A stretch of 58,119 bases of DNA, taken from contig JACPUE010000060.1 in NCBI GenBank assembly GCA_016192425.1, forward strand, positions 1 through 58,119, given 5' to 3'. Below are positions 1 to 58,119 of this stretch, one piece after another. The position numbers and the translations under genes were made by a program. The notes beneath the pieces were generated by a model. It was not told where the DNA came from. It saw only the letters and a program-made list of their open reading frames with translations, and did no database searches. Position 1 is the stretch's first letter, and every line of letters begins with the position of its first letter. Source of the DNA: Burkholderiales bacterium. Lineage in GTDB: Bacteria > Pseudomonadota > Gammaproteobacteria > Burkholderiales > Burkholderiaceae_C.

Positions 1-87
1 ACGGAGTTGCATGTGCGGGTGGCTTTGCTCAACCGCTTCACGCAACTGGGGCGCCCGGCAACGGTGGCGGTGCCTGTCATGGCATAG
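1..87 (+). CDS. 3' end of an unidentified gene (partial)
   Basis: The first 28 codons of the window read as an open frame ending in TAG at 85-87. The codons are GC-rich with G or C at most third positions, as in host genes, and the peptide end reads LGRPATVAVPVMA. The gene begins outside the window, so no domain can be named. A short open stretch like this could be chance; the codon bias is the only support. Confidence 0.4.
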   Translation, partial: TELHVRVALLNRFTQLGRPATVAVPVMA

Positions 88-213
88 CTGCGTCTGGGGC
101 TGGGGTTATCTCGGCCTGATTCTGGTTTGTGCAACAAAGCCTCTTGGTTCCCTCCGCGCTTCGCGCTCCGGCTGCCCCTCACTTCTACGTTAGAGTTCAC
201 TGAAGGAACCGAC

Positions 214-597
214 ATGAGAAGTACAGTGCGGAGCATAGTATTTGCAGCAGCAATCACGTTGCTGACAGCAACTGTCGGCAATGCACAACCGGTAGAAATA
301 GGAACTACCAAATGGGGAAGATATTTAGTCAACAAAGAATTATCAAAACAGGATGGCACCTCGGTAGTTAACACCGTGACTCTGATAGTATCAGCGCAGG
401 GGAAGGCAACCATCGGCGCCGATGCAGTTCTTATTCAAGTTCGTGCCGACTGCGCCGCGGACTCTGTGTATCTCATGAATTGGAAAGCTGTCTTTCGCAC
501 TGGAGAAACAGTGGCCACCGGTGGCCCCGCATCAAACGTTCCAGCATTTGCAGATTTAACCCCCTTGATCAAACCAGTCTTGCGCAAGCTCTGTTGA
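214..597 (+). CDS. small secreted protein of unknown function
   Basis: A 127-residue protein. The ATG at 214 follows a GAAGGA ribosome site about 9 bases upstream. Residues 1-24 look like a signal peptide: MRSTVR, then a hydrophobic stretch ending in GNAQP. The rest is a small, probably beta-rich domain with one cysteine in the middle and one at the C-terminus (RKLC), which could form a disulfide in the periplasm. Base composition is clearly AT-richer than the housekeeping genes that follow, suggesting recent acquisition. I recognise no family. Confidence 0.6.
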   Translation: MRSTVRSIVFAAAITLLTATVGNAQPVEIGTTKWGRYLVNKELSKQDGTSVVNTVTLIVSAQGKATIGADAVLIQVRADCAADSVYLMNWKAVFRTGETVATGGPASNVPAFADLTPLIKPVLRKLC

Positions 598-773
598 TTC
601 GAATTGCGGTGGTGGATGAAACGCACGCCAGCACGGGGAACGTCCGGGATTTTTTTGGTTGGCCTCAATAATGCTTGGAGCACACGCTATTGCTGAGCGC
701 TTGTGGAATTTTTTCCACCTGCCTACCGTAATAGCGGCGCCGCATAAACCTAGTTTATGTTGTTAAATAAACC

Positions 774-983
774 ATGAAAGAAACATGCATGTCAATTACC
801 TGCTCTCTTCGTTATTTCGGTTCTGACTCTCTCATCCAAGAGGTAACTCTTCAATGCATCCCAGTTGTCGGAGACACGCTTTTCCTCGATGGCAACGTTG
901 AGGTGGTTGTCAAGAACATTCAGCACGAAATATCGGCAACGGAGAAAATTCACAAAATTGTTGTTCACTATAGCCCGAGCTGA
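774..983 (+). CDS. small hypothetical protein
   Basis: A 69-residue protein. It contains TLQCIPVVGDTLFLDGNVEVVV followed by KNIQHEIS, a pattern suggesting a small beta-barrel-like fold, and has no signal peptide. The in-frame ATG at 789 (MSITC) is an alternative start and has a slightly better GAAAG upstream. Like the gene at 214 it is AT-richer than its right-hand neighbours. A 9-bp perfect hairpin at 1000-1021 lies just after the stop. I cannot assign a function. Confidence 0.5.
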   Translation: MKETCMSITCSLRYFGSDSLIQEVTLQCIPVVGDTLFLDGNVEVVVKNIQHEISATEKIHKIVVHYSPS

Positions 984-999
984 AGAAGGCCCGTCGTGG

Positions 1000-1021
1000 C
1001 GCATGGCTACGAAGCCATGCG
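1000..1021 (+). terminator. hairpin after the small ORF
   Basis: Perfect inverted repeat CGCATGGCT / AGCCATGCG with a four-base ACGA loop, 16 bases after the stop at 983. There is no U-run, so intrinsic termination is only possible, not shown. Confidence 0.35.
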
Positions 1022-1078
1022 TGGCTGAGCGGGGATGCACAATGTGCGCTCGTTCCATGCCTTTTGAAAGCGATTGCC

Positions 1079-1723
1079 ATGCCCGCCATCGAAACCCTTG
1101 TCACCTTCTTCGGTGTTGCCGTCGTCCTGGCCCTGACGCCGGGGCCGGACAACCTCTTTGTGCTGGTCCAGTCGGCGCAGCGCGGCTGGCGGGCCGGGCT
1201 GGCCGTGGTGCTGGGGCTGTGCCTGGGCATTGTGGGGCACACGGCTGCCGTGGCGCTGGGGCTGGCAGCAGTGTTTGCGGCGTCGGCCATGGCGTTCACG
1301 GTGCTCAAGTTCTGCGGCGCGGCCTATCTGGCGTGGCTGGCCTGGCAGGCACTGCGTGCTCCGGCGGCCACTGCCGCTGCGTCTGATGAGAGCGCCTCCG
1401 CGCAGCCTGCGTCGGGCTGGTGGAAGATGGTGGGCCGTGGCGTGGTGATGAACCTCACCAACCCCAAGGTGCTGATTTTCTTCCTGGCCTTTTTGCCCCA
1501 GTTTGCCGACCCCGCGCGTGGCAGCGTCGCGCTGCAACTGATGGTGCTGGGCCTGGTGTTCATGCTGGCCACCATGCTGGTGTTTGGCGCCATTGCCTGC
1601 TTCTCGGGCGTGTTTGGCACGCTGCTGATGCGTTCGGTGCGGGCGCAAACGGTGCTCAACCGCGTGGCGGGCTTGGTGTTTCTGGGGCTTGCGGTGCGGC
1701 TGGCGACGGCGCAACGTACCTGA
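1079..1723 (+). CDS. LysE/RhtB family amino-acid exporter
   Basis: A 214-residue inner-membrane protein with about six hydrophobic segments. The family signature TPGPDNLFVL is at residues 20-29, and the mid-protein motif NLTNPKVLIFFLAFLPQF is typical of LysE/RhtB translocators, which export amino acids or related metabolites using the proton motive force. I start at ATG 1079 because GAAAG sits at about -12. An earlier in-frame TTG at 1064 adds only five residues. The substrate cannot be told from sequence. It stands alone, followed by a dispersed repeat. Confidence 0.88.
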   Translation: MPAIETLVTFFGVAVVLALTPGPDNLFVLVQSAQRGWRAGLAVVLGLCLGIVGHTAAVALGLAAVFAASAMAFTVLKFCGAAYLAWLAWQALRAPAATAAASDESASAQPASGWWKMVGRGVVMNLTNPKVLIFFLAFLPQFADPARGSVALQLMVLGLVFMLATMLVFGAIACFSGVFGTLLMRSVRAQTVLNRVAGLVFLGLAVRLATAQRT

Positions 1724-1725
1724 GT

Positions 1726-1775
1726 TGCTATCAAAAACATAGCTTCTGGCGCTTGCTGATAGGGCGCTGAGGCGT
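1726..1775 (+). repeat. dispersed hairpin repeat, copy A
   Basis: One of seven related elements in the window. First stem TGCTAT ... ATAGC, then CTGGCGCTTGCTGATAGGGC and the second arm GCGCTGAGGC. It lies directly behind the stop of the LysE-family gene (1723), where its first hairpin could affect transcript ends. Confidence 0.7.
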
Positions 1776-1919
1776 TATCCGGCATTGAATTTTTCGTGCT
1801 GCAACAATTGCTTGCACATTGGGCGCCCTGGCGCAGGGGCAAAAGGCCGACTCGCTGGTACGCTCGCCGGTTCTTCGGGGCCGAGGGGGTTCCGGGTCTG
1901 ATCTGGGAGGAATCCATCC

Positions 1920-3386
1920 ATGAACAAGAAACTTGCCTGGGGCTCGGCCATCGTGGTCTTGGGGGGCGTGTATGCCGGGGCCACGTGGTACGCGGGCGAG
2001 CGGGCGCAGCAGCGTTACCAGGAAGCACTGGAAGAAGTGCGCAAGGTGCTGGGGGCCGAAGGCGTGGTCTCGCAGCAGTACCAGCGTGGCTTCTGGGTAT
2101 CGCAGGCCCAGACTGTGCTGCAGTGGACGCCGCCCGCCGAACCCGCCGAAGAGGGCGCCACGCCTGTGCCCGCAACCCCGCTGCGCTTGCGCCTGGACAG
2201 CACGGTGCGCCATGGACCGCTGGCGGGCTTCAAGCTGGCCGCCGCAGTGGTCGAGACGCGCATGGCCCTGGATGGCCTGGACGAGCAGGCGCGCAAGCTG
2301 CTGGAGCGCACCAGCGCCCCCACCCTGACCGTGGTGCACCACTGGACGGGCAGCAATGACATGCTGCTGGAAGTGCCCGCCGGTGAAGTGGCCGAGGGCG
2401 ACAACCTCATCCGCTGGAAGGCGTTGCGCTACGACATGGCGCTCAGCGCCGACCGCACGCGCTTGCGTGGCGCCATGCAGTGGCCCGAGCTGACGCTGCG
2501 CGTCCATGACGCTCCTTCCGATGCGCAGGACGACGAAGAACAAGAGGGCCAGGAGGCCAAGGTGCCCTCCACCCTGTCCATGGCATTTTCGGGGCTGCGC
2601 GGCGATTTCGACGTGCGCATCGAAGACGGCCTGTGGCTGCTGACACCCGGCACCTCCCAGGGCCGCATCGACAAGCTGACGCTGGAGCTGGAGGAGCAGG
2701 GTGCCAAATCCAAGGCCCTGGCGGCCTTGCAGGACATGGACTTCAAGGCCACCATCGAACGCAAGGACGCCGTGTTCGGCTGGAACGTGACCATGCAGTC
2801 CAAGGGCAACATCGGCCCCATGGCGCTGGACCGCCTGAGCTTGCGCGAGGACGTGAGCCGCATCGATGTGGAAGCGGTGCGCTTGTTCCAGCAGGCCCTG
2901 GTGGGTGCCTACCGCACAGGCACTGCAGCCGATGCCAAGAACGCACTCGCTCCTTCCGAGGCGCCGTGGCTGGCCACCCTGGCCCAGGCCGCTCCGCGCC
3001 TGCTGGCGGCGCTGCCTGCCTATGCCGTTGAAATCAAGGCGACGGCGGCTGGCAAAGAGGGCAGCCTGAGCTATGGTGCGCAGATCAAGAGCGCGCCAGA
3101 CCAGGCGCTGGTCGAGGAAAAAGGCTGGGGCGCAGCACTGCTGCAGCACAGCGTGCTGGATGCCAGCGTGCGCCTGCCCAAGGCCTGGATCCCCCTCATC
3201 GCCGAGGCTGCGGGCAAGCCCGTGCCTGCGCCGGACGAAGTCAATGCCCTGCTGGGCATGGCGCAGGCCCAGGGCTTTCTGAGCCAGGAGACCGATCACA
3301 TCGTCAGCAGCGTGCAGGTGGAAGCGGGGAAGGTGCGCCTCAACGGCAAGGCCATCCAGATGCCGCAGCTGGGCGCGGCGCAGTAA
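1920..3386 (+). CDS. DUF945 (YdgA-like) family protein
   Basis: A 488-residue protein, ATG 1920 preceded by GGGAGGAA. The N-terminus (MNKKLAWGSAIVVLGGVYAGATWY) is one membrane anchor or uncleaved signal. The rest is predicted periplasmic. The early pattern WYAGERAQQRYQEALEE and the motif QYQRGFWVSQAQT match the DUF945 family, which includes E. coli YdgA/YihF. Family function is poorly defined; members are inner-membrane-attached periplasmic proteins. Length is normal. No operon partner is evident; the next gene starts 120 bp downstream. Confidence 0.8.
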   Translation: MNKKLAWGSAIVVLGGVYAGATWYAGERAQQRYQEALEEVRKVLGAEGVVSQQYQRGFWVSQAQTVLQWTPPAEPAEEGATPVPATPLRLRLDSTVRHGPLAGFKLAAAVVETRMALDGLDEQARKLLERTSAPTLTVVHHWTGSNDMLLEVPAGEVAEGDNLIRWKALRYDMALSADRTRLRGAMQWPELTLRVHDAPSDAQDDEEQEGQEAKVPSTLSMAFSGLRGDFDVRIEDGLWLLTPGTSQGRIDKLTLELEEQGAKSKALAALQDMDFKATIERKDAVFGWNVTMQSKGNIGPMALDRLSLREDVSRIDVEAVRLFQQALVGAYRTGTAADAKNALAPSEAPWLATLAQAAPRLLAALPAYAVEIKATAAGKEGSLSYGAQIKSAPDQALVEEKGWGAALLQHSVLDASVRLPKAWIPLIAEAAGKPVPAPDEVNALLGMAQAQGFLSQETDHIVSSVQVEAGKVRLNGKAIQMPQLGAAQ

Positions 3387-3770
<384 letters not shown>

Positions 3771-3803
3771 TTTGGGCTGCAGCGCCCGTCCATCAAGCGC
3801 AAT

Positions 3804-3824
3804 ACGCTATTAAAACTATAGCGT
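3804..3824. repeat. dispersed repeat, copy B (first hairpin only)
   Basis: ACGCTAT / ATAGCGT perfect 7-bp arms around TAAAACT, matching the first stem of the dispersed repeat family. It sits between the convergent ferredoxin gene and pth, so it may serve as a two-way transcript end. Confidence 0.5.
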
Positions 3825-4450
3825 CATGCACTGGTTTCGGGGGTGGCCGCAGCGGGGCGTGGCGGCTTGGGGCGCGGAGCCTTGGTGGTGTGCACCAGCA
3901 GCGTAGCCTTGTCCATGTCGCCAGCCAGCAGGGCGGGCCAGGCCTTCAGGCTGTGGGCAATGCTGTCTTCGATGAGCGTGCGTTGGTCTGGCGCGGGTTT
4001 CTTGAGCACCCAGTTCGCCACCTCAGCCCTGTCGCCCGGGTGCCCAATGCCGATGCGCAGGCGCCAGTAGTCGGGTGAGCACAGTTGTGCGTGGATGTCG
4101 CGCAGGCCGTTGTGCCCTGCATGGCCGCCACCGCGCTTGAGTTTGGCTTGGCCGGGGGCTATGTCCAGTTCGTCGTGCGCCACCAGGATCTCCTCGGGTG
4201 CGATCTTGAAGAAGCGCGCCAGCGCGGCCACCGACTTGCCCGAGAGGTTCATGTAGGTCTGCGGCTCCAGCAGCCATACATGCTGGCCATGCACCGTCGC
4301 GCGCGCTGCCAGGCCCCAGTAGCTGCGCTCGGGTTGCAGGTGCACCTTGAGTTCGCGCGCCAGCGCGTCGATCCACCAGAACCCGGCGTTGTGGCGGGTG
4401 GCTTCGTATTCCGGCCCGGGGTTGCCCAGGCCTACAAACAGCTTGATCAT
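3824..4450 (-). CDS. pth: peptidyl-tRNA hydrolase
   Basis: A 208-residue protein. It releases peptides from peptidyl-tRNA that drops off ribosomes. [19 protein letters not shown] at 7-25 contains the substrate-binding Asn10 and catalytic His20. The [11 protein letters not shown] segment carries the conserved aspartate, and [13 protein letters not shown] is the other family signature. The C-terminus has a proline/lysine-rich extension (APRPKPPRP) beyond the usual end near 195. It lies downstream of rplY, with a terminator between them, in the order prs-rplY-pth usual for betaproteobacteria. Confidence 0.95.
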
Positions 4451-4479
4451 GGGTGCGATTATCGGATGGCACAAAAACC

Positions 4480-4505
4480 AACGGCCCACGCAAAGGTGGG
4501 CCGTT
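4480..4505 (-). terminator. intrinsic terminator after rplY
   Basis: Perfect 10-bp stem AACGGCCCAC / GTGGGCCGTT with a six-base loop. On the minus strand it is followed by GGTTTTTG, as expected for a Rho-independent terminator ending the rplY transcript before pth. Confidence 0.75.
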
Positions 4506-4548
4506 GTGCGCAAGGCAGCCAGTACAGCGGCTGCCGGGCAGGCGGGAA

Positions 4549-5181
4549 TTACTTCTTGCCCTTGCCCTTGCCCTTGGCGGGGGCTGCAGCGGCGTCGGCG
4601 GCAGGGGCCTCGACTTCCACGGCAGGCGCCACCACGGACACCAGCACCGGGTTGTTCTTCGCGCCACGGGTCACCGCGCTCACGCCCTTGGGCAGCTTGA
4701 CGTCCTTGAGGTGCAGCGAAACATTCTTCTGCAGGTTGGACAGATCCACGGCGATGAATTCGGGCAGATCCGAAGGCATGCAGGACACGTCCAGTTCGGT
4801 CACCACGGGGGTCACCAGGCACTTGTCCACCTTGACGGCGGGCGACTCTTCAGCGCCGCTGTAGTGCAGGGGCACCTTCATGTGCAGCTTGGTCTTCTCG
4901 TCCACGCGCTGGAAGTCGATGTGCAGCACCAGTTGCTTGAAGGGGTGGTATTGCACGTCGCGCAGCAGCACCTTGCTGGGCTGGCCGTTCAGTTCCATGT
5001 CCAGCACGCTGGAGTGGAAGGCCTCTTTCTTCAGGGCGTGCCACAGGGCGTTGTGGTCCACTTCAATGGCCACGGGCTGGGCGCCGGCGCCGTAGACGAT
5101 ACCGGGCGTGCGGCCCGAGTTGCGCAGGCGGCGGCTCGCACCCGTGCCTTGCTTGGCGCGCTCAAAAGCGACGAATTGCAT
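4549..5181 (-). CDS. rplY: 50S ribosomal protein L25/general stress protein Ctc
   Basis: A 210-residue long-form L25. The N-terminal half (residues 1-95) is the 5S rRNA-binding L25 domain: [17 protein letters not shown], and [10 protein letters not shown]. The C-terminal half is the TL5/Ctc beta domain, including [12 protein letters not shown] and [14 protein letters not shown], and the protein ends in a basic GKGKGKK tail. ATG 5181 is preceded by GGAGAA. It sits between prs and pth with terminators on both sides, so each may be its own unit. Confidence 0.95.
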
Positions 5182-5236
5182 GACGATTCTCCGTTCGAGG
5201 TGCACCGCGACCAGTGCCACCTCCGTTTGACAAAAA

Positions 5237-5256
5237 GGGCGTCCCAGAGGACGCCC
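5237..5256 (-). terminator. intrinsic terminator after prs
   Basis: Perfect 8-bp stem GGGCGTCC / GGACGCCC. On the minus strand it has a TCTG loop and is followed directly by TTTTTG. It lies 19 bases past the prs stop. Confidence 0.8.
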
Positions 5257-5274
5257 GGCATGTTGTCCGCCCGG

Positions 5275-6249
5275 TCAGAACAGGTTGTCCTGGTCGGCGA
5301 ACAGACTCATCACCGAGTCTCCCTTGGCGATGCGCTGGATCGTTTCGCCGATCAGCGGGGCCACGGAGAGCTGGCGGATCTTGGCGCAGCCGCGTGCGGC
5401 GTCGCTCAAGGGAATGGTGTTGGTGACCACGACTTCGTCGAGGGCTGCGCCCTGGGCGATGCGCTCGATGGCCGGGCCCGAGAAAATGGGGTGCGTGCAG
5501 TAGGCGTAGACCTTCTTGGCGCCGCGCTCCTTGAGCACCTCGGCGGCCTTGACCAGCGTGCCAGCGGTGTCGATCATGTCGTCCATGATCACGCAGTTGC
5601 GGCCGTCGATGTCGCCGATCACGTGCATCACTTCGGATACATTGGCCTTGGGGCGGCGCTTGTCGATGATGGCCAGGTCGCAGCCCAGCTGCTTGGCCAG
5701 CGCGCGTGCGCGCACCACGCCACCCACGTCGGGCGAAACGACGATCAGGTCGTCATAGTTCTTTTGCCGCAGGTCGCCCAGCAGTACGGGCGATGCGTAG
5801 ATGTTGTCCACGGGGATGTCGAAGAAGCCCTGGATCTGGTCGGCGTGCAGGTCCATGGTCAGCACGCGGGCCACGCCCACGGCCTGCAGCATGTTGGCCA
5901 CCACCTTGGCCGAGATGGGCACGCGTGTCGAGCGCGGACGGCGGTCCTGGCGGGCGTAGCCGAAATAGGGGATCACGGCGCTGATGCGTTCGGCCGAGGC
6001 GCGCTTGAGCGCATCGACCATGATCAGCAGTTCCATGAGGTTTTCGTTGGTGGGCGCACAGGTGGACTGCACCACGAACACGTCGCGGGCGCGCACGTTC
6101 TGATTGATTTCTACCGTCACCTCGCCATCGGAAAAGCGGCCTACGTGGGCTGCACCGAGGGAAATATGGAGGTGTTGGGCAATCTCAGCCGCCAATGCGG
6201 GATTGGCATTGCCGGTGAAAACCATGAAGTCGGGTTGGTTGGCCTGCAT
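5275..6249 (-). CDS. prs: ribose-phosphate pyrophosphokinase
   Basis: A 324-residue enzyme making PRPP from ribose-5-phosphate and ATP, for nucleotide, histidine and NAD synthesis. Visible motifs are [15 protein letters not shown], the YARQDRRP flexible region, [18 protein letters not shown], and the PRPP-binding loop [12 protein letters not shown]. Length fits class I enzymes with a short N-terminal extension before [11 protein letters not shown] use the ATG at 6249. tRNA-Gln lies 50 bases upstream in the same direction and may be co-transcribed. Confidence 0.96.
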
Positions 6250-6296
6250 GAGCGTCCCAGCGGTCTGAAATGAATTGCCTGTGCGCGATGAGGATT

Positions 6297-6373
6297 TGGC
6301 AGGGGAGGAAGGACTCGAACCCTCGCATGCCGGAATCAAAATCCGGTGCCTTTACCAACTTGGCGACTCCCCT
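6297..6373 (-). tRNA. tRNA-Gln (anticodon TTG)
   Basis: On the minus strand the acceptor AGGGGAG pairs with CTCCCCT. The D-arm is GCC...GGC, and the anticodon stem CCGGA/TCCGG encloses loop TTTTGAT with anticodon TTG. The T-arm is GAGGG-TTCGAGT-CCTTC. CCA is encoded (6297-6299). The position between ispE and prs matches the usual betaproteobacterial order. Confidence 0.95.
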
Positions 6374-6411
6374 ACACGGGTGGCCTGCCGAAGCGGCAAA
6401 CCACCGAAACT

Positions 6412-7263
6412 TCAATCCTCTGCCCATCCTGCCAGAGGATGCTGCGTCAGATTCTCGCATGCCTTGACCTGCCAGGCGCCAGGAGCGCCGCCGAGATCCA
6501 CTGCATGTGGCATTTGTGCAAACACTGCACTTCCAGAGCCCGTCATTCTACCATGCAATCCGCGTGCTTGGAGCCAACTAAGGGCCTGTTGCACGTCGGG
6601 GCACAGTGCCTGCGCGACGCTTTGCAAGTCATTGCGACCGAAGTCGTAGTGTGCTGCAGCAAAGCCTGAGATTGTAGCACTGTCTGAATCGCGTTTCAAA
6701 GCGGGCGATGCAAAAATTTTTGCGGTCTCGATACCTGCCGCTGGCTTGACCACGGCAAAGCGTGCGCTGGGCAGTGCGCTGGCGCCGGTCAGGGGCGTGA
6801 TGCGCTCGCCAATGCCCTCGACCCAGGCATGGTGGCCGCAGAGGAAAAAGGGCACATCGGCTCCCAGGCGCACGGCAATGGCCTGTAGTTGTGGCGTGCA
6901 CAGGCCCAGCTTCCACAGGCGGTTGAGTGCCAGCAGCGTGCTGGCGGCGTCCGAGGAGCCTCCGCCCATGCCGGCCTGCGCTGGAACCCGCTTGAGCACA
7001 CCGATGTGGGCGCCCAGCGGGCAAGCCGTGGCCTGCTGCAGGGCCCGCGCTGCGCGCAGCGTCAGATCGTCGGCGGGCAGCGTGGGGCCCAGGTCTTCGC
7101 GTGTGAGCTGGCCGTCGCTGCGCAGCGAGAAGTGCAGGGTGTCGCACCAGTCGATCAGCATGAAAACCGACTGCAGCAGGTGGTAGCCATCGGCCCTGCG
7201 CCCGGTGATGTGCAGAAAAAGGTTGAGTTTGGCGGGGGCCGGAACGTCGTAAAGGGACTGCAT
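6412..7263 (-). CDS. ispE: 4-(cytidine 5'-diphospho)-2-C-methyl-D-erythritol kinase
   Basis: A 283-residue GHMP-superfamily kinase of the MEP isoprenoid pathway, phosphorylating CDP-methylerythritol. PAKLNLFLHITGRRADGYH at residues 10-28 is the N-terminal signature. AGMGGGSSDAA near residue 100 is the ATP loop. MTGSGSAVFA near the C-terminus is the third GHMP motif. The start at 7263 lies 18 bp after the lolB stop, so lolB and ispE are probably one transcript that runs on toward tRNA-Gln and prs. Confidence 0.95.
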   Translation of the reverse strand: MQSLYDVPAPAKLNLFLHITGRRADGYHLLQSVFMLIDWCDTLHFSLRSDGQLTREDLGPTLPADDLTLRAARALQQATACPLGAHIGVLKRVPAQAGMGGGSSDAASTLLALNRLWKLGLCTPQLQAIAVRLGADVPFFLCGHHAWVEGIGERITPLTGASALPSARFAVVKPAAGIETAKIFASPALKRDSDSATISGFAAAHYDFGRNDLQSVAQALCPDVQQALSWLQARGLHGRMTGSGSAVFAQMPHAVDLGGAPGAWQVKACENLTQHPLAGWAED

Positions 7264-7281
7264 TGCAGGGGGGGCAGGCTC

Positions 7282-7806
7282 TCAGGGATTCAACAGAATG
7301 CGCAGCGTGGCCGGCGGGTGTGGCTGGGTGCGTGTGGCATTCAGGCGTCCTTGCTCCAGTTGCTGCAGATCCGCTTGCCAGCCGCTGGCGATGGTGGGCA
7401 CGCCCATGAGCCAGTCGAACAGTGCATCGACCGGCAAGGCTTCGCCGGTCACGTCGCGCAGCAAGGATTCGAGCGATGGTGCGTTGCGGCGTTCCTGGGC
7501 TGTTTCGATGGAGGCTTCGCCCGCAGACCATTGCAGGCGCGCCAGCAGCGTGCCCAGGGGTGTGGACAGTTCCAGGCTGCCGCTGCGGGCTGTGCCCTGC
7601 AGTTCGAAATGGGCGGTGAAAGAACGGGGTGCATCGGAATCGTCCACGCGCAAGTGGATGCGCCCGCTCCAGGGGCCTGTGGCTGCAGCAGGGGTGCTGC
7701 GCTGCTGCGGTGGTGCACAGCCTGCCAGCAGAGCAAGTGCTGCAGCGCACAGCGCACTCTGGCAGGCAGAGCGACGGGATACGGTGGACACGAGGAGCGC
7801 CTTCAC
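7282..7806 (-). CDS. lolB: outer-membrane lipoprotein insertion protein LolB
   Basis: A 174-residue lipoprotein. The signal ends LALLAGC, giving lipidated Cys30. The mature part contains WSGRIHLRVDD and LGTLLARLQWS, as in LolB, which receives lipoproteins from LolA and inserts them into the outer membrane. It is shorter than E. coli LolB (about 207 residues) but typical of betaproteobacteria. It lies 6 bp downstream of the TPR gene and 18 bp upstream of ispE, so one operon is likely. lolC and lolD are elsewhere in the window at 32849-34829. Confidence 0.85.
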   Translation of the reverse strand: MKALLVSTVSRRSACQSALCAAALALLAGCAPPQQRSTPAAATGPWSGRIHLRVDDSDAPRSFTAHFELQGTARSGSLELSTPLGTLLARLQWSAGEASIETAQERRNAPSLESLLRDVTGEALPVDALFDWLMGVPTIASGWQADLQQLEQGRLNATRTQPHPPATLRILLNP

Positions 7807-7812
7807 ACCCGG

Positions 7813-9582
7813 TCAGAGCCTGACGCCCAGGCGCTTGAGGGTTTCGCGCAGCACTTCGTTGTCGGCATTGAGCCTGGCGCTTTCTTTCCAGACGGTCCGC
7901 GCGGCTTCTTTTTCGTCCAAGACCCAGAGCACTTCGCCGAGATGCGCCGCAATTTCGACGTCGGGGCGCAGGTGGTAGGCGCGTTCCAGCAACTGGCGCG
8001 CTTGTGCCAGATTGCCCATGCGGTATTCGACCCAGCCCAGGCTGTCGGTGATGAAGGGATCGCTGGGTGCCAGGCTCAACGCACGCTCGATCAGGAGCTT
8101 GGCTTCTTCGAGCTGCAGGCGCCGGTCGGCCAGCGAATAACCCAGGGCGTTGAGCGCATGGTGGTAGTTGGGGTTGCGTGCAATGACCTTGCGCAGCAGG
8201 CGCTCCATCTGGCTATACCGCTCCAGCCTGTCGGCCAGCATGGCCAGTTCGTATTCCAGGTCGTCGTCGTCGGGGTTGGCGGCAACCAGTTTTTCCTGCA
8301 GTGCGTAGGCTTCGCGGTAGGCGCGTGCATCGCGCAGCAACTGCACCTCGGCCTGCTGGTTCATGCGCCGTGCTTCATCGGTTTCGGCGGGCAGGGCTTG
8401 CAGCAAGGCGCGGGCTTCCTTGAGCTTGCCCTGGCGAGCCAGCAGCGAAGCGCGGCGGGTCTGGGCGCTGAACAGTTCTTTGCCGCCTTCGATGCGCTGC
8501 AGCCATTGCTCTGCCGCTGCATAGTCCCCGCGCTTTTCCGCCATCTGGGCATACAGCAGGTACGCCTGCGTCAGGCTGGCGCGCAGCGCTTCGTTGTCGG
8601 GCGAAGACTTGGACAGGCGCAGCAGTTCGCCGAGCGACGCCTCGGCGGCGTCGTATTGCTGATCCTGCACCTGCAGCGCAGCCTGGGCCAGCCAGGCCTG
8701 GGGCAGATCGGGCTTGTCGGCGGTGACGGCCTTCAGTTGGGCGCGGGCCTCGGGGTAGCGCTGTTGCTCAAGCAGCAGCCGGGCATAGGCCATGCGCAGT
8801 TCGGGGCTTGGCTGCTGCTGCAGGTAGGTTGCCAGCAGTTCTTCGGCGCTGGCGGTGCCGTTTTCCATCAGCTCCAGTGCCAGCACGGCGGGGCCGTCGG
8901 CTTGCACTTGTGCAGCCTGGCCGCGCCGCGCCGCGTCAAGCGCCCCTGTGCTGTCTTGTGCCAGCAGGCGCATGCGCCCGATGGCTGTCCATGCCGCGGC
9001 AGCGGTGGCGTCTTCGGCGTGCAGATCGGGTGCCAGTGCCTTTTCGAGCATGCGGGCGGCCTGCGCCTTGTCTGGTGCTCTGTGCAGCAACTGGGGCAGT
9101 GCCAGCAGCATGCCGGGTTTTTCGGCGGCGGGCATCTGGTCCAGCATCTCGCGCAGCGGTGCGGGAATGTCGTCGATGCGGTTGAGGGCAATCAGGATTT
9201 GCAGCACATAGCGGTTGGCGTCCAGGGATTGGGGCCATGCCTGCTTCCAGGCCTGCGCTGCGGCCAGCGCCTGGTCCCCGGCGCGGGCTTGCAGTGCAAT
9301 GTCTGTGCTGCGTTGGAATACCCGTTCGTCGTTGCTGTGGCGTGCAGCTTCGAGCAGGAGCGCGTACCCGGTAGCCGGGTCACCTTCGCGTGTGGCGATC
9401 TCCCCCAGCAGAATTTCGTAGAACAAAGTGGCATCAAGCAGCGCAGGCGGCAGTGTGGCTGGTGCCGTTGCGCCGTTGGCGTGGGCCGGGGGCTGCGCTG
9501 GCGTCTGGGGGGCTGCAAGGAGGGAGCCAGCGGCGAATGTGCCCGACAGGCCTATTGCCAGAATGCGAAAGAGGTGGAGCAT
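7813..9582 (-). CDS. tetratricopeptide-repeat protein
   Basis: A 589-residue exported TPR protein. Residues 1-25 are a signal peptide (MLHLFRILAIGLSG...LLAAP). The rest is nearly all helical repeats, with clear TPR units in the last 200 residues (NYHHALNALGYSLADR, PFITDSLGWVEYRMGNLAQA, and PDVEIAAHLGEVLW). This matches the large TPR protein often found upstream of lolB in betaproteobacteria; it probably scaffolds envelope assembly. I use ATG 9582. An ATG at 9600 would add MGYYGL. Divergent from mutM, with under 50 bp between starts. Confidence 0.85.
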   Translation of the reverse strand: MLHLFRILAIGLSGTFAAGSLLAAPQTPAQPPAHANGATAPATLPPALLDATLFYEILLGEIATREGDPATGYALLLEAARHSNDERVFQRSTDIALQARAGDQALAAAQAWKQAWPQSLDANRYVLQILIALNRIDDIPAPLREMLDQMPAAEKPGMLLALPQLLHRAPDKAQAARMLEKALAPDLHAEDATAAAAWTAIGRMRLLAQDSTGALDAARRGQAAQVQADGPAVLALELMENGTASAEELLATYLQQQPSPELRMAYARLLLEQQRYPEARAQLKAVTADKPDLPQAWLAQAALQVQDQQYDAAEASLGELLRLSKSSPDNEALRASLTQAYLLYAQMAEKRGDYAAAEQWLQRIEGGKELFSAQTRRASLLARQGKLKEARALLQALPAETDEARRMNQQAEVQLLRDARAYREAYALQEKLVAANPDDDDLEYELAMLADRLERYSQMERLLRKVIARNPNYHHALNALGYSLADRRLQLEEAKLLIERALSLAPSDPFITDSLGWVEYRMGNLAQARQLLERAYHLRPDVEIAAHLGEVLWVLDEKEAARTVWKESARLNADNEVLRETLKRLGVRL

Positions 9583-9628
9583 CAAACCATAATAGCCCAT
9601 GCCCGCCGAGGCGCATGGGAGTGAGTGC

Positions 9629-10444
9629 ATGCCAGAGTTGCCAGAAGTGGAAGTCACCCGAAGGGGCATTGCAGCGGCTTTGGTCGGTGCGCAGTTGCGC
9701 ACGGTGGTGCTGGGCAAACCTCTGCGTTGGCCCCTGGGGTGCGATCCGGCACAGTTGGCGGGGCGCATGGTCACTGGGGTGGGGCGGCGCGGGAAATACC
9801 TGCTGTTCCATCTCGATCAGGGCTGCCTGATCGTGCACCTGGGCATGTCGGGCAGCCTGCGCTGGCTGGTGCAGCCCACAGAGCCTGGCCCCCATGACCA
9901 TTTCGATTGCCGCACCGACCGTGGGATCCTGCGCTTGCACGATCCTCGGCGCTTTGGCGCGGTGGTGTATGTAGCCAGCCTGCACGATCCGGTGGCCTGC
10001 AAACTGCTGGGAGGCCTGGGGGTGGAGCCGCTGTCAGACGACTTCCGGGTGGAGGGCTGGCTTCTTGCGTTGCGCCAAAGTCGGCAGGCCATCAAGCCGC
10101 TCCTGCTGTCGGGCCGCGTAGTGGTCGGGGTGGGCAACATCTATGCCTGCGAGGCCTTGTTCCGCGCGGGTATCCGGCCCAGTACTCTGGCTTCGCGCAT
10201 CGGCCCGGTGCGGGCGCGTCGGCTTCACGCAGCCATCCGCGAGGTGTTGGCGCAGGCGGTGGAGCTGGGTGGAAGCACCTTGCGGGATTTTTCCAGCGTC
10301 CAGGGCCATGCTGGGGCATTCCAGTTGCATGCACAGGTGTATGGGCGGGAGGGTTTGCCCTGCAGGGTGTGCGGCACCCCCGTGCGCATGGAGCGGCAGG
10401 GGCAGCGCAGCAGCTTTTTCTGCCCACGCTGCCAGCGGCCATGA
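9629..10444 (+). CDS. mutM: formamidopyrimidine-DNA glycosylase
   Basis: A 271-residue DNA repair enzyme that removes 8-oxoguanine and formamidopyrimidines. The start must be ATG 9629 because the catalytic proline is residue 2: [23 protein letters not shown] holds the DNA-contact region, and [11 protein letters not shown] is the helix-two-turn-helix. The C-terminus is a four-cysteine zinc finger (CRVCGTPV...FFCPRCQ). MutY, the partner glycosylase of the GO system, lies two genes downstream. A 9-bp hairpin at 10452-10472 follows. Confidence 0.97.
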
Positions 10445-10451
10445 TTTGAGG

Positions 10452-10472
10452 CGCTGAAACCACGTTTCAGCG
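10452..10472 (+). terminator. hairpin after mutM
   Basis: Perfect stem CGCTGAAAC / GTTTCAGCG with loop CAC, just after the mutM stop. No T-run follows, so a transcript-end role is probable but unproven. Confidence 0.5.
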
Positions 10473-10554
10473 GGATGCAGGGCGCGATGGCTGCATCCGG
10501 TGCTATATTTTGTGCCTATTTGTGGCCGCGTATCCATAGACCATTGGGAGCAAA

Positions 10555-12519
10555 GTGGGACCCTCCTTCAACGAGCAGTTTGAGCAGCATGGCGCCTGGC
10601 GGCGCGAATTCGCCCGGCAACTCAAGCAACTGGGCGAGTGGATGTCTGCGCACGAACTCATGGATGCCGCCGTCCAGGAGCGTTTGCAAAGGCTCGAAGG
10701 GCAACTGCGTTCCGACCGCATCATGGTGGCCTTTGTGGCCGAGTTTTCGCGCGGCAAGTCCGAGCTGATCAACGCCATCTTCTTTGCCGACTACGGCAGG
10801 CGCATCATGCCGGCCAGTGCGGGGCGCACCACCATGTGCCCCACCGAGCTGGGCTACGACCCGCAGGTGCCGCATTGCCTGCGCCTTCTGCCCATTGAAA
10901 CGCGCCTGCAGATGCAGGGCCTGGCCGAATGGCGGCTCAAGCCCGAGCGCTGGGTCGAGGTGCCCTTGCAGGTAGGCGATGCCGACCAGATTTCGCACGC
11001 GCTTGAAAAAGTGGCGCAGGTGCGCAAGGTCAGCGTGGACGACGCACGGGCCATGGGCTTCTGGCATGACGACATGCCCGATGACAACCCGTCGCTGGAT
11101 GCGCAGGGCATGGTCGAGGTGCCCCTGTGGCGCCATGCCATCATCAACCTGCCCCATCCGCTGCTCAAGCAGGGCCTGGTCATTCTGGACACGCCGGGCC
11201 TCAACGCCGTGGGTGCCGAGCCCGAACTGACCGTCAACCTGATTCCGCAGGCCCATGCGGTGGTGTTCATCCTGGCGGCAGACACCGGCGTCACGCGCTC
11301 GGACCTGAGCATCTGGCGCGAGCATCTGGCGGCAGCATCGCAAGGGGCCGACGCACGGCTGGTGGTGCTCAACAAGATCGACACCCTCTGGGATACGCTC
11401 AACTCGGCCCAGCAGATCCAGGACCAATTGGAGCGCCAGCGCCAGACCTCGGCAGAGATGCTGGGCGTGCGGCTGGACCAGGTGCTGCCCGTGTCGGCGC
11501 AAAAGGGGCTGGTGGCCAAGATCCAGTGCGACGACGTGATGCTGGAGGCCAGCGGCCTGCCGGTGCTGGAAGAAGCACTGGCGCGCGGCATCATGGGCCA
11601 GCGCCAGGCTATCCTGCGTTCCGCCATTGGCGCAGGCATTGCCAGCCTGCGCACGGAAACGGCGCGGGTGCTCAACATCCGCCGACGTGACCTGGACGAG
11701 CAGATGCTGGAGCTGCGCAGCCTGCGCGGCAAGAACGCTTCCGTCATCCTGGCCATGCGCAACCGCATCGAGCAGGAGCAGCGCGAATTCGACCTGAGCA
11801 CCACGCGCATCCATGCTGTGCGGGCCGTGCACCTCAAGCTCTTGCGCGATGTGTTCCACAAGCTGGGCAGCAAGGCCCTGAAGGAGCAACTGGCGCCGCT
11901 GATAGCCAGCCTGCAGCAAAAGGGCATCAAGCTGGGTGTGCGCAAGCAGTACGAAGAGGTGTTCCACACGTTGCAGGACACGCTCGATGGCGTGCAGTCT
12001 GCCGCCACCGAAATCCAGGCCATGCTGGAAGGCACCTTCCGCCAGCTCAATGCCGAGTTTGGCTTTTCGCTCCAGGTTCCGCCTGCGCCCCAGCTCGAAG
12101 AGTTTGGCAACGAAATTGCGCGCATCGAGCAAGGGCACCTGCAGTACCTGGGCGTGGGCAACACGCTCAAGCTGCTGCAACCCGAGTTTGCCGAGCGGCT
12201 GGGGCGTGCGCTGTCCATCCGCTTGCGCTCGGTGTACGAGTCGGTGGCCAACGATCTGGAACTGTGGAGCAAATCGGCTACGGCCCAACTTGACGCCCAA
12301 CTGCGCGAGCGCAAGCGCAGCTTCGCACGCCGTATCGAGGCGGTCGACCGCATCCAGCAGGCCGCCACCGGCCTGGAGGAGCGCATCACCGAGATCGAGG
12401 ACGGCGAGGCCGAACTCCAGCGCCTGGACAACCACCTGCTGCAACTGACCGAACAGCTCATGGTCCTGGCCGAAGATCCGGCCGAGGTCGAGCACCACGA
12501 CATCTTTGCACCGGCATGA
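10555..12519 (+). CDS. dynamin-family GTPase
   Basis: A 654-residue bacterial dynamin-like protein. The GTPase domain occupies about residues 55-350. The P-loop region is AEFSRGKS at 62-69, DTPGLN is switch II (G3), and NKID is G4. The usual first glycine of the P-loop is alanine here. The second half is long alpha-helical (LRSLRGKNASVILAMRN, LEERITEIEDGEAELQ), as in the stalk of dynamins. The start is GTG 10555 with GGGAG upstream. Its last four bases overlap the mutY start (ATGA), so the two are translationally coupled. Role unknown; membrane remodelling or DNA-damage-linked functions are possible. Confidence 0.85.
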   Translation: MGPSFNEQFEQHGAWRREFARQLKQLGEWMSAHELMDAAVQERLQRLEGQLRSDRIMVAFVAEFSRGKSELINAIFFADYGRRIMPASAGRTTMCPTELGYDPQVPHCLRLLPIETRLQMQGLAEWRLKPERWVEVPLQVGDADQISHALEKVAQVRKVSVDDARAMGFWHDDMPDDNPSLDAQGMVEVPLWRHAIINLPHPLLKQGLVILDTPGLNAVGAEPELTVNLIPQAHAVVFILAADTGVTRSDLSIWREHLAAASQGADARLVVLNKIDTLWDTLNSAQQIQDQLERQRQTSAEMLGVRLDQVLPVSAQKGLVAKIQCDDVMLEASGLPVLEEALARGIMGQRQAILRSAIGAGIASLRTETARVLNIRRRDLDEQMLELRSLRGKNASVILAMRNRIEQEQREFDLSTTRIHAVRAVHLKLLRDVFHKLGSKALKEQLAPLIASLQQKGIKLGVRKQYEEVFHTLQDTLDGVQSAATEIQAMLEGTFRQLNAEFGFSLQVPPAPQLEEFGNEIARIEQGHLQYLGVGNTLKLLQPEFAERLGRALSIRLRSVYESVANDLELWSKSATAQLDAQLRERKRSFARRIEAVDRIQQAATGLEERITEIEDGEAELQRLDNHLLQLTEQLMVLAEDPAEVEHHDIFAPA

Positions 12520-13565
12520 GCGGCGCCCTCCCGCCGGTAGCATCCCTGGTGGTGCGCTGGCAGGCCGAACATGGCCGCTCCAGCCTGCCCTGGCAGGGCA
12601 CGCGCGACCCCTATCGCGTCTGGCTGTCCGAAATCATGCTGCAGCAGACGCAGGTGGCCACGGTGCTGGACTACTACGCACGGTTCCTGGCGCGGTTTCC
12701 TGATGTGCATGCGCTGGCAGCGGCGCCGCAGGACGATGTGTTGGCCTTGTGGAGCGGGCTGGGCTACTACAGCCGTGCCCGCAACCTGCACCGTTGTGCG
12801 CAGCAGGTGGTGCAGGTGCACGGGGGGCGCTTTCCCGCCACGGCTGCGGAACTGGCGGCCTTGCCCGGCATAGGCCGCTCCACCGCGGGCGCGATTGCCG
12901 CCTTCTGTTTCGGCCAGCGCGCCCCCATTCTGGACGCCAACGTGCGGCGCGTACTGACGCGCCTGCTGGGCTTTGGCGGCGACCTGGCGCAGGGCGCGCA
13001 GGAGCGCGCGCTCTGGCAGCATGCCCAGGACTTGCTGCCGACCGAGCAGCTTCATGACTCCATGCCGCGCTACACCCAGGGCCTCATGGATCTGGGCGCC
13101 ATGGTGTGCCTGCCCCGCCAGCCGCGCTGCGAGGCATGTCCCTTGCAGGCGCACTGCGTGGCCCGGGCCGAAGGCACACCCGAGCAGTACCCCGTGCGCA
13201 CGCGCAAGCTGGTGCGCAAGGCACAGGCCTGGTGGCTGTTGCAATTGCAGGATGCGCAAGGCCGGGTGTGGCTGGAGCGCCGCCCCGAACGCGGTATCTG
13301 GGCGGGCTTGTACAGCCTGCCGGTGTTCGAGACGCGCGATGCGCTGATGGCATGGCTGCAAGGTGCACAGGCCCGGTGGCAGCAGGAACACCCTGCCATG
13401 CTGCATGTGCTGACCCACCGCGACCTGTACCTGCACCGCGTGGTGGCCACGGTGGCGCAGCCGCCTGCCATGCCTGTGTCGGGCGCCTGGTGCGCCTTGG
13501 CCGAAATGGCAGCGCTGGGCCTGGCCGCACCGGTGCGCAAGCTGTTGCAGCAGGGAGCGGCGTAG
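12516..13565 (+). CDS. mutY: adenine DNA glycosylase
   Basis: A 349-residue enzyme that removes adenine mispaired with 8-oxoguanine. Motifs are the catalytic-Glu segment SEIMLQQTQVATV, helix-hairpin-helix LPGIGRSTAGAIAA, and ILDANVRRVL with the catalytic aspartate. The four-cysteine iron-sulfur loop MVCLPRQPRCEACPLQAHC is intact. The C-terminal NUDIX-like domain (YLHRVVATVAQ) recognises 8-oxoG. It overlaps the dynamin-like gene by 4 bp. Together with mutM upstream this makes a GO-repair neighbourhood. Confidence 0.96.
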   Translation: MSGALPPVASLVVRWQAEHGRSSLPWQGTRDPYRVWLSEIMLQQTQVATVLDYYARFLARFPDVHALAAAPQDDVLALWSGLGYYSRARNLHRCAQQVVQVHGGRFPATAAELAALPGIGRSTAGAIAAFCFGQRAPILDANVRRVLTRLLGFGGDLAQGAQERALWQHAQDLLPTEQLHDSMPRYTQGLMDLGAMVCLPRQPRCEACPLQAHCVARAEGTPEQYPVRTRKLVRKAQAWWLLQLQDAQGRVWLERRPERGIWAGLYSLPVFETRDALMAWLQGAQARWQQEHPAMLHVLTHRDLYLHRVVATVAQPPAMPVSGAWCALAEMAALGLAAPVRKLLQQGAA

Positions 13566-13575
13566 CGGGCAGGCG

Positions 13576-14433
13576 TCAGCGTCCGTCCAGCTCGCGGTGG
13601 CGGCGCAGTGTGGGCCACTGGCTGGCAAAGTGCCCGGCCAGTCGCTCCACCAGATAGACCGAACGGTGCTGGCCGCCCGTGCAGCCAATGGCCACGGTCA
13701 CATAGCTGCGGTGGTTGCGTGCCATGGCGGGCAGCCAGTGCTCCAGGAAGGCGGCAATGTGCTGCTCCATGACCGTCACTTCGGGCTGCTGCTCCAGAAA
13801 ATCGGCTACCGGCGCATCCAGCCCGGTGAGGTCGCGCAGGTCGTTTTCGTAGTGCGGGTTGGGCAGCATGCGCACGTCGAACACGTAGTCGGCATCCACC
13901 GGCACGCCGCGCTTGAAGGCGAAGGACTGGAACACCAGCGACAGCGCCCCCTTGTCGGTGCCGATCAAGTCCTTGATGTAAGCCTGCAACTGCGATCCAC
14001 GCAGGTTGCTGGTGTCGATGACCTGGGCCTGTTCGCGCAGCTCGGCCAGCAGCTCGCGTTCCAGCTCGATGACCTGCACCAATGCCAGCCGCCCGTCGTC
14101 CTGCCCGCCGCCAGACAGCGGATGGCGGCGGCGGGTTTCTGAAAAGCGTCTCACCAGGGTGCCGGTGGTGGCGTCAAGAAAGATCGAATGCACCGCGCAG
14201 CCCTGTCGGCGCAGCTCCTGCAGCTTGGAGGGCACCAGCGGCAGCGAGGTGGCGCTGCGCACATCCATGGCAATGGCCAGGCGGTTGCCGTGGTGCGTGT
14301 GTTCCAGCGCCACGAAGGACAGCAGCAGCTCGGGCGGCAGGTTGTCCACGCAGTAGTAGCCCGCGTCTTCCAGCGCCCGCAGGGCAATGGATTTGCCCGA
14401 ACCCGACATGCCGGTGATGAGCACGATTTCCAT
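13576..14433 (-). CDS. rapZ: RNase adapter protein / nucleotide-binding protein RapZ
   Basis: A 285-residue P-loop protein. Walker A is GMSGSGKS at residues 8-15, followed by [21 protein letters not shown]. Family motifs [18 protein letters not shown] and [17 protein letters not shown] (C-terminal domain) are present. In enterobacteria RapZ senses glucosamine-6-phosphate and steers RNase E to the GlmZ small RNA; in betaproteobacteria the role is less clear. Gene order nadK-recN-rapZ on the minus strand suggests co-transcription; the recN-rapZ gap is 14 bp. Confidence 0.93.
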
Positions 14434-14447
14434 GGTCCAGTGTTCTT

Positions 14448-16112
14448 TCAGGCCTGCCTGCGGCGGGGGGCCGTGGTGTCCAGCATTTCGCGGGCATGGG
14501 CCAGGGAGCGGGCGGTGGGCTTCTCGCCCCCGAGCATGCGGGCAATTTCGTTCACCCGGTCTTCACCCTCGGCGGCAGCCACCGCGCTGGTGGTGGGCTC
14601 TCCTCGAAGCTTGGTCACCACCAGGTGGTGGTGCGCACTGGCAGCCACCTGCGGCAGGTGGGTCACCGCCAGCACCTGCCGGTCCTGCCCGATCTGGCGC
14701 ATCAACCGGCCCACGCTGGCCGCCACGGCGCCGCCCACCCCGGCGTCCACTTCGTCGAAGATCAAGGTGTCTGCGCTGCCCAGCGTGCTGGTGGCCACGG
14801 CGATGGCCAGCGAAATGCGCGAGAGTTCGCCGCCCGAGGCAATTTTGCCAATGGGCCGTGGCGTTGCGCCTGGGTGGCCTGCCACCAAAAAATCGATGCC
14901 GTCCACCCCGTGGGCCGCAGGTTCGGGCGCTTTGCGCACCTGCACCACGAACTGGCCCCCGGCCATACCCAGTTCCTGCATGGCGGCGGTGATTTCTGCC
15001 GACAGCCGGGGCGCTGCCTTGGCGCGCTGGCGCGACAGCGTCTGGGCTGCTGCCTGGTAGGCCTTGGAGTGCTGCTGCACGGCCTGCTCCAGCGCGGCCA
15101 GGTCGCTGGCGGCGTCCAGCTGCTGCAGGGCCTGCTCCCAGGACTGGCGCAGTGCGGGCAGATCCTGTGGGGGGCGCTTGTGGCGGCGTGCCAGCGCCAG
15201 CCACTGGGCTACGCGGGCGTCAAGCTGTGCGAGCCGGTCGGGGTCGAGCTCGGTGTGGTCCAGGTAGCTGTGCAGGCCGTGCAAGGCATCATCGGCCAGC
15301 GCCAGGGCAGAAGCCAGCGTGCCAGCCAGTTCCTTGAACGTGGGCTCCAGGTGTTCCTGCCGTTGCAAGGTGTCCAGGGCGCGCGAGAGCCCCGCGCGTG
15401 CGCCGCCTTCTTCGGCATCGAGCAGGTTCACGGTGGACTGGGCCGACTCCAGCAGCGATTGGGCGTGCGTGAGCCGGGTGTGCTGGGCGTTCAGGCTGTC
15501 CCACTCGCCCTCGGCGGGCGCGAGCTTGTCCATTTCGGCCAGTTGCCATTGCAGCCGCTCGCGCTCTTGCTGCAACTGGTCCTGGGCGCTGCGGGCCTGC
15601 TCGCTGGCGCGCAGGGCGTCGCGCCAGCGCGCCCAGCAGGCGGCCACTTCGTGCGGCGAGGCGCCTGCGTAGGCGTCCAGCAGGTCGCGCACCGCGTCGG
15701 CACGGGTCAGGCTCTGCCAGGCGTGCTGGCCGTGGATGTCGATGAGCCGCTCACCCAGGTGGCGCAACTGCGCCGCGGTGGCGGGCAGGCCGTTGATCCA
15801 TGCGCGGCTCTTGCCGCTGGCGTCGATGGTGCGCCGCAGCAGCAGTTCGGGCGGGGCGTCGAACCCGGCTTCTTCCAGCCAGGGTGCGAGGTCCTGCGCA
15901 CCGTCGAACTCGGCACACAGGTCGGCGCGCTGCGCGCCTTCGCGCACCACGGCGGCATCGGAGCGCCCGCCCAGGATGAGTTGCAAGGCCTCGATGAGGA
16001 TGGACTTGCCTGCGCCCGTTTCGCCGGTCAGTGCGGTAAAGCCCTCGCGCAGATCCAGCTCCAGCGCCTGGACGATGACGAAATCACGCAAGACAATGCG
16101 CTTGAGCGCCAT
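14448..16112 (-). CDS. recN: DNA repair protein RecN
   Basis: A 554-residue SMC-like ATPase for double-strand break repair. Walker A is GETGAGKS near residues 30-37. The centre is a long coiled coil ([19 protein letters not shown]). The C-terminal half has [17 protein letters not shown] (signature) and [12 protein letters not shown] (Walker B). It starts 2 bases after the nadK stop, so they are tightly coupled. No LexA box was identified by eye upstream of nadK. Confidence 0.96.
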
Positions 16113-16114
16113 GC

Positions 16115-17011
16115 TCAGGATCCTCCCTCATTCCAGCGCAGCTTCTTGCGCAAGGTGTCGAAGTAGTTCCACCCCCGGGGGTGCAAGAAGCGCACGCTGA
16201 ACTCCGAGCGGCGCACGATGATGCGGTCGCCATGCAGCAGGGATGCCAGCGACTGCATGTCGAAGTTGGCGCTGGCATCGCGCCCGCTGACCAGCTCGAT
16301 GGCCACCTCGGCCACGTCGGCCAGCACAATGGGCCGGTTGGACAGCGTGTGTGGCGCAATCGGCACCAGCACCCAGCCTGGAATCGACGGGTGCAGCATG
16401 GGCCCCCCCGCCGACAGCGCATACGCCGTGGACCCCGTGGGCGAGGCCACGATCAGGCCGTCGGCCCGCTGGTTGGCCACGAAATGGCCGTCCACCTCCA
16501 CGCGCACCTCCACCATGCCCGAGGTGGCGCCCCGGTTGAGCACCACATCGTTCATGGCCAGCGCGTCGAACACCACACGCCCCTCGCGCAGCACCTGGGC
16601 GTGCATCAGCGGGCGGTGGTCTTCCTCGTATTCGCCGCGCAGCATGGGCGTGAGCGTGGTGCGGTAGTTCTCCAGCGGAATGTCGGTGACAAAGCCCAGC
16701 CGCCCCTGATTGATGCCGATGAGCGGCGTGCCAAAGCGGGCCAGCTGGCGCCCGATGCTGAGCATGGTGCCGTCGCCCCCCACCACCAAGCACAGGTCGC
16801 ACTGCTTGCCAATGGCTTCGGCGTCCAGCGTGTCGTACTGCGCCAGGCCCGAGGTGGCCGCGGTTTGCGCCTCCAGCGCCACCTCGCAGCCCTGGGCGTG
16901 CAGGAAGTGGGCAATGTCGTCCAGCACCTTGCGGGCGCCGCAGGCAGCCGTGCTGGAGGCAGGGTACTGGTACTTGCCGACCAAGGCCACATGGCGAAAG
17001 TGGAGTTTCAT
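16115..17011 (-). CDS. nadK: NAD kinase
   Basis: A 298-residue enzyme making NADP from NAD. It contains [15 protein letters not shown] with the GGDGT loop, [26 protein letters not shown] (the NE/ND motif), and [20 protein letters not shown]. Its ATG is only 8 bases from the left prophage att core (17020-17031), so everything upstream of -20 is now phage DNA. Without the prophage, nadK and hrcA would be divergent with only 28 bp between start codons. Confidence 0.96.
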
Positions 17012-17018
17012 GCCGAAA

Positions 17019-17291
17019 TTACATCATTAAACCTTTGTGAGGTTGTTGCAGTCTTTTCAGCATTCTTGTTTTGCATGCGCTGTCGCGTTCGCTTTCTAGT
17101 GCTGCAATCACTATCCACTTGCTTGGGTCTTCGCCGAGTTCTTCGGCGAGTGCGCCAGCTATGGCCGGGCTGATGTGCCCTCGTTGCTGTGCGTTGTGTA
17201 GTGCGTTTCGGTTGAGGTTTAGTTTTTTGTGCCAGTACTGCGGCGGGTTTAGTTGCAGTGCTTGTTCAAGTAGGTTCATCGTTGATTGCAT
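17019..17291 (-). CDS. DUF3693-type phage regulator (putative repressor)
   Basis: A 90-residue protein resembling DUF3693 proteins of filamentous phages. [20 protein letters not shown] followed by [15 protein letters not shown] (residues 25-59) reads as a helix-turn-helix domain. This suggests a lysogeny repressor, inferred rather than shown. ATG 17291 is preceded by AAAGGAGAG. It overlaps the end of the DUF2726 gene by 26 bp. The stop codon TAA is half phage core and half host DNA: in the excised circle the frame would continue about 37 more codons past residue 90. So the prophage form is C-terminally altered by integration. Confidence 0.7.
17020..17031 (+). repeat. attL core of the prophage
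   Basis: TACATCATTAAA, identical to 25622-25633. Flanks differ on both sides (T before and C after here; G before and A after at the right copy), so the identity is exactly 12 bp. It overlaps the last codons and stop of the DUF3693 gene. Confidence 0.85.
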
Positions 17292-17754
17292 GCTGCTCTC
17301 CTTTTTTCGTGGTGCTCGGTTGCGGGTCGATGTCGCGTTGTACTTGGGTGATGTCTGGAATGTTGTTGTATCGGATTACGCGGTATCCGGCCTGGATTAG
17401 TAGTTGATCTCGTTGCGCGTCGGAGTCTTCTTTTGTTCGATGTGAGGCGTCGTCTAGTTCTATGACTGCGATGGGTTGCAAGGATGCGTTGCAAATTACG
17501 TAGTCGGCAATTTTTCTGTCAAATGTGTTGCGTGTTGATCGTGAGCGGGCTTGCAGTAGTGCGCCAAATGAAACTTGTGCGAGGACGTGTAGTTCTGGTA
17601 GGGCGCTTGTGAGTCTGTTGAACATGGCTTCTTCGCGTTGAGTCAGTAGGCGTCTTTTCTTTGGGTGCTCGTTTGTGTTTTTGGTTTTTTTGCTGACCTC
17701 GATTGCGATTGCTAGTAGTGCTGCAAGGACGATGAAGGCGACTAGGGTTTTCAT
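17266..17754 (-). CDS. membrane-anchored DUF2726 nuclease-like protein
   Basis: A 162-residue protein. Residues 1-18 are a hydrophobic helix (MKTLVAFIVLAALLAIAIEV), then a basic linker (KKTKNTNEHPKKRR). Residues 35-145 resemble DUF2726, a Vsr/PD-(D/E)xK-like fold: FDRKIADYVICN, IAVIELDDASH, RDQLLIQAGYRVIRY. The D...ELD pattern could be the metal site. Start ATG 17754 is chosen because it gives the membrane helix; an upstream start would run through the operators. First gene of the leftward phage operon. Possible roles are superinfection exclusion, host-DNA defence cargo, or lysogeny control; none is shown. Confidence 0.65.
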   Translation of the reverse strand: MKTLVAFIVLAALLAIAIEVSKKTKNTNEHPKKRRLLTQREEAMFNRLTSALPELHVLAQVSFGALLQARSRSTRNTFDRKIADYVICNASLQPIAVIELDDASHRTKEDSDAQRDQLLIQAGYRVIRYNNIPDITQVQRDIDPQPSTTKKGEQHAINDEPT

Positions 17755-17771
17755 TGCTTGTGTTGTATTTT

Positions 17772-17790
17772 TGCAATCAATGTGATTGCA
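17772..17790. promoter_or_regulatory. phage operator 1
   Basis: Perfect inverted repeat TGCAATCA-ATG-TGATTGCA in the divergent intergenic region, 18 bp from the DUF2726 start. Same sequence and spacer as operator 2, 56 bp away centre to centre. Confidence 0.75.
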
Positions 17791-17825
17791 TGTTGCACTC
17801 AACTTGATGGCAGTGTATCCTCTGT

Positions 17826-17848
17826 TTTGCAATCAATGTGATTGCAAA
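17826..17848. promoter_or_regulatory. phage operator 2
   Basis: Perfect inverted repeat with 10-bp arms, TTTGCAATCA-ATG-TGATTGCAAA. It lies 13 bp upstream of the rightward start at 17862, where a bound protein could block the rightward operon. Likely target of the DUF3693 or XRE protein. Confidence 0.75.
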
Positions 17849-17861
17849 CGTGGAGCCACCC

Positions 17862-18245
17862 ATGCCAGCCTTTCAACTTCAATTACCCGAACTTGCCGCA
17901 TCGGATGCGGCCAACGATTGCAGCCCCGCCGTTGTGCCATTGGCCGCTGTGGTGGTGGCTCACCCGGTGATGGATGGCGAGGGCTGCACCGGGAACGAAA
18001 AGCGCAAGGGTCGTCCTGCTGTCCATGCCACTGGCGCTGCCCGCAAGGCTGCATACCGCGCTGCAAAGGCTCGCGTCGATTACACCGATGCGCCGTACAT
18101 CATCGACAAGCTGCGCGAGACAGCCGCCCAGCTTGATTGCAGCGTGAATGAGTTGCTGCAGTCGATGGTTCGTTTCGCTGAAACAAACCGCAACTGGAAG
18201 CAAGTTGGTTTGTACGGTAAGCGCTCTGGTGGGGTGCTTCAATGA
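17862..18245 (+). CDS. phage early protein, possible ribbon-helix-helix regulator
   Basis: A 127-residue protein, first gene of the rightward operon. ATG 17862 has GGAG seven bases upstream. Residues 45-65 are basic (NEKRKGRPAVHATGAARKAA). Then comes ARVDYTDAPYIIDKLRETAA and LDCSVNELLQSMVRFAETN, a short strand followed by two helices that could be a ribbon-helix-helix DNA-binding domain. A GTG at 17838 inside operator 2 is in frame but unlikely to be used. Its stop overlaps the next ATG by 4 bp. Function unknown; replication control is a guess from position. Confidence 0.6.
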   Translation: MPAFQLQLPELAASDAANDCSPAVVPLAAVVVAHPVMDGEGCTGNEKRKGRPAVHATGAARKAAYRAAKARVDYTDAPYIIDKLRETAAQLDCSVNELLQSMVRFAETNRNWKQVGLYGKRSGGVLQ

Positions 18246-18463
18246 TTCTCGACGCTGCTGCTCGTCAACGCCTGCGCGAACGTGCGCAATGTGCCTTGCT
18301 GCGTCCAATCCCTGAACGCATCCAGCAAGGGTCAGCAGATCAGGCGCGCGACTACAAAGAGTGTGCCGCAAAGGCTGCTTCTTTCATCCGCACCGGCCAT
18401 GACGCGAAACGTGCCGCGACAAGTGTCGCTCGCCTGGAGTCTATGCAGGGGGTGCAGCGATGA
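18242..18463 (+). CDS. small phage protein, unknown
   Basis: A 73-residue, arginine- and alanine-rich, probably all-helical protein (ARQRLRERAQCALLRPIPER). It overlaps both neighbours by ATGA junctions (18242 and 18460), which strongly supports it as a real, translationally coupled gene of the early operon. I recognise no family. Confidence 0.6.
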   Translation: MILDAAARQRLRERAQCALLRPIPERIQQGSADQARDYKECAAKAASFIRTGHDAKRAATSVARLESMQGVQR

Positions 18464-18699
18464 CTTGGCTATTTGCGAATCCCGTCATTGCGGCTTGCGC
18501 TGGGCGTCGTGGTCCTTATCGCCTTGCTTCTGTTGGTTCGTTTATTCGGACACGTCGTGTTGCTCTTGGGTTGACCCAGCCTGAGGCGGCGAAGCACTGT
18601 GGTGTTTCCTTGCGCACATTTCAGCGGGCTGAATCTGGCGATGTCGTTGATATGGCGACGCGGCGTGCGATCGAGCGCGCGTTGGGGGCGCCATGGTGA
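18460..18699 (+). CDS. XRE-family helix-turn-helix protein
   Basis: A 79-residue DNA-binding protein. GSFIRTRRVALGLTQPEAA and KHCGVSLRTFQRAESGDVV (residues 26-62) form a classical Cro/C1-type helix-turn-helix. Start ATG overlaps the preceding stop. The gene ends inside the first unit of the 50-bp tandem repeat (TGG TGA). As an early-operon regulator it could be a Cro-like antagonist of the leftward DUF3693 protein, or a control of Rep. This is inference. Confidence 0.75.
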   Translation: MTWLFANPVIAACAGRRGPYRLASVGSFIRTRRVALGLTQPEAAKHCGVSLRTFQRAESGDVVDMATRRAIERALGAPW

Positions 18700-18870
18700 A
18701 ACCTGCCATCCAGGCCTGCGGCGTGTGCGCATTGGGGCGTCATGGTGAAACCCGCCATCCAGGCCTGCGGCGTGTGCGCATTGGGGGCGCCATGGTGAAA
18801 CCTGCCATCCAGGCCTGCGGCGTGTGCGCATTGGGGGCGCCATGGTGAAACCCGCCATCCAGGCCTGCGG
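18682..18870 (+). repeat. 50-bp tandem repeat, about four copies
   Basis: Units beginning TTGGGGGCGCCATGGTGAAA, with the internal ATG at 18693, 18742, 18792 and 18842: spacings of 49, 50 and 50 bp. The second unit lacks one G. Units differ by a few single C/T changes, and the last unit diverges after GCGGCGTGT. The array starts in the last codons of the XRE gene and ends near 18874. Strict tandem spacing upstream of rep resembles iterons, but no known motif is recognised. Confidence 0.9.
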
Positions 18871-18874
18871 CGTG

Positions 18875-19316
18875 TCGCCGTTCCGTCCTGTCGCTCACTG
18901 CCTCCCCGCTGCGCTCCTGCCCCCCGTCATGTCAAACCTGGGGGACCCGCAAGCGGCGAATAGCCGCGCCCCGAAGGGTGCGGGGGCGGGTATGGGCGGC
19001 AAGCCCATGTCAGCCGACGTGCTCCACGTGCCCGATGAAGTTGCTCACGCTTTACGCGCCACCGCGCAAGGGATCGTCACCCGAATGGGCCAAGACCCGC
19101 ATGCGGGGCTTGGTGGCGAAGCCATAGAGCCCGGTTCCGAAGGAATGCGCCCGGCTGCTCTCCCTGTCTGCTGGGGTGCCTGCGGTGTGTGTGATTGCGC
19201 GTCTGCGCCCGGCGCACGCATGCGCAGCGCGGCGACGGGCGCGGGCGCGCTTGATACCCCCCCCCCGAGTAACACGGGGGTAAACAAAATTTCAGAGGTG
19301 GGGCAGGGGGTCAACC
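18875..19316. other. hairpin-rich non-coding region; candidate phage origin/packaging signal
   Basis: No convincing gene. Several stem-loops are visible. CCCCC/GGGGG arms lie around 18920-18944. GCGGC-GAATA-GCCGC is at 18953-18967. A CGCCCC/GGGGCG stem lies near 18966-18988. ATGGGC-GGCAA-GCCCAT is at 18992-19008, and CCCCCG/CGGGGG at 19262-19280 lies just before the rep ribosome site. In filamentous phages the intergenic region before or near rep carries the plus and minus origins and the packaging hairpin. The exact nick site cannot be named. Confidence 0.5.
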
Positions 19317-20417
19317 ATGGCGACAACTGAAGAAAAATTGGTTCTTGAAGGTGGCAAGGTGAAGGTGCTTTGCGCAAAGCGACAGCTTGATGCCAAGGCC
19401 CAAAACGGCATCATCGTCGACTACTTCCGCTTCACCATCAAGCGCGAATGCATCCCCACAGACAAGCGCATGCCGCGCGATACCTGCGACCAAGACTTAG
19501 CCCGTTGGTACGCCCATGTTTTCGCGCAACTGCTCGGCTTCACGGTCGGCGTCGATCGTCCTGGTCGTGACTACTACGAGCACACGACAACCATCGATAA
19601 CGAGTTTGGCCACGAGGTCGCAAGCGTAAGCGCTGGCGGCGAATCACAACGCGGAACAATCTGTTTCACGCTCAAGGGTGAGGGCTGCACAAATGCCCGG
19701 CGCGGCTGGGAAGCTCGCGTCTATCGCTACTTCCTGGACATGCAGCCCACTATCACGCGCGTTGACTTGGCAAAGGATTTTTTCGAGGGTGAATGCACCA
19801 TTGAAGAAGTCGTGCACCTCTACAAGTGCGACGAATTCAGCTACCGCAACCGCAAGCCCAAATACACCACCCATGGCGTGTGGGCCATCGGCGAAACAGA
19901 CGAAAACGGCGTGCCGAAGCCCGGCCACAGTCGAACCTTCCAAGTAGGCAAACGCGAATCCGGCAAGCTCGCCCGCTGCTACGAGAAGGGCCACCAGTTC
20001 GCCATGATGGAAAGCCCATGGCTGCGTTGTGAAGTCGAAATACGCAACGTAAACCGCGTCATTCCCTGGGATGTGCTTACCTCTCCGGCTGAGTACTACG
20101 CGGGCGCGTACAACGCAATGCAAATGCTATGCAACCGCGAAACATCAACACGCATCAGCACTGCAACAAAAGTCGCTGAGGCTAGCGCGGAACGCGCCAT
20201 CAAATGGCTGGAACGAGTCGTAGCCCCTACGCTCGTGCAAATCGCCAGCGTCATGCCAAATGAAGATTGGCTTGTCGGCCTCGTCGTCGAAAACGCAAAC
20301 CGTCGCGTGCCTCGTTCGCTGCGCGGCCTCAATCACGCCACCCTGGCCAGCGGCCTGGAACGCGCACTTAGCAAATTTCTACCCCATCCCTGTGCACCGG
20401 CCACAGCGGGTCTTTGA
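19317..20417 (+). CDS. phage replication initiation protein (Rep_trans family)
   Basis: A 366-residue rolling-circle initiator. DYFRFTIKRECIP near the N-terminus and ITRVDLAKDFFEGE around residues 143-156 match PF02486 replication initiation factors, as do TFQVGKRESGKLARCYEKG and LRCEVEIRN. These nick one strand of the circular replicative form and leave a 5'-phosphotyrosine. Start ATG 19317 follows a G-rich ribosome site. Codon usage is more even than in host genes. Length is close to that of Xanthomonas/Ralstonia inovirus Rep proteins. Confidence 0.88.
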   Translation: MATTEEKLVLEGGKVKVLCAKRQLDAKAQNGIIVDYFRFTIKRECIPTDKRMPRDTCDQDLARWYAHVFAQLLGFTVGVDRPGRDYYEHTTTIDNEFGHEVASVSAGGESQRGTICFTLKGEGCTNARRGWEARVYRYFLDMQPTITRVDLAKDFFEGECTIEEVVHLYKCDEFSYRNRKPKYTTHGVWAIGETDENGVPKPGHSRTFQVGKRESGKLARCYEKGHQFAMMESPWLRCEVEIRNVNRVIPWDVLTSPAEYYAGAYNAMQMLCNRETSTRISTATKVAEASAERAIKWLERVVAPTLVQIASVMPNEDWLVGLVVENANRRVPRSLRGLNHATLASGLERALSKFLPHPCAPATAGL

Positions 20418-20444
20418 CAACGCCGGACATTGAAAGAAAACACC

Positions 20445-20753
20445 ATGCGATTCAACCAACGTATCCAAGTAGTCGGCATGAAAGCCAGCAAAGGCACGCT
20501 CGAAAACGGCACCGCCTACGACTCCACAAAGGTCTATGCGCTGATCGATCTGGATGCATCCAAGGGTACCGCAAAGGGCATGAGCACCAGCGAATTCAAC
20601 CTGGGTACCGCTGCTGAATTCGACGCCTACAAGCATCTTCCCTTCCCGTTTGAGGCCGACGTTGAAATGGAAATGATCACCAACGGCAAGACCATGAAAA
20701 CGGTTATGCACAAGCTTACGCCAGTTGCCCGTGCAACGGCGAAAGCCGCGTAA
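20445..20753 (+). CDS. phage single-stranded DNA-binding protein (pV-like)
   Basis: A 102-residue small protein, directly after rep. MRFNQRIQVVGMKASKGTLENG opens a predicted OB-fold, and TNGKTMKTVMHKLTPVA closes it. This pattern occurs in the helix-destabilising proteins of betaproteobacterial inoviruses, which coat new plus strands and switch replication to packaging. Start ATG 20445; a TTG at 20430 is in frame. Assignment rests on position plus weak sequence resemblance. Confidence 0.7.
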   Translation: MRFNQRIQVVGMKASKGTLENGTAYDSTKVYALIDLDASKGTAKGMSTSEFNLGTAAEFDAYKHLPFPFEADVEMEMITNGKTMKTVMHKLTPVARATAKAA

Positions 20754-20804
20754 CGGTACCACCCCGCAGGCACGGCAAAAACGCAAAACGTGACCGGGAA
20801 CGCT

Positions 20805-21011
20805 ATGCACATCGCCCCCCGTTACTACGTGCAAAGCACTGAGGATTATTGCTTTCTTCGTGCTGATGGTGATGGCGGCGTGGACTACACGCCATTGGTC
20901 ACTAACGCTACTCCGTTCACCTCTCCCGAAGCCGCCAGCGATGCGGTGCAAGACCACTGCGGCGGTGAAGGTGTGGTGTTCCGGTGCTACCAATTCGAGC
21001 GGGATTTGTGA
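20805..21011 (+). CDS. small phage protein, unknown
   Basis: A 68-residue acidic protein (HIAPRYYVQSTEDYCFLRAD). No membrane segment. ATG 20805 has a GGGA upstream; a GTG at 20790 is an alternative. Its TGA shares bases with the next ATG at 21011, supporting coupled translation. Small proteins at this position between ssDNA-binding protein and virion genes are common in inoviruses but have no assigned function. Confidence 0.6.
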   Translation: MHIAPRYYVQSTEDYCFLRADGDGGVDYTPLVTNATPFTSPEAASDAVQDHCGGEGVVFRCYQFERDL

Positions 21012-21265
21012 TGGCTGAGGCTCTTACCTCCCTCGCCCTGGCCTCGGCCTTGCTCCAGCTGAGGGGGGCGTTTGGCGCTCTGTCGATTCGGCCATTTCGG
21101 GGGGTCTACCCCGTGGCTGAGGCCCTCGCTTCGACGCTGGTCTCTTTGATGTGGGCTACCGTTTTCGTGGGGTCGGCCATGGATGACGTTTTGGTGTCTC
21201 TCTTATCCGGCGTGTGGCTGGGCTTGTGCTTGCTCGCGCTTGTGGTCTGGATCGATCGTGGCTGA
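21011..21265 (+). CDS. phage small membrane protein
   Basis: An 84-residue protein with a hydrophobic N-terminal segment and two clear membrane helices (residues about 37-56, ALASTLVSLMWATVFVGSA; and 59-80, VLVSLLSGVWLGLCLLALVVW). The start overlaps the stop of the previous gene. It could be a minor virion or assembly protein; order relative to pVIII would fit a pVII/pIX-like role, but there is no sequence signature. Confidence 0.55.
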   Translation: MAEALTSLALASALLQLRGAFGALSIRPFRGVYPVAEALASTLVSLMWATVFVGSAMDDVLVSLLSGVWLGLCLLALVVWIDRG

Positions 21266-21467
21266 CCCCGTAACCATCAACTGCCCCAGTGCCTGCACGG
21301 TCACTGTGGTGCATGAATTAAGTCTTCCGCCGCTCCAGCTGAGTGCGGTTGAGGGCGCAGAAATCGCCGTTGCCATCCTGGCGATATGGGCCATTGGCTG
21401 GGGCTTCCGTGTCCTGGTTCAGTCGGTCAAAAAAACGGATGGCGAAACTCTTAGTGAAAGTGACTGA
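21258..21467 (+). CDS. probable minor coat protein (single membrane segment)
   Basis: A 69-residue protein starting at GTG 21258 inside the end of the previous gene. It opens ADPVTINCPSACTVTVVHEL, then has one membrane helix (AEIAVAILAIWAIGWGFRVLV, residues 38-58) and a charged tail KKTDGETLSESD. There is no cleavable signal. Similar one-helix proteins precede the major coat gene in related inoviruses and are usually listed as minor coat proteins. The GTG start is the first plausible one in frame. Confidence 0.6.
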   Translation: MADPVTINCPSACTVTVVHELSLPPLQLSAVEGAEIAVAILAIWAIGWGFRVLVQSVKKTDGETLSESD

Positions 21468-21468
21468 T

Positions 21469-21672
21469 ATGAAAAAAAACCTGATTCGCGGCACTGTCGC
21501 CGTTGGTGCTCTTGCTCTGGCTGGGGCTTCGCAAGCGGCTGCAATTGATGTGTCTGCCGTTGTGACTGAGATTGGTGCCCAGGCTGCGCCGATTTCAGCG
21601 ATTGGCGGGGCTGTTCTTGTGCTTGTGGTGGGTATCAAGGCCTTCCAGTGGGTTCGCCGCGCTCTGAGCTAA
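21469..21672 (+). CDS. major coat protein (pVIII-like)
   Basis: A 67-residue precursor. Residues 1-25 are a signal peptide (MKKNLIRGTVAVGALALAGA, then SQAAA) with an AxA cleavage site. The mature protein is about 42 residues: an amphipathic start (IDVSAVVTEIGAQAAPIS), a membrane helix (AIGGAVLVLVVGIKAF) and a basic C-terminus (QWVRRALS) that would face the DNA. This is the exact architecture of filamentous phage pVIII. A terminator-like hairpin follows at 21675, as after gene VIII in other phages. Confidence 0.88.
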   Translation: MKKNLIRGTVAVGALALAGASQAAAIDVSAVVTEIGAQAAPISAIGGAVLVLVVGIKAFQWVRRALS

Positions 21673-21674
21673 GC

Positions 21675-21707
21675 GGCCCTTGTGCTCCTGTCCGGCCGGC
21701 AGGGGCC
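21675..21707 (+). terminator. terminator after the major coat gene
   Basis: GGCCCT pairs with AGGGGCC (one bulged G), with an inner CCTG/CAGG stem, followed by TTTCCAATTTTCC. Placement directly after pVIII fits the strong terminator known at this point in filamentous phages, which limits expression of the adhesin gene. Confidence 0.6.
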
Positions 21708-21785
21708 TTTCCAATTTTCCAGATTTGAAAAATTGCAAAGGCTGAGAATGGGGATATTCGTAATTATCGCAATCCTGGGGGCGGC

Positions 21786-23384
21786 ATGGCTCATTTTTAC
21801 CGCCTGATATTGACTATTCTTTTTGTCGTCAAATCGTGCGTTGTGTGTGCTGCTATCGCGCCGGATAATAAGTGGCACGGGAGCCATACTGGTGGTGAGG
21901 CGTTCTCTAGTTCGTCGTCATGTGTACAAGCCAATCGAGCGGCATGGGATTCAGCATACGCGGCTTATGTGTCGTGTCGTATTTTTACTGATCGTCCTGA
22001 AGTTGTTGAGTCTGGTTATAGGCGGGTTTATTCTGATTTATCCGGGTGTGCGGGTGGCTATGTACAGTGTTTTGCGGAAATAGCTGCGGAAACCTGTCCT
22101 GCTAATTCTTCAATGCAAGACGGCGCTTGTAAATGTGATTCGGGCTTTGAAGATCGTGACGGTGTTTGCAAAAAGAAAAATCCTTGTGCTTCCGGTCAGC
22201 ATGAAGAGGGTGGGGCATGTGTGCCTGATAATTGTAAGGCTGGCGAGATTAGGGTAAATGGATTTTGCGTTAAGGAACCTGAATGTCCATTTGGTCAAGA
22301 ACGCGTTAATGGGGAGTGCAAGCCAGCAAAATGCAGGGCGGGGGCCTCCGCTGGGGATGTTGGCGTTCCTGATGGGCAGACTATTTATTATTGTGCCTAC
22401 GATTTTGAATCAAAGTTAAGTTGTGCCGCAAAGGCTACTGCGTCAATTTGTGTTTCATGGGATGGGAAGAAAGAATGTACTGGCACGGGGCATTTCACGG
22501 GTTCCGAGTGTACGGGCCAGGAAGGGAGTCCAGGTAACGGCGGTACGAAACCTGATGGCGATGGTGGCAATGGCGGTAATAATAACGGTGGTGATAACAA
22601 TGGCGGCAACAATAATGGCGGGAATAACAGTGGGGGAAGCAACGGTGGGGGTAGCGGAAATCCCGGAAGTGGAAATCCCGGAAGTGGAAATCCGGGGACT
22701 GGAAACCCTGGCACTGGTAACCCTGGTACTGGTAACCCTGGTACTGGTAACCCTGGTAATGGCGGTCCTGGTTCTGGTTCGGGGAGTGGCACATTGCCGC
22801 CACCCAAACCTAAGCCCCCAGGTGAAGATGGTCATTGTCCGGATGGGTACCACCAAAATGGAAACCTCTGTTTTCAGGACCCTACGTCGCCCGATGGGAA
22901 CGGAAGATGCCCCGATGGGCAGGTGAGGGTGGGTGTTCGTTGTATTTCTACTGAGCCTGCCGGTGGTGGCGGTGATGGCAACGGTGATGGTGATAAAGAT
23001 GGGAAATTTGCCGGTAGTTGTTTAAGTGGGTTTTTTTGTGAGGGTGATGTTATTCAGTGTGCAATTGCGAAAGAGCAGCATATAAAAAACTGTCGGTTGT
23101 TTGATACTCGGTCTGCTGAGTCTGATCTTTATAATCAAGAAAAAACGAAAACGGGTAACAGGACTACTGATTTGCCTGGGAACGATAATAAAGATATTAA
23201 TGGCTTATTAAAGAGCGATGATGTGTTGGGTGGTGGTTCTGGTATTCGTGACCTTAACATCACGGTTTGGGGTAGTAGTGTAAATCTTCCGTTTTCGCAG
23301 TTAAATTCAGTTTTTGCGTATCTTGGGCAGTTGCTTGTTGCTGTGTCGTTTTTGATTGCGGTTCGAATCATTGGGGGTAGATGA
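21786..23384 (+). CDS. TspB-like/pIII-like phage adhesin
   Basis: A 532-residue virion tip protein. It has a signal peptide (MAHFYRLILTILFVVKSCVVCA), a cysteine-rich N-terminal half with repeated C-x-G modules (CKCDSGFEDRDGVCKK, CPFGQERVNGECKP), and a Gly/Asn linker at about 255-290. Seven GNPG(S/T/N) pentapeptides follow at about 291-325. The C-terminal domain (SCLSGFFCEGDVIQC) is like Neisseria TspB, and a C-terminal membrane helix (YLGQLLVAVSFLIAVRII) anchors it before release. Plays the pIII role of host-pilus binding. It is AT-rich and unlike host codon use. Confidence 0.85.
   Translation: MAHFYRLILTILFVVKSCVVCAAIAPDNKWHGSHTGGEAFSSSSSCVQANRAAWDSAYAAYVSCRIFTDRPEVVESGYRRVYSDLSGCAGGYVQCFAEIAAETCPANSSMQDGACKCDSGFEDRDGVCKKKNPCASGQHEEGGACVPDNCKAGEIRVNGFCVKEPECPFGQERVNGECKPAKCRAGASAGDVGVPDGQTIYYCAYDFESKLSCAAKATASICVSWDGKKECTGTGHFTGSECTGQEGSPGNGGTKPDGDGGNGGNNNGGDNNGGNNNGGNNSGGSNGGGSGNPGSGNPGSGNPGTGNPGTGNPGTGNPGTGNPGNGGPGSGSGSGTLPPPKPKPPGEDGHCPDGYHQNGNLCFQDPTSPDGNGRCPDGQVRVGVRCISTEPAGGGGDGNGDGDKDGKFAGSCLSGFFCEGDVIQCAIAKEQHIKNCRLFDTRSAESDLYNQEKTKTGNRTTDLPGNDNKDINGLLKSDDVLGGGSGIRDLNITVWGSSVNLPFSQLNSVFAYLGQLLVAVSFLIAVRIIGGR
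22656..22760 (+). repeat. seven 15-bp tandem repeats within the adhesin gene
   Basis: Seven in-frame 15-base units coding G-N-P-G-(S/T/N). The left units read GGAAATCCCGGAAGT and the right units GGTAACCCTGGTACT. This is a flexible spacer whose length could vary by slippage or recombination without breaking frame. Confidence 0.9.
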
Positions 23385-23683
23385 TGCCTATTTTTATCGC
23401 TGCCATAGGTGGCATGCTTATAAATGTTGTGGGTACATTGGCGGGGCGGGTATTAATTGCGTTGGGTATATCGGTTGTTACTTATACGGGTATTAATGCT
23501 TCGTTGGATACTCTTAAGATGCAGGCTATTTCCAATTTTAGTGGTTTGCCCTCAGAGTTGTTTTCTTTGGTCGCTTATCTTAAGGTGGGTCAGTGTATTA
23601 GCATCGTGAGTAGCGCTATCGCCGCTAGAATGCTTCTTGATGGTATTACGTCTGATACTTTTAAGCGCTGGGTGCTCAAGTAA
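23381..23683 (+). CDS. DUF2523 family virion protein (pVI-like)
   Basis: A 100-residue hydrophobic protein with three probable membrane helices (IFIAAIGGMLINVVGTLAG; VLIALGISVVTYTG; and VGQCISIVSSAIAARMLL). DUF2523 proteins lie between the adhesin and zot in most proteobacterial inoviruses and are the pVI equivalents that cap the virion end. ATG 23381 overlaps the adhesin stop, and its own stop shares bases with the zot ATG, so the three genes are coupled. Confidence 0.85.
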   Translation: MMPIFIAAIGGMLINVVGTLAGRVLIALGISVVTYTGINASLDTLKMQAISNFSGLPSELFSLVAYLKVGQCISIVSSAIAARMLLDGITSDTFKRWVLK

Positions 23684-24879
23684 TGTTGTACCTTGTCACG
23701 GGCGCAAATGGCGCAGGTAAAACGTTGAATGCGCTCAAATGGGTGCGTGAGCGTCAGATTAAAGAGGGTCGCCCCGTTTGCCATAATGGCCGGTTTGAGC
23801 CTGTCGAGGGCGGTGAGCTTTCGGCTTGGAAGAAAATCGATATTCAAAAGTGGCAGAATGAGCCGGACGGCACGATTTTTTTAGTCGATGAATGCCACAA
23901 CGATTTCCCGTTACGCGCTCCGAGTGCAAAGCCGCCTGATTATGTCCAAATGCTTGCAGAGCATCGGCGGCGCGGTTTTGACTTCTACTTGATAACCCAG
24001 CATCCACAAAACATTGACGCCTTTGTTCGGCGTTTGATTGGCTCTCCTGGTTGGCACCGTCATTTGAAGCGTCCTTTCGGTGGCGATCTTGTGAGTGTTC
24101 AGGAATATCCGGCTGTTAATGCGCAGTGCGAAAAGCAGGGGGCGGGCAAAAATGGTTCTGTAACCATGGTTCCATTTCCTCGTGACGTGTTTTCGTGGTA
24201 TCGCTCGGCGAGTTTGCATACGGCGAAAAAGCGCATTCCACGTATGATGTGGCTGTTGCTTGCCTGTGTTGTGCTCGTGCCGCTGTTGTTTGTGGTGGCG
24301 TTTAAAACGGCGGGTTCGTCTGGTTCTAAAGCGCAGCCGTCGGTGGTTGTGGCGTCTGCGTCCGAGTCGTCAAAGGCTGGGGTTTCTGCGCAGCATGTGA
24401 GCGTTGATGACTACATTGCGTCGCGCAAGCCGCGACTTCAGGATTTTCCTCACACGGCCCCTGCGTATGATGAAGTTACGAAGCCGGTGACGGCTCCGTA
24501 TCCTGCCGCGTGCGTTATGTTTCGTGGGGCGTGCACTTGCTACACCCAGCAAGGTACTCGTATGCCTGTTTCGGGTGACGTTTGCCAGCAGATTGTCAAG
24601 GTTGGTTTTTTTGTTGACTGGGATGTGTCTGGCAGAAAAAAAACGGATGCGCAGGATTCATTAGGGCGTGTTGATCGGCGTGATGATCGATTGCACGATG
24701 ATCGTCGGCATGACGTTCAGGAAGCGGTTGTTCGCGTGTTGCCCATGCCATCGTTTGATCGCAATCTTCCTGGTCAGGTTACGCAGGCTGATATTAAGCA
24801 TCTTGGTTTGACGTCTCGTAACCCCGCCATGGCGGCTGTTGTCGCGGGGCAGTCGGGCGTGTCTGAAAACCCGCGTTAG
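23683..24879 (+). CDS. zot: Zot-family assembly ATPase (pI)
   Basis: A 398-residue phage assembly and export ATPase. Walker A is GANGAGKT at residues 7-14, and Walker B is TIFLVDECH near 65-73, followed by LITQHPQNID. After about 185 cytoplasmic residues there is one membrane helix (MMWLLLACVVLVPLLFVVAF) and a periplasmic C-terminal domain with paired cysteines (CVMFRGACTCY). This is the pI/Zot architecture that extrudes virions through the envelope. A T-rich stretch 20 bases after the stop may end the transcript. Confidence 0.93.
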   Translation: MLYLVTGANGAGKTLNALKWVRERQIKEGRPVCHNGRFEPVEGGELSAWKKIDIQKWQNEPDGTIFLVDECHNDFPLRAPSAKPPDYVQMLAEHRRRGFDFYLITQHPQNIDAFVRRLIGSPGWHRHLKRPFGGDLVSVQEYPAVNAQCEKQGAGKNGSVTMVPFPRDVFSWYRSASLHTAKKRIPRMMWLLLACVVLVPLLFVVAFKTAGSSGSKAQPSVVVASASESSKAGVSAQHVSVDDYIASRKPRLQDFPHTAPAYDEVTKPVTAPYPAACVMFRGACTCYTQQGTRMPVSGDVCQQIVKVGFFVDWDVSGRKKTDAQDSLGRVDRRDDRLHDDRRHDVQEAVVRVLPMPSFDRNLPGQVTQADIKHLGLTSRNPAMAAVVAGQSGVSENPR

Positions 24880-24976
24880 TGCGATGGTTTGAAAACGCCG
24901 TTTTTTTAGGGGATAGCGGGGAGTGTATCGGCGTTAGATTTTCGCGTTTCGTGACCGGGAACGGGAGTGTGTTTGT

Positions 24977-25552
24977 ATGTCGCTTGTGGGTTATGCGCGT
25001 GTGTCGACTCAAGATCAGGATACGGCGTTGCAGCGTGATGCTTTGCATCGGGCTGGTGTGTCTAGATTGTTCACTGAGGCGGGTTCCGGTGTTGGGCCTC
25101 GCCCACAGTTGCAGTGTGCTCTTCAGTCGTTGCGGCCTGGGGATACGCTGGTTGTTTGGAAGCTTGACCGTGTGGCGCGTAGCTTGTCAGATTTGCTTGC
25201 GATACAAGCCCGTTTGCGTCGGTGTGGCGCATGCATTAGGTCGCTGACTGAGCCGCTCGATACGTCAAGCCCTTTCGGGGAATTTACGTTTCAGGTGTTG
25301 GGCGCTGTGGCCCAGCTCGAACGCTCAATGATTCGTGAGCGTGTGATGGCTGGTCAGGCTGCGGCGCGAGCTCGTGGCAAGACATGGGGCCGGATTCGGT
25401 CTATACCTGATGGGGATATGCCTGCCATTGTTGACATGTGGCGCGGTGGCGTTGTCACGCAATCTGAGCTTGCCGACATGTGGGGCGTTAAGGTTGCATG
25501 TCTGCGCGATCACATCCATCGTTTCGAGTCTCGCGGTCGTTGGCGGGCATGA
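24977..25552 (+). CDS. small serine recombinase (putative phage integrase)
   Basis: A 191-residue resolvase/invertase-type recombinase. GYARVSTQDQD at 5-15 places catalytic Ser10 correctly. VVWKLDRVARS carries the conserved arginines, and LGAVAQLERSMIRERV is the E-helix region. The C-terminus ends in a helix-turn-helix (TQSELADMWGVKVACLRDHI). It is the last phage gene, 70 bp from attR, and the only recombinase in the element, so it is the best candidate for integration and excision. It has its own upstream gap with GGGAG before the ATG. Confidence 0.88.
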   Translation: MSLVGYARVSTQDQDTALQRDALHRAGVSRLFTEAGSGVGPRPQLQCALQSLRPGDTLVVWKLDRVARSLSDLLAIQARLRRCGACIRSLTEPLDTSSPFGEFTFQVLGAVAQLERSMIRERVMAGQAAARARGKTWGRIRSIPDGDMPAIVDMWRGGVVTQSELADMWGVKVACLRDHIHRFESRGRWRA

Positions 25553-25554
25553 AA

Positions 25555-25574
25555 AAGCCCGGCGGGCCGGGCTT
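25555..25574 (+). terminator. hairpin after the recombinase gene
   Basis: Perfect 9-bp stem AAGCCCGGC / GCCGGGCTT with a two-base loop, starting three bases after the stop. It is preceded by AAAAA, which would be a U-run on the opposite strand. Confidence 0.7.
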
Positions 25575-25583
25575 CGTATGGGT

Positions 25584-25600
25584 CCAGGGCGAAGCCCTGG
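25584..25600 (+). terminator. intrinsic terminator at the prophage right end
   Basis: Perfect 7-bp stem CCAGGGC-GAA-GCCCTGG followed by ATTTTTATTTTT. It should stop phage transcription just before attR and hrcA. Confidence 0.85.
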
Positions 25601-25621
25601 ATTTTTATTTTTCTGAGGGCG

Positions 25622-25633
25622 TACATCATTAAA
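25622..25633 (+). repeat. attR core of the prophage
   Basis: TACATCATTAAA, identical to the left core at 17020-17031. It ends 8 bp before the hrcA start codon. Confidence 0.85.
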
Positions 25634-25641
25634 ATCGTGAC

Positions 25642-26646
25642 ATGCTCGATGACCGTGCCAAGTTGTTGCTCAAGACGCTGGTGGAGCGCTATATCGACGA
25701 GGGCCAGCCCGTGGGCTCGCGCACGCTGTCGCGGGCCTCGGGCCTGGATCTGTCGCCTGCCACCATCCGCAACGTGATGTCCGACCTGGAGGAGCTGGGC
25801 CTGATTGTCAGCCCCCACACCTCGGCCGGGCGCATCCCCACCGCCAAGGGCTACCGCCTGTTTGTGGACACCATGCTCACCGTGCAGCGCGAGCACATCG
25901 CCTCGCCCCAGCTGGCGCCCGAGCCCCCGCAAAAAGTCATTGCCAACGCAGCGCAAATGCTGTCCAACCTGTCGCAGTTTGTCGGCGTGGTCATGGCGCC
26001 GCGGCGCACCTCGGTGTTTCGGCAGATCGAATTCCTGCGCCTGTCGCAGCAGCGCTACCTGGTCATCATCGTGTCGCCCGACGGCGACGTGCAGAACCGC
26101 GTCATCGTCTCGGAAACCGACTTCACCCAGTCGCAACTGACCGAGGCGGCCAACTACCTCAACGCCCACTATGCGGGCATGGCGATGGAAATGGTGCGCG
26201 AGCGCCTGCGTACCGAGGTCGAGTCGCTCCAGGGCGAAATCGCCGCCCTGATGCGGGCCGCCGTCAACGTCAGCTCCGAGGCGCTGAACGAGGCCCAGGA
26301 AGAGGTGGTCTTCGCGGGCGAAAGCAAGCTGCTGGCCGTCAGCGAGTTCTCGCGCGACATGGGCAACCTGCGCCGCGCCTTCGAGCTGTTCGAGCAAAAA
26401 ACCCAGATCCTGCGCCTGCTCGACGTCTCCAGCCAGGCGCAGGGCGTGCGCATCTTCATCGGGGGCGAGAGCCAGGTCGTTCCGTTCGAAGACCTCTCGG
26501 TCGTCAGCGCCCCGTACGAGGTGGACGGCCAGGTGGTCGGCACCCTGGGCGTGATCGGCCCCACGCGCATGCCTTACGACAAGATGATCCAGATCGTGGA
26601 CATCACCTCGCGCCTGGTTTCCAACGCCCTGAGCCGCCAGCGCTGA
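25642..26646 (+). CDS. hrcA: heat-inducible transcription repressor HrcA
   Basis: A 334-residue repressor that binds CIRCE operators of chaperone genes. The N-terminal winged helix is seen in [20 protein letters not shown] and [18 protein letters not shown]. The later motifs [20 protein letters not shown] and [20 protein letters not shown] are HrcA signatures. Only 8 bp of native DNA remain upstream. The region ATTAAAAT followed by six bases and ATG looks like a -10 element driving a leaderless transcript, and no Shine-Dalgarno sequence is properly spaced. Confidence 0.95.
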
Positions 26647-26721
26647 GGAGCGCGGTGCGGAGGGTAGAATCCACGCCTGTTTTTCCGCGCCGCGCCGGGC
26701 CTGCCCCGGGGCGGACGCTGG

Positions 26722-26800
<79 letters not shown>

Positions 26801-26848
26801 AAATTTCCAGATTCCATGCGGGCCTTGCCGTGGCCAACCCCGGATGCC

Positions 26849-27832
26849 TCATGTGTCCGCGCGGCCTTGCCCCTGCGGGCACCAGTGCACTTCGATGGTG
26901 GCATGCACGATCTCTTCATGCACTGACAGGCGCTGGCGCACCACGTCCGGGGTAAGCGCGCGGTCGTGGGTGACCATGGTCAGGGCGCAGGCATAGGCCT
27001 GCTGGCCCACGCGCCAGACGTGCAGGTCGGCGATCCGGGGGGCGCCGTCCTGGGGGCCGGTTTCCACCACCTCCCGGATTTCGTCGACCACGGGGTGGTC
27101 CATCTCGCGGTCCAGCAGTACCTTGGCGGTGTCGGCCAGCAGCCCTTTGGCCCAGAGGGCGACCAGCGCTGCGCCCACGATGCCCATGAGCGGGTCCATC
27201 CATTGCCAGCCCAGCATCCAGCCGCCCAGCAGCGCCGCAATGGCCAGCACCGAGGTGGCTGCGTCGGCCAGCACGTGCAGGTAGGCGGATTTCAGGTTGA
27301 GGTCGTGGTGTTCGTGTGCGTGGTGGTGCGTGCCGTGGTCGTGGTTGTGGCCATGGCCATGTGTGTGCCCGTGGTGGTGTGCCTTGCCCAGGATTAGTGC
27401 GCACGCCACGTTGACCGCCAGCCCGAGGACGGCCACCACGATGGCTTCCTGGTACTGGATGGCTTGTGGCGAGAGGATGCGTTCGGCCGAGCCGACCACC
27501 ATCATCAGCGCCACGCACAGCAGGAAGATGGCGCTGGCAAAGCCGCCCAGGACTTCGATTTTCCAGGTGCCAAAGGCAAAACGCGGGTCGCTGGCATAGC
27601 GGCGCGCGGCGGCGTAGGCCATGGCCGACAAGCCAATGGCAAAAGCGTGGGAGCTCATGTGCCATCCGTCGGCCAGCAGGGCCATGGAGTTGAACCACCA
27701 GCCCGCTGCGATCTCGACCACCATCATGGCGGCGGTGATCCACATCACCACGCGTGTGCTGCGTTCTGCGGCTTCCTGGCGGGTATGGAAGATGTGCTCG
27801 TGTATCCAGTGGGACAGGTCTTCGGTGTGCAT
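26849..27832 (-). CDS. dmeF: CDF-family Co/Ni efflux transporter (DmeF-like)
   Basis: A 327-residue cation diffusion facilitator, exporting divalent metals by proton antiport. Six membrane helices are visible, with metal-site residues in ALLADGWHMSSHAF and LKSAYLHVLADAATSVLA. Between helices IV and V is a long His-rich loop (HHHGHTHGHGHNHDHGTHHH) typical of DmeF. A cytoplasmic C-terminal domain follows (IADLHVWRVGQQAYA). An RcnR-like regulator lies 8 bp upstream in the same direction, which points to Co/Ni rather than Zn. Confidence 0.9.
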   Translation of the reverse strand: MHTEDLSHWIHEHIFHTRQEAAERSTRVVMWITAAMMVVEIAAGWWFNSMALLADGWHMSSHAFAIGLSAMAYAAARRYASDPRFAFGTWKIEVLGGFASAIFLLCVALMMVVGSAERILSPQAIQYQEAIVVAVLGLAVNVACALILGKAHHHGHTHGHGHNHDHGTHHHAHEHHDLNLKSAYLHVLADAATSVLAIAALLGGWMLGWQWMDPLMGIVGAALVALWAKGLLADTAKVLLDREMDHPVVDEIREVVETGPQDGAPRIADLHVWRVGQQAYACALTMVTHDRALTPDVVRQRLSVHEEIVHATIEVHWCPQGQGRADT

Positions 27833-27840
27833 GGCGAAAC

Positions 27841-28119
27841 CTATTTGAGGTAGGAGCGCAGGACCTCGATCAGTTCGTTGGCGCCCTGGGTGCGTTCGGC
27901 GGCGCTGGTGATGGCGGGGTCTGCGATGTGTGCGCGCACGTGCTCTTCCAGCACCACGGCCATCAGGCCGCCGGTGGCGCCGCGTACCGCTGCGATCTGG
28001 TGCAGGATTTCGGCGCAGCCCTTCTCGGCTTCGAGTGCGCGCTCCAGAGCCTGCACCTGGCCCTGGATGCGGCGCACGCGGGCCAGCAGCCTGGCTTTGT
28101 CACGGATGGTGTGGCTCAT
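27841..28119 (-). CDS. RcnR/DmeR-type metal-responsive repressor
   Basis: A 92-residue all-helical CsoR/RcnR-family protein. The N-terminus MSHTIRDKARLLARVRRIQG carries His3, the N-terminal metal ligand of RcnR, and the Cys in GCAEILHQIAAVRGATGGLM is the conserved cysteine. H60 (EEHVRAHI) completes a Co/Ni-type site. It likely represses itself and dmeF until Co or Ni binds. A G-tract operator candidate is immediately upstream at 28137-28156. Confidence 0.88.
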   Translation of the reverse strand: MSHTIRDKARLLARVRRIQGQVQALERALEAEKGCAEILHQIAAVRGATGGLMAVVLEEHVRAHIADPAITSAAERTQGANELIEVLRSYLK

Positions 28120-28136
28120 GGCGTGGCATTCTATAT

Positions 28137-28156
28137 GGCATAGGGGGGTAGGGTAT
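28137..28156 (-). promoter_or_regulatory. candidate RcnR-type operator
   Basis: A run of six G (28143-28148) flanked by AT-rich half-sites (GCATA ... TATG), 20-35 bp upstream of the repressor start. RcnR-family operators are G-tracts with short AT-rich inverted flanks. Confidence 0.5.
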
Positions 28157-28209
28157 GTTTTGCAATGTTCTGTTGGCGGTGTGCAGGCAGTCGCTGGTAT
28201 GGGCAGGCC

Positions 28210-29919
28210 CTATTCCTGCGCGCCTTCCACCACAAACTGCACCTTGCGTTCGCCGCGCCATTCGTTGACGTCCAGGCGCCAGGCGAGCAGGGCGCGTGCG
28301 GGCAGGGGCTCGGTGCGGCCGAACCAGATGCCGTCCACCGGCTCGCCCCGGTGGCGCAGCTTGAGCGAGAGGTGGCGCTCGCCCACCAGGCGTTGGCTGA
28401 GGATGTCCACTTCTTCGCTGAACACGGGCGGCGCAAAGCCCTGGCCCCAGACCTCGCGCTGCAGCGTGTCGGCCAGGTCGGCGCGGCGCCACTCGGGGGC
28501 CAGGGGGCCGTCGGTCTCCAGGCGGCGCGTGAGGGTGGCGGCGTCCAGCCATTCGCGGGCGACCTGGGCCAGGGCCTGCTCGAAGTCGGCAAAGCGCTCG
28601 GCGGGCACGGTGCAGCCCGCGGCCATGGCGTGGCCGCCAAAGCGCAGCAGCACGCCAGGGTGGCGCTTGGCCACGAGGTCCAGGGCGTCGCGCAAATGGA
28701 AGCCCGGGATGGAGCGGCCCGAGCCCTTGAGCTCATGTTCCTTGCCCGGCGCACCGCTGGCGGCAAAGACGAAGGTAGGGCGGTGCAGCTTGTCCTTGAT
28801 GCGTGAGGCGACGATGCCGACCACGCCTTCGTGGAAGTCGGGGTCGAACACGCTGACGGCGGGCGGGGGTTCGTCCTGCGCGCCAAACAGGTCTTCGGCC
28901 AGCAGCAGGGCCTGCTCGCGCATGCCGCCCTCGATCTCGCGGCGTTCGCGGTTGATGGCGTCGAGCTGCTGCGCCAGGTGGTCGGCGCGCGCGGCATCAT
29001 CGGTGAGCAGGCATTCGATGCCCAGCGTCATGTCGGCCAGGCGCCCGGCGGCGTTGATGCGCGGGCCCAGCGCGAAGCCGAAGTCGAAGGTGGTGGCCAG
29101 CGGTGCCTGGCGCCCGGCCACGCGCAGCAGCGCGGCGATGCCCGGCGGCATCTGCCCGGCGCGGATGCGCTTGAGGCCTTGCGCCACCAGGCGGCGGTTG
29201 TTGGTGTCCAGCCGCACCACGTCGGCCACGGTGCCCAGGGCGACCAGGGGCAGCAGGGGCTCCAGCCGCGGCTGCTGGGCGGCGTCGAACACGCCGCGCT
29301 GGCGCAGCTCGGCGCGCAGTTGCATGAGCACGTAGAACATCACGCCCACCCCGGCGATGGATTTGCTCGGGAACGTGCAGCCCGGCTGGTTGGGGTTGAC
29401 GATGGCGTCGGCCTGCGGCAGTTCGGTACCGGGCAGGTGGTGGTCTGTGACCAGCACTGCCAGGCCCAGCGCCTTGGCCTGGGCTATGCCCTCCACGCTG
29501 GCGATGCCGTTGTCCACGGTGATGAGCAGGTCGGCGCCGCGCTCCTTCACGCGCCGGGCGATGGGCGGGGTCAGGCCGTAGCCATCGACCACGCGGTTGG
29601 GCACCAGGTAGTCCACATGGCGGGCGCCCAGCAGGCGCAGGCCGCGCACGGCCACGGTGCAGGCGGTGGCACCGTCGCAGTCGTAGTCGGCCACGATGCA
29701 CAGGCGCTGGCCGCTGGCGATGGCGTCGGCCAGCAATTGGGCCGCCTGCTGAACGCCTTGCAGGCCGCCGGGCGGCAACAGGCGGGCCAGGCTGTCGTCC
29801 AGCTCGTCGCTGGTGTGCACGCCGCGCGCGGCATACAGGCGCGCCAGCAGTGGGTGCAGGCCGGCCTGCTCCAGCGCCCAGGCGGCGCGGGGGGGGATGT
29901 CTCTTGCTATTATTTTCAT
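28210..29919 (-). CDS. recJ: single-stranded-DNA-specific exonuclease RecJ
   Basis: A 569-residue 5'-3' exonuclease for recombination and repair. DHH-family motifs: IVADYDCDGATA, LLITVDNGIAS, VTDHHLPG, and GFALGPRINAAGRL. DHHA1 domain motif LLRFGGHAMAAGCTV follows. Its ATG overlaps the preceding gene stop (ATGA). The first five codons (MKIIA) lie inside dispersed repeat copy C, so the start site and the neighbour's stop are both repeat-derived. Confidence 0.95.
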   Translation of the reverse strand: MKIIARDIPPRAAWALEQAGLHPLLARLYAARGVHTSDELDDSLARLLPPGGLQGVQQAAQLLADAIASGQRLCIVADYDCDGATACTVAVRGLRLLGARHVDYLVPNRVVDGYGLTPPIARRVKERGADLLITVDNGIASVEGIAQAKALGLAVLVTDHHLPGTELPQADAIVNPNQPGCTFPSKSIAGVGVMFYVLMQLRAELRQRGVFDAAQQPRLEPLLPLVALGTVADVVRLDTNNRRLVAQGLKRIRAGQMPPGIAALLRVAGRQAPLATTFDFGFALGPRINAAGRLADMTLGIECLLTDDAARADHLAQQLDAINRERREIEGGMREQALLLAEDLFGAQDEPPPAVSVFDPDFHEGVVGIVASRIKDKLHRPTFVFAASGAPGKEHELKGSGRSIPGFHLRDALDLVAKRHPGVLLRFGGHAMAAGCTVPAERFADFEQALAQVAREWLDAATLTRRLETDGPLAPEWRRADLADTLQREVWGQGFAPPVFSEEVDILSQRLVGERHLSLKLRHRGEPVDGIWFGRTEPLPARALLAWRLDVNEWRGERKVQFVVEGAQE

Positions 29920-29962
29920 AGCTGCTCACGCACGTCAGTAAAGCGCTGGGGCCTGAAAATGC
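29904..29962 (+). repeat. dispersed hairpin repeat, copy C
   Basis: TTGCTATTATTTTCATAGCT, then GCTCACGCACGTC and AAGCGCTGGGGCC. It covers the recJ start codon and the last codons and stop of the upstream gene on the opposite strand. Confidence 0.75.
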
Positions 29963-30872
29963 TTTGAATTTTTTGCCCCAGGCTGCGCGGCGCCTGCTGC
30001 CAGGTGAGTGCGCCGCGCTCGCCGCACAGCGTCAGCCGCACGTTGCGGCCTTGCGCGGCCTGCTGGTGCAGGGCGGCCAGGGCGCTGGCGTCCAGCGTCT
30101 GCCAGGCGGCGGCCCAGGCGGGCCAGTCGCCGCGCAGGGCGGCGTCCTGCAGGCGGGCATCGACCTGGGGCACCGTGCCAGTGGGTGCGGGTGGTGCGTC
30201 CAGGCGGCCCGCGCCATGCACCCAGAAGGCGTTGACCGGCGGCAGGCCTTGGGCTTCGCGTGCGTCGTTCCAGGGGTGGGTGTAGAGCAGCATCTGCATC
30301 TCGCTGTGCAGGCGGCGCAGCGGGTGGGCCTTGTGCTCGCCCGGCAGCCAGTGCGACACGTCGCGGTGCAGCACGCGCTCGACCGATGCGGTGGCCAGGT
30401 CGGCCAGCGTGTCGCCCTGGGCCAGCCAGCGCGTGGGGCGGTCGTAGTGCAGGGTGACGCCGTCCTGCGCGAACCAGGGCGCCAGCACCTCCAGCAGCGC
30501 GCGCGAGGCCGCCTCGTCCAGGCGCAGCGCGGCCGGGTCGGACAGCGTGACGTGGTCGGTGCGCACCTGCCAGTGGCAGGGCGTGACAAAGGCCCAGGCG
30601 CTGCGCTGGGCGTCCTGCGTGCGCCCGCGCTGGTGCAGCTCCCAGGCGGCCCAGGGTGTGCGCCCGTCGCCATCGGGCAGGCCCAGGGCGCGGGCCAGCG
30701 CGCGCTCGTGCGGGGCGCTCAGGGCGTCGTCGGGGCTTTGGGTGTTGTCCTGCAAGCTCAGGCGCTTGAGCAGCGCGTCCAGTTGCGGCAGGCGCAGGCT
30801 CTGCAAGGCCTGGCGGCAGGCTTCGTCGGCGTGCGCCGCGTGGGGAATGATGAGGTGCGGGGTGTCCGGCAT
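29916..30872 (-). CDS. conserved hypothetical protein coupled to recJ
   Basis: A 318-residue cytoplasmic protein, start ATG 30872. Distinct segments are SAPHERALARALGLPDGDGR, FVTPCHWQVRTDHVTL, LPGEHKAHPLRRLHSEMQML and PPVNAFWVHGAGRL. These match a betaproteobacterial family sitting next to recJ that is sometimes labelled regulatory RpfE-type or phosphoglycerate-mutase-like. I see no catalytic signature that justifies those names. Its stop overlaps recJ, so the two are one operon. The C-terminal residues REQL come from repeat copy C. Confidence 0.75.
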   Translation of the reverse strand: MPDTPHLIIPHAAHADEACRQALQSLRLPQLDALLKRLSLQDNTQSPDDALSAPHERALARALGLPDGDGRTPWAAWELHQRGRTQDAQRSAWAFVTPCHWQVRTDHVTLSDPAALRLDEAASRALLEVLAPWFAQDGVTLHYDRPTRWLAQGDTLADLATASVERVLHRDVSHWLPGEHKAHPLRRLHSEMQMLLYTHPWNDAREAQGLPPVNAFWVHGAGRLDAPPAPTGTVPQVDARLQDAALRGDWPAWAAAWQTLDASALAALHQQAAQGRNVRLTLCGERGALTWQQAPRSLGQKIQSIFRPQRFTDVREQL

Positions 30873-30938
30873 GGCGGGTATTTTGCGGGATGCCACAATG
30901 CACGGTTGATTGCATACCTTACTCGGGAACAGCCCTTC

Positions 30939-32756
30939 ATGCGTTTGCTGCACTATCTTGAGATTGAGAACTTCAAGCGCTTTGGCGACAGACAGCGCAT
31001 TGAGTTGGATCATCCAGCGGTGTTGATCGGTCCCAACAATTGCGGCAAGACCAGCGCCATTCAGGCGTTGGCATTGTGGTCGCAGGCAGTACGCACATGG
31101 TTTGATGTACGCAAGGATTCATCAGCCAAGGAGCGTACGGCCACGGCACTCAACCGATTGAACATCGTGGCCGTACCGGTGCAGCGCACGCGGTTTTTTT
31201 GGCACAACACGCAGGTACGCACAGGCAACAAGGACGTTGCGCTGGTCATATCGGTGGGGGTGCAGTATCAGGGCAAGGTGCGAGCCTTGCCCATGCGTTT
31301 TCGCAATCAGGGCGATGAACTGGTGTATTGCAATCCTGACTCGGAGGCTGCTGGTGATCTCGAATTCATGAAGCACGCAGCCGCGCTGCGGGTTGAGTTG
31401 CTGTATCCCATGTCGGGATTGGAGACTGAAGAACCACTGCTCCAGCCCGGACGCATAGACGTGCTGTTGGGCCAGGGCCAGACAGCGCAGGTGCTGCGCA
31501 ACCTTTGCTTGATGGTGCATCGTGCCTCGCCGGACGATTGGCGCAGGGTGACGGCGTTGATGCAGCGCCTGTTCCATGTGGCCTTGTCGGAACCACGGGA
31601 AACAACCAGGGGAAGTGTCGAGCTTCAGTATCGGCAACCTGGGGTAAAGGAGGCGTTGGACGTCTCATCTGCGGGACGGGGGTTTCAGCAGATGTTGCTG
31701 ATCTTTGCCTACCTCTATTCCCACAAGGGCAGTGTGCTGTTGGTGGACGAACCCGACGCGCACCTTGAAATCCTGAGGCAGAAACAGGTGTACGTGTTGT
31801 TGCGCGATATTGCCAGCGAGAACGGTTCGCAGGTGGTGCTGGTAACGCACTCGGAAGTCATTCTTGATGAGGCACTCGACATCAACCTGACCCTGTTGCT
31901 GGAAGGCCGCACCGACGACCTGGCCCGCAAGCAGGACATTCGCAACAGTCTCAAACATTTTGGTGCTGAGCATTACGTGAAGGCGCGGGAACGAGGTTAC
32001 GTGTTGTATGTGGAAGGCGGCACCGATGTGGACATGTTGCGCGCCTTGGCAGAGCGGATGGATCATCCCGTCGCGCGTCGCTGGGATGAGCGCATCAACT
32101 CTTTCTATGTGCAGAACAACTACCCCGACCAGAATTTGGACGCGGAGCTCGATCGGGTGGAAGGGGGCTTTGGTGTCACGCCTCAGCAGCATTTCAACGG
32201 ACTTCGCAACCTCTTGCCGGAGCTACGCGGGCTGGCCATACTGGACAACGATGGCCGCAACCGCCAAAGCCTGTTGGAAGGCCCTTTGAAAATCGCTTAC
32301 TGGAAACGCTACGAGGCGGAGAACTACTTCATCACGCCGGACTTGCTGCGGCGGTACGCTGCGAGCCAGTTTCCTGCTGATGATCTTTTTGCGCAGCAGA
32401 CGCAGACGGCCATTGATGAAGTGCTGGACGCTCTGGTGCTGGAGCAGGTTTTCGATGGCGCGCAGGCCGATTTTGCCGCTTGGAAAGATGCAGGCTCGGA
32501 GTTGTCTCGCGTGCTGTGGGAAGCCAAGACCGAGCGGCGCAAACTCAGCGCATTTGCCGAAGAGTTTTTTCGGCGACTGGCGGAGCGCATGGCTGGAAGC
32601 CTTTTGCTGCGCAAAGGCGAATTGCATCGTCTGGTGGCTTTGGTGCTGCCCGATGCGATCGTGGCTGAAGTCAAAGAAAAGCTCGATCTTCTGGCTTCTG
32701 TATTTCCCAACCCTGGGGATGAGGCGAGTGAGGTGGCGAAAGCGGTGGTGGAGTGA
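30939..32756 (+). CDS. OLD/PARIS-like AAA ATPase with TOPRIM nuclease domain
   Basis: A 605-residue probable anti-phage protein. The N-terminal ABC-type ATPase has Walker A GPNNCGKT (31-38), signature SSAGRGFQQMLLI, Walker B VLLVDEPDAHLE (about 265-276), and switch His in LVTHSE. The C-terminal TOPRIM-like domain has VEGGTDVDM (about 357) and LAILDNDGRN (about 432). YEAENYFITPDLL follows, as in OLD and DUF4435/AriB nucleases. It lies alone between the recJ pair and lolC and is AT-richer than both. Start ATG 30939 has a weak GGGAA; the frame is open far upstream, so an earlier start is possible. Confidence 0.8.
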   Translation: MRLLHYLEIENFKRFGDRQRIELDHPAVLIGPNNCGKTSAIQALALWSQAVRTWFDVRKDSSAKERTATALNRLNIVAVPVQRTRFFWHNTQVRTGNKDVALVISVGVQYQGKVRALPMRFRNQGDELVYCNPDSEAAGDLEFMKHAAALRVELLYPMSGLETEEPLLQPGRIDVLLGQGQTAQVLRNLCLMVHRASPDDWRRVTALMQRLFHVALSEPRETTRGSVELQYRQPGVKEALDVSSAGRGFQQMLLIFAYLYSHKGSVLLVDEPDAHLEILRQKQVYVLLRDIASENGSQVVLVTHSEVILDEALDINLTLLLEGRTDDLARKQDIRNSLKHFGAEHYVKARERGYVLYVEGGTDVDMLRALAERMDHPVARRWDERINSFYVQNNYPDQNLDAELDRVEGGFGVTPQQHFNGLRNLLPELRGLAILDNDGRNRQSLLEGPLKIAYWKRYEAENYFITPDLLRRYAASQFPADDLFAQQTQTAIDEVLDALVLEQVFDGAQADFAAWKDAGSELSRVLWEAKTERRKLSAFAEEFFRRLAERMAGSLLLRKGELHRLVALVLPDAIVAEVKEKLDLLASVFPNPGDEASEVAKAVVE

Positions 32757-32848
32757 TGACCCCTGCCAGCGGAACACTCTTCGATATGTCCTTGCGATAC
32801 CCGGTAGCCTTCGACCGCTTTCATTGCTGCCCTGCTTTGCCCTGACCC

Positions 32849-34105
32849 ATGCAAATCCCCTACGAACTGGCCCTGGGCTGGCGCTACACGCGCGCGGGCC
32901 GCGCCACACGGCGCAATGGCTTTATTTCCTTCATCTCGGGCGTGTCCATGCTGGGCATCGCGCTCGGGGTGGCGGCGCTCATCATCGTGCTGTCGGTGAT
33001 GAACGGTTTTCAGAAAGAAGTGCGCGACCGCATGCTCAGCGTGGTCTCGCACATCGAGATTTTTGCGCCCGGCGGTGCGGCCATGCCTGACGTGCAGCGC
33101 ACGCTGCAGGAGGCACGCCAGCACCCGCAGGTGGTGGGCGCGGCGCCGTTTGTGGCTGCGCAGGCGCTGCTGGCGCGTGGCGAGGACATGAAAGGCGCCC
33201 TGGTGCGCGGCATCGACCCGGTGCGCGAGCCCGAGGTCACTGACCTGGTGGCAGGCAGCCAGGGCGAGGCGCTGGCGCAACTGGTGCCGGGCGAGTTCCG
33301 CGTGGTGCTGGGCGGCGAGCTGGCGCGCATGCTGGGCGTGCGCCGGGGCGATGTGGTCACGCTGATCGCGCCCACCGGCCAGGTCACGCCCGCGGGCGTG
33401 GTGCCGCGCATCAAGCAGATGCTGGTGGCGGGCACCTTCGACTCGGGCCACTACGAATACGACTCCACCCTGGTGCTGCTGCACCACGAGGACGCGCAGC
33501 GCATCTTCCGCCTCGAAGGGCCCACGGGCATCCGCCTCAAGCTGCGCGACCTGCACCAGGCGCGCAGCGTGGCGCTGGACCTGGCGGGCAGCCTGAGCGG
33601 CGACCTGCGCATCCGCGACTGGACGCAGCAGAACCGCACCTGGTTCGCCGCTGTGCAGCTCGAAAAACGCATGATGTTCATCATCCTCACGCTGATCGTG
33701 GCCGTGGCGGCATTCAACCTGGTGTCCACGCTGGTGATGACGGTGCAGGACAAGCGCGCCGACATCGCCATCCTGCGCACCCTGGGCGCCAGCCCGCGCA
33801 GCATCATGGGCATTTTCGTGGTGCAGGGCGCGATGGTGGGTGTCATCGGCACGCTGGCCGGGCTGCTGCTGGGCCTCTCTATCGCCTTCAACATCGACGT
33901 GATCGTGCCCGCCATCGAGCAGATGCTCAGCGCCAGCTTCCTGCCCAAGGACATCTACCTCATCAGCCGCATGCCCAGCGACCCGCAGCCTGCCGATATC
34001 GTGCCCGTGGGCGTGATCTCGCTGGTGCTGGCTTTCGTGGCCACGCTGTACCCGAGCTGGCGCGCCAGCCGCGTCAACCCTGCCGAGGCCTTGCGCTATG
34101 AATAA
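32849..34105 (+). CDS. lolC: lipoprotein-releasing system permease LolC/LolE
   Basis: A 418-residue inner-membrane permease with four membrane helices: one near residues 25-50 ([20 protein letters not shown]) and three in the last 150 residues. A periplasmic MacB-like domain lies between. [22 protein letters not shown], and [20 protein letters not shown] (the coupling region), are LolCE signatures. With LolD it extracts lipoproteins from the inner membrane and hands them to LolA. Only one permease gene is present, as in genomes using a LolF-type homodimer. Its end lies in repeat copy D. Confidence 0.93.
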
Positions 34106-34153
34106 TGTAGCTAATAGCGCTTATCCAGCAAGCGATGGAGGCCAAAATGGCTT
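34095..34153 (+). repeat. dispersed hairpin repeat, copy D (in coding sequence)
   Basis: GCTATGAATAATGTAGCTAA, then TAGCGCTTATCCAGCAAGCG and ATGGAGGCCAAAATGGC: a full copy. It spans the lolC stop and the lolD start and codes the first 18 residues of LolD. Confidence 0.8.
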
Positions 34154-34829
34154 CAAGAACCAAGTCGTGCTGCAGGCCCGGGGCCTGACCAAGCGCTTCA
34201 CCGAGGGGCGCCTGGACGTGACCGTGCTGCAGGGTGTGGACCTGGAAGTGCACGCCGGCGAGACGCTGGCCATCGTCGGCGCCTCGGGCTCGGGCAAGAG
34301 CACGCTTTTGCACCTGCTGGGCGCCCTGGACGCGCCCACGTCGGGCAGCGTGCACCTGCACGGCCAGCACCTGGCACAGCTCTCGGCGGCGCAGCAGGGC
34401 GATTTGCGCAACCAGCACCTGGGTTTTGTGTACCAGTTCCACCACCTGCTGCCCGAGTTCAGCGCGCTGGACAACGTGGCCATGCCGCTGCGTATCCGGC
34501 GCCTGCCCTACGAGGAATGCACCCGCCAGGCCGCGCAGATGCTGGAGCATGTGGGCCTGGCTGGGCGCATGCAGCACCGCCCGGCGGAGCTGTCGGGCGG
34601 CGAGCGCCAGCGCGTGGCCATCGCCCGCGCCCTGGTCACCCAGCCGGCCTGCGTGCTGGCCGACGAGCCCACAGGCAACCTCGACCGCGTGACGGCCGAG
34701 AACGTGTTCCAGCTCATGCTGCAACTGGCGCGGGAGCAGGGGACGGCATTTGTTATGGTGACGCACGACGAGACCTTGGCAGCGCGGTGTGACCGGGTGC
34801 TGCGGTTGGTGGCGGGGCGGTTGGCATAG
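34098..34829 (+). CDS. lolD: lipoprotein-releasing system ATPase LolD
   Basis: A 243-residue ABC ATPase. Walker A is [10 protein letters not shown]-loop [17 protein letters not shown] (the HHLL after Q is LolD-like), signature [15 protein letters not shown], Walker [12 protein letters not shown], and H-loop VTHDE. It overlaps lolC by 8 bp. The first 18-20 residues ([19 protein letters not shown]) come from repeat copy D and have no counterpart in ordinary LolD, which begins at about [13 protein letters not shown] 22-bp hairpin follows at 34845. Confidence 0.94.
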
Positions 34830-34844
34830 GGCTGCTTCAGGGGC

Positions 34845-34893
34845 TTTGCTGAGGGCGGAGGCTGGGCTCGCCCCGGCCTCCGCCCTCAGCAAA
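34845..34893. terminator. long bidirectional hairpin after lolD
   Basis: A 22-bp stem with one G-T wobble: TTTGCTGAGGGCGGAGGC and its complement GCCTCCGCCCTCAGCAAA, loop about five bases. Strong transcript end or mRNA-stabilising structure between lolD and tatD. Confidence 0.7.
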
Positions 34894-34936
34894 ACGCGCA
34901 GCCACCACAAGGCCCCTCTGTGGGATCATCCGATCC

Positions 34937-35764
34937 ATGCCCCCCACCTGGATCGACACCCACTGCCACCTCGATGCCCCCGAGTTCGCGCACGACGTGG
35001 ACACGGTCCGCGCCCAGGCCCGCGCCGCAGGCGTGCAGCACCTCGTCCTCCCTGCCGTGCAGGTCGTACATGCCGATGCCGTGCGCACACTGGCCCACCG
35101 CCATGGCGACAGCTATGCCCTGGGCATCCACCCGCTCTACACCCCGCAGGCGGCGGATGACGACCTGGTGCGCCTGGCGCAGCGGCTGGATCAGCACCGC
35201 GACGACCCGCACCTCGTTGCCGTGGGCGAAATCGGGCTGGACTTCTTTGTGCCGGGGCTGGACGCAGAGCGCCAAGCGTATTTCTACCGCCAGCAACTGC
35301 AGTTGGCACGCCGTTTCGACCTGCCGGTGATCCTGCACGTGCGCCGCTCGGCGGATGCGCTGCTCAAGGGCCTGCGCGAGGTGCCGGTGCAGGGCGGCAT
35401 CGCCCATGCCTTCAATGGCAGCCTGCAGCAGGCGCGCGCCTTCATCGCACTGGGCTTCAAGCTGGGCTTTGGCGGTGCGTTGAGCTACGAGCGCGCGCTG
35501 CAACTGCGCCGCCTCGCCACCGAACTGCCCATCGAGGCCCTGGTGCTGGAGACCGATGCGCCCGACATGCCGCCGCACTGGCTCTACCGCACCGCCGCCG
35601 AGCGCAGCGCAGGCCAGCCGCAGGGGCGCAACACGCCCGCCGAACTGCCGCGCATTGCGCAGGTGCTGGCCGATCTGCGCGGCCTGCCGCTGGAAGCACT
35701 GGCAAGCCATACCCGTGCCAATGCCCTGCAGGCGCTGCCGCGCTTGCAGGGGCGCGTGGGGTGA
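34937..35764 (+). CDS. TatD-family metal-dependent hydrolase/DNase
   Basis: A 275-residue TIM-barrel hydrolase. Metal ligands are visible in WIDTHCHLD (HxH at 8-10), VGEIGLDFF (Glu), VILHVRRS (His), IAHAFNGS (His) and LVLETDAPDMPPH (Asp). TatD proteins have 3'-5' DNase activity; some act in oxidative-damage repair. Several paralogues per genome are normal, so I give no symbol. Followed immediately by an inverted copy of the dispersed repeat. Confidence 0.92.
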   Translation: MPPTWIDTHCHLDAPEFAHDVDTVRAQARAAGVQHLVLPAVQVVHADAVRTLAHRHGDSYALGIHPLYTPQAADDDLVRLAQRLDQHRDDPHLVAVGEIGLDFFVPGLDAERQAYFYRQQLQLARRFDLPVILHVRRSADALLKGLREVPVQGGIAHAFNGSLQQARAFIALGFKLGFGGALSYERALQLRRLATELPIEALVLETDAPDMPPHWLYRTAAERSAGQPQGRNTPAELPRIAQVLADLRGLPLEALASHTRANALQALPRLQGRVG

Positions 35765-35768
35765 TGTG

Positions 35769-35825
35769 TAAAAATGGCCTCCAGCGCTTGTAGGTATTGC
35801 GCTACAAGCTATTATTTTGATAGTG
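35769..35825 (-). repeat. dispersed hairpin repeat, copy E (reverse orientation)
   Basis: On the minus strand ACTATCAAAATAATAGCTTG, then TAGCGCAATACCTACAAGCG and CTGGAGGCCATTTTTA. It occupies nearly the whole gap between tatD and the DNA glycosylase gene. Confidence 0.8.
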
Positions 35826-35852
35826 ACTGACCCAACATCCACGCACTGCACC

Positions 35853-36371
35853 ATGGAGCCCACGCCACCTGCCACCCGCCTTTCCGGTCTGGCGCCGGTG
35901 GTGGGCGAGGGCACGGTGGTGCTGGTGCTGGGCAGTTTTCCCGGCGCGGCCTCGCTGCGCGCGCAGCAGTACTACGCGCACCCGCAAAACCACTTCTGGC
36001 GCATCCTGCAGGCGCTGTGGCCGCAGCATCCCCTGCCGGGGCCGCAGGACTACGCCGGGCGCTGTGCCTGGCTGCTGGCGCGCGGCCTGGGGCTGTGGGA
36101 TGTGTACGCCGCCTGCGAGCGCGAGGGCAGCCTCGACACCCACATCCGCAACGCCGAGGTGAACGATTTCGCCCGCCTGCGCACGTGCTGTCCGCTGCTC
36201 TCGGCCATCGTCCACAATGGCGGGGAGAGCTTTCGCCACGCACGCGCCAGCGCGCAGTTGGGCGTGCCGGTGCTCAGGCTCCCGTCCACCAGCCCGGCCA
36301 ATGCCTCGTGGAGCTTTGAGCGCAAGCGCGCGGCATGGGGTGAGGCACTGGCTGCGCACGGACTTCTTTGA
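35853..36371 (+). CDS. DNA-deoxyinosine glycosylase (uracil-DNA glycosylase superfamily)
   Basis: A 172-residue enzyme of the MUG/HDG type of the UDG superfamily. VVLVLGSFPGAASLRAQQYY contains the family motif 1 (GSFPG), HPQNHFWRIL follows, and motif 2 region LRLPSTSPANASWSF closes the active site. HDG enzymes excise deaminated purines (hypoxanthine) from DNA. Start ATG 35853 (MEPTPPATRL) is preferred; in-frame GTG/TTG codons at 35817-35823 lie inside repeat copy E and would add about ten residues. No good ribosome site is visible at either. Confidence 0.8.
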   Translation: MEPTPPATRLSGLAPVVGEGTVVLVLGSFPGAASLRAQQYYAHPQNHFWRILQALWPQHPLPGPQDYAGRCAWLLARGLGLWDVYAACEREGSLDTHIRNAEVNDFARLRTCCPLLSAIVHNGGESFRHARASAQLGVPVLRLPSTSPANASWSFERKRAAWGEALAAHGLL

Positions 36372-36381
36372 AGAATATTGA

Positions 36382-37146
36382 ATGGCACGCAAGAAAACCA
36401 ACACAGCCGAACTGCCCGAGGTCAGCGTCTCCGACGATGGCGAGGTGCGCCACCTGCACCTGGGTACGCCCTGGATCCAGGGTTCCATGCGCATTGATGC
36501 GCCCTTTGACCTGGAGCTCGAATACATCCAGCGCATGATGGCCTGGCTGCTGTTCATGGAGCCCGAGTCCGTGGGCAAAGGCCACGCCATGCAACTGGGC
36601 CTGGGCGCGGGCGCCATCACCAAGTTCTGCCACAAGAAGCTGCGCATGTGCGCCACCGCCATCGAGCTGAACCCGCAGGTTTTGGCCGTGTGCCGCGCCT
36701 GGTTCAAGCTGCCGCCCGACGGCCCCAAGCTGCGCGTGGTGCTGGCCGATGCGGCGCAGGAGATCAAGAACCCCATGTGGCAGGGTACGGTGGACGGGCT
36801 GTGCGTGGATCTGTACGACCACGAGGCCGCAGCGCCCGTGCTCGACAGCGCTGCGTTCTATGCCGACTGCCGCGCCCTGCTGAGCGAACAGGGCTGCATG
36901 ACGGTCAACCTGTTTGGCCGCGCCGCCAGCTTTACACGCAGTGTGACGGAAATGGCCGCTGCTTTCGGCGAAGATGCGCTCTGGAGCTTCAAGCCCACGC
37001 GCGAGGGCAACACCGTGGTGCTGGCCCAGCGCACGCCCAGCCGCTTCAAGCGGGGTGAACTGGCCGCACGCTGCGCCGACCTTCAGCAGCGCTGGGGCCT
37101 GCCCACTGCCAAATGGGTGCGCGGCTTCAAGTCCCTGGCCGACTGA
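36382..37146 (+). CDS. spermidine synthase-like methyltransferase-fold protein
   Basis: A 254-residue protein of the SpeE-like family. It has a Rossmann core: AMQLGLGAGAITKFCHK (SAM-type glycine loop), ATAIELNPQVLAVCRAWF, LRVVLADAAQEI, and DGLCVDLYDHEAA. The polyamine synthase catalytic aspartate pattern is only partly matched, so it could be an aminopropyltransferase or an uncharacterised relative. It begins 10 bp after the glycosylase gene, so the two are likely co-transcribed. Confidence 0.78.
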   Translation: MARKKTNTAELPEVSVSDDGEVRHLHLGTPWIQGSMRIDAPFDLELEYIQRMMAWLLFMEPESVGKGHAMQLGLGAGAITKFCHKKLRMCATAIELNPQVLAVCRAWFKLPPDGPKLRVVLADAAQEIKNPMWQGTVDGLCVDLYDHEAAAPVLDSAAFYADCRALLSEQGCMTVNLFGRAASFTRSVTEMAAAFGEDALWSFKPTREGNTVVLAQRTPSRFKRGELAARCADLQQRWGLPTAKWVRGFKSLAD

Positions 37147-37172
37147 TTCTTCATTTTTTCTGCCCACACACC

Positions 37173-38981
37173 ATGCCTTCCCATTCCCACCGCCCCACGC
37201 TTGTGCATGACAGTGTCCACACCAAGCCCCAGGGGCCGCTGGATTGGCGCCGCGTTGTCGAGTGGCTCAGCGCCGATGGCGTGATCTCGCCCGACGAGGC
37301 GCAGCGCACCATTGCGCGCTGCTCGCAGGCCGAAAGCCGCCAGAACCCCTTGGTGCGCCTGGCCAACGTGGCCATGGAGCGCGCCAGCGACGGCAAGCCG
37401 CTGGACGTGGACATGCTGACCGAGTACCTGGCGCAGCGCAGCGGGCTGGAGTACCTGCGCATCGACCCGCTCAAGGTCGATGTGGGCAAGGTGGCCGACA
37501 CCATGAGCGCCACCTACGCCGAGCGCCACAAGGTGCTGCCGGTGCAGGTGACGGCCAAGGAGGTCGTGGTGGCCACGGCCGAACCCTTCATCACCGACTG
37601 GGTGAGCGAGGTCGAGCGCCAGTCCAAGCGCACGGTGCGCCGCGTCATCGCCAACCCGCAGGACATCCAGCGCTACACGGCGGAGTTCTTTGCGCTGGCC
37701 AAATCCGTGCGGGCCGCGCAAAAGGCCGGCGGCACCACGGTGTCCAACAGTTTCGAGCAGCTTGTCGAGCTGGGCAAGACCAACAAGCAGCTTGATGCCA
37801 ACGACCAGGGCGTGATCCGCGTGGTGGACTGGCTCTGGCAATACGCCTTCGACCAGCGCGCCAGCGACATCCACCTGGAGCCCCGGCGCGAGCAGGGCGT
37901 GATCCGCTTCCGCATCGATGGCGTGCTGCACCCCGTATACCAGATGCCGCTGGGCGTGATGGCCGCCATGGTGGCGCGCGTCAAGCTGCTGGGCCGCATG
38001 GACGTGGTGGAAAAACGCCGCCCGCAGGACGGCCGCATCAAGACGCGCAACCAGCGCGGCGACGAGGTGGAAATGCGCCTGGCCACGCTGCCCACGGCCT
38101 TTGGCGAGAAGATGGTGATGCGGATCTTCGACCCCGACAACGCCGTCAAGAGCCTGGACGCGCTGGGCTTTGGCACGCACGATGCGCGCCGCTGGGAGTC
38201 GCTCATCAAGCGGCCCTACGGCATCATCCTGGTGACCGGGCCCACGGGCTCGGGCAAGACCACCACGCTGTATTCCACACTCAAGCGCGTGGCCACCGAA
38301 GAGGTCAACGTCTGCACGGTGGAAGACCCGATCGAAATGATCGAGCCCAGCTTCAACCAGACCCAGGTGCAGCCGCAACTGGACTTCAGCTTTGCCGAAG
38401 GCGTGCGCGCCCTCATGCGCCAGGACCCCGACGTCATCATGGTGGGCGAAATCCGCGACCTGGAAACCGCCGAGATGGCCGTGCAGGCTGCGCTCACCGG
38501 CCACCTGGTGTTCAGCACCCTGCACACCAACGACGCCCCTAGCGCCATCACCCGCCTGCTGGAGCTGGGCGTGCCGGCCTACCTCATCAGCGCCACGCTG
38601 CTGGGCGTTCTGGCCCAGCGCCTGGTGCGCACGCTGTGCAAGGAGTGCAAGGAGCCGGACGACCAGCTCTCGCCCGAGGTGTTGGCCGAAGCGGTCAAGC
38701 CCTGGAAGTTCAGCGGCACCTTCCAGCCCTACCGCCCGGTGGGCTGCATCGACTGCCGCATGACCGGTTTTCGCGGGCGCATGGGCCTGTACGAGCTGCT
38801 GACCGTGACCGAAACCCTCAAGCAAGGCGTCACCGCCGAACCCTCCATCGACGGCCTGCGCCGCCAGGCCATGCAGGACGGCATGCGCCCGCTGCGCATG
38901 GCCGGTGCCCTGCGCGCGGCGCAGGGCATCACCACGCTGGAAGAGGTGATTGCCGCCACCCCCAACCCGGTCAGCCACTGA
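37173..38981 (+). CDS. GspE/PilB-family type II secretion/type IV pilus ATPase
   Basis: A 602-residue hexameric assembly ATPase. The N-terminal GspE_N domain is at about 20-170. Then come the ATPase motifs: SDIHLEPRREQGVIRFRIDG, Walker A GPTGSGKTTT, Asp box VEDPIEMIEP, Walker B DVIMVGEIRD, and His box ALTGHLVFSTLHTND. A tetracysteine zinc site is present (CKECKEPDD...CIDCRMTGFRG). No other secretin, pseudopilin or pilus genes are near, so this is an orphan copy and its machine lies elsewhere. Start ATG 37173 matches family length. Confidence 0.9.
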   Translation: MPSHSHRPTLVHDSVHTKPQGPLDWRRVVEWLSADGVISPDEAQRTIARCSQAESRQNPLVRLANVAMERASDGKPLDVDMLTEYLAQRSGLEYLRIDPLKVDVGKVADTMSATYAERHKVLPVQVTAKEVVVATAEPFITDWVSEVERQSKRTVRRVIANPQDIQRYTAEFFALAKSVRAAQKAGGTTVSNSFEQLVELGKTNKQLDANDQGVIRVVDWLWQYAFDQRASDIHLEPRREQGVIRFRIDGVLHPVYQMPLGVMAAMVARVKLLGRMDVVEKRRPQDGRIKTRNQRGDEVEMRLATLPTAFGEKMVMRIFDPDNAVKSLDALGFGTHDARRWESLIKRPYGIILVTGPTGSGKTTTLYSTLKRVATEEVNVCTVEDPIEMIEPSFNQTQVQPQLDFSFAEGVRALMRQDPDVIMVGEIRDLETAEMAVQAALTGHLVFSTLHTNDAPSAITRLLELGVPAYLISATLLGVLAQRLVRTLCKECKEPDDQLSPEVLAEAVKPWKFSGTFQPYRPVGCIDCRMTGFRGRMGLYELLTVTETLKQGVTAEPSIDGLRRQAMQDGMRPLRMAGALRAAQGITTLEEVIAATPNPVSH

Positions 38982-39006
38982 CCGGCCACCGAGCTGCCGC
39001 CGAGAC

Positions 39007-40311
39007 ATGAGTGCCCCCCTCCTGCCCACCCCCCTGCCGCCACAGCATGCGCAGCGCGCTCTCCTGCACAACGAGGTGCACGCCCGCCCGCCCGAAGCCA
39101 TCGAGGCGCCGGTGGCCAGCACCCACATCGTCATGTGGGCCGATGCCGCCGCACGCGAGGCCAGCCGTGCCCACCTGGGCGCGCTGCTGCGCAACCACCA
39201 CCAGCCCCAGCCCGATGCAGACACCACCCATTTGCGCGTGGACCTGGGGCCGGTGCGCATCCGCTGGGAGATGCACACCGAGTTTGTGACCTGGACCTTC
39301 ACCGTGCCGCTGCACACCGAGGGCTTTGGCGACAGCGAACCGCTGGGCGCCGCCCACAGCGTGCCGCGCGACTGGCTGGCCCAGTTGCCGGGCCAATGCC
39401 TGTGCGGCCTGAACCTGTGGGTGCTGCCCACGCGCGAGTTCGGCTCGGGCTCGCTGGTGCGGCATGTGCTGAACGAAGACGCGTTGGTCGCCTCCACCGT
39501 AGCCGACGGGCATGGCGAGGTCTATACCGACTTTGCCATCCACCCCGACGGCTATTCGCGCATGGTGCTGCTGACCGGTGGCATGACGCCCCGGCGCCTG
39601 GGGCGCCTGGTGCAGCGCCTGCAAGAGATCGAAACCTACCGCATGGCAGCGCTGCTGGGCTTGCCCGCTGCGCGCGATGCCGCCCATGTGCTGGCCGGGG
39701 CAGAGCGCGAACTCTCGGAGCTGGCCGACGCCATCCGCTCGGCAGACCGCGACGACGAGCCCGCGCTGCTGGACCGCCTCACGCGCCTGGCCGGGCAGGT
39801 GGAGAGCGAGTATGCCGCCACGCACTCGCGCTTTTCCGCCAGCAGCGCCTACTTCGAGCTGGTGGACAGGCGCATTGCCGAAATCGCCGAATCGCGCCTG
39901 GCAGGCCTGCAGACCATCCGCGAATTCATGGACCGGCGCCTCACCCCCGCACGCGGCACCTGCGAATGGGCCGCACGGCGCCAGGAGGCGCTGTCACGCC
40001 GCGTCTCGCGCATCAGCCAGTTGCTGCGCACGCGCGTGGAGATCGAGCAGCAGCAAAGCAGCCAGGCGCTGCTGGCCAGCATGAACCAGCGCCAGGACCT
40101 GCAACTCCAACTCCAGTCCACGGTGGAGGGGCTGTCCGTGGCGGCCATCACCTACTACATCGTCGGCCTGGTGAGCTACCTGGCCAAGGGTGCGCAAAAG
40201 CTTGGCTGGCCGCTGTCGGCAGAGAGCACGGCTGCCATTGCCATTCCGGTGGTGGGGCTCAGCGTGTGGTGGTCGCTGCGGCAGTTGCACCACCGCATGT
40301 TCAAGCATTGA
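39007..40311 (+). CDS. DUF3422 family membrane protein
   Basis: A 434-residue protein. The conserved start ALLHNEVHARPPEAI and the region VLNEDALVASTVADGHGEVY, followed by TDFAIHPDGYSRMVL, match DUF3422. The central part is helical (RVSRISQLLRTRVEIEQQQSS). Two C-terminal membrane helices follow (GLSVAAITYYIVGLVSYLAK; AIAIPVVGLSVWWSL). The family is uncharacterised; the end resembles a CorA-like hairpin in shape only. Start ATG 39007, 25 bp past the ATPase gene stop. Confidence 0.82.
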   Translation: MSAPLLPTPLPPQHAQRALLHNEVHARPPEAIEAPVASTHIVMWADAAAREASRAHLGALLRNHHQPQPDADTTHLRVDLGPVRIRWEMHTEFVTWTFTVPLHTEGFGDSEPLGAAHSVPRDWLAQLPGQCLCGLNLWVLPTREFGSGSLVRHVLNEDALVASTVADGHGEVYTDFAIHPDGYSRMVLLTGGMTPRRLGRLVQRLQEIETYRMAALLGLPAARDAAHVLAGAERELSELADAIRSADRDDEPALLDRLTRLAGQVESEYAATHSRFSASSAYFELVDRRIAEIAESRLAGLQTIREFMDRRLTPARGTCEWAARRQEALSRRVSRISQLLRTRVEIEQQQSSQALLASMNQRQDLQLQLQSTVEGLSVAAITYYIVGLVSYLAKGAQKLGWPLSAESTAAIAIPVVGLSVWWSLRQLHHRMFKH

Positions 40312-40318
40312 GGGGGCC

Positions 40319-41266
40319 TTATTTCTTTCCCTTGCCGGCGTTGCCCAGCCGCTGCGCTACCGTCACGCCGGGCGCGCCTGCGTAGGGGTCGAGCCTGCGG
40401 CCCATGGCCTGCTCCAGTTGATCCAGGCGGGTCTGGGCTGGGGGGTGGGTGGCCAGTGCCAGGGCGAACATGGGGTTGTCGGGCGTGGCGGTGCGCAGGT
40501 TCTGCAGTACCGACACCAGGCCGTAGGGGTCGAACCCGGCACGGGCTGCCAGTGCCACGCCTTCGCGGTCCGAGTGGAATTCGTCCGACTGATCCAGCCC
40601 ACGGGCATACAGGTTGCGCCCCAGCGCGAACAATTGCGAGGCCACGAGGTTGCCTACCGCGTTGGTCTTGATCTGCGAGGCCACCAGCTGTGTCACCACG
40701 CCGGACTGCGCGGTCTTGCGCATGGCGTGCAGGTGGTGCTTGGCGGTGACGTGGGTGATTTCGTGGGCCAGGATGCCCGCCAGTTCGGCCTCGTCGGCGC
40801 AGCTGTCGATCAGGCCCTTGGTCACGAACACGTAGCCGCCGGGCGCGGCAAAGGCGTTGTAGCCCTTGTCGTCCAGCACGATGAAGGTCCAGGGCAGGCC
40901 GGGGCGCTCGGACTGCAGGCTGATCCAGCGGCCCAACTGGTTCACATAGCGCTGCAGGCGCATGTCGGGGTACAGCGGCTTGCTGCCCAGCAGCACCGAG
41001 GCCAGTTGGCGCCCGATTTCGATTTCGCGCGCCTCGTCGATGTTCTCGACCGAGCGCGACAGCAGGCTGATGAGATCCTCGCCCTGGGGCTGGGCGCTCT
41101 GGCCCGTCACGGCACCCAGCAGGCCGCCGCCCGAGGAGCCGCCGCCCAGCGAGTTGAGCAGGTTCATCACCCCGCCCTGGGCCAGGCCCAGGGCGGGCGC
41201 CAGAGACAGTGCCGCGCACAGGGCGATGGTGCGCAGGCGCAGTTGTATGGAGGAGGGGGCGGTCAT
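40319..41266 (-). CDS. M48-family periplasmic metalloprotease
   Basis: A 315-residue exported zinc protease. It has a signal peptide to about residue 29 (LSLAPALGLAQG) and a Gly/Ser-rich linker. The M48 domain has zinc motif HEITH in LAGILAHEITHVTAKHHLHAM and the downstream glutamate in DEFHSDREGVALAARAG. Similar to LoiP/YcaL or BepA-type proteases that act on outer-membrane proteins, but without BepA's TPR tail. An SH3 protein gene lies 10 bp upstream in the same direction, suggesting an envelope-maintenance operon. Confidence 0.88.
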   Translation of the reverse strand: MTAPSSIQLRLRTIALCAALSLAPALGLAQGGVMNLLNSLGGGSSGGGLLGAVTGQSAQPQGEDLISLLSRSVENIDEAREIEIGRQLASVLLGSKPLYPDMRLQRYVNQLGRWISLQSERPGLPWTFIVLDDKGYNAFAAPGGYVFVTKGLIDSCADEAELAGILAHEITHVTAKHHLHAMRKTAQSGVVTQLVASQIKTNAVGNLVASQLFALGRNLYARGLDQSDEFHSDREGVALAARAGFDPYGLVSVLQNLRTATPDNPMFALALATHPPAQTRLDQLEQAMGRRLDPYAGAPGVTVAQRLGNAGKGKK

Positions 41267-41276
41267 GGTGGGCTCC

Positions 41277-41849
41277 TCAGTTGGCATAGGTGGAATTGGC
41301 AGAGGGTGCCGTGGTGCCGGTGGCAGGGCGCGGCGGCTCAGGCAGCGGATCCACTGCACGCGGCGTCAGCGGCGCTGCATTGGCAAACTGGCGTGCCTGG
41401 TCGGCGCTCAGGCGCATTTTTTCGGCCTGTGCCACGGCGGCGGGGTTGGGTTGGGCGTTGGCGAGGTCTTCGGCGCTGAGCCCGCGGATGCCCACGGTGG
41501 CCGTGGCCGTGGTGGTGCTGCCCCCGCCAAACAGCCCGCCCACGCTGCGCAGGCCGCTGGCGGTGCTGTTGCTGCTGGCTGTGGCGGGCTGTGCGCCCAG
41601 GTCAAACATGTGCACCCAGCCTGTGGCGCCCTGGGGTGTGCGCACCTTGACCCAGGAGCCTTTGCGTTCCCCGGTGCGGGCCACGCTGCTGTCAGCGGCC
41701 AGGGGGGCCAGGCTGGCGGACTGGTCGCCAGGCGCCTGGCGCAGCTCGGTGGCGCGCTTGATGGTGGCCTCCTGGGCCTGGGCGTTGCCCCACAGCAGCC
41801 CGAAAACCACGAACACGCGGCACAGGGCTTGCCAACTCGACGGTTTCAT
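41277..41849 (-). CDS. SH3-domain periplasmic protein
   Basis: A 190-residue exported protein. The signal peptide ends VVFGLLWGNAQAQE. Residues 25-90 form a bacterial SH3 domain: ATELRQAPGDQSASLAPLAA, ERKGSWVKVRTPQGATGWVH. The rest is low-complexity, Ser/Thr/Ala-rich. Start ATG 41849 has GGAGA upstream. It probably works with the downstream M48 protease, with which it forms a two-gene unit; its binding partner is unknown. Confidence 0.8.
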   Translation of the reverse strand: MKPSSWQALCRVFVVFGLLWGNAQAQEATIKRATELRQAPGDQSASLAPLAADSSVARTGERKGSWVKVRTPQGATGWVHMFDLGAQPATASSNSTASGLRSVGGLFGGGSTTTATATVGIRGLSAEDLANAQPNPAAVAQAEKMRLSADQARQFANAAPLTPRAVDPLPEPPRPATGTTAPSANSTYAN

Positions 41850-41928
41850 TGAAATCTCCACTTATGATCGCTTGCGCCCTGCACCCAAGGCTATCGGTCG
41901 GGGCAATCCGTTGTGACGGGAGATTGTT

Positions 41929-42759
41929 ATGGATTTGGGCATCGCAGGCAAATGGGCTTTGGTGTGCGGCGCCAGCAAGGGGCTGGGGCGGGGCTGCGCG
42001 CAGGCACTGGTGTGCGAAGGGGTGAACCTGGTCATCAACGCCCGCAATGCCGATGTTCTGCAGCAGGCTGCTATAGATTTGATAGCTGCTGGCGCTGATT
42101 CAGAGGGCGCCAGAGCCCAAAAACACCCCAAACCCCAGGTGCTGTGCGTGGCGGCAGACATCACCACGCCCCAGGGCCGCGAGGCCGTGTTTGCGGCGCC
42201 CGGCGGGCCGGGCAAGGCCTTTGACATCGTGGTCACCAACGCGGCAGGGCCTGCGCCGGGGGATTTTCGGGACTGGGAGCGCGACGCCTGGCTGCAGGCG
42301 CTGGATGCCAACATGCTCACGCCCATCGAGTTGATCCGCGCCACCGTGGACGGTATGGCCGAGCGCGGGTTTGGGCGCATCGTCAACATCACCTCCAGTG
42401 CGGTCAAGGCGCCCATCGACATCCTGGGCCTGTCCAACGGTGCGCGCAGCGGGCTGACGGGTTTTGTCGCCGGTGTGGCGCGCAGCCCGCTGGCGGCGCG
42501 CGGGGTCACGATCAACAACCTCTTGCCGGGCAAGTTCGACACCGACCGCCTGGCCTCCACCTTTGCCGCGCAGGCCGCCCGCACCGGCCGCAGCCTGCAG
42601 GAGGTGCGCGCGGCGCACACGGCGGCCATTCCGGCTGGGCGCCTGGGGGTGGCGCAGGAATTTGGCGCCATCTGCGCCTTTTTGTGCAGTGTGCACGCGG
42701 GCTACATCACCGGCCAGAACTGGCTGGCCGATGGGGGCGCCTATCCGGGTGTGCACTGA
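41929..42759 (+). CDS. SDR-family protein (FabG-like) with degenerate active site
   Basis: A 276-residue Rossmann protein. The cofactor loop CGASKGLGRG is at 13-22. NAAG appears as VVTNAAGPAP, and NITSSAVKAP carries the serine position. The usual YxxxK is replaced: the aligned segment reads LSNGARSGLTGF, with Ser and Arg at the Tyr and Lys places. Ordinary dehydrogenase chemistry may therefore be lost or altered. Residues about 48-65 (IDLIAAGADSEGARAQKH) are encoded by dispersed repeat copy F and interrupt the fold between strand 2 and strand 3. GGAGA precedes the ATG. Confidence 0.85.
   Translation: MDLGIAGKWALVCGASKGLGRGCAQALVCEGVNLVINARNADVLQQAAIDLIAAGADSEGARAQKHPKPQVLCVAADITTPQGREAVFAAPGGPGKAFDIVVTNAAGPAPGDFRDWERDAWLQALDANMLTPIELIRATVDGMAERGFGRIVNITSSAVKAPIDILGLSNGARSGLTGFVAGVARSPLAARGVTINNLLPGKFDTDRLASTFAAQAARTGRSLQEVRAAHTAAIPAGRLGVAQEFGAICAFLCSVHAGYITGQNWLADGGAYPGVH
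42067..42124 (+). repeat. dispersed hairpin repeat, copy F (inside the SDR gene)
   Basis: CTGCTATAGATTTGATAGCT, then GCTGGCGCTGATTCAGAGGG and CGCCAGAGCCCAAAAA. It is in frame and adds about 19 residues to the SDR protein. Confidence 0.75.
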
Positions 42760-42777
42760 CCAGCAAGGGGTATCAGG

Positions 42778-43866
42778 ATGCGTATCCAACAGCAGACGGC
42801 TGCAGGGTGGCCAGGGCGGTGGGTGGCAGCGTGCGGGGCGATGGCCCTGGCGTTGGGCCTGTGCGTCTCAGCGGCGGCCGCGCAGCCGGAATACCAGTTC
42901 CGCGTAGTGGGCGGGCTGGCCGGCGTCAGCCAGTACACGCAGTGGGAAGAGCCGTTCTGGCGCCGTGAGCTGCCCCGCATGAGCGGCGGGCGTTTCAAGG
43001 CCGACATTGTCCCTTTTGACCGTGCAGGCGTGCCGCGCGACGACATGCTGCGTCTGCTGCAACTGGGCGTGGTGCCCTTTGGCACGGTGCTGATGGGCTC
43101 CATGACGGCCAACTACCCCCAGTACACCGCACCCGACCTGGCCGGGCTGAACCCCGACGCCGCCAGCCTCAAGGCCAGCGTTGCGGCTTTCCGGCCGTTT
43201 CTGGAGAAAAGCCTGCGCGAACAGCATGGCGTGCAGTTGCTGGCGCTTTACGTCTATCCCGCTCAGGTGGTGTTCTGCAAGAAGCCGTTTGCGGCCCTGG
43301 CCGACCTGACGGGGCGCCGCGTGCGTGTGTCCTCGGCGGCGCAGGCCGACTTTGTGGGCGCCCTGGGTGCCACGCCGGTGCACACGGCGTTCGCGCAGAT
43401 TGTCTCCAGTGTGCAGGTGGGCAGCATCGACTGCGCCATCACCGGCACGCTCTCGGGCAATGGGCTGGGGCTGCAGGCGGCTACCTCGCACATGCATGCC
43501 ATGCCGCTGAACTGGGGGGTGGCGCTGTTTGCCGCCAACCTCAGTGCCTGGCAGGCCTTGCCCGCCGACCTGCGCACCCTGCTGCGCAAGGAACTGCCCT
43601 TGCTGGAAGCAGCCATCTGGGAAGAGTCCGAGCGCGACACCGCCCAGGGCATTGCCTGCAATACCGGGCAGGGCTCGTGCACCAAGGGAACCAAGGGCAA
43701 CATGGTGCTGGTGCCCATATCAGCGCAGGATGAGCGCAAGCGCCAGGACATTTTTGTGTCCACCGTGCTGCCGCGCTGGCTGCAGCGCTGCGGGCCGCGC
43801 TGCGCCGAGATCTGGAGCAGCACCATCGGCCCCGCGCGGGGCATTCCTGCGCCCGACAGGCCATGA
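42778..43866 (+). CDS. TRAP-type (DctP-like) periplasmic substrate-binding protein
   Basis: A 362-residue exported binding protein. Signal peptide to about residue 36 (LGLCVSAAAAQP). DctP signatures are LADLTGRRVRVSSAAQADFV, GATPVHTAFAQIVSSVQVG and SIDCAITGTLS. TRAP binding proteins normally feed DctQ/DctM permeases for carboxylates, but none is present here. Instead its stop overlaps the start of a GGDEF-EAL gene. It may thus deliver ligand information to that sensor rather than to a transporter. Confidence 0.85.
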   Translation: MRIQQQTAAGWPGRWVAACGAMALALGLCVSAAAAQPEYQFRVVGGLAGVSQYTQWEEPFWRRELPRMSGGRFKADIVPFDRAGVPRDDMLRLLQLGVVPFGTVLMGSMTANYPQYTAPDLAGLNPDAASLKASVAAFRPFLEKSLREQHGVQLLALYVYPAQVVFCKKPFAALADLTGRRVRVSSAAQADFVGALGATPVHTAFAQIVSSVQVGSIDCAITGTLSGNGLGLQAATSHMHAMPLNWGVALFAANLSAWQALPADLRTLLRKELPLLEAAIWEESERDTAQGIACNTGQGSCTKGTKGNMVLVPISAQDERKRQDIFVSTVLPRWLQRCGPRCAEIWSSTIGPARGIPAPDRP

Positions 43867-46517
43867 TTGTCAGCAAGATGCGCATCACCCCCGAACGTAT
43901 CAAGCCCGCCATCTGGCTGTTGGTCGCCTTTTTCATGGCGGTGCTGGTGGGGGCGGCGGTGTGGCAGATCTGGTCCTTGCGCGAGACGGCCGTGCGCACC
44001 AGCGAGGAAAAAGTCGAGCGCTTTGTCTCCGGCGCCGAGGTGGCGCTCAACCACAACATGCTGTCCATCGACCTGCTGCTGTCGGGCGCGCAGGACATGC
44101 TGCAACTGCAGCCTGCTGCAGATGCGCAGGCCGAGAGCCGCATGCTGGCAGTGGTGGCGCGGAGCAACCTGCTGGTCTCGCGCGTGGCCCTGGTCGATGC
44201 GCAGGGGCGCGTGCGGGCGTCGTCCGAGCCCTCGGGGGCGCTGCAGGAGCTGTCGCTGCCCACGGCGTTTCTGGCCAGTGTGGTGTCGTCGGCTGCGCAG
44301 CGCCTGTACATCAGCACGCCGGTGCTCAGCTTTGCCACCACCCAGCAAGTGCTTTATTTCGCACGCCCGCTGGCTGGGCGCAACGGCCAGCGGCTGGCGG
44401 CCGTGGCCGAGGTGCCGCTGGCCAAACTGGCCAACGTGCTGACGCAGGGGCACGAGGTGTCGGGTCTGGAAATCGTGTTCGAGCAGAACGACGGGCGCCG
44501 CATGCTCGCCTTGCCTGACCTGCCCGAGGCAGACTCGCCCCTGGCGCTGCGCAACGATGCCCCGCTGCCAGACCATGCCTGGAATACGCCCGCACGCATC
44601 AGCGGCGTGCCTGCGCTGGTGGCCTCGCGCCAGCTGGTGTACCCCAACCTGCGGGTATCGGTCAGCTTGCCGGAGGACGAGGCCCTGGATGACTGGGAGC
44701 TCGAACGCACTGCAGTGGTCGTTGCCGCACTGGTGTTTTGCGCCATGGTGGTGCTGGCCGGTACCGTCGCCGTGGCCGTGTTCGACCGCATGGCGCAGGC
44801 ACGCCAGAACATTGCCGATGCCAAGGCATTGCTGGATCAGGCGCTGGAGTCCATGGTCAGTGGGCTTATCCTGCTCGACGCGCGGCAGCGCGTGGTGCAC
44901 TGGAACCGCCGCTTTGTCGAACTGTTCCCCTGGATACGCGGTGCCATCGCGCCTGCCATGCCTTTTCGGAAAATCCTGGAGCAATCGGTGGTGCACCTTC
45001 TTCCCTCTGGCAGTGATGCCGAGCGGCAGCAGTGGGTCGCGCTGCGCCTGGCCCAGAAGCAAGATGACAGCGGGATACGTGAGCAGGTATTGCCCGATGG
45101 GCGCTGCATCCACGTGATGGAGCGCCCCACGCCGGAGGGCGGCTGGGTCATCACCTACCACGACGTCACCGACCTGCGCCGCGCCAATGAGGAGATCGAG
45201 CACCTGGCTTTCTACGACCCGCTGACGGGCCTGCCCAACCGGCGCCTGCTGCTCGACCGGCTGGGCCAGGCGCTGGTGCTGGCGCAGCGCTCGGGCAAGG
45301 TGGGCGCCTTGCTGTTCCTGGATCTGGACCATTTCAAGGCCCTCAACGACACCCTGGGCCATGAGGTCGGCGATGAACTGCTGCAGGAAGTGGCGCATCG
45401 CCTGCTGGCCAATGTGCGCGTGGCCGATACGGTAGCGCGCCTGGGGGGGGACGAATTCGTGGTCATGCTCAGCGACCTGTCCACCAGCAGCCAGGAAGCG
45501 GCTGCCCTGGTACAGCGCATTGGCGAGAAGGTCCTGCGCAGCCTCTCGGAACCTTATGACCTGCGTGGCCATGCCCACCAGGGAACGGCCAGCATTGGCG
45601 CCACGCTGTTTGGCGCCAGCGCACAGGCGGCCATCGAACTGCTGCGCCAGGCCGACATTGCCATGTACCAGGTCAAGGCGCGCCGGGGCAATGCGCTGTG
45701 CTTCTTCGACCCCAAGATGCAGACGGCCCTCAACGACCGGGCACAGCTCGAAGCCGATTTGCACCAGGCCCTGGTAGCACGGCAGCTGGTGCTGTACTTC
45801 CAACCCCAGGCCGCCTTGCAGGGCGAGGTGATGGGCGCCGAATGCCTGTTGCGCTGGCAGCACCCGCAGCGCGGCATGGTGTCGCCGGGGCAGTTCATTG
45901 CCGTGGCCGAAGAAAGCGACCTGATCCTGCACATCGGCCAATGGGTGCTGTACAGCGCCTGCACGCAACTGGCCCGCTGGCAGGATCAGCCGCAGTTCGC
46001 GCATTTGCAGTTGTCGGTGAACGTGAGCGCGCGCCAGTTCCGCCAGAACGACTTCGTGCACCAGGTGATCGAGACCCTGCAGGTCACGGGCGCGCGTGCG
46101 CATTTGCTCACGCTGGAGCTGACCGAATCCCTGGTGCTGGACAACGTGGAAGATGCCATCGACAAGATGCACCAATTGCGCACCAAGGGCGTGCGCTTCT
46201 CGGTGGACGACTTTGGCACCGGCTACTCGTCGCTGGCCTACCTCACGCGCCTGCCGCTGCACCAGCTCAAGATCGACCAGTCCTTTGTGCGCAACCTGGG
46301 CTCCAGGCCGTCGGACGACGTGATCGTGCAGACCATCATCGGCATGGGCCGCAACCTTGATCTGGAGGTCATTGCCGAAGGCGTGGAAACCGAGGCGCAA
46401 AAAGCCCTGCTCATCGCCCACGGCTGCGATCTGTACCAGGGCTACCTGCTGGCGCGGCCCATGCCGGTGGAGGACTTCGAGCGTACCTTCGCCAGCCCTG
46501 CGGCCCAGACGCTGTGA
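43863..46517 (+). CDS. membrane GGDEF-EAL cyclic-di-GMP protein
   Basis: An 884-residue sensor enzyme. Membrane helix 1 is at about 16-36 and helix 2 at about 283-305, enclosing a periplasmic dCache-like domain of about 245 residues. A PAS-like domain lies at about 320-440. The GGDEF domain has an intact motif RLGGDEFVVML near 525. The EAL domain reads AECLLRWQHP (ECL in place of EAL) near 659, retaining the glutamate. NVSARQF, ELTES, DDFGTGYSSL, KIDQSFV and EGVET are all present. Both synthesis and breakdown of c-di-GMP look possible. Translationally coupled to the DctP-like gene (ATGA). Confidence 0.93.
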   Translation: MIVSKMRITPERIKPAIWLLVAFFMAVLVGAAVWQIWSLRETAVRTSEEKVERFVSGAEVALNHNMLSIDLLLSGAQDMLQLQPAADAQAESRMLAVVARSNLLVSRVALVDAQGRVRASSEPSGALQELSLPTAFLASVVSSAAQRLYISTPVLSFATTQQVLYFARPLAGRNGQRLAAVAEVPLAKLANVLTQGHEVSGLEIVFEQNDGRRMLALPDLPEADSPLALRNDAPLPDHAWNTPARISGVPALVASRQLVYPNLRVSVSLPEDEALDDWELERTAVVVAALVFCAMVVLAGTVAVAVFDRMAQARQNIADAKALLDQALESMVSGLILLDARQRVVHWNRRFVELFPWIRGAIAPAMPFRKILEQSVVHLLPSGSDAERQQWVALRLAQKQDDSGIREQVLPDGRCIHVMERPTPEGGWVITYHDVTDLRRANEEIEHLAFYDPLTGLPNRRLLLDRLGQALVLAQRSGKVGALLFLDLDHFKALNDTLGHEVGDELLQEVAHRLLANVRVADTVARLGGDEFVVMLSDLSTSSQEAAALVQRIGEKVLRSLSEPYDLRGHAHQGTASIGATLFGASAQAAIELLRQADIAMYQVKARRGNALCFFDPKMQTALNDRAQLEADLHQALVARQLVLYFQPQAALQGEVMGAECLLRWQHPQRGMVSPGQFIAVAEESDLILHIGQWVLYSACTQLARWQDQPQFAHLQLSVNVSARQFRQNDFVHQVIETLQVTGARAHLLTLELTESLVLDNVEDAIDKMHQLRTKGVRFSVDDFGTGYSSLAYLTRLPLHQLKIDQSFVRNLGSRPSDDVIVQTIIGMGRNLDLEVIAEGVETEAQKALLIAHGCDLYQGYLLARPMPVEDFERTFASPAAQTL

Positions 46518-46518
46518 G

Positions 46519-47418
46519 TCAGCGCCGCGAGGAAACGACGATCCCGCCCACGATCAGGGCAAACGCCAGCGCGTGGTAGGCGCGCGGCGCCTCGCCCAGA
46601 AAGGCCGCTGACAGCAGTGCGGCAAACAGCGGCGTGAGGTTGGAGAAGAACCCCGCCATCGCCGGCCCGGCGCGCTGCACGCCCACACCCCAGCAGCGGT
46701 AGGCCACCACCGCAGGCCCGATGGCGATGAACGCCAGCGCTGCCACCAGCGGCCAGCCCCAGGTGATGTGGGCGGGGGCCAGCGCCCATTCGGCACCGGC
46801 AAAGCCCCCCGACCAGAGCAGGCCGAACACCAACTGCGCCATCAGAAAGGCGGCCCAGTCGCCACGGATGCTGGCAGGCTCGCTGGTGCGTACCAGCAGC
46901 CAGCTGTAAAAGGCCCAGGACACCGTGGCCAGCAGCATGAACAGATCGCCCGGCACCAGCCGCAGCGCCAGGAGCTGGGCCCACTCCCCCCGGCTCAGCA
47001 CCAGCAGCACCCCGGCCATGGACAGCGCTGCGCCCGCCAGTTGCTGGCGCGTGACCGCAGCGCCAAAGCACAGTGCGCCCACGGCCAGCATCCATACCGG
47101 CATGCTCGACCCCACCAGCGTCACGTTGATGGGCGTGGAGGTCTGCAGCGCCAGGTACTGCAGTGCGTTGTAGGTGCCAATGCCCAGCAGCCCCAGCAAG
47201 GCAAAGCGCCGCCAATGGGGCCATGCCGGGCTGCCAGGGCGCAGTACCCCATGGGCCAGCGGCAGCAGCAGCACAAAGGCCAGCAGCCAGCGAAGAAAGT
47301 TCAGCGTGATGGGCGGCACCAGTTCATGCACCAGCCGCCCGACCACGGCATTGCCCGCCCACAGCAGCGGCGCAATCACCAGCAGCACGGCGGTGCCTGG
47401 GGTCAGTGTGTGTCTCAT
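46519..47418 (-). CDS. EamA/DMT-superfamily transporter
   Basis: A 299-residue protein with ten membrane helices in two EamA repeats (LLVIAPLLWAGNAVVGRLV at the start; GDLFMLLATVSWAFYSWLLV opening the second half). Such proteins export metabolites or amino acids; the substrate is unknown. ATG 47418. Its stop lies one base past the stop of the convergent GGDEF-EAL gene, with no room for a terminator. Confidence 0.88.
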   Translation of the reverse strand: MRHTLTPGTAVLLVIAPLLWAGNAVVGRLVHELVPPITLNFLRWLLAFVLLLPLAHGVLRPGSPAWPHWRRFALLGLLGIGTYNALQYLALQTSTPINVTLVGSSMPVWMLAVGALCFGAAVTRQQLAGAALSMAGVLLVLSRGEWAQLLALRLVPGDLFMLLATVSWAFYSWLLVRTSEPASIRGDWAAFLMAQLVFGLLWSGGFAGAEWALAPAHITWGWPLVAALAFIAIGPAVVAYRCWGVGVQRAGPAMAGFFSNLTPLFAALLSAAFLGEAPRAYHALAFALIVGGIVVSSRR

Positions 47419-47515
47419 ACCGCCACTGTAGCGGCCCAGGCTGGGCAAGGCTTGCAGAAACATGGCACGATGCCGGGGCTTGGAACCAGAGAACCATTGC
47501 AGGAGAAACGCCACC

Positions 47516-48499
47516 ATGAGCCTAGCCGTCCAGATCCGCCAGCCCGGCGGCCCCGAGGAACTGCAAATCGTCGATGTGCCCGTGGGCGAGCCTGGCCCCG
47601 GCGAGATCCGCATCCGCCACCACGCCATCGGGCTCAATTTCATCGACGTGTACCACCGCACCGGCCTGTACCCCCTGGCCATGCCCGCAGGCATCGGCAT
47701 GGAGGGGGCGGGCGTGGTCGAGGCCGTGGGCGAGGGCGTGACCCACCTGCGGCCCGGTGACCGCGCTGCCTACGCCAGCCAGCCGCCCGGCAGCTATTGC
47801 GAGGTGCGCGTGATGCCCGCCAAATGCGTCTGCCGCCTGCCCGATGCCATCGGCTTCGAGACCGCCGCAGGCATGATGCTCAAGGGCCTGACGGCGCAGT
47901 ACCTGCTCAAGAAAACCCTGCCGGTCGAGGGCCTGCACGCAGGCGACTACGTGCTGTTCCACGCCGCAGCGGGCGGCGTGGGCCTGATCGCCTGCCAATG
48001 GGCCAAGGCCCTGGGCCTGCGCCTGATCGCCACCGCGGGCACAGACGCCAAATGCCAGCTCGCGCTGGAGCACGGCGCCACCCATGCCATCAACTACCAC
48101 ACCGAGGACTTTGCCGCGCGGGTCAAGGACATCACCGGCGGCCAGGGCGTCAAGGTGGTGTACGACTCGGTGGGCAAGGACACCTGGGACAAATCGCTGG
48201 ACTGCCTGCGCCCCTTTGGCTTGATGGCCAGCTTTGGCAATGCCTCGGGCCCGGTGCCGCCTTTTGCCCCTGGTGCGCTGGGCGCCAAGGGCTCGCTCTA
48301 CGTCACGCGCCAGACGCTGTTCTCCCACATCGCCACGCGCGAATCCACCCAGGCCATGGCCGACGAATTGTTTGCGGTGGTGGCCAGCGGGCAGGTGCAG
48401 ATCCGCATCGACCAGCGCTACCCGCTGGCCCAGGTGCAACAGGCCCACCGCGACCTGGAGGCGCGCAAGACCACGGGATCGACGATCCTGCTGCCCTGA
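47516..48499 (+). CDS. NADPH:quinone oxidoreductase (zeta-crystallin-like)
   Basis: A 327-residue MDR-superfamily enzyme. HHAIGLNFIDVYHRTGLYPL and PAGIGMEGAGVVEAVGEGV are QorA signatures. The NADPH loop AAAGGVGLIACQWAKALG and the later VVYDSVGKDTWDKSLDCL are also present. It lacks structural-zinc cysteines, as is normal for quinone reductases. The ATG at 47516 is preceded by AGGAG; it reduces quinones with NADPH in the cytoplasm. Stands alone between the EamA gene and senB. Confidence 0.92.
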   Translation: MSLAVQIRQPGGPEELQIVDVPVGEPGPGEIRIRHHAIGLNFIDVYHRTGLYPLAMPAGIGMEGAGVVEAVGEGVTHLRPGDRAAYASQPPGSYCEVRVMPAKCVCRLPDAIGFETAAGMMLKGLTAQYLLKKTLPVEGLHAGDYVLFHAAAGGVGLIACQWAKALGLRLIATAGTDAKCQLALEHGATHAINYHTEDFAARVKDITGGQGVKVVYDSVGKDTWDKSLDCLRPFGLMASFGNASGPVPPFAPGALGAKGSLYVTRQTLFSHIATRESTQAMADELFAVVASGQVQIRIDQRYPLAQVQQAHRDLEARKTTGSTILLP

Positions 48500-48520
48500 A
48501 CAAAAGGCCCTGCCCGCCGC

Positions 48521-49519
48521 TCAGCGGCGGGCAGGCGGCGCAGGCAGTAGGCCGCGCACCAGCGCCTGTACGGCTGCGCTTTCAGCTTGCGGCGCAAACA
48601 AGGGCGCGCGCGCCGCGCACTGGCGCTGGAGCAGGGCGTACAAGCCCTCGGGCCGGGCCCGTTCGTCGCGGCAGCGCAGCAGCAGTTGCGCCAGCGCTGG
48701 CGCATCGTCCAGCGCGAAATAGCCGCCATAGTCCGCCCCCAGCATACCCACATTGCCAGGAATGCGTGAGGCCAGCACGGGCGTGCTGCTGCACACCGCC
48801 TCCAGAATGGCATGCGCGCCGCCCTCCATGCGGCTGGTGTGCACCAGCACATGGGCCTGGGCGATGGCGCGCAAGGTGCCGCCATGCGCCATGGCGCCGC
48901 GCCAGTGGTACTGCGGGCACTGCGCCATGCATGCGCGCGCCTGCTCGCCCAGCGCTGCATCCAGCGCGCCGCCGATGTGGTCGATGGTGATGCCGCCGTG
49001 CCCGCGCAGAAGCCGCGCTGCTTCCCACAGGGTCTGCGGCGCTTTTTCATCGCGCAGGTGGCCCACCATGACCACGCGCAGCGGCGTGGGCGGTTTGGGC
49101 AACGGTGCATGGGATGCGGCGGACTGAAAGATGACCCGGGCCTTGGAGCGCAGTGCTGCGGGCAATGCGTCGGGGCCGCATTCCTGCAGCACCACCAGCG
49201 AGCGCGCCAGAAGCAGCGAGGCTTGTGCCTGGGCGTCGGTCTGGATGTCGCGGTACAGGTCGGTGCCGGTGAGTACCACGGCCAGCCCTGGGGCGTCGTG
49301 CTGGGCGCCGTGGGCCTGCGCCCAGCGCGCAATCGCGGGTGCCGAGCGGCGCGCATGCAGGGCCAGCAGCACGTCATACGGTGTGCCGTCCCAGTCCTGG
49401 GCGATGGCTACTTCGCAATCAGGTTGCAGCATCTGCGCCCAACGCGCGGCCGTGTGCCAGTTGCCGTTGTTGGCGGCGGCGGTCGCCGGGCTGATGATGA
49501 GTACGCTTGGCGCTGTCAT
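48521..49519 (-). CDS. senB: SenB-like selenosugar synthase (TIGR04348-type glycosyltransferase)
   Basis: A 332-residue GT-B glycosyltransferase. The N-terminus reads LIISPATAAANNGNWHTAARW, the C-terminal UDP-sugar domain VVMVGHLRDEKAPQTLW, and the donor site LVHTSRMEGGAHAILEAV followed by IPGNVGMLGADYGGYF. This pattern matches the TIGR04348 family, shown in Variovorax to be SenB. That enzyme joins selenophosphate with a UDP-sugar to make a selenosugar. Start ATG 49519 is 100 bp from the divergent transporter operon. The senA-like gene 4 kb away and egtD support the pathway assignment. Confidence 0.78.
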   Translation of the reverse strand: MTAPSVLIISPATAAANNGNWHTAARWAQMLQPDCEVAIAQDWDGTPYDVLLALHARRSAPAIARWAQAHGAQHDAPGLAVVLTGTDLYRDIQTDAQAQASLLLARSLVVLQECGPDALPAALRSKARVIFQSAASHAPLPKPPTPLRVVMVGHLRDEKAPQTLWEAARLLRGHGGITIDHIGGALDAALGEQARACMAQCPQYHWRGAMAHGGTLRAIAQAHVLVHTSRMEGGAHAILEAVCSSTPVLASRIPGNVGMLGADYGGYFALDDAPALAQLLLRCRDERARPEGLYALLQRQCAARAPLFAPQAESAAVQALVRGLLPAPPARR

Positions 49520-49619
49520 GGTGGGTGGGTGCGCGGCAGGGGGCAAGGGCTCGGGTGCAGCAGGGCTGTGCGGTTTCGAGTCTAATTCGCTCTTTCGTTT
49601 TTGTGGACAGGAGATCTGA

Positions 49620-50486
49620 ATGGCTTTGAGAACCAAAGGCTGGGGCGCACGCGCATTGGTGTTGGTGGCATTGGCCTTGACCAGTTGGGTGGCGCAGGCG
49701 CAAACCACGCTGCGCGTGACGGCCATTCCCGATGAGTCGCCCACGGAGCTGGCACGCAAGGCCGCACCGCTGGTCAGGTACCTGGAAAAGGTGCTCGGCC
49801 AGCCGGTGGTGTTCACCCCGGTGTCGGATTACGCCGCCGCGGTGGAAGGCCTGGCCAACAAGCAGATCGATCTGGCTTGGTACGGGGGCTTCACCTTTGT
49901 GCAGGCCAACATCCGCTCGGGCGGCAAAGCCGTGCCCCTGGTGCAGCGCGCTGAGGACGCCGCGTTTCGCTCGGTGTTCATCACCAGCAACCCCGCCATC
50001 CAGAACCTGGCCGACCTCAAGGGCAAGAGCGTGAGCTTTGGCGCGCCGTCCAGCACTTCGGGCCACCTCATGCCGCGCAGCTTCTTGCTGCAAGCGCAGA
50101 TCGAGCCCGAGCGCGACTTCAAGCGCGTGGCCTTCTCGGGCGCGCACGACGCCACCATCGCCGCCGTGGCGGCGGGCAAGGTCGATGCCGGGGCGCTCAA
50201 CATCTCGGTGTGGGAGAAATTCGTGGCCGAGGGCAAGGTGGACAGCACCAAGCTGCGCGTGTTCTACACCACCCCCAGCTACTTCGACTACAACTGGACC
50301 GTGCATGCCGACATGCCCGCCATCCAGCGCGAGAAGCTGGCCCAGGCCTTTCTCAAGCTCGACGCCAGCACGCCCGAAGGCAAGGAAATCCTGGCCCTGC
50401 AGCGCGCCACGCGCTTCATCCCTACCAAGCCAGAGAACTACCAGGGCATCGAGCAGGCGGCGCGCAGTGCGGGTTTGCTGAAGTAA
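49620..50486 (+). CDS. PhnD-type periplasmic binding protein, probably for a selenium oxyanion
   Basis: A 288-residue binding protein with signal peptide (LVALALTSWVAQAQ). The mature start LRVTAIPDESPTELARKAAP, then DLAWYGGFTFVQANIRS and GAPSSTSGHLMPRSF, mark the PhnD superfamily. The exact wording resembles the subgroup labelled putative selenate ABC transporter binding protein (TIGR04553) more than phosphonate PhnD. Context, divergent from senB and near senA, supports selenium uptake. Phosphonate or phosphite remain alternatives. CAGGAGAT precedes the ATG. Confidence 0.8.
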   Translation: MALRTKGWGARALVLVALALTSWVAQAQTTLRVTAIPDESPTELARKAAPLVRYLEKVLGQPVVFTPVSDYAAAVEGLANKQIDLAWYGGFTFVQANIRSGGKAVPLVQRAEDAAFRSVFITSNPAIQNLADLKGKSVSFGAPSSTSGHLMPRSFLLQAQIEPERDFKRVAFSGAHDATIAAVAAGKVDAGALNISVWEKFVAEGKVDSTKLRVFYTTPSYFDYNWTVHADMPAIQREKLAQAFLKLDASTPEGKEILALQRATRFIPTKPENYQGIEQAARSAGLLK

Positions 50487-50500
50487 AGCTGGTGCGTGAT

Positions 50501-50560
50501 TTGCTACTATTTTGATAGCTGCTTACGCATGTTTTATGAGGGCTAAGGCCATATTTTTTA
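50501..50560 (+). repeat. dispersed hairpin repeat, copy G
   Basis: TTGCTACTATTTTGATAGCT, then GCTTACGCATGTTTTATGAG and GGCTAAGGCCATATTTTT. It fills the gap between the binding-protein gene and the ATPase gene. No Shine-Dalgarno site is visible before the ATPase ATG. Confidence 0.75.
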
Positions 50561-50561
50561 T

Positions 50562-51398
50562 ATGAAAATTGCCCTAGGCTCCCTCCAGGCCCGCCACCCC
50601 GCCGCCGCGCCAGGCACCGCCCCCGTGCTGCGTGTGGAGCAGCTGCACGTCCAGGCAGGCGAGCTGCTGGCGGTGATCGGCCCTTCGGGGGCGGGCAAGA
50701 CCACGCTGCTGCAGGTGCTGGCCTGTGCGTTGCCGCCCAGCGCGGGCACGCTGCGCCTCGACGGGGTGGATCCGTGGGCCGCCCGCCCTGCCGAGCTGCA
50801 AGCGCTGCGCCGCGCGCTTTTTCTGGCGCCGCAGGTGCCGCCGCTGCCGCCGCGCCAGCGCGTGGTCACCGCCGTGCTGGCGGGGCGGCTGCCGCACGAA
50901 TCGCTGTGGGCCAGCCTGCGCAGCCTGTTCTACCCGCAAGACATCCCGCTGGCGCACCGCGCGCTGGCCGCGTTTGACCTGGGCGACAAGCTGTTTGAGC
51001 GCGTGGACCGCATTTCGGGCGGCGAGCGCCAGCGTGTGGGCCTGGCGCGGCTGCTGGTGGCGCAGGCGCGCCTGTGGCTGGTGGACGAGCCTTTGTCTGC
51101 CCTCGACCCCACGCGTGCGCGCCAGGCGCTGCACACCTTGACACGCATGGCGCAAGAACGCGGCGCCACGCTGGTGGCCACGCTGCACCAGGTGGACATG
51201 GCGCTGGCGTACTTCCCGCGCATCGTCGGCCTGCGCGACGGGGCGGTGGCGTTTGACCTGCCCGCTGCCGAGGTTACCCCGGCGCTGCTGCACGCGCTGT
51301 ACGCCCAGCACCTGGACGAACTCTCCACCGCTGCCCCAGCGTCCTGGATGGATGCACCCGCCGCCGCCCCGGCCCCGGTGGTCATGCACTGCCGCTGA
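50562..51398 (+). CDS. PhnC-type ABC transporter ATPase
   Basis: A 278-residue ATPase. Walker A is GPSGAGKTT, signature [15 protein letters not shown], Walker B RLWLVDEPLSALDP, and H-loop LVATLHQVDMALAYFP. The LHQVD and PRIVGLRDG wording is typical of PhnC-like proteins. It energises the importer formed with the two following permeases. The ATG lies two bases past repeat copy G and lacks an evident ribosome site, so expression relative to the binding protein may be set by the repeat's structure. Confidence 0.85.
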   Translation: MKIALGSLQARHPAAAPGTAPVLRVEQLHVQAGELLAVIGPSGAGKTTLLQVLACALPPSAGTLRLDGVDPWAARPAELQALRRALFLAPQVPPLPPRQRVVTAVLAGRLPHESLWASLRSLFYPQDIPLAHRALAAFDLGDKLFERVDRISGGERQRVGLARLLVAQARLWLVDEPLSALDPTRARQALHTLTRMAQERGATLVATLHQVDMALAYFPRIVGLRDGAVAFDLPAAEVTPALLHALYAQHLDELSTAAPASWMDAPAAAPAPVVMHCR

Positions 51399-51420
51399 CG
51401 CGCTGAACGCCTGCCCGCCC

Positions 51421-52275
51421 ATGCCCGCGCTGCACCCGGCACCCATGCCATCCACCGCCGCCGCCGTCCCCCAGCGCGACCCGGCCTGGCGCACGCGCCT
51501 CTTTTGGATGCTGGCCGCGCTGGCACTGCTGTGGCCCTTGGGGGTGTGGACGGAGTTCCGCCCCTGGTTGCTGGATGGCGAAGCGCTGGCGCCAGCGGGG
51601 CGCTTTGTGGCGGGCTTTTTCCCGCCGCGCAGCGACACCGAATTCCTGCAGTTGCTGCTGCGCGAAACCTGGCGCACCGTGGCCATGGCCACCGCCGGGC
51701 TCACGCTGGCGCTGCTGCTGGCGGTGCCGCTGGCGCTGCTGTCGGTGCGCGTGCTGTCGGTATCAAGCCTGCGCGGGCGCATGGCACCGCTGCCCGCGGC
51801 GCTGCGCCAGGGCGTGCGCTGGGTGGCGCTCATCCTGCGCAGCGTGCCCGAACTGGTGTGGGCGCTGGTGTGGGTGCGCGTGGTGGGCCTGGGGCCTGCG
51901 GCCGGGGTGCTGGCCATTGCGCTCACCTACAGCGGCATGCTGGGCAAGGTGTATGCCGACATTTTGGAAAGCGGCGACACCCATGCCACCACCAGCCTGC
52001 TGCGCAACGGCAGCGGGCGCATGCAGGCTTTCTTCTACGGGCTGCTGCCGCACAACGCGGGCGAGCTCACCAGCTACACCGTGTATCGCTGGGAATGCGC
52101 CATCCGCTCCAGCGCGGTGCTGGGCTTTGTGGGTGCGGGCGGTCTGGGCCAGCTGATGGATGGCTCCATGAAGATGTTCAACGGCTCCGAGGTCGCCAGC
52201 ATCCTGCTCGTCTTCATGCTGCTGGTGGCCCTGGCCGACCGCATGAGCGCCGCACTGCGGCGCAACCTGGCGTGA
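51421..52275 (+). CDS. PhnE-type ABC transporter permease 1
   Basis: A 284-residue permease with about six membrane helices. The coupling region is RNGSGRMQAFFYGLLPHNAG, and the PhnE-type motif SAVLGFVGAGGLGQLMDGSM is near the C-terminus. A second, distinct permease follows, so the channel is probably a heterodimer. The start ATG 51421 gives normal length; the frame is open further upstream but overlaps the ATPase gene. No cytoplasmic fusion domains. Confidence 0.85.
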   Translation: MPALHPAPMPSTAAAVPQRDPAWRTRLFWMLAALALLWPLGVWTEFRPWLLDGEALAPAGRFVAGFFPPRSDTEFLQLLLRETWRTVAMATAGLTLALLLAVPLALLSVRVLSVSSLRGRMAPLPAALRQGVRWVALILRSVPELVWALVWVRVVGLGPAAGVLAIALTYSGMLGKVYADILESGDTHATTSLLRNGSGRMQAFFYGLLPHNAGELTSYTVYRWECAIRSSAVLGFVGAGGLGQLMDGSMKMFNGSEVASILLVFMLLVALADRMSAALRRNLA

Positions 52276-52280
52276 TACGC

Positions 52281-53132
52281 ATGAGCGATTCCCCACCAAC
52301 ACCTGTGCAGGCACCGTCCCCGTACATGCCGCCACCGCAGCAACTGCCGCCGCCGCTGTTTGATGCGCGCTGCAAGGCCTGCTGGCTCACGCTGGGCATC
52401 CTGCTCTTGGTGCTGGCCAGCTTTGCCACGCTGGACCTGCGCCTGGCGCAATGGGCCTCGTGGGACGCATGGGTGCGCATGGGCCGCTTTGTGGGCGAGC
52501 TGCTGCACCCGGTGACCACGCCCGCGTTCCTGGCGCGCGTGGGCCAGGCCACACTGGAAACCCTGGCCATGTCGGCCCTGGGCACGCTCATCGCCGCCGT
52601 GCTGGGCCTGCTGCTGGCACTGCCCGCTGCCCGCACCCACGCGCAAGACCCGGCCCGCGCACGTGGCGTGGCGCGCCTGCTGCTCAACGCGCTGCGCAGC
52701 GTGCCCGAACTGGTCTGGGCGGCCCTGCTGCTCATCGCCGTGGGCCTGGGGCCGTTTGCGGGCACGCTGGCGCTGGGCGTGCACACGGCGGGCGTGCTGG
52801 GCCGCCTGTTTGCCGAAAGCCTGGAGAACGCCGCCCCCGAACCGGCCCAGGCCCTGCGCCTGCGCGGCGTGGGTGGGGTGCGCGTGTTCCTGTACGCCAC
52901 CTTGCCGCAGGTGCTGCCGCAGCTCATCAGCTACACCCTGTACCGCTGGGAAAACAACATCCGCGCTGCCACCGTGCTGGGCGTGGTCGGCGCAGGCGGC
53001 CTGGGCCAGATGCTGGCCTTTCACATGGGCCTGTTCCAGATGGGCGAGACCAGCACCGTGCTGCTGGCCATGCTGGTGTTGGTGGCGCTGGTGGATGGGG
53101 CGAGCTACGGTATGCGCAAGGTGCTGGCGTAA
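52281..53132 (+). CDS. PhnE-type ABC transporter permease 2
   Basis: A 283-residue permease. An unusual proline-rich N-terminus (PTPVQAPSPYMPPPQQLPPP) precedes the first helix. ARGVARLLLNALRSVPELVW and TVLGVVGAGGLGQMLAFHM match permease 1 in pattern but not in detail, indicating an old duplication. It starts 6 bp after permease 1. Its stop is one base from the stop of the convergent LysE gene, so the operon has no separate terminator. Confidence 0.85.
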   Translation: MSDSPPTPVQAPSPYMPPPQQLPPPLFDARCKACWLTLGILLLVLASFATLDLRLAQWASWDAWVRMGRFVGELLHPVTTPAFLARVGQATLETLAMSALGTLIAAVLGLLLALPAARTHAQDPARARGVARLLLNALRSVPELVWAALLLIAVGLGPFAGTLALGVHTAGVLGRLFAESLENAAPEPAQALRLRGVGGVRVFLYATLPQVLPQLISYTLYRWENNIRAATVLGVVGAGGLGQMLAFHMGLFQMGETSTVLLAMLVLVALVDGASYGMRKVLA

Positions 53133-53133
53133 C

Positions 53134-53754
53134 TTAATGATCGGCTGCGAGCTTTCCACCAAGGCCAATCAAGACCGTGCCCATGACGGCGTCAATGGGT
53201 TTGCGCAGTTGGGTGTAACCACGCTGAACCTTTGGTGTGGAAAAGAGAACCGCCATGGCGCTGAACCAACTGACCGAAACCCCTGCGACTACGCCAATCG
53301 TCGCTGCATGAATCCAGATCGGTGCATGGGCAGGGAGCACCGCCACAAACAGACTTCCAAAGAAGGCCGCGGCCTTCGGGTTGGTCAGCCCAACGATCAA
53401 ACCCCGTTGGTATGCTTGTGCGTCGCTGCGAACGGAAACAGCTTGCGCATCTGAAGCGCTTGTGGGCTTGCGAAGCCCCATCAGGGTCTTGATGCCCAGG
53501 TAGATCAAATACAAGGCGCCTGCGATCCGAATCCCCTCGTAGAGCCATGCAACCTGAGCGAGGATCAGTCCCAAACCGAAAACGGCAAGCAAGGCCCACA
53601 GTGCGTGTGCGCTGGCAATGCCAAATGCTGTCAGCAAGCCTGCACGGCGCTTTGCAAGGGCGTGCGAAGTGACTGCAATCAAGTCAGGCCCCGGGCTGAC
53701 ACAGCCCAGCAACATGACCCCAGCGATAGCTGCAAGTTGGGGGAGATAGCTCAT
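53134..53754 (-). CDS. LysE/RhtB family exporter
   Basis: A 206-residue membrane exporter. The signature SPGPDLIAVTSHALAKRR is near residues 20-37, and VGLTNPKAAAFFGSLFVAVL is the second family motif. It is AT-richer than adjoining genes, pointing to a different origin. It sits between the importer and senA-like gene; a role in exporting a selenium or histidine-derived product is conceivable but only suggested by position. Confidence 0.87.
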   Translation of the reverse strand: MSYLPQLAAIAGVMLLGCVSPGPDLIAVTSHALAKRRAGLLTAFGIASAHALWALLAVFGLGLILAQVAWLYEGIRIAGALYLIYLGIKTLMGLRKPTSASDAQAVSVRSDAQAYQRGLIVGLTNPKAAAFFGSLFVAVLPAHAPIWIHAATIGVVAGVSVSWFSAMAVLFSTPKVQRGYTQLRKPIDAVMGTVLIGLGGKLAADH

Positions 53755-53866
53755 GAGATGCCTTTCAGAAAATCGGTGATTTGATTTTGCATCCGTCTTG
53801 TCGATGGAATCGGAATACTGTTGGCGTCCAATTGTTGACCATGCTGATGCTGGTGGCAACAATCCT

Positions 53867-55048
53867 TCACAATGCCACCGTCCTGAACCCCGCAAACACA
53901 TCGCTGCGGTGCGGCTGGAAGAAGTTGCGGTAGCGCCGGTGGTGCATGCGCGCGTGGGTGGCGAAGGCGCCGCCGCGCAGTTCGCGGTGGGTGCCGAACC
54001 AGGGCTGGGAGTAGGCGTGGTAGGGGCCGGGGGTGAAGCCGGGGTAGGGCGCAAAGTCGCTGGCCGTCCATTCCCACACGCTGTGGCCCCAGTGGAATGC
54101 AGCGCCTTGCGTGGCGGCGGTATGCTCCCATTCGGCGGCGGTGGGCAGGCGCCGCCCGGCCCACAGGCAGTAGGCCTGGGCTTCAAAAGCGTTGACGTGC
54201 AGGGCGGGCAGGGCATCGGTCAACGCCACCCATTGGTCGAACCAGCGCATCTGCCAACTGCCTTGCGCCGTGCGGCGCCAGCGCTGGGGGTGGTTGACGG
54301 GCGACTGGGCGCGCCAGGTGCCTGCCGTGCCCGGCCAGTAGCGCGCTTCAAGGTAACCGCCCGCATCCACAAAGCGCGCAAAGTCCAGGGCGCGCACCGG
54401 GGCGCTGTCGATTGCAAAGGCGTTCAGCGCCACGGGCAGCGCGGGGCTCTCGTTGTCAAAGGCAAAGCCCGCCTCGCCCGCAGGCCAGCCGATGGTGGTG
54501 GTGGCGGCTTGCACGGCCAGCGTCTGGGCGTGCGGCACCTGGGGCATCGCCACGCCCGCAGGCGCGGGGTAGGCCAGTGCCGCGCGCATCCAGCAATAGG
54601 CCTCGGCATGCATGTCCTCGTGGAACAGGGCCAGGCGGTGGAAGTAGAGCGCGGCGTCGCTGCCTTGCGCGGGCAGTGCGGCGATGCAAGCCTGCAGCTG
54701 CCCGTCCAGCATGGCGCGCAGTTGCTCGCGCGTAGGCAGCTCCGCAGTCCAGCGCTGGGCGTGCGCCAGGCGGGCCGAGTCCAGCATCGCATCCGGCCCC
54801 GCGTGGCGCGCAGGCTGTGCCGCATGTACAAAACCCTGTGCATCGCACCGGTGCGGGCCGCGCAGTATCCAGAACTCGGCAAACCAGGCGGTATGCGCCA
54901 GCTCCCAGGCCACGGGGTTCACACCCAGCTGGCAGGGCGGCAGCCACTGCGCGGGGCTCAGGTCGCTCACCAGCGCCCAGGTGCGCGCGCGGCTTTCGCG
55001 CAAGGCATCGGCCAGGTAGGCTCCGTGGAGATGGCGAGCTTGTGGCAT
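53867..55048 (-). CDS. senA: SenA/EgtB-like hercynine-coupling nonheme iron enzyme
   Basis: A 393-residue enzyme. The DinB-like N-terminal half supplies the three-His iron site: His52 in WELAHTAW, and His143/His147 in LFHEDMHAE. The C-terminal half is an FGE-sulfatase domain (LPTAAEWEHTAA, SVWEWTASDFAPYPGF, ending RNFFQPHRSDVFAGFRTVAL). This is the EgtB/SenA superfamily, which oxidatively joins hercynine to a sulfur or selenium donor. senB nearby and the absence of egtA/egtC/egtE favour SenA (selenoneine) over EgtB (ergothioneine). EgtB activity cannot be excluded. Start ATG 55048. Confidence 0.75.
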   Translation of the reverse strand: MPQARHLHGAYLADALRESRARTWALVSDLSPAQWLPPCQLGVNPVAWELAHTAWFAEFWILRGPHRCDAQGFVHAAQPARHAGPDAMLDSARLAHAQRWTAELPTREQLRAMLDGQLQACIAALPAQGSDAALYFHRLALFHEDMHAEAYCWMRAALAYPAPAGVAMPQVPHAQTLAVQAATTTIGWPAGEAGFAFDNESPALPVALNAFAIDSAPVRALDFARFVDAGGYLEARYWPGTAGTWRAQSPVNHPQRWRRTAQGSWQMRWFDQWVALTDALPALHVNAFEAQAYCLWAGRRLPTAAEWEHTAATQGAAFHWGHSVWEWTASDFAPYPGFTPGPYHAYSQPWFGTHRELRGGAFATHARMHHRRYRNFFQPHRSDVFAGFRTVAL

Positions 55049-55133
55049 GGCGGGCCTTTCACACTGTGGGTGGCCATTATGGTGTGCCAGCCCGGTTGCT
55101 TTGACCTTGTTGATGGCACGGCTACCGTAGCGA

Positions 55134-56054
55134 TCATTGCGCCGCCTCCAAATAGTCCACCAGAACCCGTACACGTGCACTCAAATGCCGGTTGTGCGGA
55201 TACAGCAAATAAAAGGGCCGCGTGCAACCGTTGAGTTCGGGTACCACAGGCTGCAGTTCCCCGCTGCATGAGGCGGCAATCCAGTCAAAGGTTTGCACCA
55301 GCCCCATGCCATGGCGTGCGAGCACCACGCAGCCCAGCGGCCCTTCGCTGACGCGTACGCGGCTTTGGGGCAGCCATTCTGTTGCCTTGCCGTCAATATT
55401 CAATAGCCAGGGCATCACACGTCCCGTGCTTGGCCGTACAAAGGGCAGCAGTGTGTGTGAACCGCTTGCGAGATCCTGCACCGACCGGGGGGCATCCTGC
55501 GCACGCAGGTATGCCGGGCTCGCATACACACCCAAAGGTGCGTCCTCAAGCTTGCGTGCCACCAGACGCGAGTCGCGCGGTTCGCCCAGGCGGATGGCGA
55601 TGTCGTAGCCTTCATCGATGAAGTCGATGTTGCGATTGGCGACATTGATTTCCAGCTCGATTTCGGGGTATCGCGCATGAAACGCAGGTAATTGCGGCAA
55701 TAGCCGGTAATGGGCGTACGTACTTGGTGCGCTGATGCGCAAGAGGCCCCGTGGCTGGCCGTGCTGGCCGGTGATGGATTTTTCAGCATCGTCAATCTGC
55801 GTCAGTGCAGCCTTGCACTGCTCGTAGTACACGCGGCCATCGTCCGTGAGTTGCACGCGGCGTGTGGTGCGCCGAAACAGCTTGACGCCCAGGCGCTCTT
55901 CAAGCCGGCCAACCCCACGGCTCACAGCCGCAGGGGTGAGGCCGAGTGCTTGTGCTGCAGCGGTGAATCCACCCAATTCCGCGGCCTTGCAGAACAGCGC
56001 AACGGTGCCGAGTTTGAGGTCAAGCGATTGGCTTGAAGGGAAGCTGTGGTGCAT
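55134..56054 (-). CDS. LysR-family transcriptional regulator
   Basis: A 306-residue regulator. The winged helix reads LFCKAAELGGFTAAAQALGLTPAAVSRGVGRLEERLGVKLFRRT at 20-63; the effector domain follows (LRISAPSTYAHYRLLPQLPAF, DIAIRLGEPRDSRLVARKL). It is of the AaeR/DsdC-like group with VNRGVGRLE wording. Divergent from the DJ-1/PfpI gene, its most likely target. About 130 bp separate the starts and contain the AT-rich promoter region. Confidence 0.88.
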   Translation of the reverse strand: MHHSFPSSQSLDLKLGTVALFCKAAELGGFTAAAQALGLTPAAVSRGVGRLEERLGVKLFRRTTRRVQLTDDGRVYYEQCKAALTQIDDAEKSITGQHGQPRGLLRISAPSTYAHYRLLPQLPAFHARYPEIELEINVANRNIDFIDEGYDIAIRLGEPRDSRLVARKLEDAPLGVYASPAYLRAQDAPRSVQDLASGSHTLLPFVRPSTGRVMPWLLNIDGKATEWLPQSRVRVSEGPLGCVVLARHGMGLVQTFDWIAASCSGELQPVVPELNGCTRPFYLLYPHNRHLSARVRVLVDYLEAAQ

Positions 56055-56187
56055 ACCGCTTCATTATCAACTTCATGTATCAATTGATTCAAGCGCGAGC
56101 CACTTTATTGCATTTGAAGGCGTCAATAAAGTATCGGCCATGCAATTTGCAATCGTGCTTTGCATGACCTCCTGGAACGAATTTGCC

Positions 56188-56880
56188 ATGAACCCCTTAT
56201 TGATGATCGTTACGTCCCATGCCCAGTTGGGCAGCACCGGCAAGCCCACCGGCATTTGGGCGGAAGAACTGACCACCCCCTACTACACGCTGGTTGATGC
56301 GGGCTACGAGGTTACGCTGGCCTCCCCCTTGGGCGGCAAGCCGCCGTTTGCCGAGGGCTCGGTCAAAGAGACCGTTGAAGCCAACGAAGGCAGTGTGAAG
56401 CGCTTCCTGCAAGACCCTGCGGCGATGGCGAAATTCAACACTACGCACAAGGCATCTGCTTTGGATGCCGCAAATTTCTGTGCAGTGTTTTTGCCGGGCG
56501 GCCACGGCACGATGTGGGACATTGCGTTGGATGATGCAACGGCACGTATCGTGAGCGATGCTTTCAATGCGAACTTGCCGGTTGCCGCCGTCTGCCACGG
56601 TGTTGCCGGATTTGTGAAAGCCACACGCAGCGACGGCAAAAGCATTGTCCATGGCAAGCGCGTCAATGCCTTTACCAACGAGGAAGAAGCAGGCGTTGGC
56701 CTGATGGACGTGGTGCCATTCCATTTGGAGACCCGCCTGCGGGAGCTCGGCGGACGCTTTGAAAATGGCCCAATGTGGCAGCCCTACGCAGTGCGTGATG
56801 GTCATTTGATCACCGGACAAAACCCCGCATCAAGTGCGCTGGTTGCACAACAGGTCGTCGCGGCGCTGCGCGGTGAATGA
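56188..56880 (+). CDS. DJ-1/PfpI (Hsp31-like) family protein
   Basis: A 230-residue class I glutamine-amidotransferase-like protein. The nucleophile elbow is AVCHGVAGF (catalytic Cys), with acidic residue IWAEEL near the N-terminus and FLPGGHGTMWDI. This matches the Hsp31/glyoxalase III subgroup, which detoxifies methylglyoxal. Start ATG 56188 (MNPLLMIVTS) fits the family; ATGs at 56140 and 56164 are in frame but code unrelated residues. Probably controlled by the divergent LysR gene. Confidence 0.87.
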   Translation: MNPLLMIVTSHAQLGSTGKPTGIWAEELTTPYYTLVDAGYEVTLASPLGGKPPFAEGSVKETVEANEGSVKRFLQDPAAMAKFNTTHKASALDAANFCAVFLPGGHGTMWDIALDDATARIVSDAFNANLPVAAVCHGVAGFVKATRSDGKSIVHGKRVNAFTNEEEAGVGLMDVVPFHLETRLRELGGRFENGPMWQPYAVRDGHLITGQNPASSALVAQQVVAALRGE

Positions 56881-56981
56881 GTGCTGCTGCCCCGCTGGAA
56901 CACTGTCCTTGACGATCGCCCCGGTGGGCGCACCCGCTGGCCACGCTTTTGGTCTTTTGGTATACCCTGTACCCAGCCACC

Positions 56982-57908
56982 ATGACGCAGCCCCTCCCAC
57001 CCGAGTTCCTGGACATCGCTACCGGCCTGCTGCAAACCCCGGCCACCATCGCGCCCAAGTATTTCTACGACGCGCGTGGCTCCGCGCTGTTTGAGGAAAT
57101 CACCCGCCTGCCCGAGTACTACCCCACGCGCACGGAAAACGCCATCATGGCCACCCACGCGCAAGCGATGGCGCAGGCCATCGGGCCGGGCGGCACGGTG
57201 ATCGAACTGGGCGCGGGCAACTGCCAGAAGGCGCGCGCATTGTGCGAGTGCATCCAGGCCCGGCATTACGTGGCGGTGGATATTTCCGAGGCCTTCATGC
57301 GCGAGGCCGTGGCGGGCATGCGTGCGGCCTTCCCCGCGCTGCCCATCGACGCCGTGGTGGCCGACATCACCACCGGCTGGGCCTTGCCCGCGCACGTGCC
57401 CAAGGGCCAACGCCTGGTGTTCTATCCCGGCTCGTCCATCGGCAACTTCGACCCGCCCCAGGCCCAGGCGCTGCTCTCAAGCATGCGCGGCGTGTTGGGC
57501 ATGGAGGGCGCGCTGCTGATCGGCGTGGACCTGGTCAAGGACACGGCCGTGCTCAATGCCGCCTACGACGACGCAGCGGGTGTGACGGCAGCCTTCAACC
57601 GCAACATGCTCGACCACGTCAGCCGCTTGATCGGCGCCGACTTTGATGCGCGCCAGTGGCTGCACCGTGCATTCTTCAACGCCGCGCAGTCGCGCATCGA
57701 AATGCACCTGGAGGCCGCGCAGGATGTGGACGTGACCTGGCTCGGCGGTGCGCGGCACTTTGCCCAGGGCGAGCGCATCCATACCGAGAACAGCTACAAA
57801 TACCGGGTGAACGACTTCGTGGCGCTGCTGCGCCAGGCCGGCTTTGCGCAGACCCAGGTGTGGATGGACGCACAGCAGTGGTTTGCGGTGGTGCTCGCAC
57901 GGCCCTGA
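56982..57908 (+). CDS. egtD: L-histidine N-alpha-methyltransferase EgtD
   Basis: A 308-residue SAM-dependent methyltransferase producing hercynine (trimethylhistidine). ATIAPKYFYDARGSALFEEI, LPEYYPTRTENAIM, SAM loop VIELGAGNCQKARALCECI, FYPGSSIGNFDP and GVDLVKD are all EgtD signatures, and HTENSYKY ends the substrate site. Slightly shorter than the actinobacterial enzyme. Hercynine is the shared precursor for ergothioneine and selenoneine, so this gene completes two of the steps of the neighbouring sen-type pathway. A partial IS lies 128 bp downstream. Confidence 0.95.
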   Translation: MTQPLPPEFLDIATGLLQTPATIAPKYFYDARGSALFEEITRLPEYYPTRTENAIMATHAQAMAQAIGPGGTVIELGAGNCQKARALCECIQARHYVAVDISEAFMREAVAGMRAAFPALPIDAVVADITTGWALPAHVPKGQRLVFYPGSSIGNFDPPQAQALLSSMRGVLGMEGALLIGVDLVKDTAVLNAAYDDAAGVTAAFNRNMLDHVSRLIGADFDARQWLHRAFFNAAQSRIEMHLEAAQDVDVTWLGGARHFAQGERIHTENSYKYRVNDFVALLRQAGFAQTQVWMDAQQWFAVVLARP

Positions 57909-58036
57909 TTCCAGCCGCCTCCTTGATGCGGCAGTTGCGCCCGGCCTCGGGTACCGGATGCGGATCCATGCGCTAATATTACTGTGTTATAAATCAAGGC
58001 ATTATTCACACCTCTTCAAGTGAAGGGTGAACCTTG

Positions 58037-58119
58037 ATGGACGAGCTGCAAGAGTTTGATCGATACATGGCGCATCTAAACGAATGTCTGGGCCATGCAG
58101 ACCGGCGCGCGGGGTTGCG
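58037..58119 (+). mobile_element. 5' end of an IS701-like transposase (partial)
   Basis: The last 83 bases start an open frame: MDELQEFDRYMAHLNECLGH, then ADRRAG. This resembles the N-terminus of IS701-family transposases. The window ends before the DDE motifs. Upstream DNA (57960-58036) is abruptly AT-rich with a CTTCA/TGAAG hairpin and may be the element's left end; the terminal inverted repeat cannot be defined. Confidence 0.65.

Follow-up and report, generated by a model that had tools for sequence, protein, structure and literature searches.

The question raised by this locus is whether a member of the Burkholderiales carries, at 48.5-57.9 kb of the window (the whole 58,119-nt stretch analyzed here, contig JACPUE010000060.1 of assembly GCA_016192425.1, Burkholderiales bacterium, to which all coordinates refer), the genes for making selenoneine together with the genes for taking up the selenium it contains. 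A sen cluster of the order senA-senB-senC has been described for Variovorax paradoxus DSM 30034 (Kayrouz et al., 2022, via passages of PMC9814287, PMC10702425, and PMC10891094), and the reactions of SenC, SenB, and SenA are known for relatives from the literature. The genes described below are best explained as a locus for selenoneine biosynthesis combined with a selenium importer (probability of about 80%), as proposed in an earlier note made from the sequence alone. Both counter-tests of that note that are open to sequence analysis came out in its favour: the 53867 protein clusters with SenA rather than EgtB, and the genome has a SelD.

Gene content and order of the locus

All of the genes named in the earlier note (senB, the importer, a LysE exporter, a SenA/EgtB-like enzyme, and egtD) were recovered by model searches within 9.4 kb, and their family identities are direct observations. 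The importer is an ABC system of four genes, and the cut-offs of curated models are passed by SenB, SenA, EgtD, and the importer's binding protein. The selenosugar synthase gene senB (48521..49519, minus strand, with the stop at 48521 and a probable ATG at 49519) scores 425.9 bits against TIGR04348 (cut-off 300). Its product aligns at 359-379 bits with the four solved SenB-type chains found, keeping N20, T23, and K158, which are among the SenB residues named in passages of PMC10891094; the EGGAHV motif reads EGGAHA, with the glutamate (E231) kept.

A divergent promoter region of 100 bp (49520..49619) separates senB from the importer genes on the plus strand, which encode a substrate-binding protein named 'putative selenate' (49620..50486; TIGR04553, 394.9 bits vs. 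a cut-off of 250), a PhnC-like ATPase (50562..51398; PF00005, with 186 bits to TIGR02315, under its cut-off of 266.1), and two PhnE-like permeases (51328..52275, start uncertain, 192.6 bits to TIGR01097, under the cut-off of 216.7; and 52275..53132, start approximate, 256 bits, passing it). With a binding protein above its cut-off, an ATPase, and two permeases, the transporter is complete. It is followed by genes for a LysE/RhtC-like exporter (53134..53760, minus strand, start approximate; above the Pfam cut-off and under the NCBIfam ones) and for the predicted selenoneine synthase SenA (53867..55048, minus strand; NF041186, 463.5 bits vs. a cut-off of 420). The gene egtD (56982..57908, plus strand; TIGR03438, 393.1 bits vs. 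290.9) encodes the histidine N-alpha-methyltransferase that yields hercynine; a genome search with an E limit of 1e-40 returns no other egtD. Two further genes, absent from the earlier description, lie between senA and egtD: one for a LysR-type regulator (55134..56054, on the minus strand like senA and 85 bp upstream of it) and, divergent from it, one for a DJ-1/PfpI-like protein (56170..56880, plus strand, start approximate).

A search for a common regulatory motif in 63 upstream regions brought up a single -10-like element; within the divergent promoter region, TTTCGAGTCTAAT at 49574-49586 contains a possible instance, which some relatives have as well. Its core GTCTAAT (listed as ATTAGAC) occurs in 11 of the 63 regions vs. 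about one expected from mononucleotide shuffles, an enrichment that is weak because the upstream rows are related.

The interleaved order also occurs outside this window: the order and orientation senA, phnE2, phnE1, phnC, binding protein, senB are identical in two Rhodoferax MAGs (loci L057 and L061) and a Polaromonas MAG (L058). Because these three other records carry the same arrangement across the phnE2-senA join, an assembly artefact is unlikely. A search for repeats flanking the locus gave only short or imperfect pairs. Loci L057 and L058 differ from the window in having a SelD-like gene after senB (an oxidoreductase-SelD fusion in L058), where the window has none. In the closest relative (G023), senA and egtD are neighbours on one contig, and the block of senB and the importer is on another. 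The locus shares with the V. paradoxus sen cluster the SenA and SenB families and the presence of SelD in the genome, and differs from it in that a distance of about 4.3 kb, which includes the importer, separates senA from senB, selD is not part of the cluster, and egtD and the importer are linked; the senA-senB-senC/selD adjacency is thus not found in the window.

Genomic linkage and binding pocket of the importer

That the importer recurs beside selenium genes is observed directly, and its substrate is what we infer. Within an order-wide sample of 200 genomes (46 with and 154 without the importer), senB occurs in 27 of the importer genomes vs. 32 of the others (Fisher p 2e-6) and selD in 41 vs. 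102 (Fisher p 0.001), both p values ignoring shared ancestry. In 11 of the 46 genomes (10/45 minus the window's own), senB or selD is found no more than 20 kb from the binding-protein gene, compared with a chance expectation of about 2% by a rough estimate; for the other 35 binding-protein genes, neither was found at that distance, though many contigs are short. The importer is also present on 25 of 80 SenA loci, adjoins the selD-senB-senA cluster of V. paradoxus strain ISL-3 (L060), and is arranged head-to-head with selD, senB, or egtD in several genera. Three genomes with a head-to-head importer-selD pair (G093, G201, and G206) have no senB match, and in G093 and G206 selU is found at the pair as well. 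Given the co-occurrence with senB and selD and these pairs lacking senB, we are probably dealing with a general selenium importer.

The designation 'selenate-type' in the earlier note turned out to be a database name. Although the binding protein exceeds the cut-off of the TIGR04553 'selenate' family by 145 bits, the solved structures closest to it in sequence bind phosphonate or phosphite (7s6g, 185 bits; 5lq5, 158 bits). The residues named around phosphite in Pm_PhnD (5lq5) in passages of PMC5700983, namely Y46, S126, T127, S128, H158, and the capping Y206, are kept in all 62 binding-protein sequences compared, and position D205 carries D in 48 of them and N in the other 14. Since the residues of a phosphite-type, three-oxygen pocket are kept, the pocket suggests selenite, also a three-oxygen anion, over selenate; judged by its residues, it would fit phosphite equally well.

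This ambiguity feeds the rival reading that survives best, which we nevertheless consider unlikely: a phosphite/phosphonate importer lying by chance between senB and senA, with selenium entering via sulfate or phosphate transporters. By sequence, the binding protein indeed belongs to the same family as Pm_PhnD and PtxB (PMC5700983), and a 'Phosphonate/selenate ABC transporter' is listed in an exoproteome table of a phosphorus study of Pseudomonas putida (PMC9426549), a name that need not mean TIGR04553. The window differs from Pm_PhnD and PtxB in its selenium-metabolism context, and the co-occurrence and head-to-head pairings described above argue for a selenium substrate. Furthermore, the binding protein does not pass the PhnD model TIGR03431 (174.1 vs. 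261.1 bits), and PhnJ of C-P lyase is absent from the genome in a search for which E. coli served as a positive control. Our survey of the open-access literature found no binding experiment on the TIGR04553 family, the mentions of a selenate ABC transporter being of annotation type; one such paper mentions the export of selenite as an untested statement.

Neighbouring genes without a recurrent position

The earlier note mentioned a LysE exporter between senB and senA. Its place between senA and phnE2 is taken by a GGDEF/EAL-like frame in L057, by a gap of about 70 bp in L058, and by a weakly phosphatase-like frame (32.5 bits, under cut-off) in L061; since relatives hold other frames or nothing there, LysE does not appear to be part of the system. 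No LysE match above 60 bits was present among the listed genes of relative loci (L036-L192), and a role for this protein as a selenium-compound exporter is accordingly not favoured. The LysE/RhtC-like and DJ-1/PfpI-like genes are probably passengers, and the LysR gene, together with DJ-1, looks like one; in the closest relative, the space between senA and egtD does not hold this pair. That the three would instead act as selenium-compound exporter, regulator, and stress protein, as their positions within the locus, and that of LysR just upstream of senA, might invite one to think, is improbable in the light of these comparisons.

Assignment of SenA

The predicted product of the locus depends on whether the 53867 protein is a selenoneine synthase or an EgtB. 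It scores 217.4 bits against the EgtB model TIGR03440 (cut-off 360), which it does not pass. In a tree whose branch support is SH-aLRT alone, it is placed in a 59-row set (SH-aLRT 99) that includes the V. paradoxus SenA 8k5i, away from a separate 25-row set (SH-aLRT 100) of mostly egtD-linked Burkholderiales EgtB. Columns separating SenA from EgtB, derived from reference rows that left out the window's own subclade, agree with the tree: the SenA letter is found at 19 of 21, the EgtB letter at one, and another letter at one. The three-His iron site is intact (H53, H144, and H148 in the 394-residue reading) and identical in 122/122 rows; it is not diagnostic of SenA, because EgtB has the same site. 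The characterised V. paradoxus SenA belongs to another SenA subclade and aligns with the window protein at 275 bits.

Passing the SenA cut-off does not settle the assignment by itself either, because a protein of another genome (G038, contig C6, locus L163) passes NF041186 with 427.1 bits and yet groups with OvsA. The window SenA is homologous to OvsA (8ux5; 191 bits), the selenoxide synthase of ovoselenol biosynthesis, and differs in occupying a separate branch of the tree and in scoring higher with SenA chains (the 275 bits given above). EgtB-type proteins of nine same-genus genomes reach 309-389 bits against the SenA model, all under its cut-off, and the eight of them taken into the tree from beside egtD all fall in the EgtB clade.

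A second EgtB was not found in the genome, where the next SenA/EgtB-like match reaches 74 bits. This weak match, on contig C11, covers model positions 170-381 only and does not resemble an EgtB. Since no second EgtB was found, selenoneine rather than ergothioneine is the predicted product. Compared with the bacterial EgtB-EgtD ergothioneine pair, the locus has EgtD in common and an enzyme homologous to EgtB, and differs in that this enzyme is of the SenA clade and that the genome holds no EgtB match. The weakest rival, an EgtB paired with egtD while SenB contributes to a different selenosugar product, draws on the 53867 protein being the only strong SenA/EgtB-like match of the genome, near egtD, and on the senA-egtD neighbours with senB on another contig in the closest relative, and is very improbable against the SenA cut-off passed, the EgtB cut-off missed by far, the tree, the diagnostic columns, and the behavior of the same-genus EgtB-type proteins.

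Supply of selenophosphate

The earlier note placed senC/selD outside the window, and a genome search bore this out: SelD (428.8 bits), the only one above cut-off in the genome, is encoded on contig C27, adjoining selU, and SelA is present on contig C8. The frame of 847 codons around selD does not represent a fusion, as it extends upstream across the opposite-strand selU gene. With selU and selA also in the genome, this single SelD has to supply three selenium routes.

Proposed pathway and implications

In the pathway that we propose, the binding protein would capture a selenium oxyanion with three oxygens, most probably selenite, which the ATPase and the two permeases would bring into the cell, where it would be reduced to selenide in a putative cellular step. 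The single SelD, encoded elsewhere beside selU, would make selenophosphate, and SenB would join the selenium to a UDP-sugar. EgtD would trimethylate histidine to hercynine, and SenA would oxidatively couple hercynine with the selenosugar, with selenoneine then released.

A broader proposal, which we hold at even odds, is that prokaryotes do have a dedicated importer of high affinity for selenium, hitherto missing, and that it is the TIGR04553 system, derived from a phosphite-type binder, with a tyrosine-capped pocket that would take pyramidal selenite and exclude selenate, sulfate, and phosphate. It would feed SelD for selenoneine, selenouridine, and selenoproteins, its genes shifting among head-to-head pairings with selD, senB, and egtD.

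Overall, the genome looks like a case of one SelD for three selenium products and of EgtD for selenoneine alone. According to two reviews (PMC9312934, 2022; PMC13188914, 2026), prokaryotes have so far yielded no specific system that transports selenium with high affinity. An importer with genetic links to the genes for selenoneine and selenophosphate is a concrete candidate for bacterial selenium uptake, for which the pocket comparison yields a prediction, a preference for selenite over selenate.

Gene content and assignment of SenA

The region at 48.5-57.9 kb of the window opens with senB (selenosugar synthase; reverse strand, over the curated cut-off of TIGR04348), from which a forward-strand importer operon diverges (49620-53132), comprising a binding protein over the curated cut-off of TIGR04553, a PhnC-like ATPase under the PhnC cut-off and two PhnE-like permeases, the first under and the second over the PhnE cut-off. 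A reverse-strand LysE-like gene separates this operon from senA (reverse strand), whose product is over the curated cut-off of NF041186 and failed the EgtB model TIGR03440; in gene order there follow a LysR gene (reverse), a DJ-1/PfpI gene (forward) and egtD (forward, over the curated cut-off of TIGR03438).

The earlier note had described the senA product as a SenA/EgtB-like enzyme that could join hercynine and a selenosugar; a tree of 122 rows (119 homologues from fetched loci, the window protein and two solved chains; SH-aLRT support only, no bootstrap) places it with SenA. Together with its nearest neighbor, a protein of a Giesbergeria sp. MAG (locus L053, 88% identity), the window protein is nested in a 13-row set (SH-aLRT 100), itself part of a 59-row set (99) including the characterized Variovorax paradoxus SenA (8k5i), although its subclade differs from that of the latter (275 bits between them). 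A separate 25-row set (100) holds mostly EgtB from loci with egtD. At 21 columns separating SenA from EgtB (82 SenA-side vs. 25 EgtB rows), the window protein has the SenA letter at 19, the EgtB letter at one and another at one; the three iron-site histidines are kept in 122/122 rows. The selenoxide synthase of ovoselenol biosynthesis, OvsA (8ux5), falls apart from the window's group and pairs (99) with the protein of locus L163 (G038:C6:41494-42771), which nevertheless scores 427.1 bits against the SenA model, over its cut-off. The curated model thus does not keep out every ovoselenol-type enzyme, so that the cut-off alone is no proof of SenA, and it is the tree that makes the separation.

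Selenium genes elsewhere in the genome

The selenophosphate synthase gene, which the earlier note had reported as absent from the window, was found by a search of the whole genome (3.67 Mb in 68 contigs, 99.99% complete): a single SelD over cut-off is encoded on contig C27, divergent from selU. With one SelA (contig C8) also present, selenoneine, selenocysteine and selenouridine would all draw on the same SelD. One egtD match was obtained at E up to 1e-40, and the runner-up to SenA among SenA/EgtB-like matches scores 74 bits. In the genus sample of 26 genomes (that of the window counted in), four have SenA over cut-off and nine an EgtB-type protein (309-389 bits); the two occur together in G011 and G018, while SenA stands alone in the window's genome and in G023, its closest relative, which are therefore predicted to make selenoneine without ergothioneine.

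Outside this locus, a low-GC stretch directly before hrcA (17266-25552) looks like a filamentous prophage, encoding a Rep_trans replication initiator (19317-20417), a 532-aa frame without a Pfam match (21786-23384), a Zot-family protein (23683-24879) and a resolvase (24977-25552).

Locus layout and importer linkage

Layout was surveyed by tblastn, with the proteins of the window and the SelD of its genome as queries, on the loci of the best 80 of 588 SenA relatives; many of these loci end at contig edges. These 80 hold senB in 66, the importer in 25, a SelD-like gene in 40 and egtD in 23 cases (36, 16, 26 and 14, respectively, when the count is restricted to the 42 loci spanning 18 kb or more). 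Of the 24 loci with both importer and senB, 18 have the importer on the far side of senA, three have it on the far side of senB and three (L057, L058 and L061) have it between senA and senB; the last three share the window's order and orientation, and their SenA proteins belong to its 13-row subclade. The window shares this layout with Rhodoferax and Polaromonas relatives and adds to it LysE after phnE2 and the LysR/DJ-1 pair between senA and egtD. In G023, a senB-importer block matching window 41.9-53.1 kb lies on one contig, and senA and egtD are divergent, ~0.1 kb apart, on another.

Several variants were observed. Directly after senB, L058 has a fusion gene (15902-18190) in which a pyridine nucleotide-disulfide oxidoreductase domain (TIGR03169, 503.9 bits) precedes SelD (298.2 bits); similar weak SelD matches (33-39% identity) occur in L044, L045, L046, L057 and L091, and no such fusion is among the SelD matches of the window's genome. 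The other PhnE/PhnC/binding-protein-like genes that adjoin senA in L154 (G037; 8.7-14.1 kb), at only 27-33% identity, belong to another transporter within this superfamily. Genome G049 has one of the strongest senB scores (L036, G049:C69:61195-62124; 444 bits), but its best SenA match (169.2 bits) stays under the cut-off and the importer gave no match; this lone senB may serve another selenosugar product.

Of 60 relatives (own genome included), 20 encode a binding protein that exceeds the cut-off, namely 13/16 genomes with senB over cut-off vs. 7/44 others. In an order-level sample of 200 genomes, 25 of them also among the 60, matches at E up to 1e-60 were found for the binding protein in 46, senB in 59 and selD in 143 (over cut-off: 45, 57 and 143). 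With shared ancestry and draft gaps ignored, senB is present in 27/46 importer genomes vs. 32/154 others (Fisher p 2e-6) and selD in 41/46 vs. 102/154 (Fisher p 0.001). In 11/46 importer genomes, senB or selD is no more than 20 kb away from the binding-protein gene. Linkage to selenium genes is common but no rule, because no match to senA, senB, selD, selU or egtD was found on the fetched stretches of L181-L192 (12/20 loci of one set), L143-L151 and L169-L170. In G093, G201 and G206, which are without a senB match, the importer is head-to-head with selD (selU adjoins selD in G093 and G206), which argues for an importer serving selenium generally rather than selenoneine alone; the loci without selenium-gene matches speak against this. 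Thirteen SelD genes of this sample (G040, G047, G081, G090, G095, G125, G135, G139, G166, G175, G179, G204 and G216) carry one in-frame TGA each and are perhaps selenoproteins themselves.

Importer substrate

The solved chains nearest to the importer binding protein are phosphonate/phosphite binders. For one of them, Pm_PhnD (5lq5), PMC5700983 describes phosphite contacts by Y46, S126, T127, S128, H158 and D205, a pocket residue F90 and a capping Y206 with partners D13 and N176; it reports that phosphite is bound 2-4 orders of magnitude more tightly than phosphate or phosphonates. When 62 importer sequences (that of the window plus 61 from fetched loci, >240 bits to it) are aligned with Pm_PhnD, Y46, F90, S126, T127, S128, H158 and Y206 are kept in 62/62. 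At D13, 48 sequences have D and 14 have E; at N176, 47 have N, 14 have D and one has S; at D205, 48 have D and 14 have N. Selenite carries a lone pair beside its three oxygens, and selenate carries four oxygens. Given the retained phosphite-type pocket, we infer selenite rather than selenate as the substrate. The same residues fit phosphite, which may itself be the substrate; PhnJ is absent from the window's genome.

The sen pathway is already established (PMC9814287, PMC10702425, PMC10891094 and PMC10903977). NCBIfam carries the name "putative selenate ABC transporter" for the binding-protein family, so its curators had proposed the selenium link. The open-access literature searched yielded neither an experimental test of the importer nor an argument for selenite as its substrate. 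This putative selenite importer is the part of the locus worth an experiment.
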